Shown here piece by piece: positions 1-41,073 of a stretch of 41,073 nucleotides of DNA. This stretch comes from Candidatus Kaiserbacteria bacterium (GTDB taxonomy: Bacteria > Patescibacteriota > Minisyncoccia > Phycocordibacterales > UBA2100). The notes below the pieces were generated by a model. It worked only from the letters and a program-made list of their open reading frames with translations. It searched no databases and had not been told where the DNA came from. The DNA lies in assembly GCA_016214605.1 (NCBI GenBank), contig JACROD010000014.1:1-41073 (forward strand), written 5' to 3'. The first letter of the stretch is position 1. Every line of letters starts with the position of its first letter. The position numbers and the translations under genes are program-made.

Positions 1-75
1 TCGATACTTCGCGGGACAAACGATATGGTACAGCATCAGGCTCTTGTTGTGTTCTTTGGTGATGTGCTTGGACAT
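1..75 (-). CDS. IS200/IS605-like Y1 transposase (N-terminus only)
   Basis: Partial gene running off the left edge; 25 codons are visible. The reading MSKHITKEHNKSLMLYHIV followed by CPAKYR matches the start of the IS200/IS605 and REP-associated (Y1, HUH) transposases, where an LYH-hydrophobic-V-x-P-x-KYR strand opens the fold. The catalytic HUH motif and tyrosine lie outside the window, so activity cannot be judged. An ATTATA on the + strand (TATAAT on -) ends 6 nt before the ATG, and a bulged hairpin lies upstream at 101-123, as expected for an element end. A competing + strand frame is open over 1-153 but resembles nothing I recognise. Confidence 0.7.
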   Translation of the reverse strand, partial: MSKHITKEHNKSLMLYHIVCPAKYR

Positions 76-81
76 TCACTG

Positions 82-87
82 ATTATA
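82..87 (-). promoter_or_regulatory. -10 box of the transposase gene
   Basis: TATAAT on the minus strand with 6 nt between it and the ATG at 75. This spacing would start transcription at or next to the start codon, as in many other genes of the window. No clear -35 is visible. Confidence 0.5.
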
Positions 88-100
88 CGGGAGTTCGTTG

Positions 101-123
101 ACCGCGCAGCAAGCTGCCGCGGT
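101..123. repeat. Bulged hairpin, candidate IS200/IS605 subterminal hairpin
   Basis: ACCGCGCAGC pairs with GCTGCCGCGGT, leaving one unpaired C in the stem. Y1 transposases of the IS200/IS605 group recognise subterminal hairpins with an unpaired base in the stem, and this one lies just upstream of the transposase start, where a left-end hairpin belongs. The cleavage site and the other end are not visible. Confidence 0.45.
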
Positions 124-193
124 ATTACTTTTGGAATAAATGCATGGCGCTGAGATATGGACTACCTCCGATCCCTGAAGAGGAATAAATGTG

Positions 194-225
194 AAAGCGG
201 CCGGTCCCTAGGGACCGGCCGCTTT
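194..225. terminator. Palindromic terminator after nusA
   Basis: A perfect 32-bp palindrome with arms AAAGCGGCCGGTCCC and its complement around a central TA. It lies 25 bp past the nusA stop codon and has T-rich sequence on the + side (CTTTTTGTTT), so it could stop transcription in both directions. Confidence 0.75.
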
Positions 226-250
226 TTGTTTCACTGTTTTTTATCTGAGA

Positions 251-1606
251 TTATTCCTTATCAATCTCTACCTCAGCAGGCTCTTCCGAAGAATCCTTGT
301 CGGTCTCTTCGTTGGCCTCCTCGGACACGACATCGCGATCTTGCGGCTGGGGATCGAGATTCTCCTCGCCTATCCCCTCTACCGCATCTGCGGCACCCAT
401 GTCTTTTTCGGTTTCATCGAAGGCGCTTTCTTTTGCAGAAACATCCTCGATGGTTTCGACGTCTTGCACCTTGGGAGCTTCTTTGCCGTCAGTCTCGGCG
501 AGGTGTTCGCCGCCGACACTACGAATATCGATCTTCCAGCCGGTCAAGCGTGCCGCGAGGCGCACATTTTGACCACCACGACCGATCGCGAGCGACTGCT
601 GATCCTCGGCGACCTGTACGATCGCGCGATTCTCGTCCTCAAAAAGCTCGAGTGAGAGTACCTGAGCGGGCTTGAGCGATTCTTTGACATATTCGGAAGC
701 ATCTTCAAACCATTCGACGACGTCGATCTTCTCGCCGCCGAGCTCGGAAGTGACCACCGCGACACGCACGCCGCGCTGGCCGACGAGTGCGCCTACCGGG
801 TCGACGTGCTCATCGGTAGAATGCACCGCGATCTTGGCACGGGAGCCCGGCTCACGCACGATACCCTTGACCTCGACGACACCGGACGCCATCTCGGGTA
901 CTTCGGTCTCAAAAAGTTTGGTGAGGAAGCGCGGATGCGAGCGAGAAAGGCGGATGAAGGTACCGCGCACACCTTCATCGACACGCAAGAGGAGCGCGCG
1001 TACACGCTCGCCCTGGCGATAACGCTCACCGGGGATCTGTTCGTCGTAGGGGAGGATGGCGGTCGCGCGACCGAGGTCGATAAAAAGATTACCGCGCTCA
1101 AAGCGCTGGACGTGGCCCGTGACAATCTCGCCCTCGCGCATGCCGTATTCGGAGATGATCGATGCGCGCTCCGCTTCGCGGACCTTCTGCATGATGACCT
1201 GCTTGGCAGCCTGGGCGGCGATACGGCCGAAATCCTCCTGTGACTCGAGCGGGAAGGAAATCTCCTCGTCGAGCTGAGCGTCGCGCTTGATGCGGCGCGC
1301 GTCTTCGATCATGATGTGCTGATCGGGATTGAAGCGCGAGCGATGGTCGTTTTCGTCGGTCGCTTCCTCGTCTTCCTTCCGGACCAGGGTATTGTCGACG
1401 ACGATCTTGGCCTGACGGAATTCGATATCGCCGTTTTCGGCATTAAAGGTCGCACGGACGATCTGGCCGCGCTTGCCGTATTCACGGCGATAAGCGGCGG
1501 CGAGGGCCGTCGCGATCGCTTCTACCACGCTGTCGCGGCTGATACCGCGCACCTCCTGAAGCTCATCGAGCGCTGAATTCAAGGTTTTTAGGTCAAATAG
1601 TGCCAT
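251..1606 (-). CDS. nusA: Transcription termination/antitermination factor NusA
   Basis: NusA binds RNA polymerase near the RNA exit channel and modulates pausing, termination and antitermination. The 451-aa product has the usual order: N-terminal polymerase-binding domain (about 1-130, MALFDLKTLNSALDELQ), S1 domain (about 150-215, GEIVTGHVQRFERGNLFIDL), then two KH domains (about 240-365) with GALVGQRGVRV and SLAIGRGGQNVRLAARLTGW. Residues from about 370 on form a low-complexity acidic tail rather than the AR repeats of enterobacterial NusA. The first ATG fits the family start. There is no Shine-Dalgarno sequence, and the leader is about 90 nt with a hairpin plus T-run. No rimP or infB is adjacent on the visible downstream side, where an IS-like element follows instead. 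Confidence 0.95.
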   Translation of the reverse strand: MALFDLKTLNSALDELQEVRGISRDSVVEAIATALAAAYRREYGKRGQIVRATFNAENGDIEFRQAKIVVDNTLVRKEDEEATDENDHRSRFNPDQHIMIEDARRIKRDAQLDEEISFPLESQEDFGRIAAQAAKQVIMQKVREAERASIISEYGMREGEIVTGHVQRFERGNLFIDLGRATAILPYDEQIPGERYRQGERVRALLLRVDEGVRGTFIRLSRSHPRFLTKLFETEVPEMASGVVEVKGIVREPGSRAKIAVHSTDEHVDPVGALVGQRGVRVAVVTSELGGEKIDVVEWFEDASEYVKESLKPAQVLSLELFEDENRAIVQVAEDQQSLAIGRGGQNVRLAARLTGWKIDIRSVGGEHLAETDGKEAPKVQDVETIEDVSAKESAFDETEKDMGAADAVEGIGEENLDPQPQDRDVVSEEANEETDKDSSEEPAEVEIDKE

Positions 1607-1660
1607 AGGAATAGGGGGCTAGGGTTTAGCCATTAGCCAATAGGGTTAGATTTGGTAAGG
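1607..1660 (-). repeat. CCCTA-rich leader segment upstream of nusA
   Basis: On the minus strand the 50 nt before the nusA ATG carry several CTAACCCTA/AAACCCTAG-type units and two GGCTAAT/GGCTAAA words. A similar segment precedes the superoxide dismutase gene (25595-25640). Both lie between the promoter and the ATG and no Shine-Dalgarno sequence is present. The function is unknown. Confidence 0.4.
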
Positions 1661-1663
1661 TTT

Positions 1664-1690
1664 TTAAAAAAAGCGCCCGGCAAGAGCCGG
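1664..1690 (-). promoter_or_regulatory. Candidate attenuator in the nusA leader
   Basis: On the minus strand a short hairpin (CCGGC-TCTT-GCCGG) is followed by GCGC and a run of seven T. It sits between the nusA promoter and the start codon, so it would act as a leader terminator. NusA is known to regulate its own operon in other bacteria. Here the autoregulatory role is inference. Confidence 0.4.
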
Positions 1691-1703
1691 AACGAATAGG
1701 GAT

Positions 1704-1731
1704 AGTGTACTGGAATAGGGGAGATTGTCAA
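1704..1731 (-). promoter_or_regulatory. Promoter of nusA
   Basis: Minus strand TTGACA (1731-1726), a 16-nt spacer, and TACACT (1709-1704). The -35 lies in an inverted repeat, TTGTCAA-AA-TTGACAA, which also offers a TTGACA on the + strand towards the small gene at 1800. Confidence 0.6.
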
Positions 1732-1799
1732 AATTGACAAGAACATACTGTGCATGTCATCATGACAATGGGATGTTCCAACCTGAGAGGAGGAGGGTC

Positions 1800-1955
1800 A
1801 TGGTACCTGTCCATATCCCAAACTACGAAAAGAAAGTGATTTTGCCGGCGACCTTGAGTAGCATTGCGTTTTGCGTGACATTTCTGTTGCTCATATTTGC
1901 GGAAATCACGTGGATTAAATATATGGTTCGAATCGGTGAATTCACGCTCAAATGA
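1800..1955 (+). CDS. Small single-span membrane protein
   Basis: A 51-aa protein, unrecognised. The ORF track starts it earlier, but the ATG at 1800 follows GAGAGGAGGAGGGTC, a very strong Shine-Dalgarno sequence, so this start is preferred. After a short polar N-terminus (MVPVHIPNYEKK), residues about 17-41 form one hydrophobic helix (SIAFCVTFLLLIFAEITWI). It ends at a perfect terminator. Its small size, strong ribosome binding site and own terminator suggest a well-translated peptide. It resembles the two- to three-span protein at 22513 in its expression signals, not in its sequence. Confidence 0.55.
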   Translation: MVPVHIPNYEKKVILPATLSSIAFCVTFLLLIFAEITWIKYMVRIGEFTLK

Positions 1956-1967
1956 GCCAGGCATGAA

Positions 1968-2006
1968 AAAGGCGGGGAGCATTGTGCTACCCCGCCTTTA
2001 TTTTTT
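1968..2006. terminator. Terminator, copy A of a duplicated block
   Basis: AAAGGCGGGG pairs with CCCCGCCTTT, with AGC/GCT also pairable inside, followed on + by ATTTTTT; the minus side also has a T-run. It ends the small gene at 1800 on + and the IOR-like 3' remnant on -. The same terminator with small changes occurs at 2734-2764. Confidence 0.8.
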
Positions 2007-2055
2007 AGGTCATTTTGACCTTCTCGCGGAAGCGCTTCAGGAGCGCTTCCGCTTT
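2005..2055 (-). pseudogene. Displaced 3' end related to the oxidoreductase gene
   Basis: Minus-strand codons read KAEALLKRFREK then VKMT and stop. The gene at 2791-6228 ends KAEALLKRFREK then TT and stop. The 12 shared residues, the stop, and the terminator that follows (copy A) make this a second, diverged copy of that gene's 3' end, cut off from any coding body. TA module 1 lies exactly between the two copies. The nucleotide block is also a hairpin (GCGGAAGCGCT / AGCGCTTCCGC, 2026-2052) followed by TTTT on +, so a repeat-element explanation is possible. Confidence 0.6.
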
Positions 2056-2070
2056 TCTCGATTTTATTGG

Positions 2071-2108
2071 ACTTGTTTATAATTCACGACCGTATGAGAT
2101 AAACAAGT
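2071..2108. repeat. 10-bp inverted repeat behind the TA1 toxin
   Basis: ACTTGTTTAT and ATAAACAAGT are perfect complements separated by 18 nt. They lie between the toxin stop codon (2113) and the displaced 3' end. It could be a weak transcription stop or mark the junction where the TA cassette joined. Confidence 0.5.
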
Positions 2109-2112
2109 ATTT

Positions 2113-2394
2113 TTATCTCTCGAATATCGACGCGTGCGTACCGATGTCGACGAGGAGCAGGATCAGCATATCATCTTGTTTCTTGTAGAGGAGCAGAAGA
2201 TCACCACGTATGTGACACTCGCGAATACCCTTGTACGCGCCCTTGAGTTCATGGTCGAGATATCGTGGCTCCAGCGGCACATCCTGCGTGAGTTTGATCA
2301 CCACGTCGTCAAGTTCTTCAGCGACAAAGCTTGGGTATTGAGAAACGCGTTTGAGAGACTTTTTGTATCGGCTTGTGGGCTTCACGACGTACAT
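2113..2394 (-). CDS. YafQ/RelE-family mRNA interferase toxin (TA module 1)
   Basis: A 93-aa protein with the compact RelE/YafQ fold. The C-terminal half carries the signature: basic N-terminal helix (SRYKKSLKRV), then LKGAYKGIRECHIRGDLLLLYK and a final DIGTHASIF strand. YafQ toxins cut mRNA on the ribosome, using His and acidic residues of this region. The RECHIRGDLLLLYK block and the late His are present, so it looks intact. It starts 9 nt after the antitoxin stop, in one transcript, and should be neutralised by that antitoxin. Confidence 0.88.
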   Translation of the reverse strand: MYVVKPTSRYKKSLKRVSQYPSFVAEELDDVVIKLTQDVPLEPRYLDHELKGAYKGIRECHIRGDLLLLYKKQDDMLILLLVDIGTHASIFER

Positions 2395-2403
2395 AAACCC
2401 CTA

Positions 2404-2679
2404 TTATTTCTTGCCGATGATCTCCCGGTGCATAGCACGCACGTCGGTATATACTTTCCCATGCTTGAGCGCATGATCCGCTTCGCGCATAAGCTGTTTC
2501 ATGAGGGAAGTCGGCGCATTGTCATAGGTGAAGATGCTCTGGGGCACTTCGCCTGTGCGCCCGATATGAGTGAGGAGCAGACGCACGCCGCTCGAAAGGT
2601 CGATACCAGAAGCCTTAAAGACTTTTTGCGCCCTACGCTTTGTCTTCTCGTCGATCCGCACTTGAAGTGTCGTGTTCAT
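2404..2679 (-). CDS. RelB/DinJ-family antitoxin (TA module 1)
   Basis: A 91-aa protein. The N-terminal ribbon-helix-helix is clear: MNTTLQVRIDEKTKRRAQKV, a turn at GIDLSSGVRLLLTHI. The C-terminal half is the charged, flexible toxin-binding part. It should bind its own promoter and the YafQ-like toxin encoded 9 nt downstream. A Shine-Dalgarno-like AGGAC precedes the ATG, and a good promoter lies directly upstream. Confidence 0.88.
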   Translation of the reverse strand: MNTTLQVRIDEKTKRRAQKVFKASGIDLSSGVRLLLTHIGRTGEVPQSIFTYDNAPTSLMKQLMREADHALKHGKVYTDVRAMHREIIGKK

Positions 2680-2686
2680 ATGTCCT

Positions 2687-2714
2687 ATGGTAGCAAGTGT
2701 AGTGCTGTTGTCAA
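2687..2714 (-). promoter_or_regulatory. Promoter of TA module 1
   Basis: Minus strand TTGACA (2714-2709), a 16-nt spacer, TACCAT (2692-2687), then AGGACAT before the ATG at 2679. The spacing leaves a very short leader. Confidence 0.6.
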
Positions 2715-2733
2715 TACATGATTTTCATACGAA

Positions 2734-2764
2734 AAAGGCGGGGTAGCATAAGCTCCCCGCCTTT
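2734..2764. terminator. Terminator of the oxidoreductase gene, copy B
   Basis: AAAGGCGGGG / CCCCGCCTTT stem with pairable AGC/GCT inside and a T-run on the minus side (CTTTTTCG). Nearly the same as the terminator at 1968-2006; each is followed on its right by the KAEALLKRFREK-coding palindrome. Confidence 0.8.
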
Positions 2765-2790
2765 ACTTATTTGTTCTACACAGGTTAAAC

Positions 2791-5700
2791 CTATGTAGTC
2801 TTCTCGCGGAAGCGCTTTAGGAGCGCTTCCGCTTTTTGTTTTGCCTTTTCGATGCTCGCTTGTTTCACGTGCCCATACCCTCGAATCTCTTCGGGGATAC
2901 TGAGCAGAGCAAGGGCATCGTCACGGTTTTTCGCGTTGAGACCGTATCCGATCTCAGCGACAAGCGCTTCGTACTGACGGATCAACTCGCGCTCTTCTTT
3001 GCGGTGCGCGCTGTATCCGAAAGGATCCAGCCACGTCCCGCGCAAGAACTTGAGCTTGGCCAAAACGACGCGCATCAATGTCCGCACCCACGGACCGAAC
3101 TCTCGCTTTTTGATACCCATCATGGGGGGAGCGAGCAGGTGAGTCGCCGTACCGTATTCACTGAATTCGCGCTCAAGCTGTCGCTCGAATGCGCCATCAG
3201 TGTAAAGCCGCGCTACTTCGTACTCATCCTTATAGGCCTTGAGCTTGAAGAGGTTCCTCGAGACCGCCTCGGTAAAAGGCGATCCTTCGGTTGTACCTGC
3301 CCGCACATCGAGCATCTTGGCCTCATTGACGATCTCTAGATATTGATCGGCATATGTGCGGCTTTGATACGCGACGAGCTCCTCCGCGTAGAACCGTATA
3401 CGCTCCTCTTGCGAGTCGGGCAAACGGTTTGCTTCAAACGCCTCTTTCCACCGCCATCCGACACCGTCGAACTCTTGCGGAAAAGCGGCAGCATACCGAC
3501 CGCAGGCAAAAGCATCGAGATTCATCTCCACACCAGCCCCATTGAGATGGATTGCTTCAATGATTGCATCGCCCTTGATGGGGATGAGCCCAAGCTGATA
3601 CGCAAAGCCGACAAGAAAGATGTTGGTCGGCATAGCATCGCCAAATAGCTCGGTCACATAGAATGTTGCCTCTATACCATGCACATGATTCGCACCCACC
3701 GCCTCTGTGAGTGCGGCGAGCATCTTTTCCTTGGGGAACACTTTTTGCGGATGATATATAAACTCCGCCGTCGGTGTCTCGTGCAGATTGATCACGACAC
3801 GGCTCACCCCGCGCTTGAGCAAGGCGAGTGCTTGAGAGCCTACGGAGGTCACCAGATCACACCCGATCATTACATCTGCTTGACCCGGCGGTATGCACGT
3901 CGAAGAGATGTGCTTACTATTGATACGCACATCACTACTGACCAGCCCACCTTTTTGAGCCAAACCGTTCCCTGAATGCCCTGAGACTGGAAACCCGCAG
4001 ATGTGCGCGGCCATGCAGAGTATCCATTCTGCGGTCTTGACACCGGTCCCTCCGATCCCCATGAGTGATATGTCGTACGACCGCTCGGTGAGAATCGGCA
4101 ACACGGGCTCAGGTATCACCCTTTGAGCAAGCTCGCGTGCGAGACCGCGACGGTGCGCGAGCACCGCGCCCTTGACGACAACGAAGCTCGGGCAGAATCC
4201 TTCCGCACAACTTTTGTCTTTGTTGCAACTGTGCTGATCGATCTGGCGTTTTCGGCCAAATTGAGTCTCCACTTGCACCACAGAAAGACACTCCGCCTTT
4301 GCACAATCATTGCATCCTTCGCACACACGCTCATTGATTATCACACGATCAGGCTCCGGCAAGCGACCGCGATTGCGGGCGCGCCGTTTCTCTGCGGCAC
4401 ATCCTTCATCGTAGATGATGACCGAGACGCCGGGCACTTCCCACAGTGATTCCTCGATTGTCTGCATGTTCTTGCGTGGATGGATATGCACACCCGGCGC
4501 ACAATCCTTCACGGAAATGGCTTCGGGAAATTCGGCAACGATTTCGATGCGCCGCATTCCCTCGGCATACAGTATCCACGTGAGCTCCGGCGTCGTATGC
4601 CCGCCTTCGGACTTTTGGCCTCCGGTCATGGCAATAGCGCCATTATTGAGGAGTTTGACTGTAATCCCTTTACCTGACCCAAGTCTTTTGAATCCCGCTT
4701 CCAGCTGCCGTAGAGCAAGCGAACCGGAATGGGCAAACGTGCCGTCGCCCATGTTCCCGGACATGTGTTTTTTATCCGAGAAGGGCATCCACCCGAGTAT
4801 AGGGACCATTTCGCCCCCCATTTGGGTAACGCCTACGGTCTGACTGTCTTGTGGCAAGGCCTTCATGTAGTGGCATCCGATGCCCGCGTACGCTTTTTTC
4901 CCTTCGGCGACATGTGTCGACTTAGGGTGAGGACAACCGGGACAGAAGTGTGGAGTCCTTTGCACTTCTATGAACTGCTGTGCGTGTGCGACCGCATCCT
5001 GCGAGATGATTTCCTTCAGCCGACGATCGAGATCTTCATCGCGACTGCCACACTGTGCACAGGCTTTCACGATCGCATCCGCGATCTGCGCGACCGAGAG
5101 CACTCCAATCGAAGGCAATGCGCCACCGCCCGGGATATTCTTCCCGAAGATACGTGGTGATGTTGGCCTCGCATCGTAGAACATCTTTTTGAGTTGCCCT
5201 TCGACGATATCGGCTTTTTCTTCGACCACAAGCACACATGACGCATTCAGCAGACGCCTCATTGTAGGGGAGTCGAATGATAGGGGGTACGGCATGTCGA
5301 TGCAGACAACGGCGATACCCAGTTTTTGTCGTGCGTGCTCATCGATGCCAAGTAGGCGTAAGGCCTCCATGACTTCGGTGTACATCCTACCTACGCCCAT
5401 GATTACCAGACGCAGATGATCTGTGTCATGGGTAAGCATGTTCAAGTGGTTTGTATGTGCGAATGCTTCTATACGCTTGAGACGGTGCACCATTTTGGCT
5501 TCCAACTCAAGCGGCTTGTCTTTGAGGCTCAGGTGGAGATCGTATAGATCAACGATCTTCGGTACAACGATTTTGAAGCATGGATCGACGAAGATCCGCG
5601 CCGATGCATCGCATATATTGGAGACCAGATTGATTCCGACCCATGAGCCGCTGTGACGGGACATTGCCCACCCCAGCATCATGAAGTCGAACATTTGCTG

Positions 5701-6228
5701 CGGCGTGCTCGGCTCGAGGTAGGGCATGCCGACCTGCATGAGTGCATACCCGGACTGATGCGGAATCGTAGATGACTCATTTCCAGGGTCGTTGCCGATC
5801 AGCGCGAGCGCTCCTCCATGAGGAGAAACTCCTGCGGCACAGGCGTGCATGAATGCGTCCATCGATTGATAGAAGCCAGGGCCTTTGCCATACCACGCGC
5901 TAAAGATGCCATGATAGGGTGTGCCTCCGAATTCCTTCGATTGCTGAGATCCCCATGCGATATTCGCAGCCAAATTTTCGTTGACGGCCATGAAGGATTG
6001 GACATGCGGGGCCCCGACTCTTGCGGCCTCTGCAAGCGAGACATTGAGTCCGCCCAAGGGCGAACCCGTATAACCCCAAGCACCCCCGGCAGTGTTCAGG
6101 CCTGCCCGCTCGTCTCGCTTGCGCTGGACGAGCAGAGGAAGCGCCAAAGACTGCATGCCGGTGAGATACATGTACGTCGCCGTCTCAGGTACCGACGGCC
6201 AGTTGAGCAGTGGTAATTTTTCGCTCAT
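2791..6228 (-). CDS. Fused indolepyruvate:ferredoxin oxidoreductase (2-oxoacid:acceptor oxidoreductase with DUF6537-type tail)
   Basis: Predicted to oxidise aryl- or branched-chain 2-oxoacids with CoA to acyl-CoA plus CO2, passing electrons to ferredoxin or a similar carrier. The 1145-aa product is a single-chain fusion. Residues about 1-420 are the pyrimidine-binding (alpha) domain. About 430-640 are the TPP domain (FCPGCPHPKSTHV, GNMGDGTFAHSG, then LLNNGAIAMTGGQ, the GDG...NN pattern). A cysteine-rich Fe-S segment follows (CEGCNDCAKAEC and CNKDKSCAEGFC). Next comes the gamma domain (DISLMGIGGTGVKTAEWIL) and a C-terminal region like DUF6537. The family is best known from Proteobacteria. The start is set at MSEKLPLLNW because GAGAGGA precedes it; the 104 residues upstream in the ORF track look non-coding. 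It has its own terminator. Confidence 0.9.
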   Translation of the reverse strand: MSEKLPLLNWPSVPETATYMYLTGMQSLALPLLVQRKRDERAGLNTAGGAWGYTGSPLGGLNVSLAEAARVGAPHVQSFMAVNENLAANIAWGSQQSKEFGGTPYHGIFSAWYGKGPGFYQSMDAFMHACAAGVSPHGGALALIGNDPGNESSTIPHQSGYALMQVGMPYLEPSTPQQMFDFMMLGWAMSRHSGSWVGINLVSNICDASARIFVDPCFKIVVPKIVDLYDLHLSLKDKPLELEAKMVHRLKRIEAFAHTNHLNMLTHDTDHLRLVIMGVGRMYTEVMEALRLLGIDEHARQKLGIAVVCIDMPYPLSFDSPTMRRLLNASCVLVVEEKADIVEGQLKKMFYDARPTSPRIFGKNIPGGGALPSIGVLSVAQIADAIVKACAQCGSRDEDLDRRLKEIISQDAVAHAQQFIEVQRTPHFCPGCPHPKSTHVAEGKKAYAGIGCHYMKALPQDSQTVGVTQMGGEMVPILGWMPFSDKKHMSGNMGDGTFAHSGSLALRQLEAGFKRLGSGKGITVKLLNNGAIAMTGGQKSEGGHTTPELTWILYAEGMRRIEIVAEFPEAISVKDCAPGVHIHPRKNMQTIEESLWEVPGVSVIIYDEGCAAEKRRARNRGRLPEPDRVIINERVCEGCNDCAKAECLSVVQVETQFGRKRQIDQHSCNKDKSCAEGFCPSFVVVKGAVLAHRRGLARELAQRVIPEPVLPILTERSYDISLMGIGGTGVKTAEWILCMAAHICGFPVSGHSGNGLAQKGGLVSSDVRINSKHISSTCIPPGQADVMIGCDLVTSVGSQALALLKRGVSRVVINLHETPTAEFIYHPQKVFPKEKMLAALTEAVGANHVHGIEATFYVTELFGDAMPTNIFLVGFAYQLGLIPIKGDAIIEAIHLNGAGVEMNLDAFACGRYAAAFPQEFDGVGWRWKEAFEANRLPDSQEERIRFYAEELVAYQSRTYADQYLEIVNEAKMLDVRAGTTEGSPFTEAVSRNLFKLKAYKDEYEVARLYTDGAFERQLEREFSEYGTATHLLAPPMMGIKKREFGPWVRTLMRVVLAKLKFLRGTWLDPFGYSAHRKEERELIRQYEALVAEIGYGLNAKNRDDALALLSIPEEIRGYGHVKQASIEKAKQKAEALLKRFREKTT

Positions 6229-6318
6229 CGTCTGTTCCTCTCTTGATACGAGTGAATGTACTGAGCTGGCGGTATTCAACCATGGAAATCCGTATAAATA
6301 AAGATATTTCAATATGAC

Positions 6319-6336
6319 AGAATTGTGCTCAATTCT
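6319..6336. promoter_or_regulatory. Inverted repeat upstream of the oxidoreductase gene, possible operator
   Basis: AGAATTG-TGCT-CAATTCT, 7-bp perfect arms with a 4-nt centre, about 90 bp before the oxidoreductase start. Its size fits a dimeric regulator site. No regulator gene is adjacent and no clear -35/-10 pair was found here. Confidence 0.35.
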
Positions 6337-6369
6337 GCACCTCGGTGCCGTAGCTCCTTGAGAAAAGAA

Positions 6370-6390
6370 CCCCCGCCTTTCGGGCAGGGG
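6370..6390 (-). terminator. Terminator of the thioesterase gene
   Basis: Minus strand CCCCTGCC-CGAAA-GGCGGGG (one T-G wobble) followed by GTTCTTTTCTC, just past the thioesterase stop. Confidence 0.7.
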
Positions 6391-6403
6391 ATGAATAGGA
6401 ACA

Positions 6404-6907
6404 CTACTTTTTACGTTTCTCATGATCTTCTTGCAGGCGCCTGTCGCGACGGACTTGGGCTTCTTCGAAACGGCGTTTCTCATCGGGGGTTTCGGGGATA
6501 ATGCGCGGCAGTTTTTTTCGGACACCGCACTCGTCGACACTGACGGTGACGAGTGTGAAATAGGCGCTCACAATATGTCGCAGGCTAGCTATTTCCGTCT
6601 TTTGCGCATACACCTTCACTCCTACTTCCATAGAGGTGCCCCACGCGCGGTTGATGGCGACATTGAATATCAAGACTTCGCCTAGTATTGCGGGACCGAG
6701 AAATCTGAACGAATCTGCGGACAACGTGACACAATCCATTTGACTGTGCCGCATAGCTACGATGCCCGCAAGCTTATCAGCAATCTCCATGATACGCCCA
6801 CCAAAGACTGTGTTGCGGGCATTCATGTCGTTTCCGAAGATCAAGTGACAGTAACCGTCGACGACTGATTGTGCGACCGTCTTGGGAGGAATATCATGCG
6901 TAGTCAT
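6404..6907 (-). CDS. Hotdog-fold acyl-CoA thioesterase (YciA/YkhA-like)
   Basis: Predicted to hydrolyse acyl-CoA to free acid and CoA. The 167-aa protein has the hotdog core: CHLIFGNDMNARNTVFGGRIMEIADKLAGIVAM, where NxxxTVFGGxIMxxxD is the family signature with the active-site Asn/Asp region and central helix. Strands follow (TLSADSFRFLGPAILGEVLI, GTSMEVGVKVYAQ). The tail is charged (EEAQVRRDRRLQEDHEKRKK). An AAGGAG lies 7 nt before the ATG. It has its own promoter and terminator, between the carboxyltransferase and oxidoreductase genes. A role in releasing CoA from products of these enzymes is inference. Confidence 0.88.
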   Translation of the reverse strand: MTTHDIPPKTVAQSVVDGYCHLIFGNDMNARNTVFGGRIMEIADKLAGIVAMRHSQMDCVTLSADSFRFLGPAILGEVLIFNVAINRAWGTSMEVGVKVYAQKTEIASLRHIVSAYFTLVTVSVDECGVRKKLPRIIPETPDEKRRFEEAQVRRDRRLQEDHEKRKK

Positions 6908-6934
6908 AGGTGACTCCTTTTCTGCTCTGATCGG

Positions 6935-6963
6935 AGACTAGCAATTTCGCCCCACCGACGCAA
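6935..6963 (-). promoter_or_regulatory. Promoter of the thioesterase gene
   Basis: Minus strand TTGCGT (6963-6958), 17-nt spacer, TAGTCT (6940-6935). The -35 begins right at the T-run of the upstream gene's terminator. Confidence 0.5.
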
Positions 6964-6993
6964 CAAAAAAGGAGCCGCTATCGCGGCTCCTTT
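6963..6993 (-). terminator. Terminator of the carboxyltransferase gene
   Basis: AAAGGAGCCGC-TATC-GCGGCTCCTTT perfect stem followed by TTTTTTG on the minus strand. Confidence 0.8.
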
Positions 6994-7036
6994 GCATCTG
7001 CTCTTTTTCCTTCAAAGATCGTAGCCCTTGTCCACT

Positions 7037-8698
7037 CTATACGGGCGGCAGATTCCAAAGACTTTCGACCGGCACTTCGGACACCTTGAGGGCGTCGTGG
7101 GCCGCCTGCGCAAACCATGATAAGTAGCTGCGCATGTCGGTGAGCCGTACCACTTCATCGACAATACCGTGCTGCGCCGCGTAGCGCGGACTTGAGGTCT
7201 CGCGATACTGCGCCATCAGCGCGTTCATCTCATTGATGACCACTTGCTGAGCTTCTCTCGAAGCCGCTTTCAGCAGTTTGTTGCCATAGAGAGCCATCGC
7301 CGCACTTTGCGGATGCATGACCATGATCTCCGTGAGCGCCGTACCGAGCGTCATCGCGTTGGCGGTGGCCATCGGACCGCACTGCACATAATGACTCGCC
7401 GCATGCGCCTTGCGGAGCTCGACGGTCGCCATAGGGATCTTCGCTTTTACAATGGCAGCAATGAGCGCCTGGCCGAGCCCGAGGAGTCCCGCGAGCTCGG
7501 CTTCGTCGCCCACATCTATCCCCGTCGTATCTTGCAACCACACCATTGGTATTTTGTTCGCGCCACACCACGCGACGAACCCTTGCATCTTGATGAGTCC
7601 TTGCCGGTACAGCTTGCCCCCGATACCGTCATAGGTGGCGTAATCGGGGTATCCGCGCGGTAGAAAGCCTTGTCGATTGGCGACGATACCGACCGCACAC
7701 CCGTCGATGTCTGCATATGCGCAATACACCTCGGGACCATACGCGGGCATGTATTCGCGCGCCATACTCCGGTCGACGATCCGCGCAAGCACTTCTTTGA
7801 TATCGTAGGATCGTGCGCGGTCGTGGGGAAGCAAGGTATACAGTTCGCGCACGTCGTAGTCCGGCCAATCAGGCCAGTCTCGCTGGGCTCGTGGCACAGG
7901 ACATGTCAGACAACCGCGCATCGCATCAATGACCTCTTCTTCCGTGTCGAACACGTGATCGAAGAGTCCTGTCTCGGTATGCACCACAGCACTGCCGGGA
8001 GGCGGGATGGTATTTGCTTTCTTGATCTCCGCGATCAGCATATCGACGTCTTCAATACTGAAGCCGTTTCTCGATGCACTCATACCGCTGAGGATCGCCG
8101 TGCCGGCGATCGACATACTCGCATCCTTGTGGGCGAAACGCTTCGTCGCGGATATCGCACCGTAGCCTCCACCTGCGGTATTGGTGCCGAAGATTCCCGC
8201 GATAATGGGGGTGCCGATCTCGTTGGCAAGCTCCGCGTTGTTGTAGAAGATGCGCCCACCGCTTCTGCGGCCAGAATAGACACGATGCTGGCGTCCGAGA
8301 TGGAGTCCGCTACATTGCAGTAGCGTAAAGATCGGCACATGCAACATCATCGCGACTTCTTGAATGCGCAAGATCTTCTCGGGCTGGCCGGGAAGCCATG
8401 CGCCCTTGCATACTTCGGGATTGGATGCGATCACACAGACACAGTGTCCATGCACCTTTGCCAGTCCGGTGATAGCACCCGTCCCACCTTCAGGATTATG
8501 CTCGGGATCAAAGAGACTCCCGAGCGGGAGAAACGTGTCCGGATCGACGAGAAGCTTTATACGCCGCTGTGCGACGGTCTCCTTCGCTGCCGTTTGAAGC
8601 CCTTGTTCTATCGATTGGATCTGATCTGCGTTGGCGCTCGCGCGCTCTTCGCAGGGTGAACCGAGCATGTGTAGGGGGCCGAACATGTCTGTATTCAT
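7037..8698 (-). CDS. gcdA: Glutaconyl-CoA decarboxylase alpha-like biotin-dependent carboxyltransferase
   Basis: A 553-aa carboxyltransferase (two crotonase-like halves). It resembles the alpha subunit of glutaconyl-CoA decarboxylase more than generic propionyl-CoA carboxylase beta. Matching stretches are WLPGQPEKILR, the RRSGG..FFxNAEL-type segment (here RRSGGRIFYNNAELANEIG), GTNTAGGGYGAIS, GIGGKLYRQGLIKM, WLQDTTGIDVG and AELAGLLGLGQ. GcdA removes CO2 from glutaconyl-CoA and passes it to biotin; GcdB then releases it while pumping sodium ions. No biotin carrier, GcdB or biotin carboxylase gene lies in the window, so partners must be elsewhere or the substrate differs. The start at MNTDMFGP follows GAAAGGAAC; the longer track start would run into the upstream dehydrogenase gene. 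Confidence 0.8.
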   Translation of the reverse strand: MNTDMFGPLHMLGSPCEERASANADQIQSIEQGLQTAAKETVAQRRIKLLVDPDTFLPLGSLFDPEHNPEGGTGAITGLAKVHGHCVCVIASNPEVCKGAWLPGQPEKILRIQEVAMMLHVPIFTLLQCSGLHLGRQHRVYSGRRSGGRIFYNNAELANEIGTPIIAGIFGTNTAGGGYGAISATKRFAHKDASMSIAGTAILSGMSASRNGFSIEDVDMLIAEIKKANTIPPPGSAVVHTETGLFDHVFDTEEEVIDAMRGCLTCPVPRAQRDWPDWPDYDVRELYTLLPHDRARSYDIKEVLARIVDRSMAREYMPAYGPEVYCAYADIDGCAVGIVANRQGFLPRGYPDYATYDGIGGKLYRQGLIKMQGFVAWCGANKIPMVWLQDTTGIDVGDEAELAGLLGLGQALIAAIVKAKIPMATVELRKAHAASHYVQCGPMATANAMTLGTALTEIMVMHPQSAAMALYGNKLLKAASREAQQVVINEMNALMAQYRETSSPRYAAQHGIVDEVVRLTDMRSYLSWFAQAAHDALKVSEVPVESLWNLPPV

Positions 8699-8774
8699 GT
8701 ACGTTCCTTTCTTTTGTTTCAAAGAACCGTTCCTCGCGAACGAGAAAAGAGATTGACTCCATATTTCCACGATC

Positions 8775-8803
8775 ACCCTATCTTTTTGCACCCCTGTCGT
8801 CAA
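8775..8803 (-). promoter_or_regulatory. Promoter of the carboxyltransferase gene
   Basis: Minus strand TTGACG (8803-8798), 17-nt spacer, TAGGGT (8780-8775). The -35 follows directly on the TTTTTA run of the dehydrogenase terminator. The leader is about 70 nt. Confidence 0.55.
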
Positions 8804-8834
8804 TAAAAAGGGGAGCCGCGTCTTTGCGGCTCCC
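8804..8834 (-). terminator. Terminator of the acyl-CoA dehydrogenase gene
   Basis: GGGAGCCGC / GCGGCTCCC stem with a 6-nt loop and CTTTTTATTG on the minus side, 7 nt past the stop codon. Confidence 0.75.
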
Positions 8835-8840
8835 TTGTAC

Positions 8841-10013
8841 TCACTCGCCAAATTCCTTGGCGAGGTATTTGGAGATGATGTCCAGTTGGACTCTGTTGTG
8901 TCCCTCATAGATGCCGGTCAGCAAGATTTCTATCAGGCGTTGCATGTATGGGTGCGTAGTGAGCACAATCTGGCCCCCAAACATTTCCGTGATGGCGAGA
9001 GCGGCTTCCTTTGCTGTCTCGGTCGCGACGTATTTCACGTAGGAAGCCTCAGCCTTGAAGTCTTTGTGCGCATCGCACTTGCGTGCCGCCGCGACGACTC
9101 CTTGCCACGCAACCCACAACTTGGCACGGGCTTTGGCGAAGTCATGCTGGGTGGTCTGCTTGTCCCAGAGCGTACCTCCAAACATCTTCCGATCGCGACA
9201 ATACTTCATCGCCTCGTAGAAGATGCGTTCGCTCATACCGATCGACTGTGCCCCGATCCCGATGCGTCCGAAAGCAAGCGAGTGCATAAACGAGCGGAAT
9301 CCTTCCCCAGACTTACCAAGTCGAGCAGACTCATGCACGGACACGTTGTTCAAGCCGAGGCGACAGAAGCTCGCACACTTGAAGCCATACTTCTCTCCCT
9401 CCGAGCTCACCGTGAATCCAGTCGGTACGGAGCCCGTTTTCATATCGATGACAAAGGCCGATATATCCTTGCGCACGAAACCGACATGATGCGCCGTCAC
9501 GACAATAATTGAAGCCTGTTCGAGATTCGTGGTGAAACACTTATCACCCGTCAAGCTGTAACATTTTGATCGCAGATCAAATTCCGCCTCGACATTCGTC
9601 GTGAGGGCGTCGGACCCTCCTGCAGGACTGGTGAGGCCAAAAGCACCAATCTCGCCGGCTGCCATGCGCGGGAGATAAAGCCTCTTTTGTTCATCCGTAC
9701 CCGCTTGAATGATGACCTCAACGGCGAGATTGTGCGCCGTCCAGATCAGATGCAATCCCGGCCACCAGTATGCCAATTCGCGTGCGACGTATGCCGCCGC
9801 TTCAGCGCCCATACCTGAGCCGCCATACTCAACCGGAATGATGAGTCCGAAGACTCCCATCTCGGCGAGCCACTTTACGGCCTTATTCGGAAACTGCCCA
9901 TTCTTTTCGAACGTCTCGTACTGTGAAAGAAGCTCTTTCTTGCCGTATTTGCGGATCTGTTTAAGAAGCGCACACAGCACGTCATCTTGGGGCATTGGCC
10001 ATGTTTCAGACAT
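8841..10013 (-). CDS. Acyl-CoA dehydrogenase
   Basis: FAD enzyme that introduces an alpha-beta double bond into acyl-CoA and passes electrons to ETF. The 390-aa length is typical. Visible motifs: helical N-terminal domain ending IPVEYGGSGMG; the flavin-binding beta domain FGLTSPAGGSDALT and CFTTNLEQASIIVV; the C-terminal helical domain FGRIGIGAQSIGMSERIFYEAMKYC; and IYEGHNRVQLDIISKYLA, which holds the usual catalytic Glu (the family norm is YEGT; here His replaces Thr). Next to a GcdA-like gene, a glutaryl-CoA-type substrate is plausible but unproven. The start follows CGGAGG. It has its own promoter and terminator. No etfAB genes are in the window. Confidence 0.9.
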   Translation of the reverse strand: MSETWPMPQDDVLCALLKQIRKYGKKELLSQYETFEKNGQFPNKAVKWLAEMGVFGLIIPVEYGGSGMGAEAAAYVARELAYWWPGLHLIWTAHNLAVEVIIQAGTDEQKRLYLPRMAAGEIGAFGLTSPAGGSDALTTNVEAEFDLRSKCYSLTGDKCFTTNLEQASIIVVTAHHVGFVRKDISAFVIDMKTGSVPTGFTVSSEGEKYGFKCASFCRLGLNNVSVHESARLGKSGEGFRSFMHSLAFGRIGIGAQSIGMSERIFYEAMKYCRDRKMFGGTLWDKQTTQHDFAKARAKLWVAWQGVVAAARKCDAHKDFKAEASYVKYVATETAKEAALAITEMFGGQIVLTTHPYMQRLIEILLTGIYEGHNRVQLDIISKYLAKEFGE

Positions 10014-10051
10014 TTTTTCCTCCGTTTTCGTAGGGCTTTTCCTCTGCCGTC

Positions 10052-10079
10052 GTTATACGCTAAGGTCGCGAAAAGTCAA
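10052..10079 (-). promoter_or_regulatory. Promoter of the acyl-CoA dehydrogenase gene
   Basis: Minus strand TTGACT (10079-10074), 16-nt spacer, TATAAC (10057-10052), then a leader of about 35 nt with GGAGG. The -35 is fused to the T-run of the upstream terminator (TTCTTTTGACT). Confidence 0.65.
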
Positions 10080-10085
10080 AAGAAT

Positions 10086-10113
10086 GGGCCGGGCTCGCTA
10101 GCGAGCCCGGCCC
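10086..10113. terminator. Palindromic terminator of the gene at 10137
   Basis: Perfect palindrome with arms GGGCCGGGCTCGC and complement around TA, followed on minus by ATTCTTTTG. Confidence 0.75.
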
Positions 10114-10136
10114 CACACCTCTTGTAATAAATCACC

Positions 10137-10847
10137 TTACTGATCGTCGGTCGGCTCAAGGATCAGCTTACTGAGCGCGTCTGCCGCAGGTTTATAGAGG
10201 CCGGGCATATACACTTCATCAAGCCACTGCTTGACCGCGTCATCGCCGATAATGATCTTATCCTCCCAGCTTCCTTCTTCCTGAAGGATAATATAAAGAG
10301 GACGCGGATCATGATCGCTATAAAATTCCCTGAAGATGTTTTCTTCGACGACAGAAAGGGGTCGACTCAGGTCACCCTTCATAAGCAGCCCAACCTCTCC
10401 TTCGACATATCGCGACACATCGATCGTCGGAGCGACTTGATCGCTTGTACGATAACGTGGGGGACACGTGACTCCTTCGTTTTTGAGTACACCCAACCGA
10501 TAGTATGTCACATGAGCGTATTCAGACTCTCCGATAAATACGTGTTTCACAAGACGCCTTCCCGGAAATGTCACGAGCACAAACTCGCCTTTCTTTCCCT
10601 TGAGGGCCTCGTCGATCGCGCGATATTTGGCCGTCAGGACATCATCGTCCTTTTGGTGAAAACGAATAACGAGGTCGCGCATGGCGTCGCCGGTCGTCTC
10701 TCCCTCTTCAATCGCCTTAGCGAGCATCTGCATACGTTCGGCCAAGGCCTTTTCGTATGCAGATATCTGAGCCCTGAGGCTCGCGAGAGAATCCTTGATC
10801 CCTTGGACCCCCAAAATGAGCTGTTCCATGTCTACTCCGTCCTCCAT
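10137..10847 (-). CDS. Hypothetical protein with N-terminal coiled coil
   Basis: A 236-aa protein I do not recognise. Residues about 10-55 look like a coiled coil (ILGVQGIKDSLASLRAQISA, then YEKALAERMQMLAKAIEEGE). The rest looks globular, with mixed strands (GEFVLVTFPGRRLVKHVFIG) and many acidic residues. No signal peptide, membrane span or cysteine cluster; probably cytosolic. Two starts are possible: ATG 10847 after GGGAGAG, or an in-frame ATG six codons later after GGACGGAG. It has its own promoter and perfect-palindrome terminator and is divergent from pilB. Nothing visible links it functionally to either neighbour. Confidence 0.7.
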   Translation of the reverse strand: MEDGVDMEQLILGVQGIKDSLASLRAQISAYEKALAERMQMLAKAIEEGETTGDAMRDLVIRFHQKDDDVLTAKYRAIDEALKGKKGEFVLVTFPGRRLVKHVFIGESEYAHVTYYRLGVLKNEGVTCPPRYRTSDQVAPTIDVSRYVEGEVGLLMKGDLSRPLSVVEENIFREFYSDHDPRPLYIILQEEGSWEDKIIIGDDAVKQWLDEVYMPGLYKPAADALSKLILEPTDDQ

Positions 10848-10883
10848 GATTCTCTCCCTTCATCACTATATTCGTCTGCGGCG

Positions 10884-10912
10884 AGTGTATAGCACATCTG
10901 GATAACGTGCAA
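10884..10912 (-). promoter_or_regulatory. Promoter of the gene at 10137
   Basis: Minus strand TTGCAC (10912-10907), 17-nt spacer, TACACT (10889-10884). Confidence 0.55.
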
Positions 10913-10932
10913 TTTGACGCGCGGAGATACTA

Positions 10933-10938
10933 TATAAT
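10933..10938 (+). promoter_or_regulatory. -10 box of pilB, leaderless arrangement
   Basis: TATAAT with only 6 nt before the ATG at 10945, so the predicted transcript starts at or beside the start codon. No Shine-Dalgarno sequence fits in between. The nearest -35-like TTGACG (10914-10919) is only 13 nt away, which is short. Confidence 0.55.
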
Positions 10939-10944
10939 AGACAC

Positions 10945-12669
10945 ATGTATATCAGTGATTCGCAGCTCAAATCCTTCCTCGCCGACGCCGGACTCATATC
11001 ACAAAAAGACTTCGACACTGCCCAAAAGGAAGCTGCAGAAGGAGGGCGCACGGTAGGGGAAGTACTCACCGCACGCAATGCGATCAGCGAGGATGAACTC
11101 CGCCGCACCTACGCCTACATCCTCGGCATTCCGTTCGTCTCGCTCGTCGGTATCAACATCGACTACGATACGCTCTCGCTCATCCCCGAACCGGTCGCGC
11201 GCCGCAACAACATCATCGGATATATCAAACACGGCGATGAGCTTGAGGTGGCGATGCTCGATACCGACGATCTCGCCGCGATCGATTTCATCAAGAAAAA
11301 GACGCGCCTCAAGGTCTTACCGCGCCTGACCGACGCCGCATCGATCAAAGCAGCACTCAAACAATACCAACAATCACTCAAGGACAACCTCGGTGAAGTG
11401 ATCCAACACGAGACGGATACCTTGGAAAAGGATTCGGACGCCGATATCAAACAGGTCGCCGAAGGCGCATCCGCCGTACGCATCGTCGACACGCTCTTGC
11501 GTCATGCCAACGTACAGGGCGCTTCCGATATCCATATCGAACCGCTTGAGGATTCGCTTTTGATCCGCTACCGCATCGACGGCATTCTCCACGATGCCAT
11601 GACTCTGCCCAAGCACGCTGCCGCAGCGATCACCGCGCGCATCAAGGTCTTGTCGAGTATGAAGCTCGACGAAAAACGCCTTCCTCAAGACGGGCGTTTT
11701 GCCGCCGAGAACGCCGGCGAAAAGGTCGCGTTTCGCGTCTCGATATTACCCACGTACTACGGCGAAAAGATCGTCATGCGCCTCTTGCGCGATTCGATCT
11801 CGGGATTCACGCTCGAGTCGATCGGCTTCCACGGCGCGGCGCTCGAACACATGCATGATGCCATGAAGAAGACGACCGGCATGATCCTCACCACAGGTCC
11901 GACCGGCGCCGGTAAATCGACGACGCTCTACACGCTGCTCGATATCGTCAACACGCCCAACGTCAATATCTCGACGGTCGAGGACCCAATCGAATATCAA
12001 ATGCCGCGTGTGAATCAAACGCAGGTCCGCCCTGATATCGGATTTACTTTTGCCAATGGCCTGCGCACACTCGTGCGCCAAGATCCCGACATCATCATGG
12101 TCGGCGAGATCCGCGACAAAGAGACTGCATCCTTGGCGATCAACGCCGCACTCACCGGCCACCTTGTACTCTCGACCTTGCACACCAATTCCGCCGCGGG
12201 TGCAGTGGCCCGCTTGCTCGACATGGGTATCGAGCCATTCCTCCTGATCTCGACCCTACGCGTCATTATTGGTCAACGTCTCGTGCGCAAGTTCACCAAC
12301 AAAAAAGAGAAGTACGAATTGGGACGCGATGCGCAAGAACAGCTCGAACACCTCATTGATCCCGGTGTCGTACTCAAAGCGCTTAAAAAAGAACGCGCCG
12401 TCGCACCCGACACACTCTGGAAAGATATTCCGTTCTATCACCCGACGGACAATGAGGGCAAGTCTGGCTACTCGGGCCGTGTCGGCATCTACGAAGTCCT
12501 CCCGGTGACCGCGACCATCAAAGAGCTCATCATGCAAAATGCGACCGGCGACGCGATAGGAGAGCAAGCACGCAAAGAAGGCATGCTTTCCATGGTAGAA
12601 GACGGCATCTTCAAGGCCGCCCAAGGCCTCACTTCGATCGAAGAAGTAATGCGCGTGATCACGGAATAA
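10945..12669 (+). CDS. pilB: Type IV pilus assembly ATPase PilB (GspE family)
   Basis: Hexameric ATPase at the inner face of the membrane that drives pilus extension. The 574-aa product has an N-terminal MshEN/GspE-N domain (about 1-140) and a C-terminal ATPase with TTGPTGAGKSTTLYT (Walker A), the Asp box region VEDPIEYQMPRVNQTQV, DIIMVGEIRDKETA (Walker B) and the His box LSTLHTNSA. The usual four-cysteine zinc site before GYxGRxGIYE is missing: the region reads FYHPTDNEGKSGYSGRVGIYE and no cysteine is found nearby. First of a + strand pair with pilC. Natural transformation or surface attachment are the likely roles. Confidence 0.95.
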   Translation: MYISDSQLKSFLADAGLISQKDFDTAQKEAAEGGRTVGEVLTARNAISEDELRRTYAYILGIPFVSLVGINIDYDTLSLIPEPVARRNNIIGYIKHGDELEVAMLDTDDLAAIDFIKKKTRLKVLPRLTDAASIKAALKQYQQSLKDNLGEVIQHETDTLEKDSDADIKQVAEGASAVRIVDTLLRHANVQGASDIHIEPLEDSLLIRYRIDGILHDAMTLPKHAAAAITARIKVLSSMKLDEKRLPQDGRFAAENAGEKVAFRVSILPTYYGEKIVMRLLRDSISGFTLESIGFHGAALEHMHDAMKKTTGMILTTGPTGAGKSTTLYTLLDIVNTPNVNISTVEDPIEYQMPRVNQTQVRPDIGFTFANGLRTLVRQDPDIIMVGEIRDKETASLAINAALTGHLVLSTLHTNSAAGAVARLLDMGIEPFLLISTLRVIIGQRLVRKFTNKKEKYELGRDAQEQLEHLIDPGVVLKALKKERAVAPDTLWKDIPFYHPTDNEGKSGYSGRVGIYEVLPVTATIKELIMQNATGDAIGEQARKEGMLSMVEDGIFKAAQGLTSIEEVMRVITE

Positions 12670-12690
12670 TATTCTTACACACATTTGCCG

Positions 12691-12713
12691 CGCGCTCGTC
12701 CGACTAGAGCGCG
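12691..12713 (+). terminator. Hairpin between pilB and pilC
   Basis: CGCGCTC / GAGCGCG stem with a 9-nt loop, running straight into the TTATACT that serves as the pilC -10 box. A weak terminator at best, since only two T follow. Confidence 0.35.
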
Positions 12714-12714
12714 T

Positions 12715-12720
12715 TATACT
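12715..12720 (+). promoter_or_regulatory. -10 box of pilC, leaderless arrangement
   Basis: TATACT with 6 nt before the ATG at 12727; no Shine-Dalgarno sequence. Confidence 0.5.
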
Positions 12721-12726
12721 TATCGC

Positions 12727-13947
12727 ATGGCTCATTTCTCATACAATGCCACCAAGAGCAACGGCGAAGCCTATACCGGCACCGCCGAAGCAACCGACCG
12801 CTTTGAGATCTATCAGACGATCCGACGTGAAGGCGGCCATCTCCTCACCATCAAAGAAGAGCGGCAAAATCAGTATCTGTCCTTAACCTACTGGAATCTC
12901 AAGGTCGCACATGTCGGTGAATACGAGCGGATACTCTTCGCGCGCAATCTCGGCGCGATGCTCTCCGCGGGCCTCGCGCTCACCCGCGCGCTTTCCGTTA
13001 TCGAGCGCCAGTCCAAAAACGCCAAGCTGACCTACGTGGTGTCGCAGGTCGGCACCGATGTGCGACACGGCGACAACCTCAACACTGCACTCTCCAAATT
13101 CCCCGACGTCTTCTCAAATGTCTTCATCGCGATGGTAAAGGCGGGGGAAGAGGGAGGTGATCTCACCGGATCGCTCTCGACGGTCGCCGACCAAATGGAG
13201 CGTATGTACGATCTCAAGAAAAAGATTCGTGGCGCGCTCATCTATCCGAGCGTCATTCTCGTCGCCATGGTGGGTATCGCTTTTCTTATGATGACGGAGG
13301 TCGTGCCGACTCTCGCCAGCACTTTTACCGAGATGAAGGCCACCCTGCCGACCTCGACCCGTTTTGTGATCGCGATCAGCACCATACTCAAGGACTACAC
13401 AATCTTTGCGCTCGCAGGGATGGCTGCGGCGGCGGGTGCTATCTACGGGCTCCTCCGTACCAAGCAGGGCAAACGCGCTTTTGAATTCTTCATTTTGCAT
13501 ATTCCGGTGATCGGCGGCCTCGTACGCGAGGTCAATGCCGCGCGCACCGCACGCACACTCGCGTCACTCCTCTCGTCCGGCGTCGACGTCATGACGTCGC
13601 TCACCATCGCGGCCGAGATCGTCCAAAACACCTATTTCCGCGAAGTCATCAGTGCCGCGCGTGATGCAGTGGGCCAGGGAGAGGCGCTCTCGGTGGTATT
13701 CATAAAGAACGAGACCCTCTATCCTCCTTTTGTCGGAGAGATGATGGCGGTCGGCGAGGAGACAGGCACGACTGCCGACATGCTCAAACGCCTCGCGGTA
13801 TATTACGAAATGGAAGTCGATCGCAAGACCAAAGACATGTCGACGATCATCGAGCCCTTCCTTATGCTTCTCATCGGCGGCGGTGTCGGCTTCTTCGCGG
13901 TATCAATGATCACACCGATCTACCAGATGTCTTCAAATATCAACTAG
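12727..13947 (+). CDS. pilC: Type IV pilus inner-membrane platform protein PilC (GspF family)
   Basis: Polytopic platform protein that links the PilB motor to the growing pilus. The 406-aa product starts MAHFSYNATKSNGEAYTGT, a typical GspF/PilC opening; the ORF-track start 14 codons earlier lies within the promoter region and is rejected. Two T2SSF domains are visible: about 70-195 (FARNLGAMLSAGLALTRALS, VFIAMVKAGEEGGDLTGSLS) and about 275-395 (TLASLLSSGVDVMTSLTIAA, FVGEMMAVGEETGTTADML). Membrane helices lie near 170-190, 220-240 and 375-395. It follows pilB closely and converges on the pilin-like genes. Confidence 0.93.
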   Translation: MAHFSYNATKSNGEAYTGTAEATDRFEIYQTIRREGGHLLTIKEERQNQYLSLTYWNLKVAHVGEYERILFARNLGAMLSAGLALTRALSVIERQSKNAKLTYVVSQVGTDVRHGDNLNTALSKFPDVFSNVFIAMVKAGEEGGDLTGSLSTVADQMERMYDLKKKIRGALIYPSVILVAMVGIAFLMMTEVVPTLASTFTEMKATLPTSTRFVIAISTILKDYTIFALAGMAAAAGAIYGLLRTKQGKRAFEFFILHIPVIGGLVREVNAARTARTLASLLSSGVDVMTSLTIAAEIVQNTYFREVISAARDAVGQGEALSVVFIKNETLYPPFVGEMMAVGEETGTTADMLKRLAVYYEMEVDRKTKDMSTIIEPFLMLLIGGGVGFFAVSMITPIYQMSSNIN

Positions 13948-13978
13948 TTCGCCGCAAAACCCCGAGTTGGAATCTCCT

Positions 13979-15313
13979 CTATTTAATAGAGTACGTGCCG
14001 GGTATATAAGCCCATGATCCGCCCGGACCCGAGCTAAACAGCGCACTTCCTAGGCCGGTCTCGTAGACAATCTCCGCCGAGTTCTTGACCTCGATCCGAT
14101 ACCCTGTGACTTCTTTGAGGTTGATGTTGTTCTCAAGGGCGATTCGTCCGTGTCCTGCATAGATAAGCATGTCTCCGCTCGCGCTGTTGCTCACTTCAAT
14201 CGCGGTCTCATTGCCCCCATTCTGGGCGCTATTATTTTGTGACAAAAACATGACGTATGACCCTGTCTGCCCCGTACCCTCCACCGTCATCGAATTGTCC
14301 ATTGAGAGTTTGCTCGACGTGGTGCGATTTGATTCATTGTCAACGACGATCGCCACACTCTGACTTCCGAGAGAAGGATCAATGGTGATCGTCGGGGAGT
14401 TCTTGATGGTGAGGTTACCACTCACCCAGAGAGGTCCGGCGAGAGTCACGGTGCCGCCACTGATCGTGACGTCACAATTGATCTTTTTGGGACCGATGGT
14501 GACCGAAGAGGATATCGTGTACGGACACGGCGTCGTATGCACACCTCCGGCCGCAGCCGCCGTCTTCCATTCTTCTACTTGTGTGTCCGGGATCGGGAGC
14601 GACGACGTGGCCACATCCGCACTGCCAAGATACGACGTGCCACCTATCGACGTACCGGAGATCGACTGATAGTACGCATCTTTATCGATATCAGAATCAG
14701 TGATCGTGTGGGCGCGCGCCGTATTGGTAGCATAGATACCGTCAATGAGACCAGATGGTCCTGCCGAGATCACATCGCCGCGTACGATATTACTGTTCGC
14801 TCCCGTGATTGGACCGTTGGAAAAGAGGTTGCCGCGCACCGAAGCGGAGTTTTGTAGATCAACACCGCCGTTGTCCGACTGCACACCGAACTGAAAGGCG
14901 ATGACATCGGCATTGATCGTAACATCTGCCTTGATGGTCCTCATCGCACGAGGACTGGTGCTGTTGGGCACATACCCCACGACCGTGACGTGTTTTGTAT
15001 TGGAATTGACAGCTGTGACCGTCGTCGTGAAGGTCCCCGCGCCGAGCGCGGTATTGACCTCGCCCGTATAGCCTGCATTTTGATTGAGTTCGTAGATCGC
15101 CTTGTCGATACCAGCCTCAGCCAGCGCGATTGCTTGTTTGTCGGCTATTGCGATATGTTGGCTGCGTGCATAGAGCGTCATGTGATTGATGAATCCGGCA
15201 AACACCATCACAAATATCGCCATGAAAACGAGCGCCATAACGAGCACATATCCCTGCCTGCCGGCCCGCTTCGACGACAATTTGGTGAGACGAGTATGGG
15301 TAGGATATTTCAT
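13979..15313 (-). CDS. PilX-like pilus assembly/minor pilin-related protein
   Basis: A 444-aa protein. The N-terminus is basic, followed by GYVLVMALVFMAIFVMVFAGFI, a single hydrophobic helix like that of PilX-type minor pilins, whose G(Y/S)xLVxAL motif here lacks the classical prepilin Glu at position 5. An AEAGIDKAIYEL segment follows, as in PilX N-domains. Residues about 150-440 are Thr/Ser/Gly-rich repeats of short strands (SASVRGNLFSNGPI, SVTIGPKKINCDVTISGGTV), consistent with a beta-helix displayed outside the cell. Last gene of a three-gene minus-strand operon; its ATG overlaps the upstream stop (ATGA). Confidence 0.75.
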   Translation of the reverse strand: MKYPTHTRLTKLSSKRAGRQGYVLVMALVFMAIFVMVFAGFINHMTLYARSQHIAIADKQAIALAEAGIDKAIYELNQNAGYTGEVNTALGAGTFTTTVTAVNSNTKHVTVVGYVPNSTSPRAMRTIKADVTINADVIAFQFGVQSDNGGVDLQNSASVRGNLFSNGPITGANSNIVRGDVISAGPSGLIDGIYATNTARAHTITDSDIDKDAYYQSISGTSIGGTSYLGSADVATSSLPIPDTQVEEWKTAAAAGGVHTTPCPYTISSSVTIGPKKINCDVTISGGTVTLAGPLWVSGNLTIKNSPTITIDPSLGSQSVAIVVDNESNRTTSSKLSMDNSMTVEGTGQTGSYVMFLSQNNSAQNGGNETAIEVSNSASGDMLIYAGHGRIALENNINLKEVTGYRIEVKNSAEIVYETGLGSALFSSGPGGSWAYIPGTYSIK

Positions 15314-15870
15314 ATATTACGTAAGCGCGCAGATTCATGCAGGTGCGCTTGGATCAACTGTCCTTGTACGGTCTTTTGCGTCTGTATGTCGATCTCGGTG
15401 CTCGTGGCGGACGACAAGGTCACGTTGTTGTAGGTAAACACAAGCGTATTTAGTGTATCACTGAGTCGTCGCGTCCCACTTCCGCGTGCACTTCCGGCTC
15501 CCGCTTCGGTCACTTTGTACACGCTCGTACTCGTCGCAAAAAAAGCGATGTAGTCATACCTCCCGGCAATAGCGGCACCGGTGCCGTCTATCGCGGGAAG
15601 CCTGAAGACCACTTCGTCGCTTCCCGAAGTGTAGTTTTCACCGGAAAAAGCATGTGAAGTGACCACTTGACTCGCCTGTAGAGCAGTGTGCTTGAATTCG
15701 TCGACAACCTCTCGCGCGGAGCCGTTCACCTCCACGCGCGCCTGCTGTATCACAAACACCGCGTCATATCCCGTGTATATATTGTAGAGAACGAGCATAA
15801 TGAGAATCACCACCGCGGTCGATATCAATATTTCTACAAGCGTAAATCCTTTTTTGAGTGAATATTTCAT
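15310..15870 (-). CDS. Prepilin-like protein (PilW/type IV pilin family)
   Basis: A 186-aa protein with leader MKYSLKKG and cleavage motif GFTLVEILISTAVVILIMLV, including Glu at +5, the substrate signature for prepilin peptidase (PilD). The rest is a small globular pilin domain ending in FTYNNVTLSSATSTEIDI. The ORF-track start is upstream; the ATG at 15870 is preferred because it follows CAGGAGG and gives a normal leader. It overlaps the upstream gene's stop and the downstream gene's start by 4 nt each (ATGA), so the three are probably translationally coupled. Confidence 0.85.
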   Translation of the reverse strand: MKYSLKKGFTLVEILISTAVVILIMLVLYNIYTGYDAVFVIQQARVEVNGSAREVVDEFKHTALQASQVVTSHAFSGENYTSGSDEVVFRLPAIDGTGAAIAGRYDYIAFFATSTSVYKVTEAGAGSARGSGTRRLSDTLNTLVFTYNNVTLSSATSTEIDIQTQKTVQGQLIQAHLHESARLRNI

Positions 15871-16280
15871 GGCAATCCTCCTGTTTCGGTAATATAAGTA
15901 GAGAGTGAGACAGAGCGTGAGCCGCGCGAGCCTTCTTGCCACGAGACAGTGACGACAACCTGCTTGGTCTTGGCATTGAGGGCACTAATGGTCATTGCTC
16001 CGGATCCGCTCGGCAGCTGCGTGACCTGTGAATTCGCGAATGATCCACTCGCGGGCAACGCCGGATAGCCGCTCATTCTCAGAGATTCCAACTGTTGACT
16101 TGCCGCATGAAGCGCGATGTCCTGATGCGCGGCCTCGCGCGTGAGCGATGTGGTCATCACACCCACACCATAAAGCGCGACAAGCACTCCGACGACAAAG
16201 ACCGTAATGAGCACCTCTATGAGGGTAAACCCCGCGGCCATACGCGCTCCTCTTGTCTGCATAGCTTGAGCGTACATCAT
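15867..16280 (-). CDS. Prepilin-like protein (PilV/GspI-like)
   Basis: A 137-aa protein with a class III signal: GFTLIEVLITVFVVGVLVAL with Glu at +5. A short pilin domain follows. Two starts are possible. ATG 16280 sits 5 nt behind TATCAT (leaderless type) and gives a 17-residue leader. ATG 16241 follows AGAGGAG at good spacing and leaves only MAAG before the cleavage site. First gene of the operon that continues with the PilW-like and PilX-like genes; divergent from tpiA. Confidence 0.82.
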   Translation of the reverse strand: MMYAQAMQTRGARMAAGFTLIEVLITVFVVGVLVALYGVGVMTTSLTREAAHQDIALHAASQQLESLRMSGYPALPASGSFANSQVTQLPSGSGAMTISALNAKTKQVVVTVSWQEGSRGSRSVSLSTYITETGGLP

Positions 16281-16343
16281 TTAAAATGATAGCACGGCAT
16301 AAACGAGTCCCGCTGTCTTGTACAGAAGAAACTTTGCGCATGT

Positions 16344-16349
16344 TACAAT
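16344..16349 (+). promoter_or_regulatory. -10 box of tpiA, leaderless arrangement
   Basis: TACAAT with 7 nt before the ATG at 16357; no Shine-Dalgarno sequence in between. Confidence 0.5.
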
Positions 16350-16356
16350 CATTTTT

Positions 16357-17109
16357 ATGAAAACCCTCGTGATCGCGAATTGGAAAATGAACCCGCAAAC
16401 TCTTGCGGAGGCAAAAAAGCTTTTGGAAGGTACTAAAAAAGCCGCCGACAAAGCAAAGGGAGTGACGGTCGTCATAGCGCCCCCGGCGATATTTTTACAC
16501 GAACTGCGCGCGAGCTACCGCGGCAAGAAAATCTCTTTCGGCATACAAAACGCGCACGCAGAATCCGCCGGGTCCTACACCGGCGAAACATCGCTCACCC
16601 AGGCGCATGCCGCAGGCGCCTCATGGGCCATTATTGGCCATGCGGAACGCCGCGCGATGGGGGAGACCGATCTCGATGTCCGGAAAAAGGTCGCTGTCGC
16701 ACTCGCCCTCAAAATGACTCCGGTCCTCTGTATCGGCGAGAAGACCAGGGGACCCTCGGGTGAACACCTTGCCCTCGTCAAAGAACAGCTCAAAGCCGGA
16801 TTGGCCGATGTCCCCGCCGCCAAATTGTCCAAAATAGTGATCGCTTACGAGCCGGTCTGGGCTATCGGCGCCACCGAAGCGATGAAACCGCACGATATGC
16901 ACGAAATGGCGATCTTCATCCGCAAGACGCTTTTTGACATCTACGGTAAACCGGGCATGGCGGCCAAGATCCTCTACGGCGGATCAATCGACGAAACCAA
17001 CGCCCCCTCCATGCTGCGCGAAGGAGATGTCCAGGGACTACTCGTCGGACGCGCATCCGCAGACGCCGCCCGATTTACCCGACTCCTCTCCGCCGTCGAA
17101 AAAGCATGA
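16357..17109 (+). CDS. tpiA: Triosephosphate isomerase
   Basis: Interconverts dihydroxyacetone phosphate and glyceraldehyde 3-phosphate in glycolysis. The 250-aa product has the normal length. Active-site residues are in place: NWKMNP (Asn, Lys), IIGHAERR (the electrophilic His region is a conserved SHAERR/GHAERR loop), IAYEPVWAIG (catalytic Glu) and ILYGGSI (phosphate loop). The start at MKTLVIANWKMNP is preferred over the track's earlier ATG, which precedes the promoter -10 box. It is followed 62 nt later by pgk. Confidence 0.97.
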   Translation: MKTLVIANWKMNPQTLAEAKKLLEGTKKAADKAKGVTVVIAPPAIFLHELRASYRGKKISFGIQNAHAESAGSYTGETSLTQAHAAGASWAIIGHAERRAMGETDLDVRKKVAVALALKMTPVLCIGEKTRGPSGEHLALVKEQLKAGLADVPAAKLSKIVIAYEPVWAIGATEAMKPHDMHEMAIFIRKTLFDIYGKPGMAAKILYGGSIDETNAPSMLREGDVQGLLVGRASADAARFTRLLSAVEKA

Positions 17110-17110
17110 A

Positions 17111-17172
17111 TCCCGTTAGAAATCACGCTAAGAACAATACACATGAACATTACAGATAAATTTCTAACGGGA
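17111..17172 (+). promoter_or_regulatory. 13-bp inverted repeat ending at the pgk start codon
   Basis: TCCCGTTAGAAAT and ATTTCTAACGGGA are perfect complements separated by 36 nt. The left arm begins 2 nt after the tpiA stop; the right arm ends on the A of the pgk ATG. Folded in mRNA, it would bury the region just before the pgk start. It may act as a translation switch, an RNA processing site or a transcript-stability element. Confidence 0.6.
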
Positions 17173-18311
17173 TGAAATACATCACCGACGTCCCGGCCGA
17201 AGAACTCGACGGCAAATACGTGCTTCTGCGGGCCGGACTTGACGTGCCGCTCGATAAACACGGCGACGTCGCGGATCTATTCCGCGTGGAACGCGCTGCG
17301 CAAACGATCCTCCATCTGCGCGAACGTGGCGCGAAAGTGATCGTGATTTCGCATATCGGCCGCGACCCCGAGACGACCAACGAATCGGTTGCGCGCGCGC
17401 TCAAGGCGCATGTTCCCATTTTCTACGTCCCCGATATCTTGGGGATGCAGGCGCAGTATGCTCGCAGTAATATGAAAAACGGGGACGTGCTTCTGCTCGA
17501 AAACCTGCGCACTGATCCGCGCGAAATCGCGAACGATCCCGAATTCGCCCAGGAGCTCGCCGCGTTTGGGAATCTCTATGTCGACGACGCGTTCTCCGTC
17601 GTGCATCGGGCGCACGCCTCGATCGTCGGCATTCCCCAATACATTCCTGGTTATGCGGGAATCCTCGTACGCGAAGAGGTCGAACGCCTGAAGGAAGCGC
17701 GCGCACCTATCTCGCCCAACGTTGCGATTCTCGCCGGTGCAAAATTCGAGACCAAGGAACCGCTGATCAAGCTACTGCTTGAGACGTACGATCACGTCTT
17801 CGTCGGCGGCGCCCTGGCCAACGACATTTTCAAGGCCCGCGGCCTTCCTGTGGGCATCTCCCTTATTTCCGAGGGCATACCGGGGCCCGAAGTGCTCGAG
17901 CACCCAAAACTGCTCATACCGAGCGATGTTACCGTAGAGCGTCCGGACAAACAGGCGTATGTGAAAAAGATAGGCGATGTCTCTGCAGACGAACGCATCG
18001 TCGATATGGGACCCGACTCGCTCGCACTACTTGCACCACTCGTCGCATCCGCGAAATTCATTCTCTGGAACGGGCCGACTGGCATGTATGATCATGGGTA
18101 CGGCGCGTGGACGGATCGCGTCGCGGAAATGATCGCTCGCTCCGATGCACAAGCGGTGCTCGGCGGAGGAGACACTGTCGCCGCGATCCAGCAAGCCCAT
18201 ATTCAACTGAACGAACACATCTTCCTTTCGACTGGCGGCGGAGCGATGCTGGAGTATCTACTGAAGGGGACCCTGCCGGGGATTGAAGCCCTCAACAAAA
18301 AAATAATATAG
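17172..18311 (+). CDS. pgk: Phosphoglycerate kinase
   Basis: Makes ATP from 1,3-bisphosphoglycerate. The 379-aa product is slightly shorter than usual (about 390-400). Recognisable: SHIGRD, LLENLRTDPRE, DDAFSVVHRAHAS, LAGAKFETKEPLI, FILWNGPTGMYD, LGGGDTVAA and STGGGAMLEYL. The N-terminal motif normally RVDFNVP reads RAGLDVP, so the Asp and Asn that contact 3-phosphoglycerate are Gly and Asp; similar changes are, as I recall, frequent in Parcubacteria. Follows tpiA with an inverted repeat in between. Confidence 0.95.
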   Translation: MKYITDVPAEELDGKYVLLRAGLDVPLDKHGDVADLFRVERAAQTILHLRERGAKVIVISHIGRDPETTNESVARALKAHVPIFYVPDILGMQAQYARSNMKNGDVLLLENLRTDPREIANDPEFAQELAAFGNLYVDDAFSVVHRAHASIVGIPQYIPGYAGILVREEVERLKEARAPISPNVAILAGAKFETKEPLIKLLLETYDHVFVGGALANDIFKARGLPVGISLISEGIPGPEVLEHPKLLIPSDVTVERPDKQAYVKKIGDVSADERIVDMGPDSLALLAPLVASAKFILWNGPTGMYDHGYGAWTDRVAEMIARSDAQAVLGGGDTVAAIQQAHIQLNEHIFLSTGGGAMLEYLLKGTLPGIEALNKKII

Positions 18312-18317
18312 ATGGAT

Positions 18318-18369
18318 AAAAAACGCTCCTGTAATTTTCGCAATTGCAGAAATTACAGGAGCGTTTTTT
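18318..18369. terminator. Bidirectional terminator between pgk and the HIT gene
   Basis: About 20-bp stem (AAAAACGCTCCTGTAATTT against its complement) with a 12-nt loop and T-runs on both sides. It serves the two convergent genes. Confidence 0.85.
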
Positions 18370-18374
18370 ATGTT

Positions 18375-18791
18375 CTATATTAGGACACTACGGATTTTTT
18401 CCTGCACATTTTCCGCCTCACCTTCTTTGTACGCACCGTGCGGCCAGAGCTTGAGGCCGTCGCCCTTGAAGCGGGGGATGAGGTGCATGTGTGGATGCTC
18501 CACGACCTGTCCCGCGTGCTCGCGATTATTCATCATGAGATTGACGCCGTCGGCTTCGAGCGCGCGTTCAATCGCGACCGCGACCTTGCGCGTGGTCTCT
18601 GATACAGCGGTCCAACTCTCCGATGAAATATCAAAAATATTCGTCGCATGCACCTTGGGCACCACAAGCGTGTGCCCGGATGCGACCGGATGGATGTCGA
18701 GAAAAGCGAGTGTATCGTCGTCTTCATACACCTTGAAGCTCGGGATCTCACCGCGCACTATTTTGCAAAAAATACAATCCTTGTCGTTCAT
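18375..18791 (-). CDS. HIT-family nucleotide hydrolase
   Basis: Small histidine-triad protein acting on nucleotide phosphoramidates or dinucleoside polyphosphates. The 138-aa product shows CIFCKIVRGEIPSF at the start, FLDIHPVASGHTLVVPK in the middle and the catalytic triad HPHMHLIPR. All residues of the HxHxH motif are present. Divergent from recJ; the two -10 boxes overlap. Confidence 0.93.
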   Translation of the reverse strand: MNDKDCIFCKIVRGEIPSFKVYEDDDTLAFLDIHPVASGHTLVVPKVHATNIFDISSESWTAVSETTRKVAVAIERALEADGVNLMMNNREHAGQVVEHPHMHLIPRFKGDGLKLWPHGAYKEGEAENVQEKIRSVLI

Positions 18792-18798
18792 AGAAATG

Positions 18799-18806
18799 AG
18801 TATAAT
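18799..18806. promoter_or_regulatory. Overlapping divergent -10 boxes of the HIT gene and recJ
   Basis: The 8-bp AGTATAAT holds TATAAT on + (18801-18806) and TATACT on - (18804-18799). The minus box leaves 7 nt to the HIT ATG (leaderless type); the plus box leaves 20 nt to recJ. The two polymerases could not bind at once. Confidence 0.5.
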
Positions 18807-18826
18807 GCATGCACGCAGAGAATACT

Positions 18827-20515
18827 ATGAACGCTCCAATCTCCGAACTTGTGCGCACGCTTCTTGTGAGGCGCGGGGTCGTTGAGGACGCGGACATCGT
18901 CGCCTTTCTCTCGCCGGATTACGAGGCGCATACGCATGCGCCCGAGTTCTTGAATGACATATCAATCGCGACCGACCGCATCCTGAAAGCGATGGAGCGG
19001 GGCGAGCGCATCGCGATCTATGCCGACTTCGATTGCGACGGCATTCCCGGCGCTTCGATCCTCTCCGATTTTTTTGCAAAAATAAAATATGAAAATGTGG
19101 AGGTGTATTTGCCACATCGTGATCGTGAAGGATATGGATTCCACACCAATGCGATCAGCGCACTGAGTCAGCGGGGAGTGAAAGTGATCATCACCGTCGA
19201 CGTCGGTACAGTCGCGATCGAAGGTTGCGCACATGCGCACGGACTCGGCATCGATGTGATCGTCACCGACCACCACGAGATCATCGGCGCGCGTCCCGCA
19301 TGCCTCGCACTCGTGAATCCCAAGATCGCGCCGTATCCCTTTGGCGGACTCTGCGGCGCAGGCGTCGCGTTCAAGCTCGTACAGGCGACTCTGCGCGAAG
19401 GAAAAAAACGCGAGCTCGAAAATTTTACCGCCGTCGCCCTCGGTTGGGAGAAATGGCTCCTTGATTTGGTCGCGATCGCGACAGTGGCCGACATGGTCCC
19501 GCTCATCGGGGAAAACCGCGTGCTCGCGCACTGGGGTCTCAAGGTCTTGCGTCGCAGCGCACGCCCTGGCATCGACGCACTCTGTGCGGCTACGCGCATA
19601 CGCAAGAGCGAACTCACTGAAGACGACATCGGATTCTCGATCGCGCCGCGCGTGAACGCCGCTTCACGCATGGATGAGCCTGACCTTGCGCTCAAACTCC
19701 TCACCACAAAAGATCGCGATGAGGCGGAACGCCTCGCCGCTCAACTCGAACACTTGAACGCAAGCCGTAAAGGGGTCGTCGCCGGCATCGTGAAGAACGC
19801 GCGCAAGCATGTCGCCGCGAGATACAACGCGAAAAATAGGGTGGTCGTACTCGGCGATCCCGATTGGAAGCCTGCACTTCTCGGGCTCGCCGCAAATTCA
19901 ATCATGAACGATCGCGGCGGCGTCGTGTGCCTGTGGGGTCGCGATGCCAACGGTAAATTAAAAGGTTCGTGCCGCTCGGATGGAGACATCAGTCTCGCGG
20001 ATCTTTTTACCCATGCGCGCGAAGCGTTTGAGGAGTGCGGCGGACACGCCGCATCGGGCGGATTCTCCGTTTCACAAGAGCAAGTTCACGCACTTCCGGA
20101 GACACTCGCCCGGGCTGTTTCACAATTACAGACCGACACTGTCCCCGCGATAAAAGAAGTCGCGGCTCATGACGCACTCATCACCCTACGCGAAATCTCG
20201 TGGCCGCTGCACCGAGACATCTCTCTTCTCTCTCCCTTTGGGATGGGCAATACCAAGCCGGTGTTTCGCATTTCGACGGTACAGGTCGTATCGGTACGCA
20301 CCTTCGGCAAAGAGGGCAATCATGTCGAAATACAATTGACCAGTGATGGGGTCGGGGCACCGGTGCGTGCATTTCAATTTTTCAAGACGGCAGAAGATTT
20401 TACACATCAGCCCAAGGCGGGCGACATCGTGCACGTGCTCGCCACCCTCGAACGCGACACCTTCCGCGGACCCGTGAAACTGGTACTTCGAGTCATCGAC
20501 ATTTTCGCCGCCTAA
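18827..20515 (+). CDS. recJ: Single-stranded-DNA exonuclease RecJ
   Basis: 5'-3' ssDNA exonuclease used in recombination and repair. The 562-aa product has the DHH core: YADFDCDGIPGASIL (motif I, DxDxDG), VDVGTVAIEG, then VTDHHEIIGARP (DHH), CGAGVAFKLVQA, ATVADMVPLIGENR, and DHHA1 features (VNAASRMDEPDLALKLL, ECGGHAASGGFSV). A C-terminal OB-like domain closes it. The ATG at 18827 is chosen over 18809, which would sit only 2 nt behind the -10 box. It converges on the unknown gene at 20602. Confidence 0.95.
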   Translation: MNAPISELVRTLLVRRGVVEDADIVAFLSPDYEAHTHAPEFLNDISIATDRILKAMERGERIAIYADFDCDGIPGASILSDFFAKIKYENVEVYLPHRDREGYGFHTNAISALSQRGVKVIITVDVGTVAIEGCAHAHGLGIDVIVTDHHEIIGARPACLALVNPKIAPYPFGGLCGAGVAFKLVQATLREGKKRELENFTAVALGWEKWLLDLVAIATVADMVPLIGENRVLAHWGLKVLRRSARPGIDALCAATRIRKSELTEDDIGFSIAPRVNAASRMDEPDLALKLLTTKDRDEAERLAAQLEHLNASRKGVVAGIVKNARKHVAARYNAKNRVVVLGDPDWKPALLGLAANSIMNDRGGVVCLWGRDANGKLKGSCRSDGDISLADLFTHAREAFEECGGHAASGGFSVSQEQVHALPETLARAVSQLQTDTVPAIKEVAAHDALITLREISWPLHRDISLLSPFGMGNTKPVFRISTVQVVSVRTFGKEGNHVEIQLTSDGVGAPVRAFQFFKTAEDFTHQPKAGDIVHVLATLERDTFRGPVKLVLRVIDIFAA

Positions 20516-20530
20516 GTTTCATATTAAAAT

Positions 20531-20558
20531 TTCCGGCGCATGCAAGCATGCGCCGGAA
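20531..20558. terminator. Hairpin between recJ and the gene at 20602
   Basis: TTCCGGCGCATGC / GCATGCGCCGGAA perfect stem with AA centre; T-rich on the minus side (AATTTTAATATG). Best read as the terminator of the minus-strand gene. Confidence 0.65.
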
Positions 20559-20601
20559 TAAGGACCAAGGTTTCCAAGGGCCCAATGCGAAGAACGAAAG
20601 A

Positions 20602-21132
20602 TCAAGCCCTTGAGGATCCAAAATCCTTGATGGGACGGACGGACAGGAAACGGCAGAAGCAAAACCAATCAACGTCCCACCAACGGAGACTGAGGTGGCG
20701 CGACAAAACCCGCCCGCGGAGAGACGGTACGCCGCGGTAACCAAACACCTGTGCAGGCGCGCCGAGGCCAATGATTGGATATCTGCATTGCTCATCGGGG
20801 TATTTCGCTCCAAACGCAAGCAAGTGTTCGATCTTGGCAGGCTGCCAGCCATCCCTTTCGATCGCCCTGACCGCCTGTTCCGAAGAAACCTTGCGATCAA
20901 AGTGATCCAGCTTCCATTCCAATTGGACGGTACCCTGACCGGTAACCAGAAATCGCTCCGCCGTAATATCGTCATTCTTCCAATCGTAATGACCGGCGGC
21001 GATCATGTCAGTAAGAGGCTGATCGTAGTCGGCAGTGATAGTATCGACAGGACTCATGTCGCGCGGCAATGCCTTGAGCACAAGCACTGGCAGTTCGGCA
21101 AGCTGACCGATCGATAGGAGCGTTCCACTCAT
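20602..21132 (-). CDS. Conserved hypothetical protein
   Basis: A 176-aa protein. No known domain recognised, but its middle (HYDWKNDDITAERFLVTGQG, then LDHFDRKVSSEQAVRAIERDG, LAFGAKYPDEQCRYPIIGLG) resembles, as I recall it, a family of small unknown proteins common in Parcubacteria. The end is Trp/Phe-rich (LRWWDVDWFCFCRFLSVRPIKDF). No membrane span or signal peptide; probably cytosolic. AAGGAAC precedes the ATG. It has a hairpin terminator at the recJ side. Confidence 0.75.
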   Translation of the reverse strand: MSGTLLSIGQLAELPVLVLKALPRDMSPVDTITADYDQPLTDMIAAGHYDWKNDDITAERFLVTGQGTVQLEWKLDHFDRKVSSEQAVRAIERDGWQPAKIEHLLAFGAKYPDEQCRYPIIGLGAPAQVFGYRGVPSLRGRVLSRHLSLRWWDVDWFCFCRFLSVRPIKDFGSSRA

Positions 21133-21339
21133 AGTGACTGTTCCTTATATCGCTAGTGGGCTCCCTTTGATAAGAGTTCGCCATAGCAGGGAAAGACTTT
21201 AATGTGCAGAGCCAATAGCGGTATAACCCATCGCACAAGAATATCCCGTGAAGTTTTCACTATCAGCTACTCGCCGTGCTCGCAGCACAATCCACATACT
21301 TCATTTCCCTAAACCAATCCCTGTGCTAGCGTTATACGT

Positions 21340-22011
21340 ATGAATACATTTTCAGTGGGTACTGCATTGCGGTTTGGGTGGGAGACTTTTAAAAAACGTC
21401 CGTGGTTTTTGGTCGGTGCGACACTATTGGTCTTCGTCCTCTCATGGATCATTAGTGCAATTCAAAATGCACAGAGCGGTGTGGCAGTACTGGGATTCGT
21501 GATCTTTCTCGTAGCACTTGCGATGTCGACCCTGATCGACATGGGTTTTACCGCTTTGTATCTGCACGCACACGATGATATCTCCACGGTTTCACTCAGT
21601 GACCTCTGGCATCCAAAATCTTTTTGGCAATATCTGGTTGCGACAATTCTTGTCAGTTTTCTTGTGATCGCAGGCCTCATCTTGCTTATCGTCCCCGGAT
21701 TGATCCTCGTGACACTCTTCGCCTTCGTAAAGCTCCTCGTCATCGATCGCAATCTCGGACCAATCGAAGCCATGAAAGAGAGCGTCCAGATCACACGCGG
21801 ACATCGCCTCGATTTGTTTTTGCTCATTCTCTCTCTCATCGCCATCAACATCCTCGGTGCGATCGCTCTACTCATCGGACTCTTACTGACAGTGCCGGTG
21901 TCTGTACTCGCACTCGTCCATGCGTATCGCACACTCGCACATACCACAGCGACAAGTGGACACCCGCACACTACACAACTCCCGCGCACACCTCACACCT
22001 CTTCGATCTAG
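21340..22011 (+). CDS. Polytopic membrane protein, GPDPase-membrane-domain/DUF975-like
   Basis: A 223-aa integral membrane protein with about five to six helices: near 24-42, 48-75, 95-125 (VATILVSFLVIAGLILLIVP), 155-180 and 180-200. The loop RNLGPIEAMKESVQITRGHR before the last helices is typical of the DUF975 / glycerophosphodiester phosphodiesterase membrane-domain family, whose function is unknown. The C-terminus is Thr/His/Pro-rich. The RNase H-like gene begins 3 nt after it, so they are probably one transcript. Confidence 0.75.
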   Translation: MNTFSVGTALRFGWETFKKRPWFLVGATLLVFVLSWIISAIQNAQSGVAVLGFVIFLVALAMSTLIDMGFTALYLHAHDDISTVSLSDLWHPKSFWQYLVATILVSFLVIAGLILLIVPGLILVTLFAFVKLLVIDRNLGPIEAMKESVQITRGHRLDLFLLILSLIAINILGAIALLIGLLLTVPVSVLALVHAYRTLAHTTATSGHPHTTQLPRTPHTSSI

Positions 22012-22013
22012 TC

Positions 22014-22427
22014 ATGGTGCAGGTGATCATTTATACCGACGGGGGAGCCCGCAATAATCCGGGGCCCGCGGCCGCAGGAGCCGTCATTATCCAAGGCGGA
22101 AAAACGATCGCCGAGATCAAACAATACCTTGGAGCGCAAACGAACAACTGGGCAGAGTATGAAGCGGTCGCGCTCGTGCTTACAGAAGCAAAGCGCCTCG
22201 GGCTCGGCGGGCAAGGTATCGAAGTACGTCTCGACAGCAAGCTCGTCGCCGAACAACTCATGGGTAATTGGAAAATAAAAGAACCGACACTCAAGCCGCA
22301 ATGGGCAAAAGTGCGCGCCATGATGGCAGCCGACTTTCCCGGCATCATTTTTACCCACATCCCGCGCGAAAAAAATAAACAGGCGGATCGATTGGTGAAT
22401 GAGGCTCTCGACGAAGCAGGTCATTAA
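22014..22427 (+). CDS. RNase HI-like protein (RVT_3 type)
   Basis: A 137-aa ribonuclease H fold protein that should cleave RNA in RNA-DNA hybrids. The four acidic residues are visible: YTDGGARNNPG (Asp), NNWAEYEAVAL (Glu), VRLDSKLVAEQL (Asp) and NKQADRLVNEAL (Asp). It lacks the basic handle of E. coli RNase HI, as usual for this short group. The ATG at 22014 follows the upstream stop by 2 nt, so the longer frame of the track is a shadow. Confidence 0.9.
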   Translation: MVQVIIYTDGGARNNPGPAAAGAVIIQGGKTIAEIKQYLGAQTNNWAEYEAVALVLTEAKRLGLGGQGIEVRLDSKLVAEQLMGNWKIKEPTLKPQWAKVRAMMAADFPGIIFTHIPREKNKQADRLVNEALDEAGH

Positions 22428-22452
22428 AGATGGCCGAGGAGCAAGCTTGTTG

Positions 22453-22481
22453 TTGACAAACAAAACCCCCTGACCTATTCT
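22453..22481 (+). promoter_or_regulatory. Consensus promoter of the gene at 22513
   Basis: TTGACA (22453-22458), 17-nt spacer, TATTCT (22476-22481). The leader is about 25 nt with AGGTGGAG before the ATG. Confidence 0.7.
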
Positions 22482-22512
22482 GTGACCAGTCGGTGAATCA
22501 CATAGGTGGAGA

Positions 22513-22872
22513 ATGGTGATGGGGAAAGAAAAAATCAAAGATCTCGCTGTGACTCTGTTAGAGCGGGTCCTTTTTATGTACCCTACCTTCTATGTCGTAC
22601 CGGGGCTGTTCGTCATGGCTCTTGCAGTGACCCTAGATCACTATGCGATCCTGGCAACATCCACAACAATCTTAATCGGCCTTGCGGGATGGTGGTATAT
22701 TGGCCAGGGGTTTTGGAGATACGAGGCATGGCGCGCAAGTGGCCCGCGAGGGACTTACTACAATCCGAGCGGATACCCGTCCGAAGGTGCCAAAACATAT
22801 CTCGTATGGTGGACTTTTGGGGTGTTCCTCAGCATGTACCGCGTGCTCTACCACGTGTACTGTCGGTATTAG
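22513..22872 (+). CDS. Small polytopic membrane protein
   Basis: A 119-aa protein of unknown function. Helices lie near 22-40 (YPTFYVVPGLFVMALAVTL), 44-66 (ILATSTTILIGLAGWWYIG) and 93-117 (TYLVWWTFGVFLSMYRVLYH). The connecting segment is Gly/Pro/Tyr-rich (SGPRGTYYNPSGYPSEGAK). It has a near-consensus promoter, a Shine-Dalgarno sequence and its own terminator, unlike the leaderless genes around it. No family recognised. Confidence 0.65.
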   Translation: MVMGKEKIKDLAVTLLERVLFMYPTFYVVPGLFVMALAVTLDHYAILATSTTILIGLAGWWYIGQGFWRYEAWRASGPRGTYYNPSGYPSEGAKTYLVWWTFGVFLSMYRVLYHVYCRY

Positions 22873-22918
22873 CAGAATAAGGGACGGGAAAAGGATCAAG
22901 AAGAAAATTGATTGTCGG

Positions 22919-22945
22919 GGCTCGCTGTTCTCAAGCGAGCCTCTT
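22919..22945 (+). terminator. Terminator of the gene at 22513
   Basis: GGCTCGCT / AGCGAGCC stem with a 7-nt loop and CTCTTTT, ending 5 nt before the comEC -10 box. Confidence 0.75.
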
Positions 22946-22949
22946 TTGC

Positions 22950-22955
22950 TATAAT
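22950..22955 (+). promoter_or_regulatory. -10 box of comEC, leaderless arrangement
   Basis: TATAAT with 8 nt before the ATG at 22964; no Shine-Dalgarno sequence. Confidence 0.5.
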
Positions 22956-22963
22956 CCCGCCAC

Positions 22964-24472
22964 ATGGGATCACGGATACTCTGGTCGGCGACCATCGGAT
23001 TTCTCGCGGGCGTGCTCGTGCGCTCTTTTGTCCCGCTCGGTCCGAACTACGCGCTTTTTCTCGCCGCCATTACTGGCGTGTTTTTACTTGTGCTCTATCT
23101 ATATGATCATGTGCATTTTCACACTGGCGTCGTGATCGCGATCGCATGCCTGGCCTTTGCTGGCGGGATCATGCGCATGAATGCCGCGATACTTCCCACC
23201 GACCCGATTACACATATGTACGTCGGTGAGCGCGTCACCGTGACCGGCTATATCTTTGCCGAACCCGACGCACGCGAGACCAACACGCGCCTCTCGATCC
23301 GCGCACATACGCTCACTACTGCGGCAGGGAGTAGCACCATACACACGGGCATACTTGCCGTGTTGCCGCCGCATACACATGCCACATACGGCGATGAGAT
23401 CGTCGTGTCGGGAATACTGCGCGAGCCGGAATCTTTTGATACTACCCTCGGTCGCGTCTTTAATTACCCGGCATATCTCGCGGTGAGCGGCATATCATAT
23501 CAGCTCACTTCGGCGCACATTGATTCTATCGGGGAGAACTCCGGCAACGCCGGCTACGCGCTCGTGATCCGCATCAAGGAAGTATACCTACGCGGCCTTC
23601 ATCGCGCGCTGGCCGAACCGTACGCCGGGCTTGCCGGAGGGATCACCGTCGGCGACAAACGCTCGATCGGAGAGGATCTATCGGCGGATTTTCAGCGCGC
23701 AAGCCTCATCCACATGCTCGTACTCTCCGGCTACAACATCACCGTCGTCATCAATGCGGCTGCCTATATCTTCTCGCGTTTTCCGCGCATCATACAATTC
23801 GGCACGAGCGGATCGATCGTGGTCTTTTTCATAGCACTCTCCGGAGGCGCGTCGAGCGCCGTGCGCGCAGGCCTCATGGCCTTGATCGCCGTCTATGCCC
23901 GCCAACATGGCCGCGTATTTTTGCCGCTACGCGCCGTCGGCACCGTCGCAGTCGGCATGGCATTATGGAATCCATACATCGTCGCTTTTGATCCAGGCTT
24001 TCAGCTCTCGGCACTCGCGACCATCGGCCTCGTCGCATTCACCCCGATATTTGCCGCGCGCATGCAATGGCTCACGGAATCGTTCGCTCTGCGCGAGGTC
24101 ACCGCTTCGACCATCGCGACACAACTCACGGTCCTCCCGCTCCTTTTGTATCAAAATGGCCAACTAAGTCTTGTCGCGCTCCCGGCCAACATTCTCGCAC
24201 TCGCGCCGGTGCCTTTTGCGATGTTTGCCTCTTTTGTCGCGGCGATCGGCGGTATCTTTTCTGACACACTTGCCGCCATCATCGGGCTGCCGGCCTACTT
24301 ACTCCTCTCGTATATCATCACGATCACGCGATTCTTCGGGTCATTGCCTTTTGCCTCGGTCTCTATTCAAGCCTTCGGTTTTGGCTGGCTTGTGGGAGCA
24401 TATGCGGCTCTCTTTCTAATCTGGAAACATACTTATAAAGAGAAGAGCGACCCTTCGGCCGCTCTTTCCTAA
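22964..24472 (+). CDS. comEC: DNA uptake channel ComEC/Rec2 (without MBL domain)
   Basis: Inner-membrane channel for single-stranded DNA entry during transformation. The 502-aa product starts with two or three helices (1-65), then the OB-like DUF4131 domain (about 85-200, VTVTGYIFAEPDARETNTRL), then the Competence domain (about 215-490) with GLAGGITVGDKRSIG, HMLVLSGYNITVVINAA, LSGGASSAVRAGLMALIA and FDPGFQLSALATIGLVAF. The C-terminal metallo-beta-lactamase domain of long ComEC proteins is absent; a separate gene for it lies 1.2 kb away at 25692. With pilB, pilC and the pilins it suggests competence. Confidence 0.94.
   Translation: MGSRILWSATIGFLAGVLVRSFVPLGPNYALFLAAITGVFLLVLYLYDHVHFHTGVVIAIACLAFAGGIMRMNAAILPTDPITHMYVGERVTVTGYIFAEPDARETNTRLSIRAHTLTTAAGSSTIHTGILAVLPPHTHATYGDEIVVSGILREPESFDTTLGRVFNYPAYLAVSGISYQLTSAHIDSIGENSGNAGYALVIRIKEVYLRGLHRALAEPYAGLAGGITVGDKRSIGEDLSADFQRASLIHMLVLSGYNITVVINAAAYIFSRFPRIIQFGTSGSIVVFFIALSGGASSAVRAGLMALIAVYARQHGRVFLPLRAVGTVAVGMALWNPYIVAFDPGFQLSALATIGLVAFTPIFAARMQWLTESFALREVTASTIATQLTVLPLLLYQNGQLSLVALPANILALAPVPFAMFASFVAAIGGIFSDTLAAIIGLPAYLLLSYIITITRFFGSLPFASVSIQAFGFGWLVGAYAALFLIWKHTYKEKSDPSAALS
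24443..24468 (-). terminator. Hairpin in the 3' end of comEC
   Basis: AAGAGCG / CGCTCTT stem inside the last comEC codons. On the minus strand it is followed by CTCTTTATA and could stop transcription from the convergent gene at 24493. Confidence 0.35.
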
Positions 24473-24492
24473 AAATCTCGTTTCCAATCCGA

Positions 24493-24945
24493 TTACATCA
24501 TCGGAGACGATGCCTTCATTTTGTTCTGGAGATACCATCCGACGAGAACTGCGGGGATCACCCAGTAGGCGAGGACGACGAGCGTCGACCAGTTCCAAAG
24601 GAAGGGGACGAAGCGAGGCAAAACACTCACCGCCTGCGCGATCGATCCTGTCTGCAAGATCACGCCCGCAACACCGGAGACGAAGGTGGTCGCGACAGAG
24701 ACCGCGAAACCAACGGCGCCAAAGATCGCACCCCACTTCATGAGCATGGCGCGAGGGGCATCACCGAGGTACCACCATGCAAAAAGTCCGCTCGCAACGA
24801 TTGCAAACACGACAAACATGATGTACTGCACGGTGAGCAATCCACCCGTCTCTGAAGCAGGGAAGAGAGCAGCGATCGCCGCGACGACATTATTGATAAG
24901 GTAGTTTCCAAAAAATGGAATCAGAATGAGTCTTTCGATCTTCAT
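24493..24945 (-). CDS. Four-helix membrane protein
   Basis: A 150-aa protein with hydrophobic stretches near 8-28, 38-60 (TVQYIMFVVFAIVASGLFAW), 70-95 (GAIFGAVGFAVSVATTFVSG) and 118-140 (LVVLAYWVIPAVLVGWYLQ). Unknown function; no motif recognised. No Shine-Dalgarno sequence; TAATAG lies 5 nt before the ATG, another leaderless-type start. Lies between comEC (convergent) and the superoxide dismutase gene on the same strand. Confidence 0.7.
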   Translation of the reverse strand: MKIERLILIPFFGNYLINNVVAAIAALFPASETGGLLTVQYIMFVVFAIVASGLFAWWYLGDAPRAMLMKWGAIFGAVGFAVSVATTFVSGVAGVILQTGSIAQAVSVLPRFVPFLWNWSTLVVLAYWVIPAVLVGWYLQNKMKASSPMM

Positions 24946-24994
24946 AAAATCTATTAACGTTTATATCTACTAATGGTAATACCTCAATGATAGC

Positions 24995-25594
24995 CTACCT
25001 CTGGACGAGCGCAAATCGGTTCTCCACAACACCCCAATTGAGGTTTTTGAAAAAGGCTTCAACATGATGGGCCTTTTCGGCAGGCATATAGTCAACCATA
25101 TAGGCATGTTCCCACATATCCATGGCCAAAAGCACCTGTACATCGGTCAAAGTACCCAGCTCGTGGTCTACCGTCCACACCACATGTGGCTGTTTGGCCT
25201 TGCCGTCCCATACGAGACTGGTCCAACCGGAACCGCGGCTCATGCCCACCGCCTTGAAATGTGCCAAAAATCCTTCCCAGGCACCGTACTTTTCGGAGAG
25301 CACCGCATCGAGCGTCGAACCGCGCGGTTCGGGCGTAGCACCCCCCTCCCACTGTGGGAAATAAAATTCGTGCATGCGCATGCCGTTGAATTCAAATCCC
25401 ATGCGGCGGCGTGTGGATTCGATGGCAAAAGCGTATTTTTGGGGGTCCGCCTTGGTGAGGTCGGCGATCTGCTCGCGCAGGAGGTTGATGTGCTTCACAT
25501 AGCCTTGATAGAGGCCCAGATGCACGTCGATCTGCTTCTGGGAAATGCCGTCGAGTGCGGGAATGTTAAAGGTTTGTGCTTCGTAAGAGTGCAT
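24995..25594 (-). CDS. Fe/Mn superoxide dismutase
   Basis: Converts superoxide to oxygen and peroxide. The 199-aa product has the metal ligands in expected positions: His in IDVHLGLYQGYV, His in RMHEFYFPQW, then Asp and His in AMDMWEHAYMVDY. Family context MSRGSGWTSLVWD is also present. The start MHSYEAQTFNIPAL is preferred; the track's 40-residue extension lies upstream of the -10 box. Metal choice (Fe or Mn) cannot be told. Its presence suggests contact with oxygen. The leader is CCCTA-rich, like that of nusA. Confidence 0.93.
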   Translation of the reverse strand: MHSYEAQTFNIPALDGISQKQIDVHLGLYQGYVKHINLLREQIADLTKADPQKYAFAIESTRRRMGFEFNGMRMHEFYFPQWEGGATPEPRGSTLDAVLSEKYGAWEGFLAHFKAVGMSRGSGWTSLVWDGKAKQPHVVWTVDHELGTLTDVQVLLAMDMWEHAYMVDYMPAEKAHHVEAFFKNLNWGVVENRFALVQR

Positions 25595-25651
25595 AGGCGT
25601 AAGGTAGGGATTAGCCACTAGGGTATAGGGTTTAGTAATACCAAAAGTATA
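25595..25651 (-). promoter_or_regulatory. Promoter -10 and CCCTA-rich leader of the superoxide dismutase gene
   Basis: TATACT on minus (25651-25646) followed by a leader of about 45 nt containing AAACCCTA, ACCCTAG, GGCTAATCCCTA and no Shine-Dalgarno sequence. Resembles the nusA leader at 1607-1660. Confidence 0.45.
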
Positions 25652-25678
25652 GCATTTGGAGCCCTGAATATCTGGTGA

Positions 25679-25684
25679 GATACT
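25679..25684 (+). promoter_or_regulatory. -10 box of the MBL gene, leaderless arrangement
   Basis: GATACT with 7 nt before the ATG at 25692 and a TG a few bases upstream. Confidence 0.4.
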
Positions 25685-25691
25685 GCCGACC

Positions 25692-26555
25692 ATGCGTCGA
25701 AGCGTCCGGATCACCGGGATTTTGATAGTCGCTCTTTTTGCCGTCTCGGTGGTCGTTTGGGGTGCAGTACTGCGCGAAGCCCGGCACGGCGTACTGACAG
25801 TATCTTTTCTCGATATAGGGCAGGGCGACTCGATCTATATCGAGTCGCCCTCAGGCCTCACCGCACTCATCGACGGCGGCCCCACTGCCGGAGTATTGCG
25901 CGAGATCGGCAAAATGAGCCCGTGGTACGACCGATCTATCGACGTGATCATCCCTACACATCCCGATGCCGACCATATCACCGGACTGATCGACGTGCTC
26001 GAACGCTACCAAGTAGCGTATGTCGTGCGATCGAGTGTCGAAGGTGATACCGCCACCTGGCGCACACTCGAAGAAATGATCGAGGCTCGTGCACAAAAGG
26101 GGACGAGCGTGATCACCGCAGACCGCGGACAGATCATTGATATCGGCGGCGGTGCGTATCTCGAGGTGCTTTCCCCTGATCGTTTCGTGCCAAATCTCGA
26201 GACCAATACCGGGTGCGTCGTGACGAGACTCGTCTACGGCAACACCTCATTTATGCTTTCGTGCGACGCTCCACAGGCGATAGAAAAATACCTCGTCTCG
26301 CTGGACGGCACCAATCTCCATTCAAATGTCTTAAAAGCGGGACATCATGGCTCAAAGACGTCATCTTCGCCGCTTTTTGTCGGATACGTCGACCCACAAT
26401 ACGCCGTGTATTCGCGCGGATGCGACAATATATACGGCATGCCGCACAAAGAGACCATCGCAACATTCGAAGCATTCAATATACCCACACTCGACACCTG
26501 CACCATGGGCACCATAGTATTTCACTCCGACGGCACTAAAGTGTGGCAAGAATAA
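25692..26555 (+). CDS. ComEC-type metallo-beta-lactamase-fold protein
   Basis: A 287-aa protein with an N-terminal anchor or signal helix (about 7-28, ITGILIVALFAVSVVVWGAV) and an MBL fold like the C-terminal domain of ComEC: FLDIGQGDSIYIESPSG, LIDGGP, PTHPDADHITGLIDVL (metal-binding HxDxDH), ETNTGCVVTRLVYG, LSCDAP, LKAGHHGSKTSSS and YGMPHKE. It probably acts outside the membrane as a nuclease partner of ComEC during DNA uptake. Its own -10 box and terminator show separate expression. An internal 12-bp-stem palindrome lies at 25823-25850. Confidence 0.9.
   Translation: MRRSVRITGILIVALFAVSVVVWGAVLREARHGVLTVSFLDIGQGDSIYIESPSGLTALIDGGPTAGVLREIGKMSPWYDRSIDVIIPTHPDADHITGLIDVLERYQVAYVVRSSVEGDTATWRTLEEMIEARAQKGTSVITADRGQIIDIGGGAYLEVLSPDRFVPNLETNTGCVVTRLVYGNTSFMLSCDAPQAIEKYLVSLDGTNLHSNVLKAGHHGSKTSSSPLFVGYVDPQYAVYSRGCDNIYGMPHKETIATFEAFNIPTLDTCTMGTIVFHSDGTKVWQE
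25823..25850. repeat. Intragenic palindrome in the MBL gene
   Basis: GGGCGACTCGAT-CTAT-ATCGAGTCGCCC, perfect 12-bp arms, coding for the conserved QGDSIYIES motif. As it encodes a family motif it is not an insertion. Confidence 0.6.
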
Positions 26556-26585
26556 ACCCACGTAGTCTGACTACGTGGGTTTATT
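26551..26585. terminator. Terminator between the MBL gene and the gene at 26592
   Basis: AATAAACCCACGTAG / CTACGTGGGTTTATT perfect 15-bp stem, 5-nt loop. It holds the MBL stop codon and faces both convergent genes. Confidence 0.8.
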
Positions 26586-26591
26586 GATTGA

Positions 26592-26888
26592 TTAGCCACC
26601 AACACGACGCAAATACTCTTCATATCGTTGAGGAGCGTCAGTTTTGAACCGTTCCAACAGGTCTCCGCGCGTGGTTAAGTTCTCATTGACCTCAAGAGGG
26701 CCTGGCGGTTTTGAGGACGGGTTGATATTTGACCTACCAATCCTGTCCACCCTCTTGCCGGTTGTCTCAGCGACCTCAAGAGCGGCCATGGCGGCACTAA
26801 CCGATTCCGGATGTGCCCCTGGGGGCTTCTCGAATTCCACTATTTTTGATGTGCCGTCGCTGAAATAGGCGACAAAAGTGAGTTTCAT
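26592..26888 (-). CDS. Small hypothetical protein
   Basis: A 98-aa soluble protein, unrecognised. It opens with a strand pair (MKLTFVAYFSDGTSKIVEFE), then an Ala-rich helix (SVSAAMAALEVAETTGKRV) and a charged helix (GDLLERFKTDAPQRYEEYLRR). GAGGG precedes the ATG. Good promoter with an inverted repeat over the start region, so it may be regulated. Confidence 0.65.
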   Translation of the reverse strand: MKLTFVAYFSDGTSKIVEFEKPPGAHPESVSAAMAALEVAETTGKRVDRIGRSNINPSSKPPGPLEVNENLTTRGDLLERFKTDAPQRYEEYLRRVGG

Positions 26889-26916
26889 GTTACCCTCATT
26901 TTAGGATTACAGAGGT

Positions 26917-26956
26917 ATTCTAGAGTAGAATGTATCATAAAGCATGTTTTTGTCAA
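26917..26956 (-). promoter_or_regulatory. Promoter and possible operator of the gene at 26592
   Basis: Minus strand TTGACA (26956-26951), 16-nt spacer, TACATT (26934-26929). An inverted repeat ATTCTA-GAG-TAGAAT (26917-26931) overlaps the -10 end, a place where a repressor would block initiation. Confidence 0.55.
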
Positions 26957-26975
26957 GATGCACACGGAAATATGC

Positions 26976-26981
26976 TATAGT
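26976..26981 (+). promoter_or_regulatory. -10 box of uvrD, leaderless arrangement
   Basis: TATAGT with 6 nt before the ATG at 26988. It argues for this start rather than the earlier ATG at 26958. Confidence 0.5.
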
Positions 26982-26987
26982 TTCCCG

Positions 26988-28946
26988 ATGCATACCGAAG
27001 AATCACGTTATTTACAGGGCTTAAATCCTCAACAAAAAGAGGCTGTGCTGTGCACTGAGGGGCCCGTTTTGATCGTCGCTGGTGCGGGTGCCGGCAAGAC
27101 CAAGACCATCACACACCGTATCGCACATATGATCGAGCAGGGGATACCGGCCCGATCGATTCTCGCGGTCACCTTTACCAATAAAGCCGCGGGCGAGATG
27201 CGTGATCGCGTGCGCCATTTGATACCCGAAGGCCGCGGCACGCCGCTGGTCGCCACCTTTCACTCTCTGGGCGTACGACTCTTGCGTGAATTCCACACCG
27301 AAGCAGGGCTTGAGCGCGGATTCAGCATCTGGGATCGCGACGACAGCATGCGCGTGGTCAAAAAGGCACTCGAGAAGCTCGACATCGAAAACATTCCCCC
27401 ACGACAAATCCTCTCGATCATCTCGCGCGAAAAAGGTGACGGCATGACCGTGGCACGATATGAAGAAAAGAAAGCGAGTTCGTTTAAGGAGCAGACCGTC
27501 GCGCAAGTGTGGCGCATCTACGACAAGGCGTTGCACGAAGAAGGCGCGCTCGACTTTGACGACCTCCTCGGTCGAACATTGCAGCTCCTGCAAAACTCGC
27601 CACGCGTGCTTGAGCTTTTGCGCGGCCGCTGGAAGTACATCACGATAGATGAATATCAGGATACGAACGCCGCGCAATACGAGATCGCACGACTACTCGC
27701 AGGCGAGCGGTGCAATCTCTGCGTCGTCGGCGACACCGACCAAAATATCTACTCGTGGCGTGGCGCTGATATTGAGCACTTGATGAACTTTGAAAAGACC
27801 TTTCCCGGCACCAAGGTGATCCTCCTCGAACAAAATTACCGCTCGACACGTACCATCCTCACCGCTGCCAATTCTGTCATCGCCAAGAATAAACGCCGCA
27901 AGGAGAAAAATCTTTTCACCGACAACGACACCGGCGAACCGCTCATGGCATACGGCGCGCGCAATGAGATCGACGAATCATGGTTCGTCGCACAGACCGC
28001 AGTCACACTGATGGAAGAGGGGATCAATCCTGCCGAGATAGCCATCCTCTACCGCGAAAACTTCCAGTCGCGCGCACTCGAAGAAGCACTACTCGCATTT
28101 TCGGTGCCGTATCGCGTACTCGGCACCAAATTCTTCGAGCGCAAAGAGGTCAAAGACACGCTCTCGTATCTGCGTGCCGCGCTCAATCCGCGCAGCAAGG
28201 TCGACCTCGCACGCATCGTCGGTGTGCCTGCGCGCGGCATCGGCAAGGTCACGCTCGACAAACTATTCGATACTTCAGATATGCCGGTCGATGCGGAACC
28301 TGGCATATGGAGTCATCTCGCCCTACACTCGCTCACCGGATCGGCACGCATCAAAGTACAGACATTTCTCGATACGATCCAAAAGATCCGCCACGCGATC
28401 GACACCCTGCCCACCTCCGAAGCAGTGCGCTACTGCGTCGAGGCCTCGGGCATGGAGCAGATGTACAAGGACGACAAAGAAGAGGGGTATGAACGTCTCG
28501 AAAACATCCGCGAACTCGTCAACCTCTCGGTGCGCTACGACGACGTCTCGCCGCCCGAAGGCATTGAGCGCCTACTCGAAGAAGCGGCTCTGCAGAGCGA
28601 CCAGGATGAGCTCACCGAGGTCCAGCAGGCAGTGTCTCTCATGACCATTCACGCATCAAAAGGGCTTGAATTCGACGCGGTATTCATCACCGGCCTCGAG
28701 CAAGGACTCTTTCCCTCGCTGCGCGAGGACACCCGCGACCCCGAAGAAGAACGTCGCCTCTTTTATGTGGCGGTGACCCGCGCACGCAAGCGACTCTTCC
28801 TCAGCTACGCCGGCGAGCGCATGAAATACGGTTCGCGCGAGCGAGCGCTTGCGTCCGAATTCATCCACGACATCGACAAGCGCCTCATCGTCCACTCCTC
28901 GCGCGACGGAGACTTGGGCGCGGGATTTGAGCGCGTGATCGATTGA
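26988..28946 (+). CDS. uvrD: UvrD/PcrA-type SF1A DNA helicase
   Basis: 3'-5' ATP-dependent DNA helicase of repair and replication. The 652-aa product has all SF1 motifs: LNPQQKEAV (Q), AGAGAGKTKTITHRIA (I), LAVTFTNKAAGEMRDR (Ia), ITIDEYQDTNAAQYE (II), VVGDTDQNIYSWRGAD (III), LEQNYRSTRTIL (IV), MTIHASKGLEFDAVFITGLE (V) and EERRLFYVAVTRARKRLFLS (VI). Shorter than E. coli UvrD (720), lacking most of the C-terminal extension. Its last 132 nt have a diverged, same-length copy at 29581-29712, beyond TA module 2. Confidence 0.95.
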   Translation: MHTEESRYLQGLNPQQKEAVLCTEGPVLIVAGAGAGKTKTITHRIAHMIEQGIPARSILAVTFTNKAAGEMRDRVRHLIPEGRGTPLVATFHSLGVRLLREFHTEAGLERGFSIWDRDDSMRVVKKALEKLDIENIPPRQILSIISREKGDGMTVARYEEKKASSFKEQTVAQVWRIYDKALHEEGALDFDDLLGRTLQLLQNSPRVLELLRGRWKYITIDEYQDTNAAQYEIARLLAGERCNLCVVGDTDQNIYSWRGADIEHLMNFEKTFPGTKVILLEQNYRSTRTILTAANSVIAKNKRRKEKNLFTDNDTGEPLMAYGARNEIDESWFVAQTAVTLMEEGINPAEIAILYRENFQSRALEEALLAFSVPYRVLGTKFFERKEVKDTLSYLRAALNPRSKVDLARIVGVPARGIGKVTLDKLFDTSDMPVDAEPGIWSHLALHSLTGSARIKVQTFLDTIQKIRHAIDTLPTSEAVRYCVEASGMEQMYKDDKEEGYERLENIRELVNLSVRYDDVSPPEGIERLLEEAALQSDQDELTEVQQAVSLMTIHASKGLEFDAVFITGLEQGLFPSLREDTRDPEEERRLFYVAVTRARKRLFLSYAGERMKYGSRERALASEFIHDIDKRLIVHSSRDGDLGAGFERVID

Positions 28947-28953
28947 TATGGTC

Positions 28954-28994
28954 ATGCAAGAAGGACTTGCATTGTGCGTCATTTGACGTACAAT
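28954..28994 (+). promoter_or_regulatory. Promoter and inverted repeat of TA module 2
   Basis: TTGCAT (28967-28972), 16-nt spacer, TACAAT (28989-28994), then 6 nt to the ATG at 29001. The inverted repeat ATGCAAG-AAGGA-CTTGCAT (28954-28972) overlaps the -35 and is a good candidate for the antitoxin's operator. Confidence 0.65.
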
Positions 28995-29000
28995 GGTGGC

Positions 29001-29303
29001 ATGGGTAAAACAACGGCAAAAACACAGATTGTGCAGGCGCGGGTGACGCCCCAGCTTAAGCGGGATGCCGAACACGTTCTAGATAAAATCGGCATCTCGA
29101 CGACCGATGCATTTCGTATGTTCCTCCGACAAGTCGTCCTGCAGAAAGGACTGCCGTTTGAGGCGAAAGTGCCGAATAAAGCAACTATCGCGGCGTTTCG
29201 AGAAGATGTGAACAAACTCAAAAGCTATACTTCGACCGAGGAAATGTTCAAAGACATTCTAGGCAAAAACTGGCGAACGCGCGAAAAGAAGAAGTATGCG
29301 TAG
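29001..29303 (+). CDS. RelB/DinJ-family antitoxin (TA module 2)
   Basis: A 100-aa protein with an N-terminal ribbon-helix-helix (TQIVQARVTPQLKRDAEHVL, DKIGISTTDAFRMFLRQVVL) as in DinJ/RelB, then a charged C-terminus (LKSYTSTEEMFKDILGKN) that would wrap the toxin. The ATG at 29001 lies 6 nt behind a -10 box; the GTG at 28974 used in the track would precede it. Overlaps the toxin start by 8 nt. Confidence 0.88.
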   Translation: MGKTTAKTQIVQARVTPQLKRDAEHVLDKIGISTTDAFRMFLRQVVLQKGLPFEAKVPNKATIAAFREDVNKLKSYTSTEEMFKDILGKNWRTREKKKYA

Positions 29304-29565
29304 GCGCTTGCCGACACGCGCTTTTGAGAAAGACGTAAAACGACTTGATGATCGTGGCGTTCGACTCGACCCACTCTTTCGTATTATTGAAATACTACAG
29401 AACGATGGCCGATTACCCATCTCATTTCGCCCTCATAAACTGCACGGCGAGTGGGCAAGATATTGGGAATGTCATGTCGGCAACGATTGGTTGCTTGTAT
29501 ACGCCGTCACAGATAGGGAAGTGGTCCTCTATCGCACCGGATCACATACCGATATTTTTGAATAA
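29296..29565 (+). CDS. YafQ-family mRNA interferase toxin (TA module 2)
   Basis: An 89-aa protein: basic start (RRLPTRAFEKDVKRLDDRG), then RPHKLHGEWARYWECHVGND, WLLVYAV and the closing RTGSHTDIF, the YafQ signature with the catalytic His pair and Asp region. The starting ATG overlaps the antitoxin stop (ATGCGTAG), which couples translation. The sequence resembling the end of uvrD begins 15 nt after its stop and in the same frame. Confidence 0.88.
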   Translation: MRRRLPTRAFEKDVKRLDDRGVRLDPLFRIIEILQNDGRLPISFRPHKLHGEWARYWECHVGNDWLLVYAVTDREVVLYRTGSHTDIFE

Positions 29566-29580
29566 TATGGGTTTATCAGT

Positions 29581-29712
29581 GAGCGCATAAAATACGGCTC
29601 CCGCGAGCGAGCCCTTTCATCAGAATTCCTCAACAACATTGACTCCCGCCTCATGGTCAGCACCTCGCGGGATGGCGACACGAGTGGAGGATTTGAACGT
29701 ATCATTTCATAA
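29581..29712 (+). pseudogene. Displaced second copy of the uvrD 3' end
   Basis: 44 codons, ERIKYGSRERALSSEF then LNNIDSRLMVSTSRDGDTSG, then GFERIIS and stop. The end of uvrD (28815-28946) is also exactly 44 codons and shares about 29 of 43 residues without a gap (ERMKYGSRERALASEF ... SRDGDLGAGFERVID). There is no helicase body or start codon in front of it; the TA2 toxin ends 15 nt upstream. The divergence at protein level means the two ends are not a recent copy of one another but come from two related genomes or an old duplication. Confidence 0.85.
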
Positions 29713-29715
29713 AAA

Positions 29716-29741
29716 GAGGTCCCGCATGATTATGCGGGGCC
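29716..29741 (-). terminator. Hairpin after the minus-strand ORF at 29774
   Basis: AGGTCCCGCAT / ATGCGGGGCCT stem (one G-T pair) with GATT loop; CTTTTTATG on the minus side. It reads as the terminator of a minus-strand gene ending at 29774. Confidence 0.6.
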
Positions 29742-29773
29742 TGAAGTGTGTCGAGACCGGAGCAAAGAACATG

Positions 29774-29995
29774 TTACGCGACCTGTCTGGTTTTCCCCGC
29801 AACAGGATACCGTGCAGTGTTGAGCGCCACGAACGGATCGAGGACGAACCCATCGTACGTAACACGAACGATCCCAAGCTCCGCAGGAGTTTCCTTGATG
29901 ATTAAAAGGTGATCACCGAGAATTCGTCCAGCTTCTTGGCTATGGTTTCTTGCCAAAGATTCTTCCAAAAGGGGCGTACACTTCACAAACATCAA
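29774..29995 (-). CDS. Short ORF, possibly the remaining 3' part of a gene
   Basis: 73 codons. The last 48 (GDHLLIIKETPAELGIVRVT, YDGFVLDPFVALNTARYPVA, GKTRQVA) look like real protein sequence and are followed by a terminator-like hairpin. The first 25 lie antisense to a TrmB-like remnant on +, and no Shine-Dalgarno sequence or promoter is seen. It may be the broken-off end of a gene rather than a complete one. No family recognised. Confidence 0.35.
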   Translation of the reverse strand: MMFVKCTPLLEESLARNHSQEAGRILGDHLLIIKETPAELGIVRVTYDGFVLDPFVALNTARYPVAGKTRQVA

Positions 29996-30120
29996 TAGAT
30001 ATCACTGATGATTTTGTGCGCATTGTCATGTTTAAGGAATTACAGGCTACTATCATTGAGAATCCTCAGGTCGCAAAGACATTGCGAGAGGTGTTTGAGA
30101 TGATTTATGTAAAATATTAA
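29902..30120 (+). pseudogene. C-terminal remnant of a TrmB-like transcriptional regulator
   Basis: An open stretch of 72 codons before TAA, without a start codon at its left end (a TGA precedes it). It reads FLPKILPKGAYTSQTSIDIT, DDFVRIVMFKELQATIIENP, QVAKTLREVFEMIY. This follows the C-terminal pattern of TrmB-family sugar-responsive regulators (R.LPKG, a strand with D-hydrophobic-V, then IIENxxxAxTxRxxFE.(W/Y)), frequent in CPR. The helix-turn-helix part is missing. Together with the uvrD remnant and the ORF at 29774, this is the third gene end without a body within 550 bp. Confidence 0.45.
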
Positions 30121-30134
30121 TAGGAAACTACTCG

Positions 30135-30168
30135 TTGCACATTACCAAACCATCGTGTATACTTTGGT
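30135..30168 (+). promoter_or_regulatory. Promoter and inverted repeat of TA module 3
   Basis: TTGCAC (30135-30140), 17-nt spacer, TATACT (30158-30163), then 6 nt to the ATG: the clearest leaderless promoter in the window. ACCAAA (30144-30149) and TTTGGT (30163-30168) flank the -10 box as a candidate antitoxin operator. Confidence 0.65.
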
Positions 30169-30169
30169 T

Positions 30170-30445
30170 ATGACTAAGACCGTTTTAAATGTAAAGATCG
30201 ACCGCGATATCAAGATAAAGGCGCAGGGACTCGCCAAGCGCATGGGGATCCCCCTCTCGCTCGTCATCGGAGCCCATTTACGTACGTTCGTACGCGAACA
30301 ACGACTTGAGATCCGTGAACCACTTCGTCCACGCGCCGCTGTGGGACATGCACTATTCAAGGCCCGTAGTGATTTTGATAGTGGTAAAAACACTTCGCCT
30401 GTATTCGATTCGGGTACGGATATGGATGAATATTTGGGGATATGA
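30170..30445 (+). CDS. RelB-like antitoxin (TA module 3)
   Basis: A 91-aa protein: MTKTVLNVKIDRDIKIKAQG is the strand and first helix of a ribbon-helix-helix, followed by LAKRMGIPLSLVIGAHLRTF. The C-terminal half is polar and ends DSGTDMDEYLGI. The ATG at 30170 is chosen because it follows the -10 box by 6 nt; the track's earlier GTG at 30155 overlaps the promoter. Overlaps the toxin by 4 nt (ATGA). Confidence 0.85.
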   Translation: MTKTVLNVKIDRDIKIKAQGLAKRMGIPLSLVIGAHLRTFVREQRLEIREPLRPRAAVGHALFKARSDFDSGKNTSPVFDSGTDMDEYLGI

Positions 30446-30702
30446 GGATCGTCCTACATAAGACACTCGAGAAAAAGCTCAGGAAATTGCCACGTACCGT
30501 TCAGGATGCCTACAAAAAACGTCGCGATATTTTTCTTACCAATCCGTTTGAAAAAATCCTCAACAATCATCCGCTTCAAGGTGAATATGTAGGTTTTTGG
30601 AGTATTAATATCACCGGCGACTATCGTGTGATCTATGATCTGGTCGATGACGACCTTGCGCATTTCATTATGATCGGCACACATACGGAGCTGTACGAAT
30701 AG
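30442..30702 (+). CDS. RelE/YafQ-like toxin (TA module 3)
   Basis: An 86-aa basic protein with the RelE-superfamily layout: KTLEKKLRKLPRTVQDAYKK helices, NNHPLQGEYVGFWSINITGD, YRVIYDLVDDD and final IGTHTELY. The DYRVIY strand and late His are conserved. It differs from the two YafQ-like toxins in lacking the ECH motif, so it is from another subgroup. The rsmA start codon lies 2 nt after its stop. Confidence 0.87.
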   Translation: MRIVLHKTLEKKLRKLPRTVQDAYKKRRDIFLTNPFEKILNNHPLQGEYVGFWSINITGDYRVIYDLVDDDLAHFIMIGTHTELYE

Positions 30703-30704
30703 AT

Positions 30705-31514
30705 ATGAAAAAACATGGAGCTCGACTCGGACAACATTTCCTCACGGCGCACTGGGCGGCGGTCGCCTTGGCGACCGCCGCCCACATCACCGACGATCTG
30801 GTCATCGAAGTCGGCCCGGGCAAGGGAGCCCTCACGGGAGAGCTCCTCAAACTCTCGCGCCGCGTGATCGCGATCGAGAAAGATTCGGCATTGATCGAAA
30901 AGCTGCACGAGAAGTTTCCTATGGAGATCGCGGACGGCGCGCTCAAGATCATTGACGGCGACATTCGCAACTTCTCACCAAAAGCCCGGGAAGGTCAGAC
31001 CTCCTTAGGAGGTCTGACCTTCCCGGGCCCGTATGTGGTCGCGGCAAACATCCCATACTACATCACCGGCGAGATCATCCGCCAATTCCTTTCGAGCACC
31101 GCTCAGCCGCGCACCATGGCGATCCTCATCCAAAAAGAAGTCGCGCAGCGAATCGTGGCGACAAATAAAAAAGAAAGCATTCTCTCGCTCTCGGTCAAAG
31201 CATACGGAGTACCGCGGATCGTCGCCAAGGTAGGGAAGGGGAACTTCTCGCCGCCGCCGTCGGTCGACTCGGCGATCCTTGCCATCGATGATATATCGAA
31301 AAAATTCTTCTCGGATATACACGAGGAGGATTTTTTCAAGGTCGTGCATGCGGGATTCGCATCCAAAAGAAAATACCTCGCCAATAATCTCACGGTCGTC
31401 TTTGAAAAAGAAAAAGTACAAGCAGCGTTTACACAACTCAACATCAGCGAAAAGGTTCGCGCAGAGGATGTGCCCCTAGAGAAATGGGGAGCACTCACAC
31501 GTCACTTATTGTGA
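30705..31514 (+). CDS. rsmA: 16S rRNA dimethyladenosine transferase RsmA (KsgA)
   Basis: Dimethylates two adjacent adenosines near the 3' end of 16S rRNA, a late step in small-subunit assembly. The 269-aa product has GARLGQHFLT, the SAM-binding VIEVGPGKGALT, VIAIEKD, and the catalytic AANIPYYITGEIIRQFL (NxPY), then FSPPPSVDSAIL. Between GDIRNF and the NIPYY strand it carries extra residues (about AREGQTSLGGLTFPG) coded by a perfect 21-bp-stem palindrome. No own promoter seen: it is 2 nt behind the TA3 toxin. Its 3' end overlaps the convergent gene at 31506 by 9 nt. Confidence 0.95.
   Translation: MKKHGARLGQHFLTAHWAAVALATAAHITDDLVIEVGPGKGALTGELLKLSRRVIAIEKDSALIEKLHEKFPMEIADGALKIIDGDIRNFSPKAREGQTSLGGLTFPGPYVVAANIPYYITGEIIRQFLSSTAQPRTMAILIQKEVAQRIVATNKKESILSLSVKAYGVPRIVAKVGKGNFSPPPSVDSAILAIDDISKKFFSDIHEEDFFKVVHAGFASKRKYLANNLTVVFEKEKVQAAFTQLNISEKVRAEDVPLEKWGALTRHLL
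30984..31028. repeat. Palindromic element inserted in frame in rsmA
   Basis: Two 21-bp arms beginning GCCCGGGAAGGTCAGACC and its exact complement, separated by TTA. The total of 45 bp is a multiple of three. It codes for residues not expected in RsmA just before the NIPYY motif. It resembles in concept the Rickettsia palindromic elements that settle inside genes. No second copy is in the window. Confidence 0.85.
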
Positions 31515-31856
31515 CGATCCGTGCATTATTATCGTGTCGGCGGCGCGCACATCAATCGGCACAATAGTATAAAGACAAATATATGGCGCTCCTGCGAGAC
31601 CGAGGAGCCACTGACCCGCGTGCGACGGAGGGCCGAACGCATATGAGTGCGTCGAGGATGTCCACACAAAGATACCTCCGCGCGGCGGACCCAACACCAC
31701 ATAGATTGTGCGGTTGTAGCAGCGATGCACTTCGGATGCTGATCCGCCAAACGGATATGCATAGGAAAAGAGGGGGAAGGCGAAGACGGTGAATAAAAAG
31801 AGGCCCCCGATCACCTGCAGGATATTGCTTTCAAAAAAGGTCACTACTCTCATCAT
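31506..31856 (-). CDS. Hypothetical exported or membrane-anchored protein
   Basis: A 116-aa protein with a hydrophobic N-terminal helix (about 10-33, SNILQVIGGLFLFTVFAFPL), then a Gly/Pro-rich domain (VHRCYNRTIYVVLGPPRGGI, FGPPSHAGQWLLGLAGAPYI) with two cysteines. As I recall, short proteins with this Cys-Tyr-Asn ... GPP ... GQWLLG pattern are common near pilus or T4SS genes in Parcubacteria; their function is unknown. Tail-to-tail overlap of 9 nt with rsmA. TACGAT lies 6 nt before the first ATG. Confidence 0.65.
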   Translation of the reverse strand: MMRVVTFFESNILQVIGGLFLFTVFAFPLFSYAYPFGGSASEVHRCYNRTIYVVLGPPRGGIFVWTSSTHSYAFGPPSHAGQWLLGLAGAPYICLYTIVPIDVRAADTIIMHGSSQ

Positions 31857-31933
31857 ATCTTTATCGTATCACCAGTAAGACACCTCGCACTAAGATATCC
31901 CCCGTGGGGGGATAAGACCTCTTTTATAACTGG

Positions 31934-31939
31934 TATAGT
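31934..31939 (+). promoter_or_regulatory. -10 box of the first T4SS-locus gene
   Basis: TATAGT with 7 nt before the ATG at 31947, leaderless type. Confidence 0.45.
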
Positions 31940-31946
31940 TATTCGC

Positions 31947-32867
31947 ATGGATCAGACAAAACACCCCTACCTCCTTGCTTTGCTCGGTCTCGGATCACTT
32001 CTCATTATCGCCGCGGTGGTGGAAACACATCTCCCCGTACCCGTCATGAACAACATGAACGAATGGGGTACACCAATCGCTTTTTCTTCCTATAGTCCCT
32101 ACACGTCTCAGACGGCACCCTCGTCCGCACCCTCTGTACCCACCACACAAGCAACTCCCACAAACATTCCGAGCACACAGGACCTCTCTTCTTGGAGTTA
32201 TGACACCGCCCCTGCTCCGGTGACTTCTCCCGGAAATACCGCCGCAACGATCATCAAGAGCGACACGAAGTTCGATTTTAACGCATTTATGCAGCAGCTC
32301 GCCGGATCGACAGTTCCCCAACGGCCGTCTGTCACCACAGCACCCCTCTCAAACACACAAGAAACTTACTCGACCGTCCCATCTCAGCTTATCAGCACAC
32401 AAAAAGACACTGTTTCCGCACGTAACGACATCCAACAGGCCTTGTACGTGTATGGCAACACGGTCGGCTCTTTTATCCAAGCTTACGACCGTCTTCACCC
32501 CAACGATTCAAAGGAAGTGCAGAACTTTTTCGACACGCACGGGAACGCGGCGAGTACGATCGCCCTCAAGCAACTGGGTACAGATCTAAAAAATATCGGC
32601 ATTAACATGAAGACGATCGCTTCAGTACCACCATCCCTCCTTTCTATCCATACCGCACTTGCTGATAGCTACATCGATATGGGAGAGAAACTTTCGGCTC
32701 AAACTTCGACACAAAACGATGACGAGGTTGTGCAAATGATCAACACTTACGACGATGCGGTCGAAACATACACAAAAAACTATGTTGCTCTCGTCTTCAA
32801 GTTCTCCGAAAACGGCGTTGTGTTCGGTCCTGACGAACCAGGCAGTTTGTTCATGTTTACCCAGTAG
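31947..32867 (+). CDS. T4SS-locus membrane-anchored helical protein 1
   Basis: A 306-aa protein. One N-terminal membrane helix (PYLLALLGLGSLLIIAAVVE), then a Ser/Thr/Pro/Gln-rich linker (about 45-150), then a helical domain (about 155-300: SARNDIQQALYVYGNTVGSF, SIHTALADSYIDMGEKLSAQ, MINTYDDAVETYTKNYVALV). Its C-terminal helical domain resembles that of the next gene in pattern (xxSIHxxL... then xYxxAxxxxxxxxxAL), so the two are probably paralogues. No known family. Position suggests a periplasm-like or surface-side part of the secretion system. Confidence 0.7.
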   Translation: MDQTKHPYLLALLGLGSLLIIAAVVETHLPVPVMNNMNEWGTPIAFSSYSPYTSQTAPSSAPSVPTTQATPTNIPSTQDLSSWSYDTAPAPVTSPGNTAATIIKSDTKFDFNAFMQQLAGSTVPQRPSVTTAPLSNTQETYSTVPSQLISTQKDTVSARNDIQQALYVYGNTVGSFIQAYDRLHPNDSKEVQNFFDTHGNAASTIALKQLGTDLKNIGINMKTIASVPPSLLSIHTALADSYIDMGEKLSAQTSTQNDDEVVQMINTYDDAVETYTKNYVALVFKFSENGVVFGPDEPGSLFMFTQ

Positions 32868-32951
32868 GGGAGATGTTCGCTGCCGCGCGCATATCAATAA
32901 TACGCTGCATATCTATACACATCGGAACACCGATTTTTTTCTTTTGCGAGG

Positions 32952-32957
32952 TATACT
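32952..32957 (+). promoter_or_regulatory. -10 box of the gene at 32964
   Basis: TATACT with 6 nt before a GTG start, leaderless type. Confidence 0.4.
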
Positions 32958-32963
32958 TATCCT

Positions 32964-33833
32964 GTGGAAACGGAACTCTCTCACACGGATTCGGTCATTT
33001 CGACCACGCCATCAGAGACATCTTTAGCGCCGCCCCGTGACTCTTGGCGACTCGTTGTCAGTGCGATTCTTTCCGTGATCGTGGTGGCGACCGTAGCGGG
33101 TTGGAGATTCCATCAGATATCGACCCAGAAGGACGTCGATCTATTTGCTGTAGCAAGATCTGCCACCACTCATACGACAGGAGACTCGCCTGCGCGAAGT
33201 CTTGCTGAAGCCTTGGGGATGAATATGTCGCCGAACGCCACGTCCTCAACTCCCGAAGAGATCTCTCAGATCGGCCCCAATACAATGAGTCGACTTATGA
33301 CCTATTATTCATTCTTGGAACAGAGCGGTTCGTATACGCCGGAGCTTGGCGCTCAGATCGCTGCAAGTATCGCGCCGACCGTCCAGGCACATGTGCCATA
33401 CACCATGTATGACGAAGCCTCTGTCCAAACCGATCCCGACACCTCCTACCGGCGCATGCGGGCATATCGCACTGACCTACAGAAATCTTTTGCACCATTC
33501 AGTAAGAATACGGCTTACGAACTGGACCTTTATAATGATTACATGCAGACGCATGACGAAAAGTACCTTTCTCAACTAAAGACCGCGGCACAAAATTACC
33601 GCGATGCGGCGACACTCACTGCCAAGGTCGTTGTCCCCACAGACGCAGTATCGATCCACGTCGGAGTACTCAACGCTCTGCAGGAATTTTCCTCAACACT
33701 TACCTTGATCGCAGATAACATCCACGACCCCATCACATCGCTCGCACTCCTCAGTTCATACAACAAAGCCGAAGACAGTATGACCACATCCTTTGCCGCA
33801 CTCGACACATACTACGCAAGTAAAAAACCATGA
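32964..33833 (+). CDS. T4SS-locus membrane-anchored helical protein 2
   Basis: A 289-aa protein starting with GTG. A cytosolic Ser/Thr-rich N-terminus, one membrane helix (about 29-47, LVVSAILSVIVVATVAGWRF), and a helical domain (about 100-285). The part VPTDAVSIHVGVLNALQEFS followed by YNKAEDSMTTSFAALDTYYA parallels the end of the preceding gene's product. Unknown function. Its stop overlaps the next ATG (ATGA), so it is coupled to the gene at 33830. Confidence 0.7.
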   Translation: METELSHTDSVISTTPSETSLAPPRDSWRLVVSAILSVIVVATVAGWRFHQISTQKDVDLFAVARSATTHTTGDSPARSLAEALGMNMSPNATSSTPEEISQIGPNTMSRLMTYYSFLEQSGSYTPELGAQIAASIAPTVQAHVPYTMYDEASVQTDPDTSYRRMRAYRTDLQKSFAPFSKNTAYELDLYNDYMQTHDEKYLSQLKTAAQNYRDAATLTAKVVVPTDAVSIHVGVLNALQEFSSTLTLIADNIHDPITSLALLSSYNKAEDSMTTSFAALDTYYASKKP

Positions 33834-35491
33834 CCACCGCCCGAACCAACATATTCTTCGCACCTATACTCGGACTTGCGCTGCTCATGTCCTCTGTATC
33901 GCTCGTATCTGCACAAGCCGCCACCGTGACGCGCATTACCGACTGCTCTCAAAACGGCCAACAGCCGGTCGCCGTCGGCACTCGGGTCGCAAGCGGCACC
34001 TATGTCCCGGTAGCGGACCAGGCGGTGATTCTCAACACCAGCGATATCATCCACAACACTGGTATTTTAGTCTACAAAGAGTGCGTCTTGCGCCCAATCA
34101 TCGACGCTCAGCGCGTAGCGGAAACCTCGACAACTGTAAACAACGGTACAAGAGCATTCAATACCGGAAAGAATGGTGGGCCGCTCATCGTACAAACACG
34201 TGACAAAGAACGCCTCTACTTGGCGAGTGATCCAGAATTCCTTCACATCCTAAATAATGGGACCTACGATACGGTCGATCCCTTGTTTCGCGACACAACC
34301 AAGAATGCCATTGGGCAAGGATACTTCAGAGCGACTCGCCGTTCCAACGACTTCGTGTGTCCTTATACCGGTCTGCAAGCGGCGCTCAGCGGCTCGCCCC
34401 AAGGATCCGTACAGGACGCCCTTGATGCACTTCGAGATCCTCGGTGCAACCCCTATATGGCGACAGAATACACCTACGAAGACGCCCGAGCTCGCGTACA
34501 AGCAAATGTGGAAACTTATGATGCCTATCTCAACTGGGGACAAGGCGTGTACCCCAAGATCCAGCTCGACCCCAACGGCAACTATGTCGTTACGGACGAA
34601 ACCGTGATCACTGCACCTGGATCGATCGTCCGGACCCTGCAAGAGCAATTGCTCACCTCCGGCTTTAGGCAACAAGAATCCGCCAACAACGTGAACGAGA
34701 TGGTCAATCAACTGTTCGCCAATGTAGGGACTCAGGTATTATCAAGCACTCAAGGGGTGAGCGGCTTGACGCAACCAACCACCGGCGGAACAGGCGCCTC
34801 CTTCCTCGACCAGGTCACGTCGCAATCAGGCGGCCAGCTCACGCAAGTAACCGGAAACGCAGCTCTCCAACTTCTCTCTGCCGCGCTCGCGGTCGAGCGT
34901 GCCTACAACCAAGCGGTCTCCGCGATTGCGGCCAACCTCACACAGACTATCGCGCAGCTGCGCGCGGTCGAAAGACAATGCTGGACATCAACGATCCAAA
35001 ATGTATGCGCTGCCGGGACGATTTCTGCCGATAGTTCATCGTGCACCGGCACTTCAGGTGCCAATCTTACCCACATAGCGACCTCGACGGCGTTTTCACA
35101 GGCGGTGATCACCAATAACATCTCTCCGCTCGCGTCCAGCACAGTCACAAATCTGAATAAATCTGATGCAGCAATCACACAACTCACGCAGTTCATCACA
35201 ACCGTCAGCAACAACCCCGGCGCGCAAGCCACCGTACTTGCACAATACTCACAACTCTCAAGCCAAGGCGCTTTTCACACACAAACAGACGTCACCTCCG
35301 CACAGTCCCAACAGCAGACCGTGATCGCCGCCACCGGCAATCTCGTCACCAACACGATCAATGTATGGGCCGGCACTGACAGTCAAGGGGGATCGACCAT
35401 ACCGTGGGACAGCAGCATCTATCCCGGCGCCGGGTGGTGCAACTACCAAAATCAACAAACCCTGTCCCTCTGGGACCAGCGCTGGCGCTAA
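33830..35491 (+). CDS. Exported T4SS-locus protein
   Basis: A 553-aa protein with a signal peptide (about 1-31, IFFAPILGLALLMSSVSLVS then AQAA). Globular part rich in Thr, Asn, Gln, with Cys in TDCSQNG, YKECVLRP, DFVCPYTG, RDPRCNPY, ERQCWTS, NVCAAG and SSCTG, so disulfides are possible outside the membrane. A long helical part about 330-400 (LSAALAVERAYNQAVSAIAA). Genes of this type precede the VirB6-like gene in CPR T4SS loci; the exact role is unknown. Overlaps the upstream gene by 4 nt and is 7 nt before the VirB6-like gene. Confidence 0.72.
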   Translation: MTTARTNIFFAPILGLALLMSSVSLVSAQAATVTRITDCSQNGQQPVAVGTRVASGTYVPVADQAVILNTSDIIHNTGILVYKECVLRPIIDAQRVAETSTTVNNGTRAFNTGKNGGPLIVQTRDKERLYLASDPEFLHILNNGTYDTVDPLFRDTTKNAIGQGYFRATRRSNDFVCPYTGLQAALSGSPQGSVQDALDALRDPRCNPYMATEYTYEDARARVQANVETYDAYLNWGQGVYPKIQLDPNGNYVVTDETVITAPGSIVRTLQEQLLTSGFRQQESANNVNEMVNQLFANVGTQVLSSTQGVSGLTQPTTGGTGASFLDQVTSQSGGQLTQVTGNAALQLLSAALAVERAYNQAVSAIAANLTQTIAQLRAVERQCWTSTIQNVCAAGTISADSSSCTGTSGANLTHIATSTAFSQAVITNNISPLASSTVTNLNKSDAAITQLTQFITTVSNNPGAQATVLAQYSQLSSQGAFHTQTDVTSAQSQQQTVIAATGNLVTNTINVWAGTDSQGGSTIPWDSSIYPGAGWCNYQNQQTLSLWDQRWR

Positions 35492-35498
35492 TTACCGT

Positions 35499-38072
35499 AT
35501 GTTAAAAGACACACTTGATCGTCGCACTGCCAAATACATCCTTTGTTTTAGTTTCGTGCTCGTGCTCGTACTTACACCTTTTATGTTTTCACCTCTATCG
35601 GGTGACCTGACACCGAGCGTCGCGCAAGCTGCGACCGGAAGCACAGCAGACCCTTGTGTAAGTGTTCTTACCACTCCCTCCGCCTGCTACAAAGAGTTTA
35701 TGGCGTGGAATAACAACACGAACGTCTTCGGCTCTTTGCTCCGCCCGGTGTTTGCATCTCTCGCTGCTCTTATCATCCAGTTGGCCATTGTTGCCATGCA
35801 GGTGGCGAGCGGCTTGTTCGATACATTGGTCACGCGCACGATCATCCACTTTGGAGATACGAATGGGTTACTCAACACGGGAGTGATCCAAGCGATCAAT
35901 GTGGCATGGAGCGCTTTTCGCGATCTTGCCAACATACTGATCATCGGATTCTTTACTTTTATCGCTATCAACATCATTCTTGGCTCTCCGACATTCGGAC
36001 AAAAGAAACTCATCGCAAACGTCCTCATTGTAGCCATTTTGATCAACTTCAGCCTGCTTTTCACCAAAATCATCATCGATTTCTCGAACTACACCGCGGC
36101 GCAGTTTTATACCGCGAGCATCGGCGGCAGCCTCGTCGCCGGAGCCGGCGGCGGCGCAAACACGCCAGAGGGAATAGGCGACCGTTTTCTCCGCGTCACC
36201 AAAGCAACCTCCTTCAGCGACTCCGCCAAAAGCATCGACCAGGTCGGACAGGTATCGGGAAACTGGTTCATGCTCTTGTACGCACTGGTGATGTTCATCC
36301 TTATCTCGGCGGTCGCTGCGGTGCTTTTTTATGGATCGTTCCTTCTGATATCCCGTGCCATTCTTCTCATCTTTCTTATGGTGACCGCCGCGCTCGCTTT
36401 TGCTACATATCTTGTACCGAGTAATTCTCCCTTGAATCATTGGGAGGCGTGGTGGCGTTCCCTTATTCAAAGTGCAGTGCTTGCCCCTGTCATCATTCTC
36501 TTTTTGTGGGCCACGCTGCGCGTCTCCCAAAGCCTGCAAACTCAGGGGACATTGGGGGATCTTGCAAACCATCCCCATGACGCATCGAATTTGGGTGCAT
36601 TGTTCTCATACCTACTCATCGTCGGTCTGCTTTTTGCCACCTTCAAGATTGCAAGTAGCTTCTCGATGAGTGTTGGCGGACTCAATTGGGCATCCATACC
36701 GGGCGCGATGACGGTCGCCGGAGGGACACGGCTAGCTGGCTTCCTCGGCCAGCAAGCTGGTTTGCGCGCGAGCAGGCGCCTGTCTGCCGCTGGTGATAGA
36801 GTCAAGTCTGACAGTAAAATGGCACTCCTCGGTAAAGGTGCACTCTATGGGGGGGCTGCCGGAGCGGCTGCGCTCGCCCTCGGCAGCCGCGGCGGCGGAG
36901 GTGCCCCCGGAGCCGTCATTGGACGCCAAATATCCGGCACCGGGTTGGGCCGCAAAGAAATCTTCCCGTCTCGCAGTGCTCTACCTGGGGCCGCTGCCGC
37001 ACAACAAGTCGCTAGTCAAAGCGCTGCCAAAGCAATCAAAGCAGCTTTGGCCGGCTCCAAGGATAAACAGACCGCTCCGAAGACTCAAAATACAGGCAAT
37101 GCGACACCTCCTAAGCCGCCTGCCGGACCAACCACAACACTTCCTCCACGCGGTGGGTCGGTACCGCTTCCTCCGTCCGGCTCGTCGTCTAAGCCTGCCC
37201 CGGCACCCAAACCTGTTCCTACGCCTCCAGGTGCCGGTGCCTTACATGCACCAACATCCGGCGATAGTGGTATTGCTGACACTATAAATAAAGAACGGGC
37301 AGCTACAGTTGAAGCCGCAAAAGAAGCTGCAACGGCGACTCAAGAAGACCACAAAGCAGTAGCTGCGGAGATCAAAGAAGCGGTCGGTGCCGCAGGCGCC
37401 GCAGCCGGAACCAGTAAAGACAGGGAGCTTGTTACTGCACTGAAAGAAGAGATGGGTGCGCAACGCACGGCTATGAAGGAAGCAGTGGACACACAGACTG
37501 AAAAACTTGGCGGAAAATTGGAACATGTGGGCTCACAAATAGAAACGGCGGCGGGAGGCAACAGAGAGACGCTTATTGGCCTAGAGAAGACTGTTAGAGA
37601 TGTCGGTAAAGAAACCGCCGAAATCGGATCGCAACAAATCGAAGCGACCAAGAGTGAAAATGAGGAAGTAAAGAGAGGAGCCGTAGCCTCACACACTGAA
37701 TCAGAGGTTCGATTAAGAACTTCGGCACAGGGGCAAAGGATCGCGGGAGCACAAGAAGTCGCCCAACGGGATACGGAACGCTTTGCAACTCTAACGGCTC
37801 AACAAAAAATGAAAGATTTCGGCTTCTCCTCACCAAATACCTCCACGACATTACAATCTACTCAAATGACTCCAGCGAACCTAGGAGGATCGGCTAGATT
37901 TGCCGCCCAACCCTACTCGCAAGTAAACGTCGCACAGTCGACACCGGGGATCCCGCTTCATCAAGAGCCCCTGAATACCGACGCACTATTAAAAGAAATT
38001 CGAGAGAACCGAGACCGAACGGTGAAACAAATTCTCCAGGGAGGAAAAAACACCCCACCAATCCAACAATAG
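35499..38072 (+). CDS. VirB6/TrbL-like T4SS inner-membrane protein with long tail
   Basis: An 857-aa protein. N-terminal signal or helix (about 12-30), an exported stretch, then about six or more membrane helices (VFASLAALIIQLAIVAMQVA, FRDLANILIIGFFTFIAINI, LMLLYALVMFILISA-type, VMFILISAVAAVLFYGSFLL, ILLIFLMVTAALAFATYLVP, YLLIVGLLFATFKIA) as in VirB6/TrbL channel proteins. From about 450 on there is a Gly/Ala-rich region, a Pro-rich linker (TPPKPPAGPTTTLPPRGGS), and a charged coiled coil (about 590-790, KEAVDTQTEKLGGKLEHVGS). The start at 35499 replaces the track's earlier one, which overlaps the upstream gene. Confidence 0.82.
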   Translation: MLKDTLDRRTAKYILCFSFVLVLVLTPFMFSPLSGDLTPSVAQAATGSTADPCVSVLTTPSACYKEFMAWNNNTNVFGSLLRPVFASLAALIIQLAIVAMQVASGLFDTLVTRTIIHFGDTNGLLNTGVIQAINVAWSAFRDLANILIIGFFTFIAINIILGSPTFGQKKLIANVLIVAILINFSLLFTKIIIDFSNYTAAQFYTASIGGSLVAGAGGGANTPEGIGDRFLRVTKATSFSDSAKSIDQVGQVSGNWFMLLYALVMFILISAVAAVLFYGSFLLISRAILLIFLMVTAALAFATYLVPSNSPLNHWEAWWRSLIQSAVLAPVIILFLWATLRVSQSLQTQGTLGDLANHPHDASNLGALFSYLLIVGLLFATFKIASSFSMSVGGLNWASIPGAMTVAGGTRLAGFLGQQAGLRASRRLSAAGDRVKSDSKMALLGKGALYGGAAGAAALALGSRGGGGAPGAVIGRQISGTGLGRKEIFPSRSALPGAAAAQQVASQSAAKAIKAALAGSKDKQTAPKTQNTGNATPPKPPAGPTTTLPPRGGSVPLPPSGSSSKPAPAPKPVPTPPGAGALHAPTSGDSGIADTINKERAATVEAAKEAATATQEDHKAVAAEIKEAVGAAGAAAGTSKDRELVTALKEEMGAQRTAMKEAVDTQTEKLGGKLEHVGSQIETAAGGNRETLIGLEKTVRDVGKETAEIGSQQIEATKSENEEVKRGAVASHTESEVRLRTSAQGQRIAGAQEVAQRDTERFATLTAQQKMKDFGFSSPNTSTTLQSTQMTPANLGGSARFAAQPYSQVNVAQSTPGIPLHQEPLNTDALLKEIRENRDRTVKQILQGGKNTPPIQQ

Positions 38073-38076
38073 ATCT

Positions 38077-38646
38077 ATGGACCAAAAAGTAAATTTTGAA
38101 GCAGTGATGGCGGAACGTTTTGCAAAGCTTCCGCTGTCGGTACAAAATGCGATCACGTCCACTGATGTAGAAAAACACTTGCGCGACCTTGCCCAACACC
38201 AACAACTCCATCTCGACCAGTGGGATCTGCTCGAGAACGAGGTCATGCTGACCCTGCTCGGCCTCGCCAAGACCTCGGAACTCAAACAAAACATCATTAA
38301 AGAGGTGGGGGTCTCCGATGAGGTCGCTGCCGCGCTCGCCAACGATATCGCACAATACATCTTCCAGCCGATTCGCGAAGAGCTTGAGCGCCAACTCGAT
38401 CACCCTGAGGCACAGGCGATCGAAACAAAAAACATCGACGCGATCCGGGAGCAGGCACTCACGGAATCCACGACCTCGACACCCGCTCCAAATACAACAG
38501 AAACACCAACAACCGCGGCCCTGGCACCAGCTCCGACTCAGGAAAAAGCAGTTCGAGCGGATGTTTCCACCAGCTACAAATCTCAGGTGCCCAGCCACGA
38601 GAGAAAGACGATCGAGGGAGATCCGTATCGCGAACAAGTGAGTTAG
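38077..38646 (+). CDS. T4SS-locus helical protein
   Basis: A 189-aa soluble protein. Residues 1-120 are helical and acidic (VMAERFAKLPLSVQNAITST, WDLLENEVMLTLLGLAKTSE, ANDIAQYIFQPIREELERQL); the rest is a Thr/Pro/Ala-rich tail. The first part has the feel of an adaptor or coupling protein. No named family recognised. Starts 4 nt after the VirB6-like gene and is surely co-transcribed with it. Confidence 0.7.
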   Translation: MDQKVNFEAVMAERFAKLPLSVQNAITSTDVEKHLRDLAQHQQLHLDQWDLLENEVMLTLLGLAKTSELKQNIIKEVGVSDEVAAALANDIAQYIFQPIREELERQLDHPEAQAIETKNIDAIREQALTESTTSTPAPNTTETPTTAALAPAPTQEKAVRADVSTSYKSQVPSHERKTIEGDPYREQVS

Positions 38647-38682
38647 AGTGGGAATATCCGATATGGCTCCGCGACGCGATGC

Positions 38683-38688
38683 TATACT
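38683..38688 (+). promoter_or_regulatory. -10 box of the PrgI gene
   Basis: TATACT with 6 nt before the ATG at 38695. It suggests that prgI-traC-virB4 can be transcribed separately from the upstream genes. Confidence 0.5.
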
Positions 38689-38694
38689 GGATGC

Positions 38695-39195
38695 ATGCAG
38701 TTTCAAGTGCCTCAATTCATCGAGGTCGAGGATAAGATCTTTGGCCCTCTCACATTCAAACAATTCATCTATCTTGTGGGCGGAGCGGGCGCAAGCTATC
38801 TCTTTTGGAGGGTGCTTCCTGTATTTATTGCTATTCCGCTGATCATTGCTGTCGTGGCTCTTACCGTATCGCTCGCATTCGTACATATGAACGGGCGACC
38901 TTTTATATTGTCCCTGGAGAGTGGTTTTTACTACATCATTCACTCAAAACTGTACCTCTGGAACAATACTCAAAAGCCGTTGGTCACCCGAGAAAAAGCA
39001 CAAGCCGCAGCAGCGACTAAAAATGGATTATACGTCCCTAAACTTTCCGACAGTAAACTGCATGAACTCGCATGGAGTCTCGACATTAAAGAGCGTATCG
39101 CAAGCGGCACCACGACGGATTCCGAACGCCCGCACCCGACGACAGACGCGCTTGCTCCCGTTCGCACGGCCCGCGATGCCGTAGCACAACATTGA
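38695..39195 (+). CDS. PrgI-family T4SS membrane protein
   Basis: A 166-aa protein. MQFQVPQFIEVEDKIFGPLT is the PrgI family opening (Gram-positive-type VirB3-like partner of VirB4). Two adjacent membrane helices (about 22-62, QFIYLVGGAGASYLFWRVLP, IAIPLIIAVVALTVSLAFV) and a cytosolic tail. PrgI/VirB3-type proteins anchor the VirB4 ATPase at the membrane. Next genes are TraC-like and VirB4. Confidence 0.88.
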   Translation: MQFQVPQFIEVEDKIFGPLTFKQFIYLVGGAGASYLFWRVLPVFIAIPLIIAVVALTVSLAFVHMNGRPFILSLESGFYYIIHSKLYLWNNTQKPLVTREKAQAAAATKNGLYVPKLSDSKLHELAWSLDIKERIASGTTTDSERPHPTTDALAPVRTARDAVAQH

Positions 39196-39205
39196 TCTTG
39201 CCCAT

Positions 39206-39865
39206 ATGGAATCCTCTTCGACACGCACATCAGCTCGCTCGACCCAGGAGTTCGTCCCGGTGTCTGAGGTGCGCGACGGCATCATTGTCCTTAAAAGCGG
39301 TGAACTACGTGCTATCCTGCTCGCCTCATCAATCAATTTTGCCCTCAAATCCGAAGACGAGCAGACCGCATTTATCGTTCAGTTTCAAAACTTCCTCAAT
39401 TCTCTCGACTTTTCCTGTCAAATATTCGTCCAGTCCCGCATGCTCGATATCCGTCCCTACATCGCGACCCTGGAAGCACAGTACAAGCAACAGCTCGACG
39501 ACCTTATGCGCATTCAGATCCGCGAATACATCGAGTTTATCAAAAGCTTCACTGAAGCCGCCAACATCATGACTAAAAACTTCTTCGTTGTGGTGCCGTA
39601 TTCGCCGACACTCATAAAAAAATCCACAGGACCCACTTCCTATCTCCCATCCTTTGGCGGCAAAAAGGGTGGTGGCACCGTAGAAACATCTTTCGAAGAG
39701 CATGTATCGCAGCTCGAACAACGTATTTCGATCGTACAGCAGGGACTCGTGCGCACCGGGGTACGTACCGTACAATTAGGGACCGAGGAAGCGATCGAGC
39801 TTTTGTATAAAATGTTCAATCCTGGCGAAGAGGGTAAGCCGATGCCGATACCTACCGAACAATAA
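39206..39865 (+). CDS. TraC-like T4SS protein (VirB4 N-domain-like)
   Basis: A 219-aa protein resembling the N-terminal part of TraC/VirB4 without the ATPase: VPVSEVRDGIIVLKSGELRA, then FALKSEDEQTAFIVQFQNFL, NSLDFSCQIFVQSRMLDIRP, a long helix (ATLEAQYKQQLDDLMRIQIR), FFVVVPYSP, and VRTGVRTVQLGTEEAIELLY. No Walker motifs. In many CPR T4SS loci this piece and the VirB4 ATPase are separate neighbouring genes. Two nt separate it from virB4. Confidence 0.82.
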   Translation: MESSSTRTSARSTQEFVPVSEVRDGIIVLKSGELRAILLASSINFALKSEDEQTAFIVQFQNFLNSLDFSCQIFVQSRMLDIRPYIATLEAQYKQQLDDLMRIQIREYIEFIKSFTEAANIMTKNFFVVVPYSPTLIKKSTGPTSYLPSFGGKKGGGTVETSFEEHVSQLEQRISIVQQGLVRTGVRTVQLGTEEAIELLYKMFNPGEEGKPMPIPTEQ

Positions 39866-39867
39866 CT

Positions 39868-41073
39868 ATGGCGCTACTAGATTTTCTAAAAACAAAAAAA
39901 GGGCTCGAGAGTCCAAGTATCATACCGGTCTTGCCGGCGGAGATCTATCAGTCAGGCGTCCTCGACATGCAGGATGTGATCGCGCCGCATGCGCTGCAGA
40001 TCAATTCGCGCGAACTCGACCTTGGCGAGAAGATCGCCCGCACATTTTTCGTCATATCATACCCACGCTTCCTCACTACGGGATGGTTCGCACCGATCAT
40101 CAACATGGACAAAGTCATCGACATCTCGATCTTCATCCACCCGATGGACACCAACGAAATGCTCCGAAAGTTTCAAAAAAAGGTCGCTGAGGTCCAAAGC
40201 CAGATCTCTACCCGCGAAGAGAAGGGGATGGTGCGCGATCCGATGCTCGACACCGCCTATGCCGACCTCGAGCAGTTGCGTGATAGCCTCCAACAGGCAC
40301 AGGAGCGCATATTCGACGTCGGCCTCTATCTCACGATCTACGGCAATACCCGTGAAGAGATCGACAAGGCGGAGACGGAGGTTCGTTCGATTCTCGAGTC
40401 GCGCCTTGTCTACATCCGGCCCGCCCTCTTCCAACAAGAGCAGGGTTTCCGGTCGGTCCTTCCGCTCGGGACCGATCTACTCGATGTCCATACCAAGCTC
40501 AACTCGGCCCCGCTTTCTTCGATATTCCCGTTCATCTCTTTCGACCTCACGTCGGATCGCGGCATCCTCTATGGGATCAACCGCCACAACTCCTCCCTTA
40601 TCCTCTTCGACCGTTTTTCCCTTGAAAACTACAACTCGGTCACCTTCGCAAAATCCGGCGCTGGTAAGTCCTATACGACCAAGCTCGAGATCCTGCGTAG
40701 CCTCATGTTCGACACTGAAGTGATCGTGATCGACCCGGAACGCGAATACGAATACCTCGCCGAGACGGTCGGTGGACGCTATTTCAACATCTCACTCTCT
40801 TCCGAACACCACATCAATCCTTTTGATATTCCAATCCCGCGTGAAGACGAGAACCCCGCAGACGTCTTGCGCAACAACACCATCGCGCTCGTGGGACTCT
40901 TTCGTATCATGCTCGGCGGCCTCACACCTGAAGAGGACGCGATCATCGACAAAGCGATCACCGAGACCTATGCACTCAAAGACATCAGCGCCGACGCCAA
41001 TTTTGCCGCTGTCGAACCGCCACTTCTCTCCGACTTTGAGCTCGTACTCTCCGGCATGGAAGGATCCGAGTCT
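39868..41073 (+). CDS. virB4: VirB4-family T4SS ATPase (C-terminus beyond the window)
   Basis: 402 codons are visible and the gene continues past the right edge, which is why the ORF track lacks it. ATPase that powers substrate transfer. N-terminal part with SQISTREEKGMVRDPMLDTA and a coiled segment, DVGLYLTIYGNTREEIDKAE, FRSVLPLG, then RHNSSLILFDRFSLENYNSV, Walker A FAKSGAGKSYTTKLEILRSL, IDPEREYEYLAETVGGRYFN and HHINPFDIP, all VirB4/TraC hallmarks. Walker B and the rest lie outside. Start ATG at 39868, 2 nt after the TraC-like stop; no Shine-Dalgarno sequence. Confidence 0.93.
   Translation, partial: MALLDFLKTKKGLESPSIIPVLPAEIYQSGVLDMQDVIAPHALQINSRELDLGEKIARTFFVISYPRFLTTGWFAPIINMDKVIDISIFIHPMDTNEMLRKFQKKVAEVQSQISTREEKGMVRDPMLDTAYADLEQLRDSLQQAQERIFDVGLYLTIYGNTREEIDKAETEVRSILESRLVYIRPALFQQEQGFRSVLPLGTDLLDVHTKLNSAPLSSIFPFISFDLTSDRGILYGINRHNSSLILFDRFSLENYNSVTFAKSGAGKSYTTKLEILRSLMFDTEVIVIDPEREYEYLAETVGGRYFNISLSSEHHINPFDIPIPREDENPADVLRNNTIALVGLFRIMLGGLTPEEDAIIDKAITETYALKDISADANFAAVEPPLLSDFELVLSGMEGSES

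Follow-up and report, generated by a model that had tools for sequence, protein, structure and literature searches.

The nusA–pilB island and its genes

Between the divergent genes nusA (251–1606, minus strand; NusA, 372 bits) and pilB (10945–12669, plus strand; TIGR02538, 515 bits), which form its conserved left and right flanks, lies an island of about 9.3 kb (1607–10944). The window containing it, that is, the whole stretch of 41,073 nucleotides that was analysed, makes up the first 41 kb of a contig of 158,570 bp in the genome of a Candidatus Kaiserbacteria bacterium (G000), an assembly of 1,093,994 bp (1.09 Mb) in 34 contigs that is 96.8% complete with 0.03% contamination. Most listed members of the phylum are near-complete at 0.4–1.1 Mb. 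Sizes like these, along with many standard biosynthetic genes that searches did not recover, mark the genome as probably Patescibacteria/CPR-like.

The sequence-only reading had described four enzyme genes in tandem on the minus strand, and Pfam and NCBIfam matches confirm all of them where it had placed them. Read along that strand, they encode an acyl-CoA dehydrogenase (ACAD, 390 aa; 8841–10013; PF00441/PF02770/PF02771), a GcdA-type carboxyltransferase (CT, 553 aa; 7037–8698), a hotdog acyl-CoA thioesterase (TE, 167 aa; 6404–6907; PF03061 (4HBT), 54 bits), and a fused 2-oxoacid (indolepyruvate-type):ferredoxin oxidoreductase (IOR, 1145 aa; 2791–6228). The island is wider than these four genes and also carries, on the same strand, a toxin–antitoxin pair (2113–2679) consisting of a RelB/DinJ-type antitoxin gene (2404–2679; PF04221, 30 bits) and a YafQ-type toxin gene (2113–2394; PF15738, 92 bits), as well as a gene for a 236-aa protein (10137–10847) that has no Pfam or NCBIfam match and no counterpart at the sister locus described below. 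Terminator-like hairpins with T-rich tails follow ACAD (8834–8811), CT (6993–6968), and TE (6390–6370), so the genes look like single-gene transcription units rather than one operon.

On either side of the toxin–antitoxin pair stands a 37-nt copy of the IOR 3′ end (2020–2056 and 2800–2836; 97% identity), the hairpin of which occurs in only these two copies in the whole genome, and a palindrome, ACTTGTTTAT...ATAAACAAGT, lies downstream of the toxin gene (2071–2110). Neither an integrase nor a transposase is found among the Pfam and NCBIfam matches of the island genes, no RNA element exceeds the thresholds in an Rfam scan, and IMG/VR, scanned with alignments of IOR and of CT for signs of a viral origin, yields no relative. 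Codon usage and tetranucleotide composition of the island are ordinary for the host genome.

In five congeners the site is empty, nusA and pilB being separated by 244 bp (G257) or 112–241 bp (G664, G665, G676, and G579), and this near adjacency identifies 1607–10944 as an island. Identity to the flanking genes is 92% for nusA and 88.5% for pilB in the sister species G673, and 79–87% and about 75–80%, respectively, in other congeners. Further relatives hold different cargo between nusA and pilB, including a homoserine O-succinyltransferase gene, two genes for PLP enzymes of Cys/Met metabolism, and a Phd/YefM-ParE pair in G671, an MFS transporter in G672, and a GNAT protein in G666; in G631, a gene for an amine-oxidase-fold (phytoene-desaturase-like) protein lies upstream of nusA, in a stretch that stops before any pilB. 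The nusA–pilB site is thus a genomic-island hotspot, empty in some relatives and variable in cargo among others.

Rarity and recurrence in a sister species

The gene set is very rare in the phylum, in line with the sequence-only reading: a GcdA-type CT is present in 2 of the 52 genomes of the genus, G000 and G673, and in none of the other genomes of a 380-genome draw from the phylum or a 297-genome draw from the order. That reading had also named the case in which these would prove to be ordinary CPR members with conserved synteny; the genes found here are not ordinary CPR genes. At the same nusA–pilB site, G673 holds IOR, an AMP-forming acyl-CoA synthetase, TE, CT, and ACAD, the synthetase being extra and the order of the shared enzymes identical in the two species.

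The four shared enzymes have diverged to very different degrees, with protein identities between the two species of 69% for CT, 74% for TE, 49% for IOR, and 33% for ACAD. For CT and TE, third-position identity (0.51 and 0.50) lies within the range of five flanking core genes (0.46–0.64), and dN/dS is about 0.15 and 0.10, against 0.06–0.13 in the same core genes, ratios that are rough, dS being near saturation; judged by these substitution patterns, CT and TE are under purifying selection. Third-position identity is 0.40 for IOR and 0.34 for ACAD, far beyond the divergence of the species, and both genes look as if they had been exchanged after the species split. Over its C-terminal ~120 residues, IOR reaches ~75% identity between G000 and G673. 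In segment trees the two CPR IORs stay together in every segment and divergence is graded along the protein (path length 1.96 in the N-terminal, 2.73 in the middle, and 0.75 in the C-terminal segment), a gradient that would reflect a catalytic part either exchanged or evolving fast.

The toxin–antitoxin genes of G673 also adjoin nusA but belong to another family and have the opposite orientation to those of G000. Here too the genes are flanked on both sides by the IOR 3′ end, in copies that match at 95% over 91 nt, and the palindrome of 2071–2110 recurs downstream of this different toxin gene.

Properties of the four enzymes

The fused indolepyruvate ferredoxin oxidoreductase family (PRK13030/NF009589) is common in Proteobacteria. 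IOR, which starts at the ATG at 6228, belongs to it with 1103.7 bits against a curated cut-off of 816, in agreement with the earlier description of a 1145-aa fused enzyme, and its G673 counterpart scores 1153. Length, domain order, FeS cysteines, and ThDP motif are all like those of the family: both CPR IORs keep 11 of the 11 cysteines common to five proteobacterial homologues, together with the GDGT ThDP motif. The two are sisters in the tree (support 100/100), the nearest relative found outside G673 has about 42% identity, and phmmer finds no related solved structure. No ferredoxin is detected in the G000 genome with a motif scan and an E. coli query, and IOR lacks the neighbour genes of the three plasmid copies that were viewed with their flanks.

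For CT, the ATG at 8698 is taken as the start, being preceded by a ribosome-binding-site-like sequence and in agreement with the start in the sister species; a longer reading frame from 8908 overlaps ACAD. The Na+-translocating glutaconyl-CoA decarboxylase, GcdABCD, is known from Clostridium symbiosum and Acidaminococcus, and CT is homologous to GcdA over most of its length, with 45% and 44% identity over the matched length to the two solved structures (3gf3 and 1pix; 450 and 417 bits), whereas the next best matches, acyl-CoA carboxylase beta chains, reach at most 148 bits. Its AGGGY loop and most GcdA invariants are kept; however, 30 of 156 columns that are near-invariant in 80 relatives are altered in both CPR proteins, with GTNPAGGG changed to GTNTAGGG and HYVxGGP to HYV(Q/M)CGP, so that the shared changes include P174T beside the AGGGY loop and G440C in the latter motif. 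A comparison clade of Firmicutes/Fusobacteria has lost 13 of 193 invariant columns, and the loss of invariant residues was dismissed as proof of new chemistry, as it was estimated to be about proportional to the long stem on which the two CPR CTs stand as sisters. The 80 best relatives are mainly from Desulfobacterota at 42–48% identity, and the nearest, L058, is itself distant (47%); with relatives of this kind and a long CPR stem, the tree points to no particular donor lineage, for which the sequence-only reading had proposed phylogenies.

ACAD gives four Pfam matches of the ACAD type, contains the three ACAD domains, and keeps the catalytic Glu of the C-terminal YEG in alignments. Its best NCBIfam matches lie far under their cut-offs and assign no specificity; against NF045552 (glutaryl-CoA dehydrogenase Acd), for example, it scores 148.6 bits (152.4 in G673) with a cut-off of 470. 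The best matches in the PDB are short/branched-chain ACADs, and a tree of ACADs was not trusted for the donor lineage, long branches dominating it. In several Desulfobacterales an ACAD gene likewise adjoins a gcdA-type gene, lying directly upstream of it in L118, L125, and L127 and near it in others, and these ACADs are glutaryl-CoA dehydrogenases or close to them (NF045552, 794 bits in L118, 800 in L064, and 438 in L125), unlike the island enzyme, which is far under that cut-off and lacks the substrate-binding Arg. At the alignment column concerned, which we take to be that of human Arg94, ACAD has His in G000 and Phe in G673, compared with Arg in L118, L125, and L064. This Arg binds the glutaryl carboxylate in glutaryl-CoA dehydrogenase (PMC3169403). 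TE resembles solved structures of the ACOT12/ACOT7 type.

Searches for partner proteins

The sequence-only reading had found the usual partner genes absent from the window, and they are also absent from the whole genome as searched. In profile searches, Biotin_lipoyl (PF00364, for the biotin carrier GcdC) has no match in G000 or G673, with 14 of 14 control genomes matched; OAD_beta (PF03977, for GcdB) has none in G000, with 2 of 14 controls matched, as expected for a rare family; CPSase_L_D2 (biotin carboxylase) has none in G000, with working controls; and ETF (PF01012) has none in G000, G673, G661, or G257, with 10 of 14 controls matched. Having no match for GcdB, GcdC, or biotin carboxylase, the genome differs from those with GcdABCD, and neither the sodium pumping by a Gcd complex that had been suggested nor an ETF-linked route is supported.

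In a weaker test, queries from Escherichia coli, run for BirA by tblastn and phmmer, detect in G000 no BirA biotin ligase, enoyl-CoA hydratase, thiolase, PFOR, CoA-synthesis enzymes, AckA, or IscU and SufB scaffolds. No plausible CxxCxxCxxxC reading frame for a ferredoxin emerges from a motif scan of G000, nor any match to E. coli Fdx. Such queries can overlook homologues: E. coli RibF failed as a query, and RibF is present, being found with the RibF of a congener.

Proposed function and alternative explanations

The reading that we favour, at a probability of roughly 0.45, is that of a horizontally acquired, inherited, and selected accessory cassette that acts on 2-oxoacid-derived acyl-CoAs without the canonical partners. 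The island would have been acquired, most simply once, by the ancestor of the two sister species at the nusA–pilB hotspot; CT and TE would then have descended vertically, with IOR partly and ACAD entirely exchanged (or changed very fast), and selection would have kept the island while the associated toxin–antitoxin genes came to differ between the two species. In the putative pathway, IOR would take a 2-oxo acid derived from amino acids of the host or the environment and convert it into an acyl-CoA by oxidative decarboxylation, ACAD would introduce a double bond, CT would move or remove a carboxyl group, and TE would release the acid and free CoA; the order of steps, the substrate, and the dependence on a host are all conjectural here. 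Electrons and carboxyl groups would have to pass to some other acceptor, or a host would supply CoA and carriers, the plainest guess being the host. As the corresponding partners were not found, the pathway is presumably neither the Na+-pumping Gcd nor the ETF-linked route in its known form. Against this reading, identities of 49% for IOR and 33% for ACAD leave a single pathway common to both species uncertain, and an active IOR is hard to explain without a detectable ferredoxin or SufB/IscU-type scaffold, an absence that rests on E. coli queries and the motif scan. It seems doubtful, though conceivable, that a biotin-free GcdA-type CT, an ETF-free ACAD, and a fused IOR operate together as a novel acyl-CoA pathway, stand-alone or coupled to the host, in a CPR cell devoid of the usual partners.

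As to the substrate, the sequence-only reading had suggested breakdown of amino acids or of glutaryl/glutaconyl-CoA, and of this the 2-oxoacid/acyl-CoA character of the gene set is supported, whereas the glutaryl-CoA assignment is not supported, given His, or Phe in G673, in place of the carboxylate-binding Arg. A canonical route, close to that suggestion, from 2-oxoadipate to glutaryl-CoA (IOR), glutaconyl-CoA (ACAD), and crotonyl-CoA (GcdA) with Na+ pumping would account for the closeness of CT to GcdA and for an ACAD–gcdA pairing that resembles the glutaryl-CoA pair of Desulfobacterales (L118, L125, and L127), but the 149 bits of ACAD against 470, the missing Arg, and the lack of any GcdB, biotin carrier, biotin carboxylase, or ETF found make it quite improbable. 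A leucine/isovalerate-type route, in which 2-oxoisocaproate would yield isovaleryl-CoA (IOR) and then 3-methylcrotonyl-CoA (ACAD), interconverted with 3-methylglutaconyl-CoA by CT, fits the PDB matches of ACAD to short/branched-chain enzymes, the acetoacetyl-/acetyl-CoA-ligase-like character of the G673 synthetase, and the branched-chain amino acid transporter genes adjoining the fused IOR of Caballeronia. In L058, the neighbours of the CT gene are one HMG-CoA lyase-like gene (150 bits in NCBIfam against a cut-off of 246) and one that weakly resembles enoyl-CoA hydratase, which points the same way. This neighbourhood, however, comes from one MAG with a distant CT, no G000 protein has the HMG-CoA lyase-like gene of L058 as its best match in a genome-against-loci comparison, and no biotin subunit was found, so that such a route is unlikely, if less so than the glutaryl-CoA one.

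Two further explanations would leave the enzymes without a role. If the island persisted through its toxin–antitoxin genes and the enzymes were useless passengers, it would be natural for G000 and G673 to have different pairs at the edge of the island, for G671 to have a third (Phd/YefM-ParE) alongside methionine genes in the same position, and for the enzymes to lack their partners; yet every enzyme reading frame is intact in two species, pN/pS of CT and TE is like that of core genes, all 11 conserved IOR cysteines are kept in both species, and the toxin–antitoxin genes lie outside the enzyme block in both, which leaves passive carriage a minor chance. An assembly artefact or a contaminant contig, to which the near absence of the gene set elsewhere in the phylum might point, is scarcely credible and was dismissed: synteny with congeners extends over both flanks, the island recurs at this site in an independently assembled genome (G673), composition is normal, and contamination is as low as given above. 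The two-sided synteny and the assembly of the sister species likewise argue against the chimeric join that the sequence-only reading had allowed for.

Implications

Patescibacteria-like cells are thought to obtain finished building blocks from their hosts. Genomic islands and horizontal gene transfer in Patescibacteria have been published (Gios et al. 2025, PMC12455944), in a survey whose main text is silent on acyl-CoA enzymes and which counts few energy-production genes among the transfers. The present island is alike in being horizontally acquired by a small Patescibacteria-like genome and differs in that two species share its enzyme set at a single site. The literature search returned no paper on Patescibacteria that also deals with glutaconyl-CoA decarboxylase, nor one that links them to both acyl-CoA dehydrogenase and indolepyruvate. 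Patescibacteria islands as such being known, what is new here is a recurrent cassette that lacks the usual partners and is under selection. The nusA–pilB site offers a concrete spot for watching how small genomes acquire metabolic genes and swap them. If the favoured reading is true, an inherited cassette kept by selection, for which no partner of the biotin, ETF, or ferredoxin kind is detected, would point to partner-free versions of these enzymes or to direct metabolic coupling with a host.

Variable gene content between nusA and pilB

Congeners of the two island-bearing species differ in what the gap between nusA and pilB contains: methionine genes with a toxin–antitoxin (TA) pair in G671 (L228:1213-6179), an MFS transporter in G672 (L224:15660-16958), a GNAT protein in G666 (L223:2789-3343), and, in G631, a phytoene-desaturase-like gene (L230:705-2234) that lies upstream of nusA on a stretch read to an end before any pilB. 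The pilC–tpi gap varies in length among congeners; in the window (13979-16280) it is occupied by type IV pilin-like genes, which carry the N_methyl motif, together with an unknown protein of 444 aa.

Within the island, the 3′ end of the gene for the fused 2-oxoacid:ferredoxin oxidoreductase (IOR) is present in two near-identical copies that enclose a TA pair, both in the source genome G000 (window 2020-2056 and 2800-2836) and in its sister species G673 (L222 3218-3308 and 4085-4175). The enclosed pairs are not alike, as if duplication of the gene end had led to TA exchange at this spot in both genomes. A palindrome, ACTTGTTTAT...ATAAACAAGT, lies 3′ of the toxin gene (window 2071-2110), with a second copy on contig C8 of G000 (around 10094), and is also found downstream of the G673 toxin gene. 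Another palindromic repeat, AGTACACAAGTC-GACTTGTGTACT, stands on either side of the G673 carboxyltransferase gene (L222:10342-10371 and 12166-12195) and is not present in G000.

Related acyl-CoA genes

A borderline Biotin_lipoyl match (22.2 bits) occurs in the empty-site congener G257 alone (L235, G257:C8:30043-30246), and a weak AccC match lies elsewhere on that contig. GcdA-type proteins need not all be glutaconyl-CoA decarboxylases, since the closest relative of the island carboxyltransferase is flanked by enoyl-CoA hydratase-like and HMG-CoA lyase-like genes (L058:8728-12895). Distantly related carboxyltransferases (26-27%) are encoded in another family of the phylum, f43, with genomes of 1.4-2.0 Mb (G039, G057, and G019; loci L002, L003, L004, L006, L016, and L017); G039 and G057 additionally carry acyl-CoA dehydrogenase (30-33%) and IOR-subunit genes. 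The f43 genes represent acyl-CoA metabolism in the phylum, a case separate from the island.
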